From Membranipora membranacea (taxonomy: Eukaryota > Bryozoa > Gymnolaemata > Cheilostomatida > Membraniporidae): DNA of 64,000 nucleotides. Position numbers and translations under genes: made by a program. The stretch lies in the NCBI GenBank assembly GCA_914767715.1, contig OU612067.1:21796162-21860161 (forward strand). Direction: 5' to 3'. Shown one piece after another: positions 1 through 64,000 of the stretch (the stretch's first letter is position 1; every line of letters starts with the position of its first letter). The notes below the pieces were generated by a model that worked only from the letters and a program-made list of their open reading frames with translations, was not told the origin of the DNA and did no database searches.

Positions 1-190
1 ACCACAGTCAGCTCTTAATGTTTGGGAAGGCAATCAAGGCCTTAGAGGATTGTCAGCAACCGGCTATCGATGTGGACGCCTTACTGAGCACTCTCAGAGT
101 AGTGATGGAAAAAATGAGGAAAAGGAAATATGAAAGCTTGAGAATGAAAATAAGTAACAATGAAGATTATTTGTATAACTATGAGAGATA
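1..190 (+). CDS. Possible antisense terminal exon, LEDGF/HDGF integrase-binding-domain-like
   Basis: An open frame enters from the left edge and ends in TAA/TAG-type stop near 190. It reads KAIKALEDCQQPAIDVDAL, then STLRVVMEKMRK, then KISNNEDYLYNYER. Spacing and pattern (C/A-I-x-A-L, V..TL-K-x-R, then LYN) resemble the end of the LEDGF/HDGF integrase-binding domain. It lies on the plus strand inside an intron of the minus-strand AKR gene. The second copy at 57352-57537 has a 6-bp in-frame difference (RK present or absent). No upstream exons or PWWP domain are visible, so it may be a chance frame. Confidence 0.25.
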
Positions 191-1344
191 AAATATCACA
201 CCTGGCTATGGCTTGAACCTTTCATACTTACCATGGTCTATCTCGAGAGCCAATACAGGAGTGAGCTGTCACAGTGATTCCATGCTTAGCACAAAAATGC
301 CTCATCTTAGTCTGCTTAAAGTACGGGTGTACTTCAATCTTTAAAATTAGAATAAGTGGGTCAGTTGGCATAGATGAAGACATGATATGCTTCTGATGAT
401 TTAACGGGTTATATTACCAGTTCTTGACAATACAGGGGCAAATCTTGGCCTTTTTTGTTCAGAGTAAACATAGTTCATGTGCGTTGTGCAGCGTCAAATT
501 GAAGCTGCTATTTACTTCATTGTAAAAGGCAGCCTCGAGTTAGACACTGCTATCACAGCTGTAGTGGAGTAGCATTGATGATACGGGCCATATTGAAATG
601 AGTAGATCAGGGGCGAATTGTAACCTCTTTTGAAGTAGAGAACAAATTGACAAGCAGGCGTAGCGAGAACAATTTCGTGTGATCTTTACTGGCAGGCTGG
701 TGTAAGTATATAAGGGAAATTAATGTAAACTTATTCCAAAAATAGACCAATTCAGGGCGCCTCTGGAAGTGAAGTAGATATTTACTTCATCGGCATGACA
801 AAATATTCAGTTAAGCATTTTTAGGCCAATCTATTGAGCATTCCAGGGGCGGCAAAGCGTCCCTGTCTCCCCTAGAACTACGAGCCTGAAACGTAATAGC
901 TGTGATATTGGATCGAAAATTTCATAAACACCCACCTCCCATGTATCCTCTGTCGGTCCATCAGAGTATAGAAAGTTGTCGTTCTCATCCTCTGGGAATC
1001 GCTCTGGCCCCTCCTGCAATTATGAGCTACATTGAAATGACAGATCACATATTGTTATGCTAATATGTGACTTACAAGAGAACAACTGTGTGCCTGGTCT
1101 AGCTGGGGCAAGTTTTGTTTTAGCATAGACACAGATAATGGAAAATAAGGTCAAACCTTTTTTTGAATAGTTAACATTTTGGCTATTTTTCTTCGTATGT
1201 AGTATAAACATCACAAGGTCTGAAGTAGTAAAAGTTTAATCAAAATTTGAGGCTAGTGATAGTTTTAGCGCTCAAGCAATGCCTGGACGGATGGTATTAG
1301 CATTTCATTACCAACCAAAATCTAAGCAATGGTAACATCATCCT

Positions 1345-1560
1345 GGGGGGTCTTTCAATTAGAAAGAGAGATGCTTTACTAAAGCAAGTTATCACTATCA
1401 CATCGCTCAAAATTATCGCTCACGTGGTCTTTCAATTAGACAAAACCGTGTCCAGATCGCTCACTCAGAATGTATATAATTCCACCAATGAGTGAGCGAT
1501 CTAAGAGCGAGACCCCTAGCAGATTGCGATTTTGGCTGTTTCTAATTGAAAGATGCCTCC
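1345..1560. mobile_element. MITE, terminal inverted repeats about 21 bp
   Basis: The left end reads GGGGGGTCTTTCAATTAGAA and the right end ends CTAATTGAAAGATGCCTCC, an imperfect inverted pair. The body has several copies of the GAGTGAGCGATC motif and no coding capacity. A related copy in opposite orientation is at 25507-25749, so this is a dispersed non-autonomous DNA element. It sits inside the AKR pseudogene span. Confidence 0.7.
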
Positions 1561-3054
1561 TTGGCATCGTTTGAGCATTTATACCATCACCAGTGATAGA
1601 GTTTGTCTGTAGTAAGTATATCTTCCCTGTAAGCAGTAGGCCAATGCATGAGAAACAAATCTAGGTAATCTGTTTGCAGATCATCAAGTGTCGCCTGCAG
1701 CCCCTTGGTCACTAGATGTCGTCTGTGGTATGTGTTCCATAGCTACAATAATCAAAGGTTCACCACTCATTAGCTAACCAGAAAATGTGAAACACTCAGT
1801 AAATACAGAATAAGGTGCAGTCAGTATTTTGTTCCATTTGATGGACGACCAACTGGAAAAAAAGATGATAGTTCATCTGTCATACCATCAGTTTTGAAAA
1901 CATGTACATTTTATTGGGACAACCGACTGTCTTTGTTTACAGCTGTTTACAAACTAGTGTCACCCTTAGCCAGTCTGATGCCCAACTGTAAATCTACTGT
2001 AGCACATGTGTTTGAGGAATGCAATGACTTGCTATGAGCATAGTGCTAGTGCATAGTGCGTCTAACTGCTATTGCCAGAAATCTGAATCCCTTATATTTG
2101 AAACTCAAGCTGTGAGAATGATATCAGGTCATGCGTAATGTTAGTATCTCAAGGGTTAATTGTAGTGCCTGCATTATTTTTTTCCAATTTGATGATGCAA
2201 GTATTTACTCAACAATTTTAAAAGACCACAACTGTTTATATAGTTTAATTGCTTTGTCAGTCAGATTAAATAAGCCACAATAATCCAACCAATTAAACTC
2301 TGGTCAATAAAATATGAAAGCTACCTAGGATAGCTATAATTTGTGTGTATAATGGCAAGTTATAGTCAGCAGGTTGTTTTCAGAGTATCATCAAAGCCAG
2401 TCCCGCAGAAGGGGAGGCAGGGATGTTATGCCCCTAGATTGTTTAATAGAGTGGCCTAAATGCTATTATTTGGGACTTCCAACTGCTATTTGAAATAGCA
2501 TTGAGATCCTTTCCAGAAACTTAACGCTATCAGCCCATTCATGTTCACCCACCTTGCCTGTGATAAGAGATCCTGTCTCCTTACAGTATCATCATCTATT
2601 TTAGACTTGATCCACCTCCTTCTCATTACCATAACAATGAGCCGCGTCGATATGTCTGTATCCCGCCTCTATCGCATGCTTTGTCCCCTCATACGCATCC
2701 TCGGGTTTGGTCTATACAATCGAGAAGAAAGTCTCAATCCATTGTAGATGAACTTAGCTTGGCCTCGCTCGGCTATACCTATTGGAGTGAGGGTAGTGAT
2801 AGGGCCCCCCCTTCCTGGATCTACGCAAAACTATCTAGAGAGAGTCTAATATCCCACAATGCAGTTCATACTCAGCTCAGGATGATGATGATGTCAATCG
2901 ACAGTGTTTCATGCAGGTGGAGTTATGATATAACAACAATTAGAACCTATCTTACCTTCAAAGTCCCGTATCCTAAGATAGGCATTGTGACTCCATTACC
3001 CAATGTAACACGGGGCATCTCCATGCCAAGCTGTTGGATTGCTCGTCGAATCAT

Positions 3055-4221
3055 TATTTGTAATTGGAGGAACTAATCTAAAGAAAACTTCACCCAGTCC
3101 TGCCTCAAAATTGAGTGAGGCTGAAAATCCAGGTTAGGCTCAATAGCAGATTCACCTCTGCTGGGAGTTTGACAGGGCTTGTTATTTATTACAGTATAAA
3201 CATCAGTGAATTGTTATTGTGGTGACCTGTCATATTAATTTTTAACCAGCCCCTATATAAATAAACAAAGGTACTCCCAATTTACCTGCTGCACTTGAGA
3301 TCTGTCTCTTCTCAGCCAACAATAACAAATGTATCAAATCCAACAGGTTCAAGATTTAAGAATATTTGTATCATAGCTCTCAGCCTACGATGGCGAACTA
3401 GTCATGTTACATATAATACCAACAACCTGCATTCTCTGCCAAGGCTATTTATATAGATAATATCTCATGGAACATGAATTCTGTTCCAGATAGGTACAAA
3501 CATTAATTACGTTAATTACTTATTGTGTGATTCAGAAATTATGGCTGTTGCTTTTTTGATTTTTTCCCAATGAAGGTCTAATGTAGCGTCTATTTTCATG
3601 TCTATGTCTAGCTCTTTCTCAGGACAGGTCTACAGTTCAGTATCCAATATAGATGAATAAAAAGATCAAAAAGTCATAGCGTCGCTCTATTTATAACATA
3701 GTTTCCTAGATCATGAATCAGGTTGGCCTGTCTTGACAAGCTTTATTTGGTGGGCATGTCAATACAGACAAGGATCAGCTGGGCATAAATGATGATCGGT
3801 CTCGGAACTTTGATCAAATTCGAATTTTTTCAGTTCTGAGCTTATAGTTTTTAATCCCACCCACTCACTAACTTATACATACAGAACTTATTGAAATCAC
3901 TGAAGTGAAAAGTGAAAAGTTTCTAAATTTATTTTATTTTTCTATTTGTTGCAAATACTTAAAAATATGACAAAAAGATCACAGCAGAATATCAAAGTAA
4001 ATATGTATGTATAGCATTTAATATATCTTTGCAAATAAAGTACATATTGAAAAATTGTGCTCTGTAGATTAACAATAAAAGACAGTTTCTAAAAAACTGT
4101 TGAAAAATAAGGTATTAGTATCTTAAAAAAACTTGGCAGACTGACCAGTCTGTTCTATAACAGAACTTTCGGCAGTTTACTCGCTGTTTGGGGATCCTAC
4201 ACATGCTGGATAGAAGTGTGT
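3055..4221. other. Intergenic, no gene seen
   Basis: AT-rich sequence with no convincing exon. The stretch near 3724-3770 contains a partial relative of the tcttgacaagcttt inverted-repeat family that is complete at 27464-27537. Confidence 0.5.
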
Positions 4222-4225
4222 CCAG

Positions 4226-4695
4226 TGTCGGGAAATTCTATCTTGTCAGGATAGCCAGCATGGGCTTGACATAATTATTCCCGATCTCCAACTTGTTCTG
4301 ATGAACGCGTAAGGCTTAACGGCAACCTGCCAGTCGAAAAGTCTGTTTAAATCAAGGCTACCAGCCAGGCATAAAAATGTGTGGTTTATCAACTATACTA
4401 TGATTTTATTGTGTACTAACTATCTAACTAAAACTAACAGAGTTACAAAGATTTAATGTATAAATCAGTAAAAATGATCAGTGCGTTTAGTCTCGTCCGC
4501 TAGCAAGCATGATGTGTCAAGTTGTAAGAGGGAAGAGTGTAAGCTTGCTAAAAATAGTTACAGTCGTAGCATTAATAATGGATTATTATAACAGACAAAA
4601 CATGTGTAGGAATAGAATGTATGATTAGAATGTATGAATAGAATGTGTCCTCAGTGCTTAATATATATAACAGTCAAAGACTGAAATTCCCCACA
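4226..4695 (-). repeat. Left LTR (3' LTR of the minus-strand element)
   Basis: 470 bp, TGTCGGGAAATTC to CCCCACA on the plus strand. Aligns over its whole length with 8188-8657. Confidence 0.93.
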
Positions 4696-5217
4696 CTCTC
4701 CCACTAGATACAAATTAATTATGTTGGTAAATCGGAGCAAAACGAATTAATTATTTATCTCAAACTTTAAAAAAAGGGGAATTGTAAAAATCAGCTTAAA
4801 CATAGAATGTCTGTCAGCTCGTCGGCAGTTGGGTCGAGAGTAGCGATGTATCGGTGAATTGCTTCATCTGTGTTGGTAGGAGCCAGTGAGTTAGATGCAA
4901 GAGTTAGAGCTGCTGGTTTCACCTGACGGTAGATGTAGAAGTGTTGTTGGCGGCTGGAGGACTGAGATAAGCGTATTCTGTGTATATTCAGTGATAGATA
5001 TGCAATGGTATACAGCATACCTGTGCATAAGTGCAGATTAATACAATAATATAATATTTTGTTTGTCTTTTACATGCGTCCACGCTTTAATAAGTGTTAG
5101 TTTACAACATGTATTTTCTGGGTTCTCTTTATTATTAAAAATCACTACAGGTTAATAATTATCTAATTATAATATTGATGTGTAGCCTAATATATAATCG
5201 GCTAGATATTTTCACAA

Positions 5218-6347
5218 TCACCCAATGCCTGTATCCAGTGCGGTGATTATGTTATTTGTTGTTTCGTCATCTCCTATTGAGACAGATTGGCCTGTGTCAT
5301 CAGGCTTTCCTGTTATTTCTATAAGGTGTTTTATTGGTTTTGTGTCCAGTAAAGCCGGAATAGAATGATTAACCGACTTTGTTGGACAGATAAGTGAATC
5401 ACCTTGACAGAAAACATCGGAGTATTTTGTAAATAAATTTACTATTGCTCCTTTGTGGTCAGCTGATTTCATCCCTTGAGTAGTTGTGCTACAAAGCTCT
5501 TTCATGTGGTTTGGCACTATGCTGTCATAATGGTCACCCAGCTTTGAAGCTATACCCTTGCTTTGTTGTTCAATATTTTCACTTCGGCTCAAAACATCTC
5601 CAATGTTTACTAAATTAAATGCCTGTCCCATTGTATTTTGTGGCTTCATGATGTTGCCTGTTTTGTTGTTTACAAGCTGATCATCTTTTGATAGTGATAT
5701 GATATCAGCAGAAACAGTTCCGGCTCTGGTTTCATCCTCTACTACAATTTTATTCAGCCCACCTGGCTCCCACAGCTTCAATGCCACCAAAACATTTTCT
5801 GGCATTTTATGATTCATTTTAGTTCCTGTTACACCGCACATGCCTCTGGTATTATTACATAACTTTGTATGAATAGCCATCTCAGGTCCTACTGGGGTTA
5901 TTGTATCACGCATAACTTGGATATTGCTTACAAGCAAATCCCCTAATCTGCCAACACATAACAGATTTTTATTATTGATATACAGTGACGCTTTCTTGAA
6001 GCTTAGTGTACACCCGCTCGCTTTGAAAAACGACATTCCGAGTATAGCATCATGTGTAATTCTACTCACAATGAATTCCTCAACAAATTTCTCTCCTCGC
6101 ACTGAACATTGCAGCTTGATTTTCCCTATGAGGGGTAGTTTTGACCCATCTGCCATTACCCCAGATTTTTCCAGAGGCTCAATTTCAGATCTGAGAGATT
6201 TTGGGAGTCTATCATACACATGCCTTGATAATACAGATTTAGAACACCCAGAGTCAAGTAAATACTGTATACTCTTTCCACCAGCCTTGCCTGGCATATA
6301 ATAACAGGAATCCGACTCGTAATGACACAATTCATTACAGCTGACAA
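5218..6347 (-). CDS. Retropepsin-like aspartic protease domain of the LTR element
   Basis: An open frame of 370 aa. Near its N-terminus it has LLDSGCSKSVLS, the DSG active-site loop of retroviral-type proteases. About 70 residues on, it has ITHDAILGMSF, the second hydrophobic signature (A-I-L-G-M). The remaining 230 residues are low-similarity linker. They end in DTGIG and a stop where reverse transcriptase would normally begin. It follows the gag and zinc-knuckle frames, apparently in another frame, which implies frameshifting or decay. The polypeptide would process Gag if active. Confidence 0.75.
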
Positions 6348-6350
6348 CCT

Positions 6351-6638
6351 TTATGTCATTTTCCCACTGTTATTTTCACAGAGTCTTTCCTCAAGTATTT
6401 TTGATTCTGCTATTCTATCTCTTTCTACTAGGCTGGTGATGCTCCTCTGTCTACAGATTGAGCCAACCTCATCAGTTTGAGACACACTAGACTGGTCGGA
6501 AATTTTCCCAAATTTACTGCTTGGATCAGCTTTCGAAGCCTGATCACATTCACTTTCCGCAGTGTTCAATGGGGTTTGATTTCCATGCTCAGCACTAGGA
6601 TTTTTGTCCACTTTTTGATGGTTGCCCAACTTAGACAT
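6351..6638 (-). CDS. Linker open frame of the LTR element between zinc knuckle and protease
   Basis: 95 codons, Ser/Asp/Glu-rich (SSKFGKISDQSSVSQTDEVG), no recognisable fold. It opens upstream beyond its first ATG (VNSPATDEPNLLQEKAGVN precedes it). It is therefore probably part of one Gag-Pro precursor broken by frame changes, not a separate gene. Confidence 0.4.
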   Translation of the reverse strand: MSKLGNHQKVDKNPSAEHGNQTPLNTAESECDQASKADPSSKFGKISDQSSVSQTDEVGSICRQRSITSLVERDRIAESKILEERLCENNSGKMT

Positions 6639-6674
6639 ATTTACACCAGCCTTTTCTTGTAAAAGGTTAGGTTC

Positions 6675-7615
6675 ATCAGTAGCTGGTGAGTTTACTGAGA
6701 ACCTGTGGAGTTTACCTGATTTTCATTAGGACATTCCCTTGCCATATGATTTTCTGAGCCACATGAATAGCATGCTCGTTTTCTCTACCTAGTGTTTTGG
6801 ACACTGGCCAACTTTTCTACATTTTTTGTATTCCTATCCAATATCTCCATTATTTTTATAAGAATTTGCGTTTGTTTAGCTATTTCACTACTGGTGCTCT
6901 CAGTGACTTTAGCTTTGGGTTTATTTTGATAATCACTATGTGTTGAGTGCATACCTACAGTATTACAGTCAAAATCAACTTCACTTTCAAAGTCAGATTT
7001 TTCTGGATAGCTTACAACATTTATTTGCGGCCTTTGTCTGAGGTTGGAGCCAGCCTGAACATAATCATCTGAAGCCCGACATATTTCCGCTACAGTGTTG
7101 AGCTCTATTGTCATTAGATGTCTCAATAACTGACGATTTTCTATGCACCTGCGCACATTTTCTACGGCGATATCTTCTTGATGAGCAGCGCCCATGTTTG
7201 GATACGCAATTCTTACTAATTTTAGAATTTCTACTCCTAGTGAGTGAAACTTTTGACCTGGTTCTTTTCTTACAGTGGACAATTTGTCCCGAGCTTGCCT
7301 CTGTGTTAGACCAAACCTGGCTCTCAGGTTAACAAATACCGCTTCTACATTATCTCCTCTTGCACATTCTTGTGCTTGTTTTTCGAGACACAGTCTGATG
7401 TTTAAATGGGCTGCCTGGGGATTCCAGTTGTTGGCTTGGGCCACATCAGTGAATTTTTGAATGAATAATTCAATATCTTCACTTCCATCATACTGTGGCG
7501 GTTTAAAGTGGTCTCTCCCACCATTCGTTTGCCTGAAGGCATTTCGGAAGGCGTTTGCTAGATGGTCTGCTTCATCAGCCGGCTGTTGCCTGGCAGCATT
7601 ACCTCTGTTTGCCAT
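6675..7615 (-). CDS. Gag capsid followed by an amber codon and an in-frame CCHC zinc knuckle
   Basis: The first 276 codons (7615-6785) encode a Ty3-like capsid: a charged N-terminus, then FKPPQYDGSEDIELFIQKF and a helical region ending VQNTR. A TAG follows. The same frame then continues through ACYSCGSENHMAREC, a perfect CX2CX4HX4C RNA-binding knuckle, to a TAA near 6690. Either the TAG is a nonsense mutation or it is read through to add the knuckle. The knuckle normally binds the genomic RNA during particle assembly. Confidence 0.75.
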
Positions 7616-7654
7616 ATTTTTGTGCTAAATTATACTCTGAGTTTCATACAGCTA

Positions 7655-8110
7655 GTTCTCTGGTCTACTATTTTAGCAGAGCTGTGAGAGTTTTTCTTAG
7701 TATTACTGATTTGAATGTTGATATACCTCTTCGTGGTCTACTATTTTAGTAGCGCTGTGAGAGCTTGTATTGTATTAATAATTTGAAATGTTGATATACC
7801 TCTTTGCGGTCTACTATTTTAGTAGCGCTGTCAGAGTTTGTATAGTATTGATAGACTAAGGAAAAAGATATTTATGCCCAAAAAATTCTTAAAATAATTA
7901 TTTTCTCTGGTCTGGTCACTACAGAAGTTCTCTGGTCTACATTTTAGTAGAGCTGTGAGCGCAGCGACATTCTTTGACCAACAATAACGACAAAAAGCGT
8001 AAAGTATTTTGTTCACAAAAATATCTTGTAATAAATATTTGCTCTGGTCTGGTCACTACAAAAGTTCTTTGGTCTACATTTTAGAAGAGCTGGGAGCGTA
8101 ATGACATTCT
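7655..8110. repeat. Tandem repeats in the leader of the LTR element
   Basis: The phrase ggtctactattttag recurs at 7662, 7735 and 7809 (period about 73). A related ggtctacattttag recurs at 7933 and 8070. They lie between the primer-binding site and the gag start, in the untranslated leader. Confidence 0.8.
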
Positions 8111-8187
8111 TAGAACGGCAAGGAAAAGTCCTTTCAATAAATTTCCAGATTACCTACCTTACGCGTCCATCCCACTTCTGACACCAG

Positions 8188-8657
8188 TGTCGGGAAATTC
8201 TATCTTGTCAGGATAGCCAGCATGGGCTTGGCATAATTATTCCCGATCTCCAACTTGTTCTGATGAACGCGTAAGGCTTAACGGCAACCTGCCAGTCGAA
8301 AAGTCTGTTTAAATCAAGGCTACCAGCCAGGCATAAAAATGTGTGGTTTATCAACTATACTATGATTTTATTGTGTACTAACTATCTAACTAAAACTAAC
8401 AGAGTTACAAAGATTTAATGTATAAATCATTAAAAATGATCAGAGCGTTTAGTCTCTTCCGCTAGCAAACATGATTTGTCAAGTTGTAAGAGGGAAGAGT
8501 GTAAGCTTGCTAAAAATAGTTACAGTCGTAGCATTAATAAAGGATTATTATAACAGACAAAACATGTGTAGGAATAGAATGTATGATTAGAATGTATGAA
8601 TAGAATGTGTCCTCAGTGCTTAATATATATAACAGTCACAGACTGAAATTCTCCACA
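8188..8657 (-). repeat. Right LTR (5' LTR of the minus-strand element)
   Basis: 470 bp, pairs with 4226-4695. The tRNA-Leu primer-binding site lies immediately inside it at 8169-8186. Confidence 0.93.
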
Positions 8658-8805
8658 CCAGCTCTAAAAGGGGGTCAGCACTAGAAATCATACATAGAGC
8701 GCTGGACAGATTGATAATCTAGGATGCTTTGCAGTTTTTTCAGCTGCTGGAGATGTTTTTTGTCTTCATTGGAGAGGTATTCGTTGCCTGGATCAATTCC
8801 AAATG

Positions 8806-9372
8806 TTATTTTCTCCCCTCAGTAAAAAAAAAAGCAGCAGCAATAGAAGCTAACAAACACAAACAGGCCCATATGAAACTTGTTAAGAGCAGCGTTGACA
8901 ATTCTGCTTTATTACGAGGCATCGGATGGCTTTCATTACAGCCGGACTCTGGAGCGGCAGCGCAAATCATTCTCATGAGACTATCTTTTGTACGCTTAGA
9001 TTTTTGGAGAGGATCTGTACTGCTCATAACAGGAGGAAGAACAAGGTTCTTCTGAAGTGTATTCCGCGATTCTGGAGACTGATCATACCGGTCTCCCTCA
9101 TTCTTCTTCATGTCCATAACAGCATTTGTAACCATCTCATGTATGGTTGTCTTCCCATCAGCTTTAGCAAACTGTCTGGCTATGGCTCCAGTAAAAGCTC
9201 CTCTGACAGCCATCTTTCCGATCACTGTTGACATCAGTAGCAGTGTATGAGGCCTCTTAAATACAACGTGGTTCATCTCATTAGGATTAGCTGCCTTTGC
9301 ATCAAAATGGCTTGTGGAAGGTCCAGCTACTTGCGGAGGGTTGTAATTTTGGCAGGCCTGAATTATGGCAAT
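8806..9372 (-). CDS. Terminal exon: caspase p20 end, p10 half and membrane anchor
   Basis: 188 codons after an ATTGTAG acceptor. It begins [10 protein letters not shown] with the active-site cysteine at codon 7, as in caspases with QAC-x-G. The p10-like part follows. It then has a Lys/Arg-rich stretch ([14 protein letters not shown]) before a single transmembrane helix and the TEGRK terminus. Basic residues before the helix and only a few after it fit an N-cytosolic tail anchor. The enclosing gene is described at 8806-17680. Confidence 0.85.
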   Translation of the reverse strand: MAIIQACQNYNPPQVAGPSTSHFDAKAANPNEMNHVVFKRPHTLLLMSTVIGKMAVRGAFTGAIARQFAKADGKTTIHEMVTNAVMDMKKNEGDRYDQSPESRNTLQKNLVLPPVMSSTDPLQKSKRTKDSLMRMICAAAPESGCNESHPMPRNKAELSTLLLTSFIWACLCLLASIAAAFFFTEGRK

Positions 9373-12300
9373 CTACAATGTGTAATATTATATTGACTGA
9401 CTACAAGTATTTTGAAAGTATGATTTAGTGTGCAACCATAGTTACAATTTTATTTTGTTTGATAGTCAACGGATGGTGGTTCTTCGAATGAGAAATTATC
9501 ACATCATCAGCACATGCCACATATTAAACCATTTTTTGATCTCAGCTCGTTTGCTGCCGTTGAGTATTGAAAAATGAATACATACCATTGGGACTTGTTC
9601 AGACAACTTATTATCTAGTATCTGTAGAACATCAGTGATGGGCATATAGGAGCCATTGCAGCCATACAGCATTCCGGCTTTTCCATGGGTCATGAGGGAG
9701 ATGACAAGAAGGGAGATCCCTTGGGATGGAAGCTCATCAATTCTGTGACGCAGGTCTAATGCACTTTTCCATTCTATCTTCTGAGTCTCGCATCCTGCTG
9801 TGACTAGGCTGTCAGCCATCTTATTAGCTTCATCTTCAGCATCAGGCCTATTCTCGGTGTTGAAAAGCACCAGACCGTATCTCTTCATGTGATCTTGATG
9901 ATGTGGTATGATGTACTGGTCACTCTGAACAAACAGTTGATTGATGTCGTTTGCGTCTAGTTGATGTTTCTCTATGAGCTCCTTCAGTATCTGTGACTTG
10001 TCACCTGAGTAAAATTAGAATTCAAGTCAAAGAAATATAGACAACCTGCAGCTTTGCATTATGTTGTATATATTGCATTATACATGTATATTTAAACACT
10101 AATGTGACTTGTGAGATTGTCACACATTGAGTCGTATTTTAGCTGGTGTGGCTGATTGGCTATCCTCATAAATATGAATTGATGTACCCACAAAATATCT
10201 CTGCTAGCTGTGCCACTCGGTGACACATTACTGACTAACATGTGAGTTTATACAGAAGATTATAGTTGTAGCACATGACTGCGGACATCGGTTAAAATGT
10301 TAATCGTAACACGTATATCACTAGAATCAAATTAGCGGACTTTAAAAAAAAGTCATTGGTCATTGGTTCATTTGCTTGGTTTTCGAGTAGCTCCCTTTGT
10401 ACGGTCACACTATGATGATCAAAATTTCTCTAGTTTTATAAGTTTGAATCTGAAATTCATTCGGAAACTTACTTGATAAGACAAGCTTTGATATGTAGTC
10501 TTGTAGTTCAGTATGACCAGCCTCTGTTATGCTTGAACCTAAAATATTCGCAAAATTTCATTGATAATGAAAAAAGTTTTCCATGCACACTAAAAGCAGT
10601 GTCTGGGAGGGCTGCTGAAGATGGGTTCAAAGTAGGTTAGCAGCAACCATAGTGGCGCAGCACAGGGATATTGTGCTTAAAGTTCATTCTACAATAGCAT
10701 TTGCCTTTTCCATGTCACTAAAACACTTTACACTATGATAATACAATTTTTATGAGTTTTACATACATGGATACATAAGTGGTTGTGGAACAAGTCGGTT
10801 CTCTTTTTTCTCCACTTCCTTTCTGCAGACAAACTTCTCATATCCAGTATAGCTGGGAGCTAGTTCTCTAGAACTATCTGGAACATCCACTTGGTACCAA
10901 TCAGGATCAACAGCTGTTTGTGGGTCTAGTTTGTTGATTAGTAGGCAGTGAGAACAGTAGAATACACTCTCATAACGAACTCCTTTCCACACAGATTTGA
11001 GTTCGGTGGTGAGCTTTCTCAGGGTCGAAATCTGCTCTTCTCTTGCTTCACAGAGTCTTTTCTGAGGTGTCAGAGTGATTAGAGTGACACGCTTTTCACC
11101 TGCATTGTGAAGGAGGTGTTCGATTATCCCATTACTCTTGGTCACAGTAGCACCATTCTCACCTGCCTCTGGAAAGTTTGAAGGATTAGAATTCATGTCT
11201 AGATAGGTGGCAGTGATGAGGGAGAAGATGTAGCTGGGTATGGGTAGACCTCGTAGATGAAGATCGACCTTCAACGGCATCAGTTGATTGTACACTTCAG
11301 GGGCTGTTATTGTTCGGCTGGCAAAATACGGTACAATGTATTTCTGATTGCTTATTGCAGCATTTGAACCGCATAGATGCACAAGATGAAATGTTCTTAG
11401 GATTTCAATGGACACATCGGCAGGGAGTCGGGATTCTTGCTCTAAGAGGTGTAGAAGCAGAGGTGCATCCATCACTCCTGTGTCATTGAATGTGTCTATC
11501 ATCTCTTTGTATCTGCTCTTTTCTATGGTTTTTCCGTCAACAAGAGAGAATGGAATAAATTTATCTAGCCTTTTGTACATGGACTCCTCCAGTGTGTGGT
11601 TGTATAGGACTTCTATCACACTTGTTATGACTTTTGAGCGATGGAATATAAAGTTTGATAGCTTGTCTAGTCTCCTGAACCACATTATTTGACTTATTTC
11701 ATGAAGATACTCGAGAGTGACATGTCCTTTATCATCAGGAAATTCTTTCTCTATTTCAGACAGGGTGAGCATGGGCTTGTCAGAGTGTTGGACTAGCTTC
11801 TGTAGTATTCGATACCAGCTACCGGGAATCTCAGTGATTAATCCTGCACCAGCTGCTATGATAGCATTTTTCAGCTCGTCGATTTCAGGCTGTCCGGATG
11901 TCTTCGAGAAGTGATGGATGTCACAAGACCTTATCAGGACTTCTGAGGTGTTGGCGAAGCTGGTCATGGTAAAGATCGGGTTACTGTCATTTTTCAAGTT
12001 CTGATTGACATTATTTTCTGCTTGGATTATACGTTGGCGCAATTTCTCAGTGACTTTGAGTAGTTGATGAGTCGTCTGTTCAACCTTATCAGGTATACTG
12101 TCACAGTGAGTGAGGACTACTACAGGTCTCTTCAGTTGAGGACACGCAATGTAGAGGTGGGATAACCACTCAATACAAAGCTCTTGACAGGCAGATTCCT
12201 CATCTTTCTCTAAAGCTAATCTATCAAACTCAGCAATGTCTATCACTAGCAGCGGTACACATTTTGTCTTAAAAGTCAGTCTATAGGAAAATTGATAGAT

Positions 12301-15300
12301 CTTCTGGCCTCCGAAGTCAGTAAAGAGTATTTTTGATTTCTCATCAGTCTCCGCCTCGCTCATTTCAAAGACTTTAGTGGCAGCATCCAATTTCCCCTCA
12401 TCAGAATCGCGTTGTGTCAGCACCCTTTTGTTTGCTTGCACACTGTTAACAAGGCTTGTTTTACCAGCTCTGCTTTTCCCTATAACTGTGACAGGTATAA
12501 GTCTCTGATTACTGGCTTTCTCAATATGGAGGTCATGAATGTACTTTCTCACAGCTTCTACACCTTGCGTACAGACACCTAGTGGTGGAGATGTTAGAGA
12601 ATCACAGTTATCACACTTTACTTTTTTTAATGTTGTGATACTGAATAAGCTTTCGGGGATGGTTGTGAGAGATCTGTTAGACGCGATAACCAAAGACCTC
12701 AGATTAATCAGCTGGCTGATGCTGCAAAAGAACAGAAGATAAAGTGTATTGTGTGAGAACGTAAAAGTGGTCATCTGGTAAGTATCTTCTTCAGAGGGGA
12801 TAATGCTGGGAAGAGAGGGATTTGGCAAAGTATGCTGAATCGTTGGCCAAGTAGAACCTTCCTACAACTTCTTTATAGAAATAAAGGTGAATTGGATATA
12901 AGGTCCTTGAGTAAGACTAACAATGAGACGAAAACTCACTGTCGCGACTTAAAATAAATCATGGTGATAATGACTTATTCAAACTTATATTCAAATTTTA
13001 TCATAAATAAGCTGCATACTTGTAATGTATAAATTACCCACCTTTCTGGTAATGTTGATAGATCACAGTATGACACATCTAAGACCTTCAATGACCTCAT
13101 CATACCAATACTATCAGGTAATGTGTGTAGATTCTTATTACCTGATACATTTAACTTCTCTAGATCTGTCAGTGAGCCGATACTATAATATATATATAAA
13201 GATAAGTAAGACTAACAATGAGAAGAAAACTCACTGTCACAACTTAAAATAAATCATGGTGGTAATGACTTATTCAAACTTATATTCCAATTTTATCATA
13301 AATAAGCTGCATACTTATAATGTATAAATTACCCACCTCTCTGGTAATGCTGATAGATCACAGTACCGTACAGTTAAACTCTTTAATGACCTCATCATAC
13401 CTATACTATCAGGTAATGTGTGTAGATTCTTATTACCTAACACATCTAACGTCTCTAGAGCAGTCAGTGAGCCGATACTATAATATATATAAAGATAAGT
13501 AAGACTAACAATGAGACGAAAACTCACTGTCGCAACTTAAAATAAATCATGGTGGTAATGACTTATTCAAACTTATATTCCAATTTTATCATAAATAAGC
13601 TGCATACTTATAATGGATAAATTACCCACCTCTCTGGTAATGCTGATAGATTACAGTTTGACACAACTAAGACCTTCAATGACCTCATCATACCAATACT
13701 ATCAGGTAATGTGTGTAGATTCTTATTACCTAACACATCTAACGTCTCTAGAGCAGTCAGTGAGCCGATACTATAATATATATAAAGATAAATAAGACTA
13801 ACGATGAGAAAATAACTCATTGTCACATATTAAAATAAATCATGGTGGTAATGACTTATTTTAAACTTTAATTTAAATTTCATCATAAATAAGCTGCATA
13901 CTTATAATAGATAAATTACCCACCTTTCTGGTAATGCTGATAGATCACAGCCTGACACATTTAGGGTCTTCAATGACCTCATCATACCAATACTATCAGG
14001 TAATGTGTGTAGATTCTTATTCTCTGACACATCTAACGTCTCTAGAGCAGTCAGTGAGCCGATACTATAATATATATAAAGATAAGTAAGACTAACAATG
14101 AGACGAAAACTCACTGTCGCAACTTAAAATAAATCATGGTGGTAATGACTTATTCAAACTTATATTCCAATTTTATCATAAATAAGCTGCATACTTATAA
14201 TGTATAAATTACCCACCTTTCTGGTAATGCTGATAGATCACAGCCTGACACATTTAGGGTCTTCAATGACCTCATCATACCAATACTATCAGGTAATGTG
14301 TGTAGATTCTTATTACCGTACACATTTAACGCCTCTAGAGCTGTCAGTGAGCCGATACTATAATATATATAAAGATAAGTAAGACTAACAATGAGAAGAA
14401 AACTCACTGTCACATATTAAAATAAATCATGGTGGTAATGACTTATTCAAACTTATATTCCAATTTTATCATAAATAAGCTGCATACTTATAATGGATAA
14501 ATTACCCACCTTTCTGGTAATGCTGATAGATCACAGTGCCGCACAGTTAAACTCTTCAATGACCTCATCATACCAATACTATCAGGTAATGTGTGTAGAT
14601 TCTTATTACCGTACACATTTAACGTCTCTAGAGCTGTCAGTGAGCCGATACTATAATATATATAAAGATAAGTAAGACTAACAATGAGAAGATAACTCAT
14701 TGTCACATATTAAAATAAATCATGGTGGTAATGACTTATTCAAACTTATATTCCAATTTTATCATAAATAAGCTGCATACTTATAATGGATAAATTACCC
14801 ACCTTTCTGGTAATGCTGATAGATCACAGTGCCCCACAGTTAAACTCTTCAATGACCTCATCATACCTATACTATCAGGTAATGTGTGTAGATTCTTATT
14901 ACCTGATACATTTAACTTCTCTAGATCTGTCAGTGAGCCGATACTATAATATATATATAAAGATAAGTAAGACTAACAATGAGAAGAAAACTCACTGTCA
15001 CAACTTAAAATAAATCATGGTGGTAATGACTTATTCAAACTTATATTCCAATTTTATCATAAATAAGCTGCATACTTATAATGTATAAATTACCCACCTC
15101 TCTGGTAATGCTGATAGATCACAGTACAGCACAGTTAAACTCTTTAATGACCTCATCATACCTATACTATCAGGTAATGTGTGTAGATTCTTATGACCTA
15201 ACACATCTAACGTCTCTAGAGCAGTCAGTGAGCCGATACTATAATATATATAAAGATAAGTAAGACTAACAATGAGACGAAAACTCACTGTCACAACTTA

Positions 15301-17680
15301 AAATAAATCATGGTGGTAATGACTTATTCAAACTTATATTCCAATTTTATCATAAATAAGCTGCATACTTATAATGTATAAATTACCCACCTCTCTGGTA
15401 ATGCTGATAGATCACAGTACTGCACAGTTAAACTCTTTAATGACCTCATCATACCTATACTATCAGGTAATGTGTGTAGATTCTTATTACCTAACACATC
15501 TAACGTCTCTAGAGCAGTCAGTGAGCCGATACTATAATATATATAAAGATAAGTAAGACTAACAATGAGACGAAAACTCACTGTCGCAACTTAAAATAAA
15601 TCATGGTGGTAATGACTTATTCAAACTTATATTCCAATTTTATCATAAATAAGCTGCATACTTATAATGGATAAAAAACCCACCTTTCTGGTAATGCTGA
15701 TAGATCACAGTGCCACGCCCTTATCACCTTCAATGACCTCATCATACCAATACTATCAGGTAATGTGTGTAGATTCTTATTACCTGACACATATAACTCC
15801 TCTAGAGCAGTTAGTGAGCCCATACTATAATATATATAAAGATAAGTAAGACTAACAATGAGAAGAAAACTCACTGTCACAACTTAAAATAAATCATGAT
15901 GGTAATGACTTATTCAAACTTATATTCAAATTTCATCATAAATAAGCTGCATACTTATAATGTATAAATTACCCACCTTTCTGGTAATGTTGATAGATCA
16001 CAGTTCCACACAGATAAACTCTTCAATGACCTCATCATACCAATACTATCTGGTAATGTGTGTAGATTCTTATTACTGTACACTTTTAACTCCTCTAGAG
16101 CTGTCAGTGAGCCGATACTATAATATATATAAAGATAAGTAAGACTAACAATGAGAAGAAAACTCACTGTCGCAACTTAAAATAAATCATGGTGGTAATG
16201 ACTTATTCAAACTTATATTCCAATTTTATCATAAATAAGCTGCATACTTATAATGGATAAATTACCCACCTCTCTGGTAATGCTGATAGATCACAGTATG
16301 ACACAACTAAGACCTTCAATGACCTCATCATACATATACTATCAGGTAATGTGTGTAGATTCTTACTATTTGACACATTTAACTTCTCTAGAGCTGTCAG
16401 TGAGCAAAGACTGTAATATACAATAATAAAGGTGAGGGTAACTATTAGGATATATCTCATAATCACAATTTATATTAAATTATCCCTTCTTCATTTACGG
16501 TGTGTAGAAAAAATGCAAGGCTTAGAGGCCAGAGAGCAGTGCGCATTCTATGAAATCAATACACAAAACAAATATCGCACCACGAGTAGTGTGCTCATGT
16601 CAGAGCACAGCAGCACTTTGTGAAAACAAAGCGAACGTTGAGTAAGTGTGGTCATGTCAGTGAGTGCATAGTTAATTTTGGAAGATATAAGCTTTATAAA
16701 TATCGACACGATATTATCTTATAATGGGAATAACCACTTGTCAGTGCTGGGCGAAATAAATATAAATATCGATATTCATTTCCCGAATGAAATATCTGCA
16801 TCGAGTACATCGAACCAAGGAGTTAAAGACAAGGAGATGCAACAAAGACAGCTTCCTTGATTTTGAAGAACTACCCTAATTTAAACAACTATAAAGCTTT
16901 ACTTCAGAGTTTTCTCCCCTTGTGAGGAGGAGAGACAACTACCGACAGTGTGAAATTATGACATAAATATTACTGCCGGATACATTGTGAGAGATTATCT
17001 CAGTATTTGGAGTTTTGTGTTGATAAAACAGCTAGAGGAAAATTGGTCAAGAGTGAGGCGGTGTCATGGCTCAGTGGCTTCAAGACACAGCTGTCAGATC
17101 TGCAACCATGGAGGCTCGCACAAACTGTCAGATTTTAGCCAAAGACTCTTATAAAACTCGAACACTGTATCACACAATACTTATGCAAGGCATAATAAGT
17201 TTGTCATTGACGGTATCCATACATTTTCCAAATTTCAATTTCCCACCAAGCCCTCCTCTCATCTCCTGTTATCCCAGCAAGACATTTCCCATCAGGATGT
17301 TGCTTGCTATTTCAACAAGACATTTTCCCACTAACCCTTATCCCACTATTACTTCTTTCAAAGGCCGCGCCTTCAACTCAATGCTGGTAGCCTTTCTAAT
17401 TTTATGGTTATGTTTGATGTGAGACTTCCCCACAAACCAAATGCTTACAAAAAAACCTACCTCTGTAGCTGATGTTTGTCGGAGATCCTCTCGAGCCTGA
17501 GAGCTGTCAGATGAGGTACCAGCTGATCTAGATTAGGAGGGATATCACCGCGAATAACCATGTGTGAGATCTGACGGTCACAGGTAGCCGCTTCAAGTTC
17601 TGATAAGGTCATGGATCTGAACTCTTCATCTTTTATGTTATCAATTCCAGGCATTGCCATACCGTACCATACTCTGTAAC
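8806..17680 (-). CDS. LRR-Roc-COR-caspase tail-anchored protein (12 LRR exons, apparently intact)
   Basis: Exons on the minus strand: 17461-17680, twelve 141-nt LRR exons (16410 down to 13042), 10767-12721, 10473-10538, 9586-10004 and 8806-9372 (stop). All joins are in phase, about 1,640 codons. The large exon holds the Roc GTPase: P-loop GKSRAGKTS, switch [20 protein letters not shown] domain follows ([12 protein letters not shown], then [19 protein letters not shown]). The next exons hold a caspase: [10 protein letters not shown] with the catalytic His, QACQN with the catalytic Cys, and a p10-like half ([29 protein letters not shown]). The chain ends with a hydrophobic helix ([20 protein letters not shown]) and a short FFFTEGRK tail, so it is probably tail-anchored with the caspase in the cytosol. 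Exon 17461-17680 has a strong acceptor (CCCTTTCTCTAG), so an N-terminal exon lies further upstream. I infer a cell-death or immune receptor. No stop or frameshift seen. Confidence 0.85.
9586..10004 (-). CDS. Exon: linker and caspase p20 start
   Basis: 419 nt. It begins with about 45 residues of helical linker ([19 protein letters not shown]), possibly the end of a small helical domain. The caspase core follows: [20 protein letters not shown], a strand-helix unit, then [17 protein letters not shown] with the catalytic His. It ends SEQVPM at a GTATGT donor in phase 0. Confidence 0.85.
10767..12721 (-). CDS. Exon: last LRR, Roc GTPase and COR domain
   Basis: 1,955 nt, 651 codons without interruption. 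It opens with an LRR ([18 protein letters not shown]) and continues the phase of the array. Roc motifs G1 (GKSRAGKTS), G3 (DFGGQ) and a G4-like THCD are all present, so nucleotide binding is likely. The COR domain occupies roughly the second half. A Cys-rich end ([10 protein letters not shown]) precedes the donor. In Roco proteins COR dimerises and couples nucleotide state to the effector; here that would be the caspase. Confidence 0.88.
13042..16410 (-). repeat. Tandem array of twelve 141-nt LRR exons (293-bp units)
   Basis: Exon low ends are at 13042, 13337, 13630, 13924, 14217, 14510, 14803, 15098, 15391, 15684, 15977 and 16270. Each is 141 nt, enters and leaves in phase 2, and is separated by about 152 nt of almost identical intron. 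Each encodes two 23-24-residue LRRs with the fixed frame [17 protein letters not shown] and CDLSALPER. Variable residues cluster in the LxxLxVxx strands: second-repeat strands read SLTVRYC, VLVVSNC, TLNVSGC, SLTVRHC, SLTVGHC, SLTVLYC, SLTVQYC, VIRAWHC and SLSVWNC. The lengths and phases mean any number of units can be spliced in without a frame change. Confidence 0.93.
17461..17680 (-). CDS. Exon upstream of the LRR array, first LRR
   Basis: 220 nt between acceptor CTTTCTCTAG and donor GTAGGT. It reads [20 protein letters not shown], then [17 protein letters not shown], then an LRR start ([17 protein letters not shown]). A methionine at 17658-17660 could start translation. The open frame and strong acceptor above it argue for an earlier exon. 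It ends in phase 2, matching the array. Confidence 0.72.
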
Positions 17681-17699
17681 CTAGAGAAAGGGAAACAGA

Positions 17700-18480
17700 A
17701 AATATAAACTAAACCGAATAATATGTTTATTTTGAGAGATCATCAGCTCTCACAGCTTGGACCAGGATGAGCCAGGAGCCTCAATAGAATAAGGGGGGGG
17801 GGGGGGGAAAGCTATGAGATCTCAAGTCCTCACAGCTCATACTCAGGCAGAGATTGACAGCAGATGCTATCAAGACTAAGACACCCAACTAAGACTCTTG
17901 AGGAATCACCACCCTCGTCTAATCGCCTTTATATTCTAAAAATCCTACATGAAAAACTCCTTTGTTTTGGTTTTTCGCTGTTAAATTATCTTGATTGAGT
18001 GATAAGCAAAATCCTATCTCCGCTTTTTGAGAGAAACGAGGGTTTAACACAATTAATGTAAAATTACATTATTTTAATTGGACGATAAGTCGAAATCCAC
18101 TTTCCGTTTTTTCAAGAGTTTTTGCAAGAGCTTTTGCAGTCTTATTTTAAAATTAAATTGATTGTTGGGCAAACGCATTCTCCGTTTTTATGCCCATGTC
18201 TACCGACAGTGATGAAACCGGGTAAACATCAAGCCTGGGCAGTTGTGGTTGGAGAGCCGGTGGAGCACGTATTTCTAGTATGGCAAAGATTGCTTTTTTT
18301 TGGTAAATTACTGTTTAGTGTTTAATTTAATTTATTATTCAAGAATAAAATTCATTTGAATATGGAACTCATCTAAACCATGTGTTATTAGTAATTTGAG
18401 TAAGCACCTTTACGTAACAAAGTTCGAAAAACAAATGTGCTGGATAAATTTAAGTAGCTAAACAAAACACTTTTTGTACC
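17700..18480. other. Intron or upstream region, no gene seen
   Basis: Contains a G homopolymer near 17797-17808 and AT-rich sequence. No convincing exon on either strand. Confidence 0.5.
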
Positions 18481-18690
18481 GAGTTACCTCCTTGTTGAAC
18501 CCACAAACGTCGCAAACGTCAAAACGTTGCAATCTAGCGTTCCACTAACGTCGCAATCCCAAAAATGTCGCAACGAAAGGTTTTTATAACGTCTCAAACC
18601 CACTAATGTTGCAATTTTTAAACGTCGCAAATGCTCAAACCCACTAACGTTGCAAATGTCGAAACTCAATAAAAATTCCGAGTTTTCTTC
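18481..18690 (+). repeat. Left arm of a long inverted repeat built of AACGTCGCAA-type motifs
   Basis: About 210 bp in which variants of AACGTCGCAA and CCCACTAACGT recur every 15-40 bp. Its reverse complement recurs, roughly 80% identical, at 25083-25290. Both begin with the phrase cctccttgttgaacccacaaacg at their outer ends, so the two face each other across 6.4 kb like termini of a foldback-type DNA element. Confidence 0.75.
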
Positions 18691-18829
18691 CCATTGGATG
18701 CAAATTGGTATGATTAAAATTTGCTGCTGATAGGAGCGTACAAACTTCAAAACACTGTGGGATGTGGGATTATTGTGCAAATTGCTAAAAGAGAAAAATT
18801 TTTCACTTCCTAGGATCATGATACAAATT

Positions 18830-19540
18830 ATTACCTCAAAAATAATTACTGCTACCGAATATTGGATGCTTATAAATATTGGATGATTACGAAACTAGAT
18901 TATCAATACTCATACTTGATGAACTAAATGTTCATTTCCAGATCTCCAGATGTTTCTGTTTAGCTAGAGTTTCCCCATGCCGACCTTTTCTTGTTTGAAC
19001 CATCAATCATTTAATAGAACTACCCTACTTGATAACAATATTTTTAAGGAATTCACCTGATACATTACGATATTTGTTTTATGCACGATCTTATATGTCA
19101 ATTGTCTTGAATCAGCAAATAAATCGAGATTAGTATTATTGTCATTAATACCCAGAAACAACTGAGGCAGATATCAGCAAACATGCCTAGCTTGAAATAT
19201 ACCATCATGTTTTATATAGGCTATGCTAAAAGTTTTCAAGATGTAGTACACTGCTTGCTATATTTATAATGGGAAAATTGTTACACCAGTTATGCATGAA
19301 CCACTTCATCTTCACTTTCCACCATAACATTGGGTAGTAGACAACAGTAAAAATATGAGTTTTCCTATTTTATTTTGTGAGGGAACAACTCTCATAAGTG
19401 AAAATGGTTTCCTTATCCGAGCATCATCGATTGCTACAATGTAACAGCTCAAGGTTATATGGTACCTATGACATGTCAATATAAGGGGTATATCATCATC
19501 ATCATTTTTCCAGCATCTCTCATGCAGATTACATTTTTTT
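18830..19540. other. No gene seen
   Basis: AT-rich sequence inside the long inverted repeat. No open frame or repeat that I can name. Confidence 0.45.
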
Positions 19541-19544
19541 CATG

Positions 19545-20180
19545 GGTAGAGGCAGGACACATGGTGACCATATCGTGATCCAGGCACTTGCAGACATGCT
19601 GAGTATGCAAATACTCATTTAAAAACTAAAAACGCAGATATTTTGATTCGACCTGATGGCCCAGGCGTATTAGACTTAGACCCAAGTGAGCCATATATTG
19701 TCCTCCGTAAATTACCAAAAAAACAATGGAGAACACTTTGTAGCACTTGGACAAGATTTGACCAATGTTGTTATTGTCATTACAAGGTCACCGCAGATGA
19801 GACTTCAGACAGAGAGCAAAATTCATGTGACTCCTTTAGCAAGGGTGCAGTCAACAGAATCACCCCGAAGCTCCTTCCCAGCTATGGTTACATCACCTGT
19901 ACAGGACATGACAGAAAACTTGTTTGACCTTCCAGAGGAAATTTTACCAATGATATTTACTATGGTTGTCAACAATACCTTAAAACATACAAAAACAAAA
20001 ATATATCAGATGTTCCTGGACATACAAGAATTGCATGGGTTTATGTTAGCGTATGAAACAAGACCTGTCCCATCCTTATTATCACTACCAATTCATTTTT
20101 CAACCGTGTCTTTCTGGAGATATCATCACTTTCTATATGTAAAGGAAAATGGGTGGGCTAAACATTTTGATCGATAATGA
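19545..20180 (+). pseudogene. Degenerate OTU-like protein fragment
   Basis: Pieced across frames, the plus strand reads GRTHGDHIVIQALADML, then DGPGVLDLDPSEPYIVL, then GEHFVALGQDLTNVVIV. The W/H-GD-x-x-x-x-x-A-L-A and G-E-H-F-V-A-L pattern resembles OTU cysteine protease domains carried by many invertebrate transposable elements. At least two frame changes and a stop are needed to join the parts, and a further 163-codon frame (19686-20177) covers the middle. It is probably a relic of the protein once carried by the surrounding element. The family call is tentative. Confidence 0.3.
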
Positions 20181-20365
20181 CTCCATTCCAAGGGAAGCAA
20201 TTTATATGGATGCCTCCATGAAAAGGTGTTGAATCTGCAGAAACTTCCAGTATATATATACTTTTATTGTCATTCTACATCATCTTTAGGAATGTTTTTC
20301 ATGCAGTGACAGAACAAAAAAGAAAAAAACTTAAGCGGAGAGAAAAAATACTCAAGTAACAAGAA

Positions 20366-23122
20366 TTAATAGGATATAAAGTGCTTTGATAGTTGTTGTT
20401 TAAAATGAGTGAGTTTGGTTGCTGAGCGTATCTGAATTGGTAAAGAGTTAAAAGTTGTAGTGATTTTTTGTCTTAATTGATCAGTGTGATAATGTAATAG
20501 GTATCTGTCTCTAAAAAAGGTTTTAGAGCTAGCTGGAATAAAGCCTTCCAAAAGAAAGTCAGGTGCAATCAAATGCAAAATTTGGAAACCAAAAATACAG
20601 GTGAAATGACCAGCAAGGAGAGGAAAAGGAATCAGACCAAGAGATGTATGTAAATCTCTTGTATGTATTAGATGATATGGTATGTGGCTGACATTTGCTA
20701 TTAGGCGGAAAGCCCTCTTTTGGAGCAAGTATATTCTTTCAAGAATATATTGTGGTGATAGGTTGCCATATATGCGGATGCCATATATCATATGACAAAA
20801 GACATACTGGAAATAAAAGTTACGAGATGATTTACTATCTAGGAATGCCCTGCATTTCTGGAATAATGCCAAACTTTTGTTTATTTTGATGCAAATCTGG
20901 TCTACATGATCGTCCCATGTCAATGAGTCATTCAAAGTAAAACCAAGGAGTTTGGTATTGGCATTTCGGTTTAGTTTTTTATGGTTAATTTTTAGATCTA
21001 AATCTAGAGATGTGGCTCTATGAGAGGGTTGTACAAGCATATAGTGCGATTTTTTTATGTTTATCAACATCCTATTATTCCTACACCAACTTTCTATCAA
21101 GTGTAGATCAGTATCACATAAATCATTAAGTGTATCAAAGTTGTCAGATTTTGATATGAAAACTGTATCATCAGCGTAGGCAAATGCTTTGGAATGTAAT
21201 GTATAGGATAAAAGATCATTGACGTATATGAGGAATAAACTTGGTGCCAGAATTGAGCCTTGGGGGACACCAATGTCTATTGGAAGAATTTTTGAACTTT
21301 TTGCACCTTGTTGTATAGCTACAAATTGTGTCCTATCTGTTAGGAAAGATTTTATGAGAGAGTGCAGTTTGCCCGTTATACCATACATTGTCAATTTTTT
21401 CAGAAGAATTTTATGGTTGACGCAGTCAAAAGCTTTTTTGAAATCCAATAACATCATAGCAACAAAGTGACCATCTGATCTGGCTGACAAACAGTCAGAA
21501 ATGAGTTTGTGTAGGGAATCAACACAGGAATAACCTTCTCTAAATCCGCATTGTAATTTGTGAAGAAGTTTGTTTGTGGTGAGATATTTTTGAATTTGGG
21601 AATTCACATGTTTCTCAAAAATCTTAGATAGCACAGGAAGTATTGATATAGGGCGATAATTAGATGGATCTTTGATATCTCCACCCTTATGAATAGGAAT
21701 TACTCTTGCGGTTTTCCACTGTGAAGGAAATACACCCTCTATTAATGCTCTATTGAACATGTCAGTTACAATGTCGCATATGTAAGGCCATGTTTTCTTC
21801 AAAACCTTAACAGATATACCATCATGACCAGTTGCTTTATTGTCAGAAATGTTTTTTAAGTATTTGAAACAAATTTCTGGAGTAAAGCGAGTCAATTGAG
21901 AAAACGTTTGGGTTGTCACTGGTCTAATCATGTTATATTCATGGGAATCAGGGATGTCTTTGGTTATGGATTTTGCAATCGATGTAAAGTGTCTGTTCAA
22001 TTCATCAGGGGATAAACCACCGATATTGACTATCGGTGAAATTTTAGTTTGATTGATTCCTAAAGCTTCCCAAACAGGTTTGGTGTTATTTTTGTTATTT
22101 TTAATTTTATCTGAAATAACCGATTTTTTCTTCTTCTTAATCAAATTTGTAACATAATTGCGTTGAATTTTGTATTCTTCCCATTTGCCCTCTCTCTTCA
22201 ATCTATCACGCAAATGCATGTGTGATTTTACCTCATCATCTAACCATTTGGGCAGTTGAGCAGTTTTTACAAATCTTTTCTTGGTGATGACAAGTGTTTT
22301 GATTAATGAACTATAGGTGTCATTAAATCTTGCATACATACGGTCTACAGTATTCTCACACAATACATCATTAAAGTGACGACCTGAAAAAAGGTCACGT
22401 ATATTCTGGTTTGTAAATTTGGAATAGTCATTGAATTCAAATGATGTTCTTTTTGCTTTTACCTTTAATGCGGAAAATAAAATTTTAATGAAAACTAAGT
22501 AATGATCACTCATTCCATATTTTATAATTCCACTCTCTGACATATCTGAGGGCAGATTTGTGTATATGTGATCGATCAGGGTGCTGGATGTTTCTGTAAC
22601 TCTTGTTGGCTCCGAGATCAATTGACGGAAGGAAAAAGATTTAACAATATTCAACCACTTTCTGTTGCTTCTTTGTTCAAGGATGTTGATGTTAAAATCT
22701 CCAAGTATAATCATTTCATTATACAGTGAAAAAGCTTTTTCAAAGTATTCGTAAGCAAGATCATACCATGCGGACTTGGAGTTGGGAGGTCTGTATATAA
22801 ATGAGACTAAACAACTTTTATTTGTACTTGGCTTTACTTTGATAGTTATAGACTCAGGCATGCTATTGTCAAAATCTGCAAGATGTTCGAATTGCACGGA
22901 TTCATGTATGTAGACAATGAGACCACCACCGTAACCATATCCCCGATCTCTCCTAATCACCTGATAACCTGGCACCGCATAAATACCAACACCATCATGC
23001 TCATTCAAAAATGTTTCTGCTAATCCTAGAATCGCGAATTTACGTTGATGCAAAATTGATTTTATCTCCTCTATTTTGCTGGTGATTCCACGGACATTCA
23101 AAAATGCAAATTCAGAATTCAT
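20366..23122 (-). CDS. LINE ORF2: apurinic-type endonuclease and reverse transcriptase
   Basis: 918 aa. The N-terminal endonuclease has LGLAETFL, GYGGGLIVYI, ILGDFNINIL and SDHYLVF, which carry the expected acidic, Asn and His catalytic residues. The reverse transcriptase follows, with RPISILPVLSKIFEK, QCGFREGYS, MLLDFKKAFDCVNH, GVPQGSILAPSLFL and the YADD active site (AYADDTVFIS). There is no RNase H domain, which fits CR1/L2/Rex-like or some Jockey-superfamily elements. It nicks target DNA and primes reverse transcription there. Start codon overlaps the ORF1 stop as TAATG. Confidence 0.95.
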   Translation of the reverse strand: MNSEFAFLNVRGITSKIEEIKSILHQRKFAILGLAETFLNEHDGVGIYAVPGYQVIRRDRGYGYGGGLIVYIHESVQFEHLADFDNSMPESITIKVKPSTNKSCLVSFIYRPPNSKSAWYDLAYEYFEKAFSLYNEMIILGDFNINILEQRSNRKWLNIVKSFSFRQLISEPTRVTETSSTLIDHIYTNLPSDMSESGIIKYGMSDHYLVFIKILFSALKVKAKRTSFEFNDYSKFTNQNIRDLFSGRHFNDVLCENTVDRMYARFNDTYSSLIKTLVITKKRFVKTAQLPKWLDDEVKSHMHLRDRLKREGKWEEYKIQRNYVTNLIKKKKKSVISDKIKNNKNNTKPVWEALGINQTKISPIVNIGGLSPDELNRHFTSIAKSITKDIPDSHEYNMIRPVTTQTFSQLTRFTPEICFKYLKNISDNKATGHDGISVKVLKKTWPYICDIVTDMFNRALIEGVFPSQWKTARVIPIHKGGDIKDPSNYRPISILPVLSKIFEKHVNSQIQKYLTTNKLLHKLQCGFREGYSCVDSLHKLISDCLSARSDGHFVAMMLLDFKKAFDCVNHKILLKKLTMYGITGKLHSLIKSFLTDRTQFVAIQQGAKSSKILPIDIGVPQGSILAPSLFLIYVNDLLSYTLHSKAFAYADDTVFISKSDNFDTLNDLCDTDLHLIESWCRNNRMLINIKKSHYMLVQPSHRATSLDLDLKINHKKLNRNANTKLLGFTLNDSLTWDDHVDQICIKINKSLALFQKCRAFLDSKSSRNFYFQYVFCHMIYGIRIYGNLSPQYILERIYLLQKRAFRLIANVSHIPYHLIHTRDLHTSLGLIPFPLLAGHFTCIFGFQILHLIAPDFLLEGFIPASSKTFFRDRYLLHYHTDQLRQKITTTFNSLPIQIRSATKLTHFKQQLSKHFISY

Positions 23123-24660
23123 TATCTCATTCGCTCAAATTGACATTTAACACTTTGTGATTGGAGACAAATGCCATTTTTAATAGAAAAAAGAAAATCA
23201 TCATGAGAATGGAACTTAATTTTGAACATTCTCATTGGTTTGCCCTCCTTAAAAATTCTTTCTGACGTAGCATGAGGGTAGAGCACTTTTATATCATTTA
23301 TTACAGTGCTGTCCTCAGCATCTAGTGGGACACCTTTCAACATACCCATATTTTCTGTCAGGGACCTCGGGTCGATTGTTTGGCGTATACTTGATCCACC
23401 AAATAGATCAGTGTTCCATTTGCGTAGGATGTTGTTTCTTGTTTCTTGGTGGTTGAACTGTATCATAATTTTGGGTTTGTTTGTATTGAAGTTATATCTG
23501 GTAACCTTTTCTATTATGATTGGCCCAAAGGTTTTGTTGAGGGTGCGTCTGATGGTATCTTGGTTAAAGTTGCTGTAGGTCATGGAGTCCTTCTTAATAT
23601 CTATGACAAGATTGTCTATAGGGCGGAAACTGTTGTCTATTTTTTGTTCTTTTGGGGGTTGTGTTCTCATGCTGGTTCGATTGTTGTTGTTCGTTGAGGA
23701 AGTTGATGGCAGATTAAGTTGCTGATGATTATAGTTAGCCCAGTGTTGTGCTGATGCTGTTTGATTGTTGGGAGAAACTTTTTCACCTGGTGAGGAATTT
23801 GAATTGCATTCCAATTTACTTGTTAGATGTTTGTTGATGCTGGTTTCAAGTTGGTCGAATTGATGTTGTATTTGATCGGTTATTGGTTGTTGTTCAACAA
23901 GTTTCTGTATTAAAGTGCTTTGTTGTTTAACTTTTTTTTCTAGCTCCGAGATTTTGCTCATCATGACGCTGATGAGGCTTTGGATATTGCTGCATGATTC
24001 ACATGTGTTGCCTGATGTTCTTTGATGATTGTGAGAGCTGGTGCTTTCCATGGCAACTGATGTGCTGGAGCTTTGATTGGACGTGTAGCCGTTTTCCAGA
24101 CTTGGTAGTTGAACTTCTGCCGCATTCATGCCTTGCTCGGATGTAATGAATTCTTTACATTTCTGTTGAATGGTGGCATTCAATGCATTTATAGTATGTT
24201 CAGGAATGTCGTTGATAAGTTTAGTGTAGTGGTCAAGGAAAATATCTTTGTCCTTAATACCATTGACAAGTATGGTAGATGTTGTATTATAAAAGTTCGT
24301 AGTGTATAAAGATTTTTTTCCTTTCTTCTTGGTTTTAACTGTGACCACTACAGCGACTACAGTTGTTTTTGTTTGATCCCTGTTGGTCTGTAAAGAGGTG
24401 TAAAGTCCTTGCTCTTTTAACGAGGACTGGAAGTTAGCTTTGACAACCTCGTATGTTGCAGAATTGCACACCAGTACGATTTGAATGTTGTCAAGAGTAC
24501 CTTTGATTTCGATGCTGTTGTCTTGAGTTGTTGAGTCCAGCTTTTTTTGAAGTGCTCTGAGTTTGTTTAAATAATACGGCATTTCTTTTTTGTTTTCTTG
24601 CTGATCGTCATCTTGGTCATCTCGCTTCCGCTTTTTAGAACTTAAAGCACTGTCTTCCAT
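23122..24660 (-). CDS. LINE ORF1 protein, coiled coil
   Basis: 512 aa. A basic N-terminus (KKRKRDDQDDD) could act as a nuclear localisation signal. A coiled-coil segment around residues 222-280 (SVMMSKISELEKKVKQQ) would mediate oligomerisation. The C-terminal 150 residues may form a nucleic-acid-binding fold. No CCHC knuckle is visible. It acts as the RNA-binding chaperone of the element. Confidence 0.85.
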   Translation of the reverse strand: MEDSALSSKKRKRDDQDDDQQENKKEMPYYLNKLRALQKKLDSTTQDNSIEIKGTLDNIQIVLVCNSATYEVVKANFQSSLKEQGLYTSLQTNRDQTKTTVVAVVVTVKTKKKGKKSLYTTNFYNTTSTILVNGIKDKDIFLDHYTKLINDIPEHTINALNATIQQKCKEFITSEQGMNAAEVQLPSLENGYTSNQSSSTSVAMESTSSHNHQRTSGNTCESCSNIQSLISVMMSKISELEKKVKQQSTLIQKLVEQQPITDQIQHQFDQLETSINKHLTSKLECNSNSSPGEKVSPNNQTASAQHWANYNHQQLNLPSTSSTNNNNRTSMRTQPPKEQKIDNSFRPIDNLVIDIKKDSMTYSNFNQDTIRRTLNKTFGPIIIEKVTRYNFNTNKPKIMIQFNHQETRNNILRKWNTDLFGGSSIRQTIDPRSLTENMGMLKGVPLDAEDSTVINDIKVLYPHATSERIFKEGKPMRMFKIKFHSHDDFLFSIKNGICLQSQSVKCQFERMR

Positions 24661-24742
24661 ATGATATCCAGTGATTATTTACAATTTTTTAATCAAGAGA
24701 GAGAGAAATTTTCACAAGCAGCTTGTCAGCACGATGTCACGC

Positions 24743-24922
24743 ACAATCAAATAATCCGAACAATCAGTAATCAGTAATCCGAACCAATCAGTAATCCGAA
24801 ATTAGTAATCCGTAATCAGTAATCAGTAATCAGCAATCAGTAATCAGTAATCAGTAATCAATCAGCCAATCAGCAAATCAGCAATCAGTAATCAGCAAAC
24901 CAATCAGCAATCAGTAATCCGA
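24743..24922. repeat. AATCAGTAA/AATCCGAA minisatellite
   Basis: About twenty imperfect 9-11-bp units (aatcagtaatc, aatccgaacc, aatcagcaa). It lies just upstream of LINE ORF1, so it is either the element's 5' end or a flanking microsatellite. Confidence 0.85.
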
Positions 24923-25082
24923 ACCAGCCTGAGTGCAGTATTACGTGCCAGCGGAAAAAAAATTGGGCTAACAATTGAGAATAAGAGATGGTCGATGGTA
25001 CAACACTTGGTAAGTCTTGTTGCAGAGTGGAATGAGTGGTTTGTAGTCGGAGATACATTTTCGGAAAAAAATTGAGAAGACA

Positions 25083-25290
25083 ACTCGGTATTTCTAGAGA
25101 GTTGCCACATTTGCGACGCTAGTGGGTTCAAGCATTTGCGACGTTTAAAGAATTGCGATGTTTGTGGGTTTGCGACGTTACAAAAACACTTCGTTCCGCC
25201 GTTTTTGGGATTATGACGTTAGTGGAATGCTAGATTAGGACGTTGTGACGTTTTCGACGTTTGTGGGTTCAACACTCCTTCAACAAGGAG
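25083..25290 (-). repeat. Right arm of the long inverted repeat
   Basis: Reverse-complement partner of 18481-18690, with the same tandem motifs (gcgacgttt, gtgggtt). Between the arms lie the OTU-like relic, the LINE and the minisatellite. Confidence 0.75.
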
Positions 25291-25506
25291 GGGTCAACTA
25301 CATACAAAATGAACTTGAGCAAAACCAAATGAAAGAGGAATGCTTTTCTGCTGTGTTTGACCTCAAGTGGGTCGAATATCTAACAAATTGTTACATCACA
25401 CCCTCAAGCAATAAAGTACTTCAAGTGTGCACATAGATAAAGGTGAGTTGAGGTGGGAGGGGGGGTGACAAGACACAATGAAATCAGTTCTGTGAAGAAG
25501 GAGACA

Positions 25507-25749
25507 GGGGGTATTTTAATTAGAAACAGCAAAAATCGCAATCTGATTGCTCACTCACTGAGTGAGTGACACCTGCTGGGGGTCTCGCTCTTAGATCGCT
25601 CACTCATTGATGGAGCCATTACATTCTGAGTGAGCGATATGGGAACGATCTTGTCTAATTGAAACACCAAGGGAGCGATAATTTTGAGCAATGTGATAGT
25701 GATAACTTGATTTAGTAAAGCATCGCTCTTTCTAATTGAAAGACCCCCC
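25507..25749. mobile_element. MITE, second copy, inverted relative to 1345-1560
   Basis: Starts with a G run and tattttaattagaaac and ends ctaattgaaagacccccc. It shares the GAGTGAGCGAT and ttatcactatcacat phrases with the first copy in reverse complement. Confidence 0.72.
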
Positions 25750-25898
25750 AGGATTATAGGGAGCATAAGTACCAGTCTTTAGAATTTTACTGATATATTA
25801 TATCAAACCCACAGAACTGATGGTTTAAAAAATGGATGTACAATTATTGTTAATTCTGGAGGTCAAACTGAGTGAAGAAAACAACTCTCTATACTTAC

Positions 25899-26066
25899 GC
25901 TTCTCTGTATCTGACTCTGTATCCGACTCTGTATCTGAATCTGTATCTGACTCAGTATCATTGTCTGAGTCTTTAGCATGGCGCTTAGCAACTTTCCTGT
26001 CTGCCACCGACTCGGAATCATCTCCCTCTGCTTTACCTCTGTGAGCTCTCTTCATTGTGTTTCTGT
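25899..26066 (-). CDS. Putative exon, Ser-Asp-Thr-Glu repeat-rich
   Basis: 168 nt between acceptor CTTTTACAG and a perfect GTAAGT donor, phase 1 in and phase 1 out. It encodes RNTMKRAHRGKAEGDDSES, then VADRKVAKRHAKDSDNDT and a run of (S/E)-S-D-T units. Owner unknown. The next exon at 17461-17680 accepts phase 1, so it could be an N-terminal exon of the caspase gene. It could also be a downstream alternative exon of NSRP1. Confidence 0.45.
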
Positions 26067-26252
26067 CTGTAAAAGATTCAATCATAAAAGGCATATATCA
26101 CTGTTACTTCTGGTTGTTGTCAGAGCGCACTTTCAAACTGAGTGATTACTGCTAGAATTCAGAACCAACTGTCTTAACACACCCTTTGAACCCACCAATA
26201 GATCAGTCAGTCAAACCGCCTAAGCAACTGAAAGCAATGCCTTACTAATAAT

Positions 26253-26735
26253 AAACACTTCTCAGCCTATTGGCTAAGATCAAAGTGTCTTCTGTTTCTT
26301 AGCCGATTAGTGCCAGTTCAGTTTTGGCAGCTTGCTGCACACTTATGATTGGAAGGTCCTCTATGGCCTCACCTCTAGGATGCATTCTAGTTTTTAGAAT
26401 GTATCACATTCTCAGTATGAGGATTAGGGCACCTTGCGTTCCTCTTCAGGGGCAGCACAATCTTCTGTTTCTTAGCAAACAGCAACACTCAAAATGGCAT
26501 ATCGCATCTCGACCTATTGGCTAGGATCAAAGTGTCACTGCCAATGGCCGATTAATGCCGTTCAGTTTCGGAAGCTCGCTGCACACCAATGTTCAGAAGG
26601 TTTTCTATGGCCTAACCTCTAGGATGCATTCTAGTTTTCTAGGATGTATCACATTCTAAGTATGAAGATTTAGGGCACCTTGCGTCTCTCTTTAGGGGCA
26701 GCCCAATTTTCTGTTTCTTACTAAACAGCAAAACA
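26253..26735 (+). repeat. Tandem pair of U2-snRNA-derived repeats
   Basis: Two units begin at 26253 and 26501 (period 248). The second starts ATCGCATCTCGACCTATTGG and continues CTAGGATCAAAGTGT. This is nearly the 5' end of U2 snRNA (ATCGCTTCTCGGCC.., GGCTAAGATCAAGTGT). The branch-point-pairing GTAGTA is missing and similarity fades after about 50 nt (tcttctgtttcttagc). The units are therefore pseudogenes or a U2-headed SINE, not working U2 genes. Confidence 0.7.
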
Positions 26736-26739
26736 GATT

Positions 26740-27460
26740 TACTATTCTCTACCATCTCCTCGCAACAAACCAAACAATACTACGAGGACTTTTGAAAAAC
26801 AAATGCCTAGAGCCTGAAATTCTCAGTTAACCTGGCAGCCACTCAACAGATTTCTTTCCCATTATGGAAATACGAATACTAGCCATAGACACTTGTGGGG
26901 ATGCAGCCACACCCAATAACAGAGGCAGGAGTCATAGCCACCTCAGTACTCATACCTGCCTCTACATGTATAAATAAAGACAGGGTGCACGATACGCCAT
27001 CCATTAGAAAGGATATAGCAGAGCTCTCAACCTATCGGATTTAGCCTGAGTTACTCAGGTTTTTAGGTTCAACTCAGGCAACTCAGGGGATTTTAGAATA
27101 AGAGCTAAAAACTCATACTTTGCCACATATTCATAAAAGATGGACATAAACTCCCAGTGTGGTCTTGTTGTATTGTTAATCTGAAACTAGGGGTTTTAGG
27201 ATACCCAATACAACTAAACTCGATACAATTGATAGAACAGGCTCACCTCAAATAACTGTTACAATTATCTGACTTCTCAAGCAAGATCCTCTCAGTGCAG
27301 AGCTATCAGTGGAGTGTCCTCTCTACTAGCAGCCAGCCTGTTGGGATGACTCTACAAGTAACATAATCCTTGTATATAATATTTTGTAGTTGGTACAAAG
27401 GTATACTATAATATCTGCACTATCTGTTTGCCGTTGCCGCTATGTGACTGACTGGTTTCT
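26740..27460. other. No gene seen
   Basis: Non-coding sequence in which I recognise no exon and no repeat family. Confidence 0.45.
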
Positions 27461-27463
27461 GGT

Positions 27464-27537
27464 AGCCTGTCTTAACAAGCTTTGTTCGATGGGGGGGGGG
27501 TTCCTCCCACATCGAACAGAGCTTGTTAAGATAGGCT
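27464..27537. repeat. Perfect hairpin with a poly-G loop (MITE family tcttaacaagcttt)
   Basis: Arms agcctgtcttaacaagcttt.. and its near-exact reverse complement enclose a run of ten G. Partial relatives are at 3724, 32429 and 40125. Confidence 0.8.
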
Positions 27538-27645
27538 AGGTTTCTGGCTGATTCATGTTATTTATACCAGGGAGATATATCCACAACTCCCTATTTATAC
27601 CTTTGTACTCAATTACATTTAAAAATGGAAGTTGCCTTCACTTTA

Positions 27646-27754
27646 TGCGTGGCGGGCAACTCCAAAGTAATATATGATGGCTATTACAATTTGGCTAATA
27701 TATTATCCAAATTCTAGTAGGCATCATATATTACTTTTGAGTTGCCCCACCACA
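27646..27754. repeat. Inverted repeat, about 30-bp arms
   Basis: gtggcgggcaactccaaagt pairs with the reverse complement of acttttgagttgccccacc across a 45-nt AT-rich loop. Confidence 0.75.
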
Positions 27755-27759
27755 CTTAA

Positions 27760-28860
27760 ATTCAATATAACAGTACGATTATAATTATAATTAAATAAGG
27801 TTTATCCTCTTAGGCACCCTAGTATACTATCAAAACAGAACAAAAACCAATTCTATGGAAGCACACATCTCCACTAGACAGAAGAAAAAACTTGAACAGA
27901 GGACTTTCTTTAATCGGCAGCTGAACATTAGATACAGAAGAAGCTTAGCCATGCTGCCTAACTGCAACACTTCCTCTCCGCTCTCACATTATCAGAACTT
28001 AATACCCGTCAACAAATCCACTTAACTCTGGTATCGCTGATCATAGCCAGTTATAAGACATCCCCATTCGGTGTCAATCGTTACATTTTGATAATCAAGT
28101 CATATAATTTCTATTTTACTATCCTTATGGGAGTTGGCTATGATTTTTACATACTTTGTTAAAGCTATCATATTTGTATACATAACACACCACCCTCCAG
28201 TAAATACTGTTATACCTAGCCTTGGCAGGCTGTCAGGGATGGGAGAGGGCAGCCTGGATAAATCAATTTGACAAGAGAGTACAACTCGATAAGTAATCGC
28301 AAGAGTTGTGAGTTCCCCACCCACCCACCTGTGACTGCCTGCCCAGGTTACTGTCATACCCATGTATAAGGTCTGCCTTTACTACTGTAAATAATCTCAG
28401 ACTGCAGTATGAATACTTACAATATTACAATACAATAATTTTGACGGGGTTCGGCCAATTTTGCCTGCGTTGCAAGGCGCAATAGCATCTTTATTTTTCA
28501 CTTGAATACACAGATACAAGTCTCTACCATCTTCTCACTCATCTCTGGCTTACATAACGTTCAAGAGAAGTATATCTGACTTTTTCATCGCTCAAGAGTT
28601 GAAGGTATCAAAGAGGCGCATTGTCTAAGATGTCTTCACCATAGGCCTACCTGACAATTCTCCCTATTTAGTAGGGATCGGCTCCCAGTGTTAAGGGTTT
28701 TTTTCATCCCCCTCCCTATCTCTTTTTTTTCAGCTTCATCAAGTCGTTAAGCCTCTATTTGCAAGGGAAACTCTGATTTTCTCCATATAAACTCCACAGT
28801 ACATTATTATACATAATCCATTACTGCTTGTATGCCGCTATTAATTATCTTCACCGAACA
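27760..28860. other. No gene seen
   Basis: Open frames are short and look random. No named repeat found. Confidence 0.45.
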
Positions 28861-29069
28861 ACACGCTATTGATAGGGCTGTCGGTCCAAGTTCAAATAAA
28901 GTGCAACAATATCATTTGTAAAAGAAAATCTGGTAAAAATAACGCAATGCGGCAATTCATAAAATGGATGGTCAAATTTTTGCTTAGAAATATGAAAAAT
29001 GAGGGCCGAATTAAGAAAAAAATGTTTGTAAAAATTGCAAGAATGAGTACTCGAAATAGTTTGTGCCTG

Positions 29070-29260
29070 AAGGGCAAGGCCCCAATGTTTGCGCCCATTT
29101 GCTCTCAGTTTGTAGGCAGGTTGGAGCACCTGGGGAACCAACCGGTCCCAATAGTCAGTGGGCTGCAGTGGGACTCAAACCCATGACCTTCAACACTTGC
29201 GTGCTGAAGTCCGGTGCTCTAACCAACTGAGCCGCCTCCTATACCTGCACTGCGAGACGC
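29070..29260 (-). repeat. tRNA-derived SINE
   Basis: Minus strand from 29237 to 29161 reads like a tRNA. Box A is GGCTCAGTTGGTTAGAGC (29233-29216). A lengthened anticodon stem (CTTCAGCAC GCAA GTGTTGAAG) follows, then box B GGTCATGGGTTTGAGTCCC (29188-29170). The extra-long stem rules out a normal tRNA. The body runs on toward lower coordinates. Confidence 0.75.
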
Positions 29261-29309
29261 AGAGTGGTACTCCGGGTTGGAAGTTAGCCCGCAGAGACCT
29301 TCTGATTGC

Positions 29310-30740
29310 TGGGTCTACCAACTTGTCATGTATGATCTTCACTAAGAATAATAAAAACTAATGCACAAAATACAAGATGACAATCTGTGATGAAATAAAC
29401 TTTACCTGAACTTCAATCCTGAAAGTCAGTTGGCTATAACTCCTTGGTTATATTGAATGACTGTTAACCGGAAAATGGATCATCATTACGACTAAGGCTT
29501 GCAGGCGCTGTCGGGCAAATATTGCCACACCTTACTAAAAGTGTAAGCAAACCTGTTTATAATGCAAGCAGCCAGTCGTCACAGGCAACTAGAGGCAGAT
29601 ATTCAATTGATTTTTTATTGATTTTTTATTGGCTTTTCTATCAGCTTTTGTAAAAACTTTTATGTTGGCTTTTTTAAAGGCTTTTGTATAGGCTTTGTAT
29701 TTGCTTTAGTTTAGCTTATGTATGCCTGCAGCCTACAATCTATTCAATAATGAATAAACTGCATAGCTGCGAAGATGAAATAGTATAGTTAGTAATATGT
29801 GTTTGTGGAATGCAAACACATAATCCCCCCCCCTCCAGTCATCATTTTCATTCATTAAATAGTATAGATCAAATTCAAGACTCTAGAAAGCGAAAAATTT
29901 TGTGCGAGCATATTGCGCTGGTACAGCACTAGATTTTGATGAAAAAGGGGGAATATTTCTAGCTCTACATTTATACAAAGAAGTGCTAAGAATTTTTCAG
30001 TGCTGTTTTTCATGAAGTGTTTAAGTTATATGTTGGCTTCTCCATCACAACAAAACAAAAACCTTTGTTTGCATGAGTCATCAATAAACCTAATATAAGC
30101 TTACTTACATATAACATCTGCGATGAGCTTCGCCGTTTGTCTGCAGCCTCACCAACAGTTTGTACATGGTTATCAATGGCTCGATGTAAAATTGTAGGAC
30201 AACGAATCGTATACTGAGATCAAGTGATCTGGCTAACTTTCAATACAATGACAACGATCTAATGAGTGAAGCCCATAGATTATCCCTAACTCTATGGTGA
30301 AGCCACAGGTTGAACACTATTTGCTATCAGTGTATTTGAGAGAAGCTTACTTCTTGTGCTTGTTACTGAATTTTACAACAGTATTGCAAATTACTTCTCA
30401 GTAAAATCACTGACTGAAAAACTTAACTACCAGGTAACTGTTATCCTGTTGATAAAACTGTGAAATCAGTCATCGGCATGTAAATCAAAACAAATCTACA
30501 CTGCGTTTGTAACTGCTTCCTTACTGATGTAAGCGAGGGATGCAGAATTAACGTACGAACCTTGATGCTTTGAACTGAAAATGGTGTGCTCAAAATTCAC
30601 ACCAACAGGAAAAAGACAAGTAAAAAGTTATTGACTGTAATAATATTAATTTTTGATACTATATATTTAAGTATTTACAATCATTACTATCATTATGTAT
30701 ATGTCAGGCAACTCATATAATCAGTCAGTCAAAATTGGAG
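29310..30740. other. No gene seen downstream of NSRP1
   Basis: Contains an irregular repeat of ggcttttgtata-type phrases near 29600-29720 and a C run at 29824. No exon identified. Confidence 0.45.
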
Positions 30741-30752
30741 GTCTCATGTTCC

Positions 30753-33700
30753 CTGCTTGGCTGCTTTTCTAGCTAGATACCTCTCTCTAGCACTCATCAC
30801 AGACTCTGTGTCATGTCTTTTGCCAAAGCGATCCTTCTTTTCAGTAGATTCATTAATGTACATTTTATCTTCTGCAGTCGAATCGGCTGTGTCAGTAGGG
30901 GGCGCTTCAGAACTTTTAGGTTTAGGTGACCGCGATTTTTGACGCCTACCATCTACAATATGAAATACATGCTTATGTATTTCCTAGTTATACAAACTTG
31001 GGGCTTTCGCTTCTGATAGAAAGTCATCGGCTACCAGAAATTCAATTCCGTGCCGCCTCGACAAAAGAGACTTACATGGGGTATCAGCGCGATTGTTCGC
31101 AATGAGTTTCGGCCATTTGATTGCTACAGATTGGTATTCATGATTTTAAATGAATGCAAGATTTAGCACTAAGGTAAAACCCTGAATGCGTTAAATGAAA
31201 AGGAGTATTTGCATTGCATAGCATATTATATGATATTATTATTTTATCACATATCAAGTGAAAGGTAACCATTAATAGTAGGATAATGAACAATGGATGT
31301 AGAATAAAGGCGCCAAGTTGATGAGCCACGCATTCCATAGTTGGGTGTGGACTATGCTATGTCTACCCCCAAGTGCTAAAGGGAGTTTTAAAAATCCCAA
31401 AACAACATAACACAGACGCTGCCGCTGGGGGGGGGCTGCCGGGCGATGGAGGGGGGGGGCAAGAGTCTGGGGGATCATACTACATCTAAACTAACCTTTG
31501 TGTTTCTTCTCGTCTCCATCTGTGTCCCTTTTTCTTTACCATCACTCTCTGCTCTGTAAGCCAATAAGGTTAAAGGTTAGGTTTATCTTATGTCAAGGAC
31601 AACAAGCAAGGGACAGGATATCACTGGAGCTGTCAGTACACTAATATTATATCTTTATACACCATAAGTAAAAAATCATACAGCTGTTTCTTTGCAAATG
31701 GAACCAAAGTTGCAACCAGAATAATTTGTCGCACTTCAAGGAACATAATGCCAAGAAACACAACAGCAATCATGGTTCAATCACACCCTGGAGGTATGTT
31801 TTGGGTCTTCAGAAAAGGAGAGAAAGTAGCAGGCTAGGTGGGCGTTTTTGCTGTGATACTCTGTTTTCCTGCACAATTATTGTGGACAAGTCAGGAGAAG
31901 GGGAGAAGGGAGGGGGTGTGTATCATATAAGTACAGTCATCCATCTGGTTAAGTTTCTTTATCTTGTCTTGTCCAATCATGAGGTTGAGTATTTATATCA
32001 GGAAAAGTCTCTAAGCTAGCGTCTGCAATCACACGGCTCCATCATCTTAAACTCAATAATGCTCTACCTAATTTTGCATCCACACTTAAAGTCTGGACCA
32101 TCAATGCACTCCATATTGATGTATAAAAATAGGCCTACCTGTGTCTATCTGATCTATGTTTGTCATGAGATTTTTGTCGATGTGATTGTCTGTCTTTATC
32201 TTCCCTTCTCTCTCCATCCCTGTGAGATTTCAAACTATTTTTCACCCTGTCACGACTATGTGACCTAGACCGAGATCTTGGTCGACTTATTTTGTCTTTG
32301 GGCGGACTATCTTCTTCTGAATTACGTCGCCTGTACTGCCTACAAAGATATATAATTGCAGGCTAAGTAGACTAATAATATTACAGTCATACAAGTATTT
32401 GATGATTATAGTGATCCATGAGTGAGTGAAGTCTGTCTGACAAACTTTATTGGTGGAGGGGGGAGGGGGGAGGGAACTTCTCACAACAACAACATAAAGT
32501 GAGAGCTACACATTGACATTCATCAGATTTACTCTGATCCCAATTCTTTTTGACATTTGGTCTTTGAGTAGTCTGAGCCCCCCCCCCCAGACTTTGCCCT
32601 CCGCCCGACGACCCCTGACGACGGGAAAGTCTGAAAACAATGCAGTATCTTTCTGGAGTTGTCTGCTCTTAGATAATCTAAGTTAGAACAGGGATCTATT
32701 GAATTCTATTCATGCCACCTATTATATTGCTCCAGGTATGAGAGTTTTTTAGTCAGACTTTGGGAAAAGTAGCCTCATGTTTGGGCAATACCCATGAGGA
32801 GAGATATTCACTGCTAAGTAGTGAAAAAAAATCTCAGCCAGAAATCATTTTATTTTGAATAAGGGCAGTCATTCATCACATTGACAAAAGGTCATACAAT
32901 GTTATATTATTCGACCCTCAGGCTATTGAAGTAACACTAATGTAGAAGTAATGATGGGAAAACTCGAATCAAATCCTTCAAAGTGCATAGGCTAGTCTTT
33001 GGGAAGTCTTCAACCTTACCTTTTTGTATCTTTTTTAGGACTGTCAGCCTCTTTTTCTTGTTTGACCTTTATCTCCATCTGATCTTTGTTTTCTGTAGCC
33101 GATTTTGCATCAGGCTCTGAACCCAAAGTCTGTTTATAGAGATTACGATAAAATCCAGACATATCCGACTGCTTCGTAACGTCTAAAGCATCGGCAACAA
33201 AGTGATGATATATTAAAATAAATCTTGCTGCTAAATGGCAACTTAGATTGGGTAAGTAATTGCAGTATGTAATTTCATTTATTTTTGTTTATTATGTTTT
33301 GAGGCAGATGAGAAATCTGGAGGAGATTAAGAGCCAAACATCTAACACTAGGGTCTGTAATAATGGGCGAACACCCAGCTTTATTTATGTAAAATGACAT
33401 AATTTTTCTCAACATACCCACAGGGGTATGTACAGTTTTCAAAATGTAAAGATTTTTACTTGACCTGGGCACAGCCCATCTCTACTCTTTACTCAAGTCG
33501 TTGTTAGTTTAGTATGTTTTTGACAAGTCTAAGTGCTCAGACTGCTGTGATTGAGATTTGATTGATTATTGAATGCCACAAACTCTGAACTTGCTGCCAA
33601 CTGAAACTTAGAACTTAAGGCTACATAAAGAACAGCGAGGCCTTACCTTCCAATGCCTCCTTTCGTTTCTCCTCCTCTTCTAAAGCTTGCATTTCAGCCA

Positions 33701-36700
33701 TCTTCTGTTTATACGCTGATGTCACAAATTTCTCTTTGTCTTCAAATTCATCACCCTCCGCTTCACGTTCCTGTGAGAGAAAATATTGAAATAAATATAT
33801 ATAGTGTGGGACTGTCAAGGTTCTTATTTTATCAGCCTGATGTTGATAATGGCGTCATGTCATGGGCGGCTTCATCATAACAATTTGACAGAAAGCTACC
33901 TCCTCAGTAGACTATATTCCAATGAGTAAATTTCCCTGAAAATATCATCGTAATCTTGACTGGGCATGTAGTTCACTGATAAACTAGGCTATCAATACCA
34001 CATAGGAGATGTAGTAACGCTGAGTATCTTTCATGGGTGACTTTGATTTGCACATGTGCAAGAACAATGAGTATCGCTGGGGTTCTGATAGCAATATTGG
34101 TCAGGAAGAATGAGACACCCCCATGTATGAATTGGTAATCAAAATTAGCAAATAGTAACAGCAGACGACGCCATTTCTACATGTATTGGAAAGAGCAGCC
34201 ACCAGAGAGGGTGGCTAATCGAATGGCTTTGGAATTACGAGACTCAATTTTGCAGTTATCAGCTCATGCCTCAGAGCTGCGCATGCGCAGAATGTGAAAA
34301 AAAGTAGCGGGCATGTTAATCATTTTTTGTTAGCAGCTTTTCAGCTGAATACACTTGGTTGTGTCATTGAGCTACACAATTTTTTACATACAACATATGT
34401 GGTAGGGTGCCCGATGGCACTGGGTAGTACTCAAAATTTAATTGTAACCACAACATCAAGACCAGCGCTGTTAGTGGCATAACAACACGACAAGAGTTCA
34501 AAAACCCTAAACTAGGACATCCGTCTGTAGACGACAGGTTGTGAATCTACAAGAATAATCTGATTTTCTGAATAGGGAGACCGGTAATGCTCAGTAACTT
34601 GAAAAAAAGCAGACAGCTATGGACATTGACCTTCATATAAACAGGAGTTATAAAGTATGAGATAATCTTGAACACCTTCTGTACTTGCTGATAAGTAGGG
34701 CTTCCACTGTTATAGTGCTGGGATAGCATTAATATTATCAAACATAGAGAGTGGTTTGAAACAGACTTACAGATAAGGATACCTACAGCATAGACCTTAA
34801 TTATATTATATAATCATTCAGTCATTATGTGCCAGCCTCATACCTTTTGTACTTTCTTCTCTGATCTTCTTTCATGCTCCTTCTGTCCCTTTTCAGCTGC
34901 CTTCATCAGCCCTCCAATGTATCTAGACTGTCAATATAACCATAAGTCATATTCAATTATTGCTGCACGCCTGAATCATGCTGCGTTGACTTTTCTCGGA
35001 AATCATAGCAATGTGACTCTTCGTGTACGATCAATGGAATCTTAATTGATTCCAAGAGCTGACATATTGCTAGAGTGTATGGATCAATTTGGGAAATTGC
35101 TTTTCTATATGCATCACTGCAAGGTACTTGGAGTTTCCTGGTCACCATATACGAAAAATCAGATGCTATTTAGGAGTTGTTCTCTCTTTGACATGAAAGC
35201 TCAGACAGTTGACAACTCCATAGAGCAAATAAAATATAGAGCAGTTGTGTCCAAACTTCAGCCCCTTGTATGAAGTGTTAAGTCAAGTTGTGATTTTTAT
35301 TCAAAATCTTCGGTTCATCATGATATCTGATTAAGTAGAAAGAGTGATTAGTTTATTTTGATATTTCTTTGGTTCAACTCCCTCATTTGTTCAACTATAA
35401 TTGTCATTATCTCTTGGTAGAAGATGTCGGGCTAAAAGTAGAGGGTTACATCATTCAAATGTTTAGGCATCCTTGAGTAGCGTGATGCGCCTACACTGTC
35501 TACATGGCACATACATACTGTGATTTCAGGATGGCCAACTATCTTGAATGTTGCCCGGAACCTAGAGTCTGGCCTCATTGTATTTCAGGACAAGAAGACC
35601 TACCTTCTTTTCCACGGAATCTTTAGAATGGTCGAGTTTTTGTTTGTATTGTTCCTTTTCTGCGTTCTTCATGTCATCGTACAATTCATCGTAACAATAG
35701 ACATTTGGGTCATCAGCCAGCGCTTTATCAATCTCCATTTGTGTCTAAATGAAGAGAAATTATGTCATTATCTAATGCTGTCATTAAAAATAAGTTGTCT
35801 TATGATTGCAATGTCACCGAAGTTCGTTAAGCTTATATGCTGATTTTATTATCACAGCAAACATTGAAGCAAGGGGTCGTTTAGTATGACTCATTAATGT
35901 GATTGTGTAAGAATCTGGTTACTCAGTCTAATTTAGGGTACTACCCTAGACTCATTAACAGCCTTTGACCCAGTAAATCAACCAGTTGATTCACCATGTT
36001 GGGGTCCAATAAAATTTACCAGAAATGGTATCTGAGAGTTTGCTGCAGACATGAACAAGACCTGCCTCAAGTCTCTCACCAAATTCGCACACTGATTGGC
36101 TAAATGAATGACTAAATAGGCAAGAGATTTGAGCGAAGCGAATGTGAGTAGTTTGTCAGAAAAGGCCTCTTGCTCATTCTCATTCAAAGACAAGCTGGTC
36201 ATCAAATTTGATTGTGAAGATATTCTATTACTGTAGGGCAACTGATGATCATCTTTAGTTTACCTGTCATTTGGTTTTATTTTTCTGTGAGGTGAGATTA
36301 ATTTCTTTGTTGACAGCCGCCATCCCATCCTACATAAGACAAGATAACTGGTTGTGGTAATATACAAATACAACAAAGCTGAAGGGTGAGCGGGGGGGGG
36401 GGGGGGGGTGGAGTCTCAGTGATTCTGAAAACAGATAGAAGATAGATTAGGCCTATCTCTCCCCATGACCTTCATTTTTAATTGGAACCTGAGATCAGAA
36501 CGTCAAAATTGCATATAGGTTTTCAATTTTTTATGAGGCATGTGTTGTATCAGTTTCAATACTTCGAAATCCTGCAGCACATTTAGACATAAAAATAATC
36601 ATTATCAAGTCTAGGGCCGACGGTCGCCTTTACTCAGTACAGTCTAATATTAAAATATGAGGGGGGGGGGGGGTCAAGTCGAGTAGGGTGAGATGAGCTT

Positions 36701-36909
36701 TACCTCTTCACTATCACTGTCGAATATACTGGCTTTCTTGAGTGGAACTGCTGCATCTTGGCTCTTCTTAGGAAGCCTAATAAGACCATATCTACAAAGA
36801 GGGATAGAATAATTATAATAGAATAACAGAATGAATAATATATATACAAATCTGCATCGCTCAAGTCAATAAATTTAATAACACAAACTTACTTGCCTCC
36901 CAATTGATC
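30753..36909 (-). CDS. NSRP1: Nuclear speckle splicing regulatory protein 1 (NSRP1/CCDC55) homologue, one in-frame TGA
   Basis: Exons, minus strand: 36704-36791 (YGLIRLPKKSQDA), 36264-36329 (AVNKEINLTSQ), 35604-35744 (MEIDKALADDPNVYCYDELY), 34844-34927 (YIGGLMKAAEKGQKEHE), 33647-33770 (DEFEDKEKFVTSAYKQKM), 33020-33182 (DVTKQSDMSGFYRNLYKQ), 32139-32339 (RS-rich: RPRSRSRSHSRDR), a small exon within 31496-31553, and 30753-30953 ending FGKRHDTESVMSARERYLAR and TGA. Order and motifs follow animal NSRP1, a speckle protein that modulates splice-site choice. A 17-nt first exon (36893-36909) after a CTCCTAG acceptor may supply the codons before YGLI; the start codon is not located. Codon 21 of exon 36264-36329 is TGA (36267-36269) where Arg or Lys is expected. 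Confidence 0.85.
31420..31487. repeat. G-rich short dispersed repeat (agtctgggg family)
   Basis: Contains ccgggcgatgg, G runs and caagagtctgggggatcatacta. Relatives of the same phrase order are at 32569-32632 (opposite strand), 44988-45048, 48974-49045 and 49982-50030. This one and the second lie in NSRP1 introns. Confidence 0.6.
32569..32632. repeat. G/C-rich short dispersed repeat, opposite orientation
   Basis: gtctgagccccccccccccagactttgccc followed by ccgcccgacg. Member of the family described at 31420-31487. Confidence 0.6.
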
Positions 36910-36929
36910 CTAGGAGCCAGTTCGAGGCA

Positions 36930-39180
36930 TATGGGAACACAGAACAAAACAGCTAATGTGTTTTTAGCTCCCTGTTTATGTAGCACTATCATAATATAAA
37001 TAACAATATTATTTATTATAAGAATATATATTATATACTGTTACTGTTAGTGTTACTCTTTGATGATATGATCAGCAAATATAGGTTGCTTTTAAAGAGC
37101 TATATTATATAAACCATTGTATAATGAATTAAAAAGCATATCAGCTAATATCTCTTCCCTGAAGAAGGAGCTCATTGATCATTTGAATGGAAAAAGTGTT
37201 GGGGAGCTTGCAAATCATGAAACAAATTAGGAAATTTACTTTTTTGTGGGGGCTGCCATCTTTTTGCATTGATAACCAAAGTTCTACTTCAAGACTTAAC
37301 TTTAGCTGCGTCATTTACTTAAAAATAGATCAGTAATAGAAAAAGCAATAGTTGAAAAGAAAAAACACTGACATCTAACAATTATGAACGTGAATTCTTT
37401 ACAAATTATCATCATTAGATGATTGGTTGTCATTGCTGTGAATACAACCAAGGAGCACAGCATAAACATTACAAGGTAATGACTAATACTAGTAAAACTA
37501 CAACTATTGAAACACTGACATCAATTCTAAGGACATGCCAAAAGTGTTTTCCTTGAAACAACCCAGGTGTCAAGAGATTATTTATCTTCAATAATATATT
37601 ATCAACACTAGAGATCAGTTGTGTTATTCAGAGACTGTAGGAAGGTGGGCCTGCCTACCACCCCATCAAGCAATGAACTAGTTCATTGCATCAAGTACAT
37701 ACACACAGACAGAGTGAGAGTTGATTACGTAACATAATGTTAATTAACAAACAAGTACAGACTGTCTGTGAGTATGACATGAAGTTATGTAATTTAGTGT
37801 TGATATTGAACTAAGCAATTGGGTGTCTTACTCATTTAAACTGTGTACAGTACAGCAGCTGAGTACAGCACAGAAAATATATTTACAGCAAAGTGAATGT
37901 GTTGCTGAATTTGATCAGTGAGAATGATTTTGAGAATAGATAAATATTTAGGTAGATTTATGAATTTGGAAAGTAAAACTTGTCTCTCTGTACAATAAAT
38001 AAGCAGAAGTCTCCTAGTGATTGTCTAGCTGCCGGCCTACTACTCTACTTTTGACATGCTGGCCTGGGTTTGTCCTGGCAACGGTAAATAATTGACTGTC
38101 ACATATATTTTTCCTTACTAGGGATCCTTATCAGAGGTTGGGTACTTGAAACAAGGGGATCCTTAGGACTTACATGCCTTAACTCTGCCAGGACATTGGT
38201 ATCAACCTGAAGTGGTTGATACTGGACATTGGCAAAGTTAAGGCATGCAAGATACAGGGGCCCATGCTTGAACTATACTTTCATTTCACCTGCTTTACCT
38301 ATGTGAAGTGTGCTTGTTTACATGTGTGTTACTCGTTCTTGTTGGCCAAAGTGTTGACTCTGATCTACAAGTTGGATGCTATATTTCCACAATCTGGCTG
38401 TGCAGCAAAATTGTGGGTCTGATGGGGTTCAGCTTTGATGTTTCTTAAATACAGGTTAAGTCAGTAATTTGTTGTGGGCCTGACAGTGTGACTTTAAATA
38501 AACATTAAAATCACCCTCGTCATTCATGACCCTAACCAACGCCTTTTAAACATCATGCCATCTAGACAGAGTCAACATCGACACTCTGCTAGGATGACTG
38601 ACACTTTAATAAAGGGGCACAGAACATACAGCATGAGTAACACATTTTTTACAAAAATGGTATTTGAGTTTTTTGAACTCCCTTCTTTTATCAAAGAAAT
38701 TTCAAATACATATCGATTTAAGTTTTTGCTTTATATATAACACTCGATCTTATTATGATAGCCATGCCATGTACTATTTCGAGAGGTAAAAAATAGAGTA
38801 GATATTTATCTATCTACGTCAAAAATTGCGGCCACATAACTTTCAGTGCACAAGGTGTATCGGTACTGCCTCTTCTCCTCATTGAGACGAAGCAGTGAAT
38901 AGGCTCTCAGTCCACACCACTTTAGTGTAGACTATTTGTGAATGATTAGCAGGCGTGAAAATTGATGGTCACTTCAGTTTGCTTATGCGGAAGCTAGGCT
39001 TTATGGCAGGTTTTCAGGTGTTCATTACATTCTGCTCACATATATCTATATCATGCTGACTGATTTAGATTACTACAACTTTGCAAGCACAAGGGGCCAT
39101 GTCTAATATTTATAAAGTATTCTAATATTGATCATGAGTCTGTCAATGCACTATTTTTATCATCTTACAGATAGTCAGTA
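36930..39180. other. Intergenic region between NSRP1 and copine (divergent promoters)
   Basis: NSRP1 reads leftward and copine rightward, so both 5' regions lie here. I see no TATA box or CpG-rich segment that I would call. The hairpin at 38169-38251 is listed separately. Confidence 0.5.
38169..38251. repeat. Inverted repeat, about 38-bp arms, short loop
   Basis: cttacatgccttaactctgcc pairs with ggcaaagttaaggcatgcaag with few mismatches; the loop is about 4-8 nt. Confidence 0.75.
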
Positions 39181-42100
39181 TTACCAAGGAGTAAGAAACT
39201 ATAACTCCAATGGCAGTTCCAAATTTTCAGTTGGGACAAAACGCTGTCCCGTCGTCTAAAGTGGAGATTAGTGTGGCTTGTAGGTGAGTTCTAGCAAGGA
39301 GTGTTACTCTTCGGTTCTAGTGTGTTGACCTTATGATTGTGACCAAACATTCTTTGTACAGATAATCCGACAGACATAATGCAAAAACACCATCATATAT
39401 ACCCAATGAGCGGGTTGTTTCCTATTGCATGCTCAAGAATTACAATACTGTCATGACTTCAACATAGTTATGGTGCATTTGTAGTGTGCAGCATTCTTTG
39501 TCAATGTGGAGATTATTGTTTGAAGTTGTAACTAGACAATGTGTTGGCTCAGACCCAACACATTGGCCAGTCATGCTTGTTAGTTTCTATATGAACAATT
39601 AACTACACACCAATAACATTTATAACCTTTTATAACGCTTGATATGCTATGCATCTTTGTAGGAAGCTCCTAGATTGAGATGTCACTTCAAAGTCAGACC
39701 CAATGTGTGTCCTATATATGTCCGAGTTTGGCAGTACCAAGTTCAATGAGGTAATTTGGCATCCCTTTATTATTTTAATTTTAAGATGAGTTAACTAAAC
39801 ACTCTTAATTAGAGGATAGAGATAATTAATATCTGGTTCGGTTTTCTGTTCTTTTAGTTTGTACTGTAATTCTAATATGCGGTTGTTATACTTATGCGTC
39901 TCTCTTAAATTTCACATGTAGGACTGCTACCCATCTGACGCACCCTCCTTGGAAGTTGGCTCCCCATGCCGCTGTTCCTTAAACTGCTATTTAAATATTG
40001 AGATATATTTATTTGCATGATATTATGTATAATGCTATGGTATATGATAATAAGGTTCAATAAATATATATTTATTCAATATTTATATTCATAATATAAA
40101 AATGTATTTAGTATGGTGTTCTGTAGCTTGACTTGACAAGCTTTGTTCGGGGCTGGATGGAAGGAACCACCTCCCCCATATTGATATATTCAGTCCTGTT
40201 TTGTAGGTCGCCAGAACAGAATGCATCAAGAACACTCTTAACCCCGACTTTGTCAAAAAGTTTATAGTTGAATATCGATTTGAAGAGCAGCAGAAACTGA
40301 AATTTGTCGTGTAAGTGCAAGATTCTTGTATTATTTGTGTCAGTCTGGGATAACGTGTATGTAAGAAAGTTCTGAGGCCAGCGGCGGACTGATAAATCAG
40401 TACAGGCTATGACCAATGTCAGATTATTTTACTCTGGGTTCAAAAACAGCCTAGTAAGCCGCAGAGCCAGGATGTTATTTTCTTGATGGCACTTTCCCAA
40501 TGTTGCTAACCTGGGATATTGATTGCTAGAATAAAGTATATTGATTGCGAGATCAATTATGCTGGTTTTCACATGATTGATTCAACTTCAGCCACATGCT
40601 GAAATTATTACGAACCATGACAATCCCTGCTAGAGTTATTACTAGCCTATCCAGTCCCACCTCAACATTTATGATCAGTTTCTGATTGTTACTATGGCAA
40701 ATAGTTCCACCAGAATGCATCTGGTGATTCATATTTTTATTTCCTGCTAAATCTACAACTTCCTTTTCTCAATAAGCCTCAATTAGGCTTATTGCACTCA
40801 GATAATGTGGTTTCGTTGTGAGGGCACAACTCCAAATTGAAATAAAGATCATGTTATAAAAAGAGGTGTGGCTTATCGAGTGCAGGCTCCTCCCCCTTCT
40901 TTCTCCCTTATTGCACTCAGAGAATATTTTAGTCCTGAAGTATTTTTATTCATCATATAGGGAAGAAGATCTTATGCACAGAATAAAATATATCATGCTT
41001 GCATACAGTGAGTGAATCTCCACAGTGTTATAATAAATAGGTTTTGAATTTCAGTTTTTATAAAACATTTTTCATCTCCATTTTGATAAGAAATGGCTCT
41101 TTGAATTTTGCAATAATACAAACGTAATCATTGTCCTGTTTTATGGTATTTGTTATATTGTCCTGTTTTTTATATATTACCAGGATTGATGCCGATTCTA
41201 CCTCACAGGCAGTCAAAGACCATGTAAGTCTCAGTCCATTTCTGCATAAATTTAAATTTGATTTGATTTCAATCAGGAAGAAATTGAAGTTCGAACCAGT
41301 TGAAAAATTCAAGGATAATGAGCTTATATGATATAAATAATAATAATAATACATGACACTAACTTTGACCACAGATAGTCTGCTCCTAATATCACACAGA
41401 AAGGGAACCATTACTCTGACAGCGATTACCCTATCAGAGAATGTTTCAAGCTTGATCTAGACATTTTCTCAGTGACAGATATGGTTTCCTCGTTATCTCC
41501 CCCTGCATTAAAAAAATGAATGCGGAAAGCATTTAATATAAACTGAAAGATATTCCCCAGGCTCGGCGGTTGAATCACTACATAATGGATATGATGAACG
41601 CAAAAAACCATGATTTTCATAGAAAATGAGGAAGTTTTAGCAAAAAGTTCTGTTTGAAGCGAGTGACTCAATTACAAAATCAGTTATTTGGAATCGATCA
41701 GCTCTTAGAACATAACACAATATGATCAATATATATAATGTATAAAATGTTAATTTCCTCTTCTGTTTCACAGGATTATTTAGGGCAGTTTGAGGCCAAT
41801 CTCGGAGAAATAGTGTCATCTGGCAGTACGACGAAACCTCTAAAGCCGTATAATGGTTCGGCTAACTGTGGCACAATAATAAGTATGTGTTACTAATATC
41901 AACAGTCCTAGCCAATAGAAAGTTCGAAATTCATACACCCCGATGGATCAGACTTATAGATATAACCATATATAAGTCTGATTTTATAAAAGTCTAATCC
42001 GATGAAACCATCGGGAATTCTGATCTTATAGATGAAACCATGTATAAATGTAGGATAATTCCTAAGACGGTGTGATGCGGGCCAGTTAAGATTCAAACGT

Positions 42101-43312
42101 TCACCATACCAAAATTAATTGAATTTATGGTCAAATTATGATTTTGCATTTGCGGTGAGATCTTGTCGCCTTATCAACATTGTTTCTGATCAGAGACTCA
42201 CCAATGGTTAAGTAGGAATTTGTCACCAGAGATTAACCGTTGAAGATTGTTTCACCTATCCATGCTTTTGCAGTTAGGGCCGAGGAGATAATGGCCTGTA
42301 ATGAGAACTTGTTTCTGAAGCTACAAGGCACTAAACTGGACAAGAAAGATACGTTCGGGAAGTCTGATCCATTTCTAGTCTTTTACAAATCCAACGAAGA
42401 TCAGAGGTAATCCAGCCCGGACTTTACAAGGGATCACCCTTAAATTAAAGTAGATGAGAAAAGGAGATATTGCGTGTTAATGGTTGCCCTAACAACTTTT
42501 GTGAATTTGGGAATTATCTCCTGCCAGTTTTAATTTTTACCCGTATTTACCTCAACTTTTAGGTCGAAGACTAACCAGAAATTGAAAGTCCATTTATGCA
42601 AGTTTTGAATTACTATGGAGTCAAATTGTAGGTTTATCCATTTTGTAAATTTTAGCCTTTTTCAAATACATCTCTTGAAAAAGAGTACGCACTTCATGGC
42701 GGGCAAGTGGAGATTGCCAATACCATAACAGGCGATGACTGATGTGTGGTTGCAAGACTTGGTAGCCCATTTGTAACTATGAGTAGGACACACCTTAGTT
42801 GTAGGAATGCAAAAACATGCACACCACCGTCACATACTTGGATATTGAGGGTCTCCTTACAACAACAAATTGCACCAGAGTATACAATAAACTTACTCAG
42901 CAAATCTACCTTGAAGTAAAACAAGTATGCGTTTTGACAGAAGTGAAATATTTGTGCTATCTTAAACAAAAGGAAATAGTAAGGCCTTGTGCTTGAAGTT
43001 GCACAAATGTTGCAACATGTTTATCTCAATATAACCTAAGTTGTATTGTTTGTAACACTAATCATGTTGTGGGTGTAAACTTAGCCAACTTCCTTCTTAT
43101 GAATCAGATATGCAGTAAACATTCAATGTATAAACATAAATGAACATGATCATGATCCGGAAAATTGGATAATTGGTCAGGTTTGAATATGGGCTTTAGG
43201 TTATCACCAAGTTTGATTGAGATTGATTTATAAATAGGAGGCTTTAGATACATATAATGGCAAAGGAAATACATGTGCTTTTGCTTTTAAATCTAAGATC
43301 TTTAAACTGCAA

Positions 43313-46300
43313 AATACCCCCCCCCCCCCCAAAAAACAAAAACTAAGTTATATTTGCTTAAAATATCATTTGAGTTTCAGTGTTGCACCAGATAGACTTG
43401 AGTGTTCCTAAAGCAAAGTCAAACTGACTACGCTGTAGGTGAAGCATATATTCCTAGGTAACTCAGTAGAGCGTCCATTTCTCAAGATCATTATGGCCAA
43501 CAAGTATATTTATGTACATATCATACTGCTATTATATAACTTGCATATCTGTGTGTAAAACTTTGATAAAATTATTGATTGATTGATATTGATTGATTGA
43601 TTAGCTATCACAAAGATTAAATGTTGCAAATAAAGGATGCATATACTTTGTCATAAAAGGAGCTTGCTACTGGAGTATTGAACTTGCATTTTAAAAAGTA
43701 TCTCATTGACCATAATGCACATTTACCTCATGATCCATATTTGCCTGAGGAAACAGTCTACTCAAGAAATCTACTCGTGCACTTCCCGTTTGTTTGCTAA
43801 CTTACCTATATATTGATGTATTTTTTTTGTAGTTTCACAGCTGTACATAAGACAGAAGTGATTAAGAACACACTGGACCCCACATGGAGGGAGATGATGG
43901 TCAGTGTAGGTACTCTTTGTAATGGAGATAAAGCTAGGACACTCAAAGTAGAATGTTACGACTGGGATAGTGACGGAGGGTGTGTTAATTTGTCTGTGAA
44001 TACTTTAATTTGTCAATCAAATGTATAATTTAGATCTGCAAGAACAGAAAAAGTGTTTCAATGCTGCAATATGTCATACAGCATCATCATAGTAAATCAC
44101 AAAATTACGGTATTTGCTAAAACAGAGAGATGTTTTCTAACATCAGTTTACATACACTGGCCATATTTGAAGAAGAGGCTGTTTGGTGCTTCATTATTTT
44201 GGTTTGTTTAAATCTACACTTTGGTCAGGAATTCGTGGTTTCCTCTTCCAGATTATAGTTATTGAATCAGAATTAATAGTTTTCCTATCTCTATGTTGAT
44301 CAGAGTATGTTGCCTTGAAAGATTTCAGCGACAAGTTTAGATTTGATATTGTTTTTTTTTATGACAAAATATCCGATTGAACATCTTCTTCCTACTTGTT
44401 GTTTGCGTCACAGAGCGCTATAGGTAAATACTCTGTAAAAAATCCATCATAACAACACCCTCCAGTTAAAGTGCAAAACAAACGCTAATAGACTGTTTCT
44501 GAGCGTAAATTTGAGCCTACTTTCGGAGCTGTCCTCTCTCCATTTAGCTGATCAATTGTTTCCCTTGCTTTATAAATTCTTAGTATGATAATTTTAGTGA
44601 TTGTATTCCGCTCAGTGTTTTGTATGTGGTTTTCTTATCAAATTTGCAGCAGGTAATAGCATCTTATCATTTACTCTTGATAAGCTAAATGGGTATGTAT
44701 GGACCTTTTTAAAAGCGATGGATCAGTAAGTCTAGTATGCTACTGCCATCGTTCTGCACTCTGCAGTTTCAACTGATTGACCCTCATTTTAATATCTTAA
44801 TACAATAAGACGAGAGACTGATAACCTCGTCGCAAAACTCGAATAGAGTATACCTTGAACTGATTGTAGGTGCTGCGGGTAGTTTGGTTTTATGTTTGAA
44901 TTAAGATTGGCTCTTGATGCCCTACATTTAGTTGCCTCTCTCAGGGCAAAGCACAGTACAAACTAGTAGTATTACAGTAGGACCATTGCCCCGGCTGGGG
45001 GGAGGGGGTCGGACGGTGGGCAAGAGTCTGGGGGGCTCAGACTACCATTGAGTATAAGCAATAGCAAAATATCAAATATGGCTACATGTTATTAATTTCC
45101 TTCCTGTGTGGAACTTCTGATGGATCTACAATGCCACATATTGTGAGAACACCGGACTTCTCTATAATAAGTTGCCTTGTAGCTCCATCCTCCTGTCCTT
45201 TCTCATTATGGATCACTAATCTATGTATTGTATTTATCTCCCTCAGCCACGACTTGATAGGCGTTTTCCTCACCAACGTCAATGAGTTAGCAAAGCACAG
45301 TGTAAACTTTGAACTTGTGAACCCAAAGAAGACTAAGAAGAAGAAATATGTCAACTTTGGTGTGGTAAGATTCCAGCATCCATATTAGTCTACCTGCTTA
45401 GACGGCTCCGTTGCGAGTTAGTGGCATTACATTATCAACCACCCAATTGCCCTCAAGAGTTGTCCGCTCCTTGTATTGGATGGTTGATAATGTAATGCCA
45501 CTAACTCGCAACGGAGCTGTCTGAGCACTTAGACTACATCCATATAGTCATGTCTGTTTAAGATTGTAGCTGATCATTATGCAGACTTAAGAATTAAATA
45601 TTATTCAAGTAGGTTGTATAGAATTTGTAGAACTGCTGACCTGATGCTGTCAGTTTGGTGTTGATTTTCATACACGCCTGCAGACAATGTCCCCTCTTGC
45701 TCGCTATTTTCCCTCGTTAACCCGGGATAAAATTTTAAAATGATTGCAAAGTCTTCTTCCGGTTCAACCAACTACTCGGTTTGACTTTGACACAACAAGA
45801 TGACACAAAAATGCCTATTCGATGCCATAAATAAATCTTACATAATATGTTTGATATGGAGTATGGGCCTTACTGACTATAACCGAGTATGGGCCTTACT
45901 GACTATCACCGTCAGCTCACTCTTTCCCCAATAACATGGGCGTATTATGTCCATGTCATTGAGGACGCAGCAACCTGACGGTAATATTAAAGATATTGAA
46001 CTAACACTGGTTGTGTAACATTGAGAGAGTTTTTGATAGTTGTCAGTGAAACTTTCATCACCAACCTCTATTTTCTCTTCCATTCTGCTTGTAGATACAT
46101 GTAGACCATGCCATGGTAGAGAAAAGTTACACATGTTTAGACTACATACAATCTGGGTAAGATAATCATACTACTGGCTCCATCTCATCATCAAATATAT
46201 AATAATTGTGGTGTACCCAAAGACCAAAACATGTTATAGTCAGGCAGTAACTTATGATAAAGTTGTGTCAGATTTGCATGGTAAAAATATGCTCTACTTG

Positions 46301-47565
46301 ACATGAATTACTGATGGTGGAAAAAGTGCCTCCCCATAAGGGAAGGTAACTCTCATTCTTTGCATTATGAGGTCACTATGATCAGGATATGCAATACAAG
46401 AGTGGATCATCATTTTACATAATTTGTTATAAAATGCGTTGTTATATGGAGATTTGTAATAACCCACCATATGTGTTAAACAAGTTGGAGTTATGCACTC
46501 AGTTGGAATTTTTTCTGTTGCTCAAACCTGAGGGTCTGTTTTACCAAGAATTTTTACATGTGTAATTCACACAAGCTTGTTTTCGGATACACGGGCTGGT
46601 CAATCAAGAAACCAAATTATACCTAGGGTGGTTAGGTAACCCTCCTGTCTTCTGTACAATAGATGAGAAGATATTTTTCCATATCTATGTGGTCACCGCA
46701 ATTGAATGTCATCTTTCTTACTTACAAAATAATTCTGGCGAATATTATGTCATATTTTTCAAAAGGCTCCAAAGGAGCTCAAAACGCTGAAGTTTCATCA
46801 TAACCGTTGAGCTTTGCTTTGAAGTTATGAGTCAGTCCTTGATATAATCGCCCTTCCCTATATAATAAATAGAGAATTCGCAAACTCTTGAAGATGTCCT
46901 CTTCCAACATATGAAATCATCACGTTTTACGTTGTTTGTCACTTTGGCCACCATCTTGATTCGGAGTAGCGTCCTCCTGACAATGGGAAAGGCGACCTCA
47001 TATGGATGGTTTCCCGGAATCAAGAATTTGTTGCTTTTTGAATCCTGTCACATCTGCTTTTATACTCACCACTTGTTTTACATTTTCAGAGTTCAGCTCA
47101 ATTTCACAGTTGGGATAGATTTCACCGGCTCTAACGGTAAAACATCGAGTCCTCAGTCGTTACATTACCTCGGTGCTCAGATGAACCAGTATGTCACAGC
47201 CCTGAGCTCGGTTGGTACGATAGTACAAGATTATGACAGGTATGAATCTGACATGACTTATTGTCTAATTGGTATGAGCTGACTAGCTGCTTGGGAGTGA
47301 TATCCCTTCTGTTTCATCCCACCCGATCTTGGTGTTTTTTTATTGTATGAGTTGGATAGCTGGTTGGTCAACCATCTAGCTGACTGATGTTGATATCCCG
47401 TCAATAACTCATCACCCTCGCACTTTAGAAAGAGTTGTTTCAGCTTGCTCGTGTTGCTAACAGTGGCTTTCTGTTAGGGGTTGATAAAGAAATGCTGATA
47501 ACAACAACCCTGGCAAAGTTTATGCACTATGACTAGAATTATCCAATGAACCACCTGAAAAAGTG
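43313..47565 (+). repeat. Tandem duplication, left copy (copine exons 7-10)
   Basis: Starts at the C run with aaactaagttatatttgctt and ends at ccacctgaaaaagtga. Introns as well as exons match the right copy, at roughly 95% by eye. It contains an inverted-repeat element at 45386-45536. Confidence 0.9.
45386..45536. mobile_element. MITE-like inverted repeat just after copine exon 8
   Basis: About 60-bp arms (tagtctacctgcttagacgg, paired with ctgtctgagcacttagacta) around a 30-nt loop. It begins 22 nt downstream of the exon-8 donor. The duplicated copy is at 49386-49536. Confidence 0.8.
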
Positions 47566-50500
47566 AAAATACCCCCCCCCCCCAAAACTAAGTTATATTT
47601 GCTTAGTCAAACTGACTATGCTGTAGGTGTAGCATATAGTGCTAGGTAACTCAGTAATGCATCCATCTCTCAAGATCGTTTTGGCCAACAAAGTATATTT
47701 ATGTACATGTCATACTGCTATTATATAACTTACATATTTGTGTGTAAAACTTTGATAAAATGATTGATTGATTGATTGATCGATATTGATTGATTGATTA
47801 GCTACCACAAAGATTAAATGTTGCAAGTAAAGGATGCATATACTTTATCATAAAAGGAGCTTGCTACTTGAGTATTGAACTTGCATTTTAAAAAGTATCT
47901 CATTGACCATAATGCACATTTGCCTCATGATCCATATTCGCCTTAAGAAGCAGTCTACTCAAGAAATCTACTCGTGCACTTCCTGTTTGTTTGCTAACTT
48001 ACCTATATATTGATGTATTTTCTTTTGTAGTTTCACAGCTGTACATAAGACAGAAGTGATTAAGAACACACTGGACCCCACATGGAGGGAGATGATGGTC
48101 AGTGTAGGCACTTTCTGTAATGGAGATAAAGCTAGGACACTCAAAGTAGAATGTTATGACTGGGATAGTGACGGAAGGTGCGTTTGTTTCTTATTACTTT
48201 ATATTTGTCGACCAAGATACATTTAAAGTGGTCAGGAATTTGTAAATTCCTATTCCAGATTATAGTAATTGAATCACAATTGATGGTTTGCCAATATGGT
48301 GAACTGTGGTATGTTGCCTTGAAAGATTTCAGCGACAAGTTTAGATTTGATATTGTTTTTTTTTCAAATATCCGACCGGATATCTTCTTCCTACTTGTTG
48401 TTTGCGTCACAGAGCACTTTAGGTAAATACTCAGTGAAAAATCCGTCATAACAACACCCTCCAGTTAAAGTGCAAATAAACCGCTAATAGACTGTTTCTG
48501 AGCGTAAATCTGAGCCTACTTTCGGAGCTGTCCTCTCTCCATTTAGCTAATCAATTGTTTCCCTTGCTGTCTAAATTCTTAGTATGATAATTTTAGTGAT
48601 TTTATTCCGCTCAGTGTTTTGTATGTGGTTTTTTTTATCAAATTTGCAGCAGGTAATAGCATTTCATCATTTACTCTTGATAAGTTCAACCTGTATGTAT
48701 GGGCCTTATTAAGAGCCAAGAATCAGTAAGTCTAGTATGCTACTGCCATCGTTCTGCAGTCTGCAGTTTCAACTGATTGACCCTCATATTAATATCTTAA
48801 TACAATAAGATGAGAGACTGATAACCTCGTCGCAAAACTCGAATAGAGTATACCTTAAACTGATTGTAGGTGCTGCGGGTAGTTTGGTTTTATGTTTGAA
48901 TTTAGATTGGCTCTTGATGCCCTACATTTAGTTGCCTCTCTTAGGGCAAAGCACAGTACAAACTAGTAGTATTACAGTAGGACCATTGCCCCGGCTGGGG
49001 GGGAGGGGGTCGGACGGTGGGCAAGAGTCTGGGGGGCTCAGACTACCATTGAGTATAAGCAATAGCAAAATATCAAATATGGCTACATGTTATTAATTTC
49101 CTTCCTGTGTGTAACTTTTGATGGATCTACAATTCCACATATTGAGAGAACACTGGACTTCTCCGTAATACGTTGACTTGTAGCTCCATCCTCCTGTCCT
49201 ATCTCGATAATCTCACTAATCTATGTATTGCGTTTGTTTCCCTCAGCCACGACTTGATAGGCGTTTTCCTCACCAACGTCAACGAGTTAGCAAAGCACAG
49301 CGTAAACTTTGAACTTGTGAACCCAAAGAAGACCAAGAAGAAGAAATATGTAAACTCTGGTGTGGTAAGATTCCAGCGTCCATAGTAGTCTACGTGCTCA
49401 GACAGCTCCATTGCGAGTAAGTGGCATTACATTAACAACCACCCATTTGCCCTCAAGAGTTGTCCGCTCCTTGTTTTGCGTGGTTGATAATGTAATGCCA
49501 CTAACTCGCAACGGAGCCGTCTGAGCACTTAGACTACATCCATATAGTCGTGTCTGTTAAGATTGTAGCTGATCATTATGCGTTCTCCTGAATTACATAT
49601 TCCTGAAGTAGTTGGTAAAGGATTTGTAGAACTGTTGACCTGATGCTGTCAGTTTGGTATTGATTTTCATACACGCCTGCAGACAATGTCCCCTCTTGCT
49701 CGCTATTTTCCCACGTTTACCCAGGATAAAATTTTAAAATGATTGCAAAGTCTTCTTCCGGTTCAGCCAACTACTCGGTTTGACTTTGACACAACAAGAT
49801 GACACAAAAATCCCTATTCGATGCCATAAGTAAATCTTACATAATATGTTTGATATGGAGTATGGGCCTTACTGAATATTACCGTCAGACCGCTGTATCC
49901 TCAAGAAGGTATTATGCCCATGTCATTGAGGATGCAGCAACCTGACGGTAATTTTAAAGATATTGAACTAACACTGGTTGTGTGGCCACGGCCGTCGGGC
50001 GAGGGGCAAAGGTCTGGGGGGCTCAGACTAGTTGTGTAACATTGAGAGAGTTTTTGATATTTGTCAGTGAAAATTTCATCATCAACCTCTATTTTCTCTT
50101 CCATTCTGCTTGTAGATACATGTAGACCATGCCAGGGTAGAGAAAAGTTACACATTTTTAGACTACATACAATCTGGGTAAGATAATCATACTACTGGCT
50201 CCATCTCAACATCAAATATATAATCAGTATGGTGTACCCAAAGACCAAAACATGTTATAGTCAGGCAGTAACTTATGATAAAGTTGTGTCAGATTTGCAT
50301 GGTAAAAATATGCTCTACTTGACATGAATTACTGATGGTGGAAAAAGTGCCTCCCATAAGGGAAGGTAACTCTCATTCTCTGCATTATGAGGTCACTATG
50401 ATCAGGATATGCAATACAAGAGTGGATCATCATTTTACATAATTTGCTAGAAAATGCGTTGTTATATGGAGATTTGTAATAATCCATCAGATGTGTTAAA

Positions 50501-51650
50501 CAAGTTGGAGTTATGCACTCAGTTGGAATTTTTTCTGTTGCTCAAACCTGAGGGTCTGTTTTACCAAGAATTTTTTACATGTGTAATTCACACAAGCTTG
50601 TTTTCCGGATACACGGGCTTGTCAATCAAGAAACCAAATTATACCTAGGGTGGTAAGGTAACCCTCCTGTCTTCTGTACAAAAGATGATTGAAATGAATG
50701 TCATCTTTCTTACTTACAAAATAATTGTGGCGAATATTATGTCATATTTTTCAAAAGGCTCCAAAGGAGCTCAAAACGCTGAAGTTTCATTATAACCGTT
50801 GAGCTTTGCTTTGAAGTTATGAGTCGGCCTTTGTTATAATCGCCCTCCCCTATATAATAAATAGAGAATTCGTAAACTCTTGAAGTTGTCCTCTCCCAAC
50901 ATATGAAATCATCACGTTTTACGTTGCTTGTCACTTTGGACACCATCTTGATTCGGAGTAGCATCCTCCTGACAATGGGAAAGGCGACCTCATGGATGGT
51001 TTCCCGGAATGTTGCTTTTTGAATCCTGTGACATCCTTGGGGAGATTTCGAAACCTCTCTGTTTAATTGAGATTGACCCTTCTGAAACACAAGGACAACA
51101 TCTGTAGTTCAGCAGATAATCATTGCTATTATACTCATAACTTGTTTTACATTTTCAGAGTTCAGCCCAATTTCACAGTGGCGATAGATTTCACCGGCTC
51201 TAACGGTAAACCATCGAGTCCTCAATCGTTACATTACCTCGGCCCCCAGATGAACCAGTATGTTACGGCCCTGAGCTCCGTTGGTACGATAGTACAAGAT
51301 TATAACAGGTATGAATCTAACATGACTTATTGTCTTATTGGTATGAGCTGACTAGCTGCTTGGGATTGATATCCCTTCTGTTTCATCCCACCCGATCTTG
51401 TGTTTTTTTTATTGTATGAGTTGGATAGCTGGTTGGTCAACCATCTAGCTGACTGATGTTGATATCCCGTCAATAACTCATCACCCGTCGCGCTTTGGAA
51501 ATCACAGTTTTTAAAGAGTTGTTTAAGCTTGGTCGTGTTGCTAACAGTGGCTTTCTGTTAGGGGTTGATAAAGAAATGCTTATAACAACAACCCTGGCAA
51601 AGTTTATGCACTATGACTAGAATTATCCAATGAACCACCTGAAAAAGTGA
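47566..51650 (+). repeat. Tandem duplication, right copy (copine exons 7'-10')
   Basis: Partner of 43313-47565, shorter by about 170 bp. Exons 8'-10' are closer to the copine consensus at several sites ([28 protein letters not shown]) than exons 8-10 ([28 protein letters not shown]). Confidence 0.9.
49386..49536. mobile_element. MITE-like inverted repeat, duplicated copy
   Basis: Same element as 45386-45536, carried along by the duplication. Confidence 0.8.
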
Positions 51651-51865
51651 CATACTATTATTGAGTGTAAATCATATACTTAATAATAATTATTATTAAG
51701 TCTATGGTGTAAATATGTCACGTTGATATGAAGTGGCCCTCATTTTAGGCTCAACATCAATAATGACTATGACTATAATTCTATCCCTCTCTGATTGACT
51801 CGGAGTTGTCTGTCTATGGAAGACGAGCAATGACAAACAATTATTTTTATTTTTCCCGAGAAAAA

Positions 51866-51937
51866 ATGTTGGTTGTGATCACACCAACTGAACTATAACC
51901 ATGGTTATAGTTCACTCGGTGAGATCACAACCAACAT
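51866..51937. repeat. Near-perfect palindrome, 34-bp arms
   Basis: atgttggttgtgatc..gaactataac, then CATG at the centre, then the reverse complement with a few mismatches. Confidence 0.9.
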
Positions 51938-52403
51938 AGGCTGTCAACAATGAAGGGAGTTCTTTGCTGTCAATATTTATTTATTAAGCCTGAGCAGGAT
52001 AAGCCAAGAAGATGAGGAACTTGGAGTTCTATGGAATATGCAAACCAAATATGAGTATGATACTATATGGCTATCTATATGTGCTTGAAAGTAATGATCT
52101 GATCTGATGATTGCAATGAACTCCTTAATAATGTAAGTACATGAGAGGTGCAAATCACCAATCCTCATGTGGACATGAAAAAATCCATTTTGTGATGTGA
52201 GTAGTCAGTAATAATTGTAACTACAGTAAATTCACCGGGCTTAGTCACATACATGTGACCAACCTTGGTGTTTTGTATTGGCCATATCAAGGATGAACCT
52301 GTTACTCCTTAGTCATATGTATGTGACTACACACATAGATTACATGATGATGATGATCAGAGTGAGTCACTGGAGCGATAATAATGTTCAATGTTGTGAT
52401 TGA

Positions 52404-52528
52404 CAATGATATTTATCCACCGGACTGTTGCAGAGGGTCACCTCCTTTGGAGCATAACTATAATATAGTTATGCTCCAAAGGAGGTGACCCTCTGCAACA
52501 GTCCGGTGGATAAATATCACTGTCATTG
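52404..52528. repeat. Near-perfect palindrome, about 60-bp arms
   Basis: caatgatatttatccaccgg at the left pairs with ccggtggataaatatcac.. at the right. The centre is aactataatatagtt, with essentially no loop. Confidence 0.92.
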
Positions 52529-52980
52529 AAAGAAATCAGACAGTGGCAGTGACACATCACCACCAAAATAAGAATACATATTATGTATTCTTATTTTGGT
52601 GGTGATGTGTCACTGCCATTGTCTGATTTCTTTCTTTGTAACCAAAAGGCACCTTTTTCTCATCTAACCTACAAATCTACCTACGTTGAGATATTGACAA
52701 CCTACATTACCAGACATCATCACTCTAATCTGCTTATCATCTGCCGTTTGGTTACAAAGAAAGAAATCAGACAGTGGCAGTGACACATCACCACCAAAAA
52801 AGAATACATATTATGTATTCTTATTTTGGTGGTGATGTGTCACTGCCACTGTCTGATTTCTTTCTTTGTAACCAAACGGCACCTTTTTCTCATCTAACCT
52901 ACAAATCTACCTACGTTGAGATATTGACAACCTACATTACCAGACATCATCACTCTAATCTGCTTATCATCTGCCTCATG
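52529..52980. repeat. Two further palindromes in a tandem arrangement with a shared spacer
   Basis: Palindromes 52529-52632 and 52743-52880 share the arm aaatcagacagtggcagtga and the centre acatattatgt. A 105-bp spacer (ggcacctttttctcatctaa to cttatcatctgcc) follows each. The whole is an inverted-repeat unit duplicated in tandem. No transposase is visible. Confidence 0.9.
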
Positions 52981-53208
52981 CTCTCCCCGAAAAGCGCGTC
53001 AGAGTATCCTAAAGTTAGTTAGAGTGCCCTGAAGCCATCAGCATGCGCCCCAACCATTAGCTACTCTGGCTGGCTAACCAACATGAACTTGATCAGCTTA
53101 CATCATGGTCTCGATTATCAACAGCTAATTGCTTGATCGTAACCAAACTTTTCGTGAAACACAAGCATAAAAATTTAATAGACAGTTTTTTTATGTGAAT
53201 CTTTCAGG

Positions 53209-54499
53209 TGGAACTTGGGACTTGTAAAGATGGCAATGGTAATGACTGCCCTGGTTTCCAGTCGACAGATGACATCTCTCAATACTATCATTGCCTCCAT
53301 GAGGCCGCTGCTCTCTCATCAGCAGCGGACAATGGTAACAGGTTATTTTACTTATCTAGTTTTCAATGTATTGTTATGATACAAAATTGCAAAGCATGTA
53401 TAGGTGTAGGCTTGATGTCATCATGGATTGGATTAGTACGAAAATCCATGCTGTCATCTTGCAGATCATTTACTAAATAACACCTCTGCAAACATTTATC
53501 TGTAAAGTGACCTCAGAGTGAATACAAGGAGTAAGTAAAATCTATCCTGTTAGCTGGTCAATCATTATTCCTGTCACTGCTACAGTCCAAACTCTCACAC
53601 CCTCTCATCCTCGCTGTTGCATTGGTTAACTTGATTTTTTGTATATAGGCATAGCTGTTAAATCCATATTCTCGACAGCATGGTGTAGTGGTTAGAATTT
53701 GAGAGTTGCAAGTTCGAGTCCCAGTCACTACTCATGCTGCTAAAGGAGGTGAGCTCTCCGGGCAATAGCCTAGCTTGCCCACCCTAACTTTGTACAAGTG
53801 TGCGCTGATTAAATGAGTTGTATCATTGATCTTATTTAAGCATATTCTCATTGGCCCCCCGAAAGGGGCAATGAATTGCAAATAAAGTGAATATTATATA
53901 TTTGACAGCTCTGATTTTCACACACATGTGTCTCACAGCTGAAGACTAGATTAGATCTAATTTATAACAAGCGAAATGATTATAAAAACTTGAAAACTGT
54001 TGAAGAGGCTGAATATGATGCAGATTTATTACATGAAAAGCGACACCCCACTCCCCCAACATGACAATCTCGATAAGACCTTTAGTCTGCTTATACTCTG
54101 TATGAGACATTTAAGAACATCTCACCCACCAGAATCAGACTATGTACAGTCCAACATACATTGTCAAGGCCCAAATAAGAGGCACATGGTGTCTGAATCT
54201 CCCTGCTTAGTTCATTGTTTAGGTCTTTGTTCTTATCTCAATTATCTTTCTTTGAAAAAATCCTTCCGCATATGTCAACAGTCTAATCAATCAACTTTTC
54301 CTGTGTTTTTTGATCATCGTATTTGTTGAATACCTCCATACGCTCATTTAGCTGTGTATAATCCAATATCAATTAGTTTTCTTTCACTAGAAACCTGCGA
54401 AAATAAGGAGCAAGGAGAAACCTTTCCATCCATGCAAGCTCTTACCCTGCTGCCTCTTGTCCAGCAGCACCAGGAAACACCAAACAGGAACTGAAAGCA
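53209..54499 (+). CDS. Two putative exons of an unrecognised protein
   Basis: 53209-53334 follows acceptor aatctttcag and reads VELGTCKDGNGNDCPG, then STDDISQYYHCLHEAAAL, ending in phase 1 at GTAACA. 54391-54499 follows acceptor tttctttcactag and reads in matching phase ETCENKEQGETFPSMQALT to a stop. The junction forms Glu. The first exon does not match the expected copine VWA continuation, and no family comes to mind. It could be a novel copine tail, another gene, or chance. Confidence 0.3.
53671..53905 (+). repeat. tRNA-derived SINE lacking the anticodon arm
   Basis: Box A tggtgtagtggttagaatt (53681-53699) is followed after only a few bases by box B gttgcaagttcgagtccc (53704-53721). The body carries gccccccgaaaggggc and ends gaattgcaaataaagtgaa. 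Confidence 0.72.
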
Positions 54500-57005
54500 A
54501 CCAGAGACTTAATCAGCTGAAGAAAGAGAACTCCTTACAAATTTCCACATCAGCAATCAATGTTTGCAGAGGGTAAGGATACTGAACTGATAATATTATA
54601 TGGGAGACTAATTTGTGGGCTCAAACTTTGCTTGGGTCACTGAAATGGAAATTCTATTTTCATTACCCTAACCGAACCAGTGTTGGGTTAGGTCAGGGTT
54701 TCAATTATGGAATGACATTTCCAGCAACCCAAGCAAACTATGAATTGAGCAATCAAACTAGTATGTACTGTATACTCTCTGAAGCCTTATCATAATTCTT
54801 ACTTTGCGATGTTTTATTATCAGGGTACAATGTGGTGTGTAGTGGTGAAATAGTTCGACAGTGATTATTCAAGGTTTCAAGAAGTATGATATACACTTAT
54901 TTGAAGCATATTATACTGTTCTTTGAACCTGGAGCAAACAGGCCCACAAAAACAGCTGGAGAACAAGTTTATCAAAAGGTTTGAGCAAGACAAAGCAGGT
55001 TAGTAATAGTATGATGAGTGTGCAATGATTGCGTATTGAAGCACCTTTTGAAAATAGAAACAATTCTTAGCCCTGATGTAACCATGCTATAACCATACCA
55101 CTCCTGTTTTTACACTATTCAGTCAATTCATTAGGACTTGGCAAAAAGTCAAAACTTGGGAATTTGTCTTTGGTACTAGTACTACCCCTTTATCATTTAC
55201 AGATAAAATCTTGGGGACTTGAGCCTTCAGGTATTCACTAAACACATAGCTAATCATAGAGATACTTACGTTTGTTTGCGATATTAATTAATTATATTAG
55301 CAAACTCAATCAGGGTGCTTGGTCACTGGGTGCAGGCCCCAGAGAACTGAGAAAAAGGTTCATTGCGTAAGGCAGCCCTCGCACCCTGTATTGATATGCC
55401 AAATCCTGCATATGGTCCCAAGATTGTCATTCTGTGAGAGTGCCATGAAATGGGGACAGACTTGGGTTTTTTTTGTGAGAAGAGTAATGTATTGGGATTA
55501 TTTTTCCACATTTTATTTTGAAAAATGACCACTGTGTGGAAGTTAACCTGATGTTGAACAGTGATGGTGAACTGAGGGTAATTCATCAATAGCTTGTAAA
55601 TAGACTTGTATTTTCCTGTACTGTAACAATGTTTGTATGTGGCTCCATTTCAAAAAGTTCACAAATCAACAACCAGATTTATGAAACCTAAATTTGTTAC
55701 AGTTAGAAAACACAGCAAGAACTCAATACTGTACTGTACTTATCTAAAGCAACGTCAAGCTTGGAGTTTCTGTGTCTGAAATTTGCCATTGTTCAGCCAT
55801 GATTTCATGAGTTTTATCATGTTGCATGTATTTATTGTTTCAGGCAGCACGGAAAAAGACATTGGAATGTGATTGCTGGTGATTGCGGTCCCTAAAGAAT
55901 GTTACCTGCACCTTTGCATTTTCACTAACAGGCCTTGTCCATGAAGGGTGCATCTATTTTCTGAGCGTATGTCACACTCTGCCAATGTATGTTTTGGATA
56001 AAATAAGTCTAAAAAAAAACAATTATTGGATGGCACTGCAATAAAATTTATATACAGAAGTTCATCAATATTGGTTCCTTGTCTTCTATTTATGGCCATG
56101 TTTGTGGGTAGTAATTATACAAGGCCTTCAGTATAAGGCATACAATCTGACTACAATGATGTATATCGATCAATTGTTTTTGTCAGGTTTTCACGACTTA
56201 TGTACGACTACTCATTCAAGTTCCACCTTAAGTTTTACTACCTGAAGACATGACAATGGGTCCCTCTCACTCCTTGGATGCACTACCAAGTAGCAAATGG
56301 CGCTTTAACTTAACTTAATCTCTTTTGATTGAAATGGGGATGTAGCGGTATATCCCATGTCTCTGCTAATAGTTGCATGACTATGAGCCTTGAAGAAAAA
56401 TCTTGTTTTGGCTTTGGATCTCTCATGTTTTTACTATTTTGAAGACTTAATATGTATTATATTTAGCAAAAGGTCTCTGTCTGTGCATGTTTTTGCTTCC
56501 ATTGGCAGTTGGAGATCTCCATTCCTGTAAATTGTAAATAGTGTCCTGCTATATTTGAATCAAGCACCCTATTCAGTTTGGTAACAGCTGCAGAATAATA
56601 CACTCTTGTTGAACTGTACATGGATTGGATTTTCCAAAAAAGGGGGAGATATGATGGCATCAGATCAGAAAAAAGGGTATGATACACCATTCCATTGGTC
56701 CAGACAAGGGTTGCTATATATATGACCAAGCCAAAGGACTGAAGTTGACTAATTCCTTGCTGTCACTGCTGAGGTGTGTACTACTCATCAAAAGTCACTG
56801 GATTATCAGGCTAATACAATATAAATAAGCAATGACGTGGCTTCACCCTTGCATGGGTTGGTGACTGTCCGCAAGCCCAATACTTTGTTTTAGTGTTCTT
56901 TAGTTACAATGAGAGAATAGCATTTTATTGTGGTCCGCAGCGGAAAAACACAAATCAAATACAAATACAATACAAATGAGAATGCAGTGCTGTGATCTTT
57001 TTGTA
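54500..57005. other. No gene seen; expected AKR last exon not found
   Basis: The region should hold the C-terminal exon of AKR copy 2 on the minus strand if that gene is complete. I could not recognise an (I/V)PKS motif. Confidence 0.45.
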
Positions 57006-57010
57006 ATTAC

Positions 57011-57683
57011 CTGAGCAGGAGTTTTCCCCCACTTCTCAGCGATGGAGTAGACAATTGGATCCCGAAGTATGAAAGGATGGTCTGGTGTATCAGTGACCCT
57101 GAAACATCAAACAAAGGCCAAGTCTCAGAACATATTTTATGCGGACTTGTTATGATGTACCTTAGTTTCCTCATCTGCTGTATTACCTGAGGTAAAGTTC
57201 ATCGGCCAGAGGACAGGGGACAATAAACGTATCGAGATCAGAGGTTATATGTGTTTGATCAATTTTTTATGCTGTTGGTGAACCGCCGGCTTAAACTCCA
57301 ATTAAATTGGATCATATTTCATCTACAACTCAGTGATATCATGATGCTTGAACCACAGTCAGCTCTTAATGTTTTGGAAGGCAATCAAGGCCTTAGAGGA
57401 TTGTCAGCAACCGGCTATCGATGTGGACGCCTTACTGAGCACTCTCAGAGTAGTGATGGAAAAAATGAGGAAATATGAAAGCTTGAGAATGAAAATAAGT
57501 AACAATGAAGATTATTTGTATAACTATGAGAGATAAAATATCACACCTGGCTATGGCTTGAACCTGTCATACTTACCATGGTCTATCTCGAGAGCCAATA
57601 CAGGAGTGAGCTGTCACAGTGATTCCATGCTTAGCACAAAAATGCCTCATCTTAGTCTGCTTAAAGTACGGGTGTACTTCAAT
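57011..57683 (-). pseudogene. Aldo-keto reductase copy 2, two exons, interrupted by an LTR element
   Basis: 57577-57683 (107 nt) carries IEVHPYFKQTKMRHFC..DRPW, identical in structure to 232-338. 57011-57098 (88 nt) carries HPFILRDPIVYSIAEKWGKT, the AKR segment that follows, and joins it in phase through Trp. Both exons are open. The sequence from 57352 to 57761 repeats window positions 1-410 with one 6-bp difference and a few substitutions. At 57762 an LTR element begins, so upstream exons would have to be spliced across more than 6 kb. No last exon was found downstream. Functional state unknown; probably dead or one allele. Confidence 0.7.
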
Positions 57684-57761
57684 CTTTAAAAATAGAATAA
57701 GTGGGTCAGTTGGCATAGATGAAGACATATGATATGCTTCTGATGATTTAACGGGTTATAT
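57352..57761. repeat. Duplicate of window positions 1-410
   Basis: About 97% identical, colinear, with a 6-bp gap in the stretch ggaaaa near 121. It ends exactly at the LTR element insertion point. Confidence 0.93.
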
Positions 57762-58769
57762 TGTGGGATTCCAGGGTTATGGAGTCACCACATTAACTCT
57801 CCGCTACTGAGATCTGTGCTCACGAGCTCGGTATGATGATGCTCACTATATGACACTGACTTATTTATATGGGATATCATTTGATTCGATCAAACACTTG
57901 ACTCCAGAGCATGCCTTTTAATTCTTATCAAGTTTAACATTAAACACAATTCAACTTAACAATGCAGGTATTATTTCTACAAGTCATATTTTCTAGTCAA
58001 TGATGCCATGCATGCTGGATTTAATTCATTTAACTCAATTAGGTGATGGTATAGAAATCCAACCAAATGTTATACTGTGCCATTATTAAATAATAAGGCG
58101 AGTTCTATTTCCCTATAAATATCACTGCTGTACAATAAATGAAAATATTATAATAAAAACTGTAAAACTTTCATGTTTAAAAACTGACCTGTCTCCAGAA
58201 TGAAGTTGCAAAACAAAGAGCGCTGCTTGACGACCAGAGGGTCGCCAAACAAATCAAATCAATTCAAATCCTTCAAAATCAATTAAAACATTCAAAATCA
58301 ATTATGCTTTCCATTGGTGAACCATGCTCTTATATAGCATGGTTCCAGACACATTAAAAAACTGCTGACGTCAATAAGCAAAAAAACAAGATTTAAACAC
58401 AATTTTCAATTACCACAAAAAGAGGGTTGATCGGCCGCAAGAGTGGGTTGATCCAGGGTTGATCAGCCGCAAGTGTTGGTTGGTGTAAGTTAGACATCAT
58501 GCTAATTCTGAATTGTCTCTGTTGGTGCCACCTTTACTGCATTGTCATGGTTGTCACGGTTCTGGCGTTAGGGTGGCACCGGTATTAAGAATAGAATTTA
58601 GATTTGCATATTATTTGCCTGTCCCTGATTCGAGGTGATATGCACTAGCTGGTAACTGCGTGTCCTCGAGTCGAGGTTGAGTGTACTGATGATGATGCTA
58701 GCTATAATATTGGATGTTCTTGTTGCGTCTGATGTTGATATAGAAATTATCCTGTTTGGTGCTGTAAAT

Positions 58770-59040
58770 GCGACATATGCACCCCCCTGGTTGCAATCGT
58801 CCTCGATTGCTATGACAATCCTTTGATCTGATGTTTGGATGCGACATCTGCACCCCCCTGGTTGCAATCGTCCTCGATTGTTATGACCATCCTATGATCT
58901 GATGTGTGGATGCGACATATGCATTCCCTTAGTTGCAATCGTCCTCGATTGTTATGGCATGTTATCCGCTCCCTGCTATTGATGCGACATCTGCATTCCC
59001 TGGTTATGATCGTCCTCGATCGCCGTGACATGTCACATGA
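58770..59040. repeat. Four tandem 71-bp units inside the LTR element
   Basis: gcgacatatgcacc/gcgacatctgc starts recur at 58770, 58841, 58912 and 58984, each followed by tcgtcctcgattg. Confidence 0.9.
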
Positions 59041-59231
59041 TCTGACAAGTCATCTGCTTCCTGTAGTCACGTAACATTATGGCTAGCCTGGGTACTGGAG
59101 GTCGCCAACCTCTCCCAGTGTTCTTTATCCTTTGTTTCTGCTTGTCCTGACGCTCCAAATTGGTCTGGTGCATCTGACGCTCCACTGACTCTGCTCCCTC
59201 ATTGTTAGTCTCCAGCTGCTCCAGGTCATCT

Positions 59232-59355
59232 TGTCCACCTTGTGTTCCTGGTTGTCCATCCTAACCATTGAATTCCACATCTCTAGGTTGTCATGTCCAC
59301 CTTGTGTTCCTGGTTGTCCATCCTAACCATTGAATTCCACATCTCTAGGTTGTAC
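59232..59355. repeat. 62-bp tandem duplication inside the LTR element
   Basis: tgtccaccttgtgttcctgg recurs at 59232 and 59294, with nearly identical sequence through acatctctaggtt. Confidence 0.9.
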
Positions 59356-60580
59356 AGTACAGCTTAAGCCTTAAGGTTTGCCAGCAGCTCCTATAAAATC
59401 CTCTCACTGGCTCTAACCATAAGCCTCGTTAAGTATTGTCCTGCTCACTTCCTGCTCACTCTCTGCCCTGTTGCAAGTCTAAATTTACCTGCTTTTGTCA
59501 ACATTTTGTCACCTGAAACTATAATAGTGTCACAAGATGCAATTCATTGCAAAAGGTGACACCAGAAAAGACACACGGGTTACAATGCAGGGGTCAGCTT
59601 TTCTCAAAAATTTCACCAAGTTCTGTTTCTCTCAATGGTAAATTACCTTACGCTCACTTCATAATATTATAACTGTATTCAATTTAATCATTTATTTCTA
59701 GATATACACACCAAGGAGTAAAACTCCTTGTAATACAATATAAAATTTACTTACCACCTTTCAAAAATTTACATATTGTGTCCTCTTATTTAAACACAAG
59801 ACAACTCTCAATTCAATTGAACCCAAAAAAGGAAAATGGAATCTCTAAAAGTTAAAACAGGAAATGGGTGTTTGCCAACACAACAGCAAGACTGCAAACT
59901 CTTTTTCTTTGGAGCTGAAACTGACAAGGAGTAGTTATTCCCAGTCCAGACACTGGTTTTGGATTTGGATATTCTGATTGAGCCTCCCCATCCATAATGA
60001 GTAAGTTTAAAGTTAACACATACTAGATCATCCCAAAGAGGTGACAGCAAGTACTAGCAGAGCATATAGTGGTGAATGTAGTTAGCTACAGTTAGCACTA
60101 ACTAAAGTTGTTGTTGCCAGCATTCAAATTATTTTCAATCATGTATGTTGTTAAGATCATGGGCAGTCTGATAACTAGTAACCTTCCCATGGTGACATTG
60201 TACTTACAGTAGAGAAGCAGATAGGACCAACCCCATGATTGCAGCACATGTTAATCCGACCTTCACAAAATCAAGTATTATTGTGATTGCTGCATGATGT
60301 TAATCATGTCAATTGATATTAAAGTATGGATTGGATTCAATAACCAACCAAGGCAGGTGTCCCCTCCCATTTTCCTTATCCCCTGATTGAGTTGGATAGG
60401 CTCACTTTTATAATGCACTATGTTATACCATAGTCGCTTGTGACTTAGGCCCAGTCATCTAGTAAATGGGAAACCCTATCCATCATACTAGATTTCCCAG
60501 TATGAGGGTGATTAGGCATGGTGAGGCACCCACATTTTAGTACTATTCATTCAAATCACTATAAACCAATTTTGTTTTAG

Positions 60581-60652
60581 GCCGTCAGAACACCCCGCAT
60601 CCCGGTGAGTGGTCAGTTAATGCCTCGCTACTACAACTACAGAAACCCAAGG
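60581..60652 (+). other. Exon-like segment inside the LTR element
   Basis: Acceptor attttgttttag and donor AGGTAAGTT bracket an open 72-nt stretch (AVRTPRIPVSGQLMPRYYNY). It runs opposite to the element. It may be a captured host exon or a chance match. Confidence 0.25.
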
Positions 60653-62599
60653 TAAGTTAATAATGACCATTTCAATTGTCCTTATCCTAATATTAAAACT
60701 GCTGTAATCTAGCTCAATACGATACAAATTACAACTATGGGCTGAGAAACCCATTCCTTGATTTGACAATTTATCACTGGCTAGCGGTACAAGATGGTTT
60801 CTTGTCTTATTCTATAAAACTGATTGACTGGCTTAAGTTTTTCAAGTTGAGGTCTAGGACCGCGTTGGTAAAAATCCAAGCATTTTGGGGATCACCACTA
60901 ATCCTGTGCCTAAACCTTCATCAAAACTGGGATTCCATAACTTGCCTATAGTTTCAGCTCTAGCATCAATAAGTTATCTTAAAAGGAAAAATGGGCAATT
61001 TTGAGTTGTCTTATGTTTTAGTAGAGTTGTTCAATTTAAAATACCTTTCTTTTGTGAGTCCTTTTGTTGCAATCCATGGCTGTCGTGGTAGTCACAACAT
61101 GACAAGGAATTCAATCCTCAGACTAACTTACATATCAAAGTGAATAAAACTAGTAAAACCAAGTTCTGTTTAACCAAAAAGTAAACATATAATGTCCTGT
61201 GGACCCACAGGCTATCAACTAGCAGATATCATTACTTAGGGACGTCGTAGACAACCAATTGACTTCCCATTGAATATATACCTTACATTATTAATTTGTT
61301 CATTATAAGCACAGAAAGTCCGAAACCATCTCTAAATATGTAGCTCGAGGATGTACCAACTCAAGCCCTTGAAAATATTGAAACTTCTTTTATTTGTAGT
61401 CATGAGATCCTGAGGCCCTCAGATATGAACAAGCAGTGAAAACTCTATGGACAATAAATAAAGCCTTGACATTATGATGCTACCTCATACTGATTACCAA
61501 TTGCCGGTAAGTCACTGAACCTCCTTTTACCAGTTATCTCCGTTGGTGGTGATCCCGGCAAGATGAGATTTGAGCTATTTCAACTAAGTCTTAATTTTGG
61601 ATCTAATTTCACATTAGCCTTACTCTGATGTTTGGTGTAAGCGATTTCTCATTCCACCAACACTCCTATCTAGTTTGCAAATCTCAATTTATTTTGATGC
61701 CCAGAATCTCATGACTGACTCAGTTATCTATAATGTGCCAAGGGGAAAATGTCTTAAGTCATTGATAGGCACTGCCCATCTTATCGTTAGTGCAAATTGC
61801 ACTTGAAATTCTACACGTCAGCTACTGAAAATATAGTAATTTAGATTGGATTTTCCATGAAATGTCAAATTTTTTACCACACAGTTAGATGTTCATCAAT
61901 TTTTACCCACTGCTACCCACCTCACTTATAGTTAACCTCCAGCTAAATCACATTACCCCAATAAATAATTCTCAAAAAATTTATTACTAAATGCCAATCG
62001 GAATCACATTGTATACACCATCTTATCTGTCAATTTCCTTACCCTTGCTTGTAAAAGGCAACCATGAGTACTTTTGAGACCATGCTACCACGAATACAAT
62101 TTCTGGGTCAGACACTGTAAACCAATAGACTAGGCACTAAGCCAATAGACTAAGCTTAGCTGCATTTATTTTTAAGCATACTGTGGTGACATTAATCATT
62201 CTTACCTAACGCAAATGTTTTAAAAGCTTGTCTCCTAGGCACACAAATAACTTTAAGGCTTCTTTTAATGACAGGCCAAATATCAGAGTTTCTCAAACAA
62301 GGAAAGCTAGATGCAGTTAACAACTTTCAGACTGAAATACTCCTCGAAATCATGAACAACTAAATAACTCAACATTAACTCAACATTATAATTTTTCTAA
62401 ACACATCATTTAACACATAAATTTCATAAATTTCACGGGTGATGACTCCTCTGATGGAACAGATATAAAGGCTTCGGAAACCATCAAGCTGAATATCAAT
62501 TTGTGCACTTTTAATAGACAATGGATGACTGCCTCCACATTCATGGACGTCCAATCCATTCCAAAAGAGTAGTCACCAGCACTGGATCCTGGTCCTAAA

Positions 62600-62825
62600 T
62601 CTCCTCATAATTTCTTCACATAATTTTCCCATAATTTCCTCATAATTTTCATCATAATTTTCCTCATAATTTCTCATCATAATTTCTTCTAATAATATTC
62701 TCACATAATCTTTTCACATAATTTCTTCTAATAATTTTCTCTCATAATTTCTTCTAATAATTTTCTCACATAATCTGTTCACATAATTTCTTCTAATAAT
62801 TTTTTCTCATAATCTTTGGCCTGGG
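62600..62825. repeat. AT-rich tandem repeat (cataatttcttctaataatt units)
   Basis: Imperfect units of 20-45 bp near the 5' part of the LTR element interior. Confidence 0.85.
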
Positions 62826-63589
62826 TCTGAAGTTTTCTGGTAGTCGGGGCCGTCTGTCTCGGTCGATACCTCAAAACTAGGCATCACTGACTACGAGCAG
62901 GCAGTCTCAACTCCTCAGCTCAACAGCCTCAGGTCCTTAAATGATTATGAGAATTCCAAATAATAACAAAACAAAAAAAAATTTTTTCCAATAATTTCTA
63001 GATTTAAAATCAATTTTATTGCATCAAAGTCTACCAACTTTCCTCCTACTCACTTGTGGATTTGATTTGAGAATTTCCTAGGTACATCCTCGAACTGCAA
63101 CTCTTACCCCTAATTAAAATGAGATGGTTCCATGACTTACTGTGGTTTTCTTGTGATAAGAGGAAGATAATTTTTATGCAATTAATAATCCGGCTGGTTG
63201 TGAACCTGTAATATAAAAAATAACATAGCGTGAGTTACAAAGCCAATAAATCATGGTTTAATTATCACTACAATGGTGTACAGTTTTTGTATACCATCAC
63301 AGTGTAAGGATATGTCCTTACTCTGTGATACCATGGAGTACTTGACACCAGCGTACAAAGTTAATCCATAAATGATTGGCATCTTTGCTTCGATTTATTT
63401 TTAATCACACTTGTCTTGAATGCAGGGTGTGAATCAGTGAATGCTGTCACTGAATACTGGTGAAAGATTGTTTACATTTCTTTACTTGTAGATTATTCTG
63501 ATATACTGACAGAGATGATACTTTATGATGTCTACTTACGATTTCAATAAAGTAAAGAGCTAGATAAAGTAAGGGGTTAAATTAACAGA

Positions 63590-63637
63590 AACAATAGTCT
63601 GAAGGTCATGAGTTCTCTCCTCACTCGGCGAGCACCA
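63590..63637 (-). promoter_or_regulatory. Extended tRNA-like primer-binding region of the LTR element
   Basis: The plus strand reads gtctgaaggtcatgagttct, then ctcctcactcggcgagcacca. This resembles the 3' half of elongator tRNA-Met (TCTGAAGGTCGTGAGTTC, then CCTCAC, then CACCA). The match extends through the T arm into the anticodon arm, well beyond the usual 18 nt. It ends in CCA 2 nt from the LTR. Confidence 0.55.
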
Positions 63638-64000
63638 ATTGTGGGATTCCAGGGTTATGGAGTCACCACATTAACTCTCCGCTACTGAGATCTGTGCTCA
63701 CGAGCTCGGTATGATGATGCTCACTATATGACACTGACTTATTTATATGGGATATCATTTGATTCGATCAAACACTTGACTCCAGAGCATGCCTTTTAAT
63801 TCTTATCAAGTTTAACATTAAACACAATTCAACTTAACAATGCAGGTATTATTTCTACAAGTCATATTTTCTAGTCAATGATGCCATGCATGCTGGATTT
63901 AATTCATTTAACTCAATTAGGTGATGGTATAGAAATCCAACCAAATGTTATACTGTGCCATTATTAAATAATAAGGCGAGTTCTATTTCCCTATAAATAT

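Follow-up and report, generated by a model that had tools for sequence, protein, structure and literature searches.

The window, a 64,000-nucleotide stretch of the Membranipora membranacea genome, contains at positions 13042-16410 twelve phase-symmetric exons of 141 nt, each encoding two leucine-rich repeats (LRRs), separated by introns of 152-154 nt. All 12 exons are bounded by AG and GT and share one phase, and TRF scored the array as a 12-copy tandem repeat. The twelve exons of equal phase and length described in an initial annotation are present at these coordinates, with the correction that the gene lies on the minus strand. Six such arrays occur in the same genome, within ~310 kb of C3, with 44, 12, 12, 3, 15 and 24 units; we refer to them as arrays A to F, where B is the window array and D the array of three units. 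A further 69 unit matches were left unplaced. Together with exon 0 and exons 13 to 16, array B forms a single predicted frame of 1,632 aa in which exon 0 and the array are followed by Roc-COR and a caspase bearing HG and QAC motifs:

17461..17660, minus strand: exon 0, predicted from an ATG up to the first splice donor (66 aa and 2 nt); the coding part possibly extends further 5'
16270..16410, minus strand: array exon 1 (two LRRs)
15977..16117, minus strand: array exon 2
15684..15824, minus strand: array exon 3
15391..15531, minus strand: array exon 4, same DNA as A7 and A28
15098..15238, minus strand: array exon 5
14803..14943, minus strand: array exon 6, first half inside a 259-nt exact tract common to exons 11-12
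14510..14650, minus strand: array exon 7
14217..14357, minus strand: array exon 8, where a 636-nt exact tract common to array F starts
13924..14064, minus strand: array exon 9, identical to F22
13630..13770, minus strand: array exon 10, identical to F20
13337..13477, minus strand: array exon 11
13042..13182, minus strand: array exon 12, identical to F24
10767..12721, minus strand: exon 13, last LRRs, Roc GTPase and COR (Pfam, PDB, AF2/Foldseek)
10473..10538, minus strand: exon 14, short linker of 22 aa, with counterparts at 95-100% in A and E and 67% in F
9586..10004, minus strand: exon 15, caspase large-subunit part with THG (Peptidase_C14 and caspase-2 matches)
8806..9372, minus strand: exon 16, QACQN active-site motif, small-subunit part, C-terminal hydrophobic stretch and stop

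Exon 0 has an ATG, an acceptor-like AG and a GT donor, and its junction with array exon 1 is in frame. Copies of it adjoin all six arrays (85-100%), and a further copy (53%) is found in a diverged locus, X; by-eye inspection of exon 0 revealed no signal peptide. The residue pairs preceding the conserved Cys of the array exons are SY, WN, WH, QY, LY, GH, RH, SG, SG, SN, RY and SY. Every pair given in the initial annotation is among them, although SY was missing from its list, and the strand it described as variable, that of the second LRR, does vary, but so does that of the first.

The domain order of the predicted protein is that of Roco proteins, with Roc motifs followed by COR and LRRs N-terminal to Roc. 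Pfam matched the LRRs with E = 5.6e-87 and, in exon 13, Roc with E = 1.7e-6 and COR-A with E = 0.068, the last falling below the Pfam cut-off. The Roc region contains the P-loop GKSRAGKT as well as DFGGQ, and exon 13 matched PDB entry 3dpu (1.1e-8). An AF2 model of exon 13 made with 39 relatives had a pLDDT of 84.6 (33.5 without an alignment), and its best Foldseek match was the Roco structure 6hlu (2.6e-17), with the fold also matching 3dpu and LRRK. Order, motifs and fold are shared with C. tepidum Roco, LRRK1/2 and MFHAS1 (the last a match name in Watersipora); however, a C-terminal caspase takes the place of a kinase, and the LRR part is an exon array of variable copy number. Exons 14-16, joined, matched Peptidase_C14 (E = 1.6e-15), and there was also a caspase-2 match (3.6e-4); this domain, with its His-Gly and Cys motifs, is that of a putative C14 caspase. 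A Pfam scan of three protein parts, at E up to 1, found neither NACHT nor NB-ARC. The hydrophobic tail of exon 16 was not seen at the end of the same exon in A or E; membrane anchoring is therefore uncertain, and we claim no C-terminal membrane anchor.

Searching with exon 13 yielded 45 relatives, of which three named ones come from the bryozoan Watersipora subatra (P0035, P0037 and P0038, Roc-COR relatives at 32% identity). In P0037 a 46-aa two-LRR unit occurs twice, and four of the six differences between the copies fall at strand positions 5, 7 and 8; P0038 combines Roc-COR with a caspase. In contrast to the Membranipora array, at most two alike units were seen in W. subatra, and no long array. 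A protein search with residues 640-1560 found no relatives, and a search with the LRR region found 4,558 general LRR proteins, the best 120 of which show no sister array. Viral contigs contained one distant locus (26% identity), and no relatives were found in bacterial genomes. A limited literature search found no description of this family, which does not establish its absence from print.

Variation within array B is concentrated on one face of the LRRs. The eight most variable of the 46 codons coincide exactly with strand positions 3, 5, 7 and 8 (LxxLxLxx) of the two LRRs, a match with a chance of 1/C(46,8) = 3.8e-9 if codons are exchangeable. Mean pairwise difference was 0.404 at these exposed codons, compared with 0.046 in the scaffold, 0.042 in introns and 0.107 over the whole exon, in keeping with the earlier description of alike introns and scaffold and differing strand residues. 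We counted minimum changes of 32 at 24 exposed sites, 21 at 117 scaffold sites and 22 at 125 intron sites (binomial p for the exposed excess 8e-13 against introns and 2e-12 against scaffold, values that serve as guides only because the units are related and recombine). A comparison with introns and synonymous sites had been proposed as a check on diversifying selection at a recognition surface; exposed pN in array B is 0.44, far above both intron diversity (0.042) and scaffold pS (0.12), which supports that proposal. Within B, synonymous diversity in the scaffold (0.12-0.13) is itself above that of the introns (0.042), which makes introns by themselves an overly lenient standard.

In order to replicate this pattern, we fixed the eight positions beforehand from the window array. 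The comparisons covered 88 unique exons overall and 80 unique exons from the arrays other than B; arrays C-E contribute 30, none common to B. The same eight codons ranked top (8/8) in array E, in C, D and E pooled, and in the 80 exons from beyond B, and among the top eight of the other arrays we recovered eight in A, seven in C, seven in F and five in D, with its three units. The exposed-codon pattern is not clean in locus X. Across the 88 unique exons, exposed pN was 0.425, scaffold pS 0.129 and scaffold pN 0.041, and 73 surface combinations occur among 108 units.

These densities bear on whether only the scaffold is constrained and the exposed residues simply vary freely. Folding does not need exposed LRR residues, and 28 of 34 minimal steps at exposed codons in B are nonsynonymous where 70-76% are expected without selection; with N:S so near the neutral value, the departure from neutrality in this array lies in how dense the changes are rather than in their N:S ratio. 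Over the 88 exons the exposed ratio was 55:11 steps (p 0.035 against an expected 0.73), weak evidence given that the expected nonsynonymous fraction ranges from 0.73 to 0.78 with transition bias. However, exposed pN (0.425-0.44) exceeds scaffold pS by a factor of ~3.3-3.7 and intron diversity by a factor of 5-10, and because free sites cannot surpass neutral sites, we regard relaxed constraint as improbable. A mutator that hits the strand codons, with selection secondary, would account for the fact that both kinds of step are denser there (minimal synonymous steps 1.96 per site at exposed codons against 0.92, about twofold) and for exon pairs such as u1-u10, with 14 exon differences and one intron difference. 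Yet all six kinds of change occur (AG 11, GT 10, AT 7, CT 7, AC 6, CG 6) rather than a single deaminase- or adenine-directed class, a spectrum on which we dropped deaminase or DGR-like targeting. Codons 10, 12, 34 and 36, which lie between the hit codons, are nearly constant in protein, so that either selection or codon-exact targeting would be required, and exposed N:S exceeds scaffold N:S (p 0.031 in B and 0.026 across the 88 exons). Targeted hypermutation is accordingly very unlikely.

The arrays also bear the marks of exon exchange. Exact tracts between arrays reach 636 nt (B-F), with others of 462 nt (A-F) and 261 nt (A-B), and within B a 259-nt exact tract links exon 6 with exons 11-12. 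There are 28 inter-array exact tracts of at least 200 nt; of the 22 longest, which we read by eye, four lie in flanking introns outside the array. PHI-like tests of site order gave p 0.44 for all sites and, for non-exposed sites, p 0.34 in 11 units and 0.0034 in 12 units; given these mixed results, the case for recombination rests on the exact tracts, which indicate that exon tracts were recently exchanged within and between loci. Equal phase and length had been suggested to permit free change in copy number, and the six paralogous arrays, with their 3 to 44 units and copied tracts, agree with this.

A tandem repeat of 12 copies could instead reflect a minisatellite-like expansion of LRR exons without function, or a decaying gene family. 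C and D do look incomplete (in the stretches fetched, the Roc-COR exon is represented in C by no more than its first 68 residues and is missing from D), and X looks decayed. Against such decay, all 110 exons are open, without stop or frameshift, and their splice sites are kept (110 AG acceptors; 109 GT donors and one GC). Scaffold pN/pS is 0.2-0.3, and the Roc-COR exon is open in A, B, E and F with pN/pS of 0.34-0.60, which leaves this alternative scarcely credible. The complete set of exon 0, array, Roc-COR and caspase is present at A, B, E and F, with the QAC motif in all four.

The predicted architecture, the copy-number differences between paralogs, the variation at concave positions, the constraint on the scaffold and the exchange of exons can all be read from the DNA. 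We consider it probable that these genes encode intracellular LRR-Roco-caspase receptors whose concave face is under selection and whose exons are exchanged, working like the fungal NLRs of high internal conservation. They would constitute a germline multigene family in which an N-terminal solenoid of tandem two-LRR exons, a Roco switch and a caspase lie on one chain. The concave face may bind a variable target, releasing Roc-COR so that the caspase clusters or is activated, which could lead to cell death or inflammation; the surface would be kept changing by selection favouring new specificities, together with recombination between exons that can replace one another. That the array heads a predicted Roc-COR-caspase protein suits the immune or self/non-self receptor first envisaged. 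Roco proteins are cytosolic, and with no signal peptide visible by eye in exon 0 we favour a pathogen target, for example a viral one, over cell-surface allorecognition.

Two variants concern how the exons are used. The shared phase means that any subset keeps the frame, and splicing might select subsets of array exons in a real recognition gene, giving somatic or isoform diversity; a solenoid of 24 to 88 LRRs is more naturally continuous, and we think such exon choice unlikely. Somewhat less doubtful, though still tentative, is that the more than 110 two-LRR exons form a cluster-wide recombining pool feeding several LRR-Roco-caspase receptors, with C and D as possible donors. Crossovers in the arrays would then also combine the recognition part of one gene with the different signalling part of another, array F being a possible example: its 5' end is A/B-like and it has shared exons, yet its Roc-COR differs by 26% at synonymous sites. 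In a colonial animal such a pool might be used for allorecognition, and it might even be a source of somatic diversity.

The xxLxLxx face of LRRs is also diverse in the NB-LRR resistance proteins of plants and in the VLRs of lampreys. To our knowledge, plant NB-LRR genes have no near-identical exon array, and the bryozoan gene lacks NB-ARC. Lamprey VLRs are secreted or anchored LRR proteins put together somatically from donor cassettes; the predicted bryozoan frame is complete in the germline, and its sequence gave no sign of extracellular export, judged by eye for a signal peptide, or of somatic assembly. The intracellular receptor we propose resembles the HNWD proteins of Podospora anserina (het-d/het-e). 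In these, near-identical tandem WD40 repeats hold their diversity at four positions per repeat on the interaction face, repeats move within a locus as well as from one locus to another, their number varies, a death-related effector is linked, and 69 units comprise 55 surface combinations; a survey reported no LRR in fungal NLRs (PMC1805685; PMC4986451). The bryozoan genes share alike repeats with exchange within and between loci, diversity on the interaction face at four positions per LRR, copy number variable between paralogs and a death-related effector, on a similar scale (73 combinations among 108 units). They differ in that the fungal definition has WD, ANK or TPR repeats on a NACHT or NB-ARC chain, whereas here LRRs are joined to Roc-COR and a C-terminal caspase, the units are exons with introns and the host is an animal; we claim no counterpart of fungal incompatibility.

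This family would extend to an animal the repeat-shuffling strategy known from fungal non-self receptors, here built with LRRs and a Roco-caspase chain. For Bryozoa, a colonial phylum, it provides a defined candidate locus at which to look for polymorphism in immunity or allorecognition, through population typing of eight codons in each exon.

The array in the window (array B, 13042-16410) comprises 12 minus-strand exons, each of exactly 141 nt, bounded by AG and GT and in one common phase, with intervening introns of 152-154 nt. Every exon (hereafter unit) specifies two leucine-rich repeats (LRRs), of 24 and 23 residues. Joining a 5' exon (exon 0, with an ATG at 17660), the 12 units and four 3' exons yields a single open frame of 1,632 amino acids. 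Exon 0, initially a prediction only, is supported by its presence, with an ATG and a GT donor, beside all six arrays that we identified in this genome; coding could reach further 5'.

Pfam searches of the predicted receptor identified LRRs (5.6e-87), Roc (1.7e-6) and Peptidase_C14 (1.6e-15), with COR scoring 0.068 by sequence, below the Pfam cut-off. A structure model of exon 13, which encodes the last LRRs and the Roc-COR region (39 relatives, pLDDT 84.6), best matched Roco and LRRK structures (6hlu, 2.6e-17), and the exon 13 sequence matched 3dpu at 1.1e-8. In the caspase part (exons 15-16), which matches chains of caspase-2 and -8, we read the motifs THG and QACQN. By architecture, the product is a Roco protein. 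Exon 13 gave 45 protein matches, with P0001-P0039 being 27-67% identical; the named proteins among these 39 are three from Watersipora subatra, one of which has a caspase domain. The window gene has a C-terminal hydrophobic stretch, which is absent from the end of the same exon at sister arrays A and E, and we therefore do not claim a membrane anchor.

We searched the genome (339.3 Mb) with a 22-nt array pattern, allowing up to two mismatches, and obtained 175 matches, compared with 0 for the reversed control. Every match with at most one mismatch lay on the contig of the window, within the stretches that we read there, which held 106 of the 175; the other 69, each with two mismatches, lie outside these stretches, indicating that more array relatives exist. 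Using an exon profile, we found 110 units in the stretches read, in six arrays at 21.741-22.045 Mb.

Units per array in the cluster
Array A, contig positions 21741453-21754193: 44 units
Array B, window positions 13042-16410, minus strand: 12 units
Array C: 12 units
Array D: 3 units
Array E: 15 units
Array F: 24 units

All 110 units are open (108 of 141 nt, two of 147 nt), with 110 AG acceptors, 109 GT donors and one GC donor. The loci of A, B, E and F each have exon 0 and the Roc-COR, linker and caspase exons. Of the Roc-COR exon, the 30 kb read at C contained only its first 68 residues, and the 30 kb read at D contained none. Array A, with 88 predicted LRRs, contains an internal duplication block (an exact 1,005-nt tract shared by units 4-8 and 25-29).

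Variation among the units of array B is concentrated at eight codons (9, 11, 13, 14, 33, 35, 37 and 38), the eight most variable, where the mean pairwise difference is 0.404, compared with 0.046 at the remaining exon sites and 0.042 in introns. In each of the two LRRs, four of these codons fall at positions 3, 5, 7 and 8 of the LxxLxLxx strand, a register backed by matches to solved LRR chains, and these are the solvent-exposed positions of the concave strand. Little variation occurs at position 2, which is frequently classed as exposed too. Exposed pN was 0.44, while scaffold pS and pN were 0.12 and 0.024, respectively. Across 108 units there are 42 types of LRR-a surface, 35 of LRR-b and 73 combinations.

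In order to assess replication, we set the eight codons in advance from B and counted their overlap with the top eight of each other array, which was 8 for A, 7 for C, 5 for D (3 units), 8 for E and 7 for F. Overlap was complete for C, D and E pooled (8; 30 unique exons, none identical to any B exon), for A and F without B's exons (8; 46 exons) and for all exons except B (8; 80 exons).

With regard to selection, the nonsynonymous-to-synonymous (N:S) count at exposed codons of array B, 28:6, is not above the chance expectation of 70-76%, and differs from the scaffold count of 11:10 (Fisher p 0.031). Among 88 unique exons, exposed codons gave 55:11 and scaffold codons 53:25 (one-sided p 0.026); against an expectation of 0.73 the exposed count gave p 0.035, this expectation rising to 0.78 if no transition bias is assumed. 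Exposed codons also carry roughly double the number of synonymous steps per site, and exposed N events compared with all exon S events gave p 2e-4. The case for selection rests on nonsynonymous steps being denser than synonymous and intron changes alike, and on their exact placement.

Units also share exact tracts. In array B, a 259-nt tract running from codon 37 of exon 5 to codon 25 of exon 6, breaking between an exon's two LRRs, recurs from exon 11 to exon 12; units 4 and 11 share a second, of 252 nt, and differences among units 4, 5 and 11 are confined to codons 15, 36 and 37. The longest tracts shared by different arrays measure 636 nt (B-F), 462 nt (A-F) and 261 nt (A-B), pairs including C, D or E reaching 144 nt at most, and six exon sequences occur in identical form in more than one array. 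At synonymous sites, the Roc-COR exons of A, B and E differ by 4-5% from one another and by 26% from that of F, whereas over 600 nt of 5' intron A, B and F differ by 1.0-3.3% from one another and by 4.7-6.0% from C, D and E. Array F thus joins an A/B-like front to a distinct signalling back, for which a crossover in or near the array is the simplest cause. This divergence pattern also means that the receptor genes are young duplicates whose arrays are more variable than their flanks.

A diverged locus near 31.5 Mb (contig positions 31495785-31511364) is an older relative, with two-LRR exons of 138-141 nt, long introns, a partial caspase small subunit and an exon 0 matched at 53%. It gave 10 units at first, and 11 full and one partial after 6 kb more. 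Its ranking is mixed, with codons 14, 38, 35 and 37 high along with 16, 43, 27, 2 and 40. Roc-COR was not found in the 26 kb read; the locus is perhaps a relic, or an LRR-caspase gene without the GTPase.

The window contains several other features. An LTR-type element (4222-8658; direct terminal repeats 4222-4696 and 8184-8658, 98.1% identity) encloses minus-strand gag/protease-like frames and ends ~150 bp beyond the receptor stop codon. Upstream of the gene lies a LINE-type element (20366-24678) with an endonuclease and reverse transcriptase frame; the counterpart regions at A, D and F are continuous, lacking the element, which suggests a locus-specific insertion. Pfam scans of 70 of the 78 other frames (≥75 aa) at 24.7-64 kb found Copine (2), C2 (1) and NSRP1_N (1), and the genes here are ordinary neighbours. 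This region also holds a ~4 kb tandem duplication (43417-47566 and 47605-51650, 90-92% identity), large near-perfect palindromic repeats (52401-52975) and a 363-nt repeat of 100% identity (57760-58122 and 63638-64000, the latter reaching the window end), perhaps the terminal repeats of a young element.

Podospora het-d/het-e carry WD repeats on NACHT proteins; these repeats are exchanged in concert, both within a locus and from one locus to another, and in each repeat four positions of the interaction face are under selection (PMC1805685, PMC4986451). The logic of repeat exchange and selected interaction-face positions is the same here, while LRRs take the place of WD repeats, Roc-COR serves as the switch and a caspase as the effector; the bryozoan family probably works like het-d/het-e and is not a member of that family. 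Watersipora P0037 contains a similar 46-aa unit twice, the copies having six differences, four of which fall at position 5, 7 or 8 of the strand, a hint that this mode of diversification is wider among bryozoans.

In Membranipora we observe the architecture, diversity restricted to one surface, constraint elsewhere and exchange. In the working that we propose, the concave LRR face would bind a changing target, Roc-COR would then switch, and the caspase domains, once brought together, would cut. The receptor is probably cytosolic, which favours a role in pathogen sensing, and the colonial life of the animal makes allorecognition worth considering.
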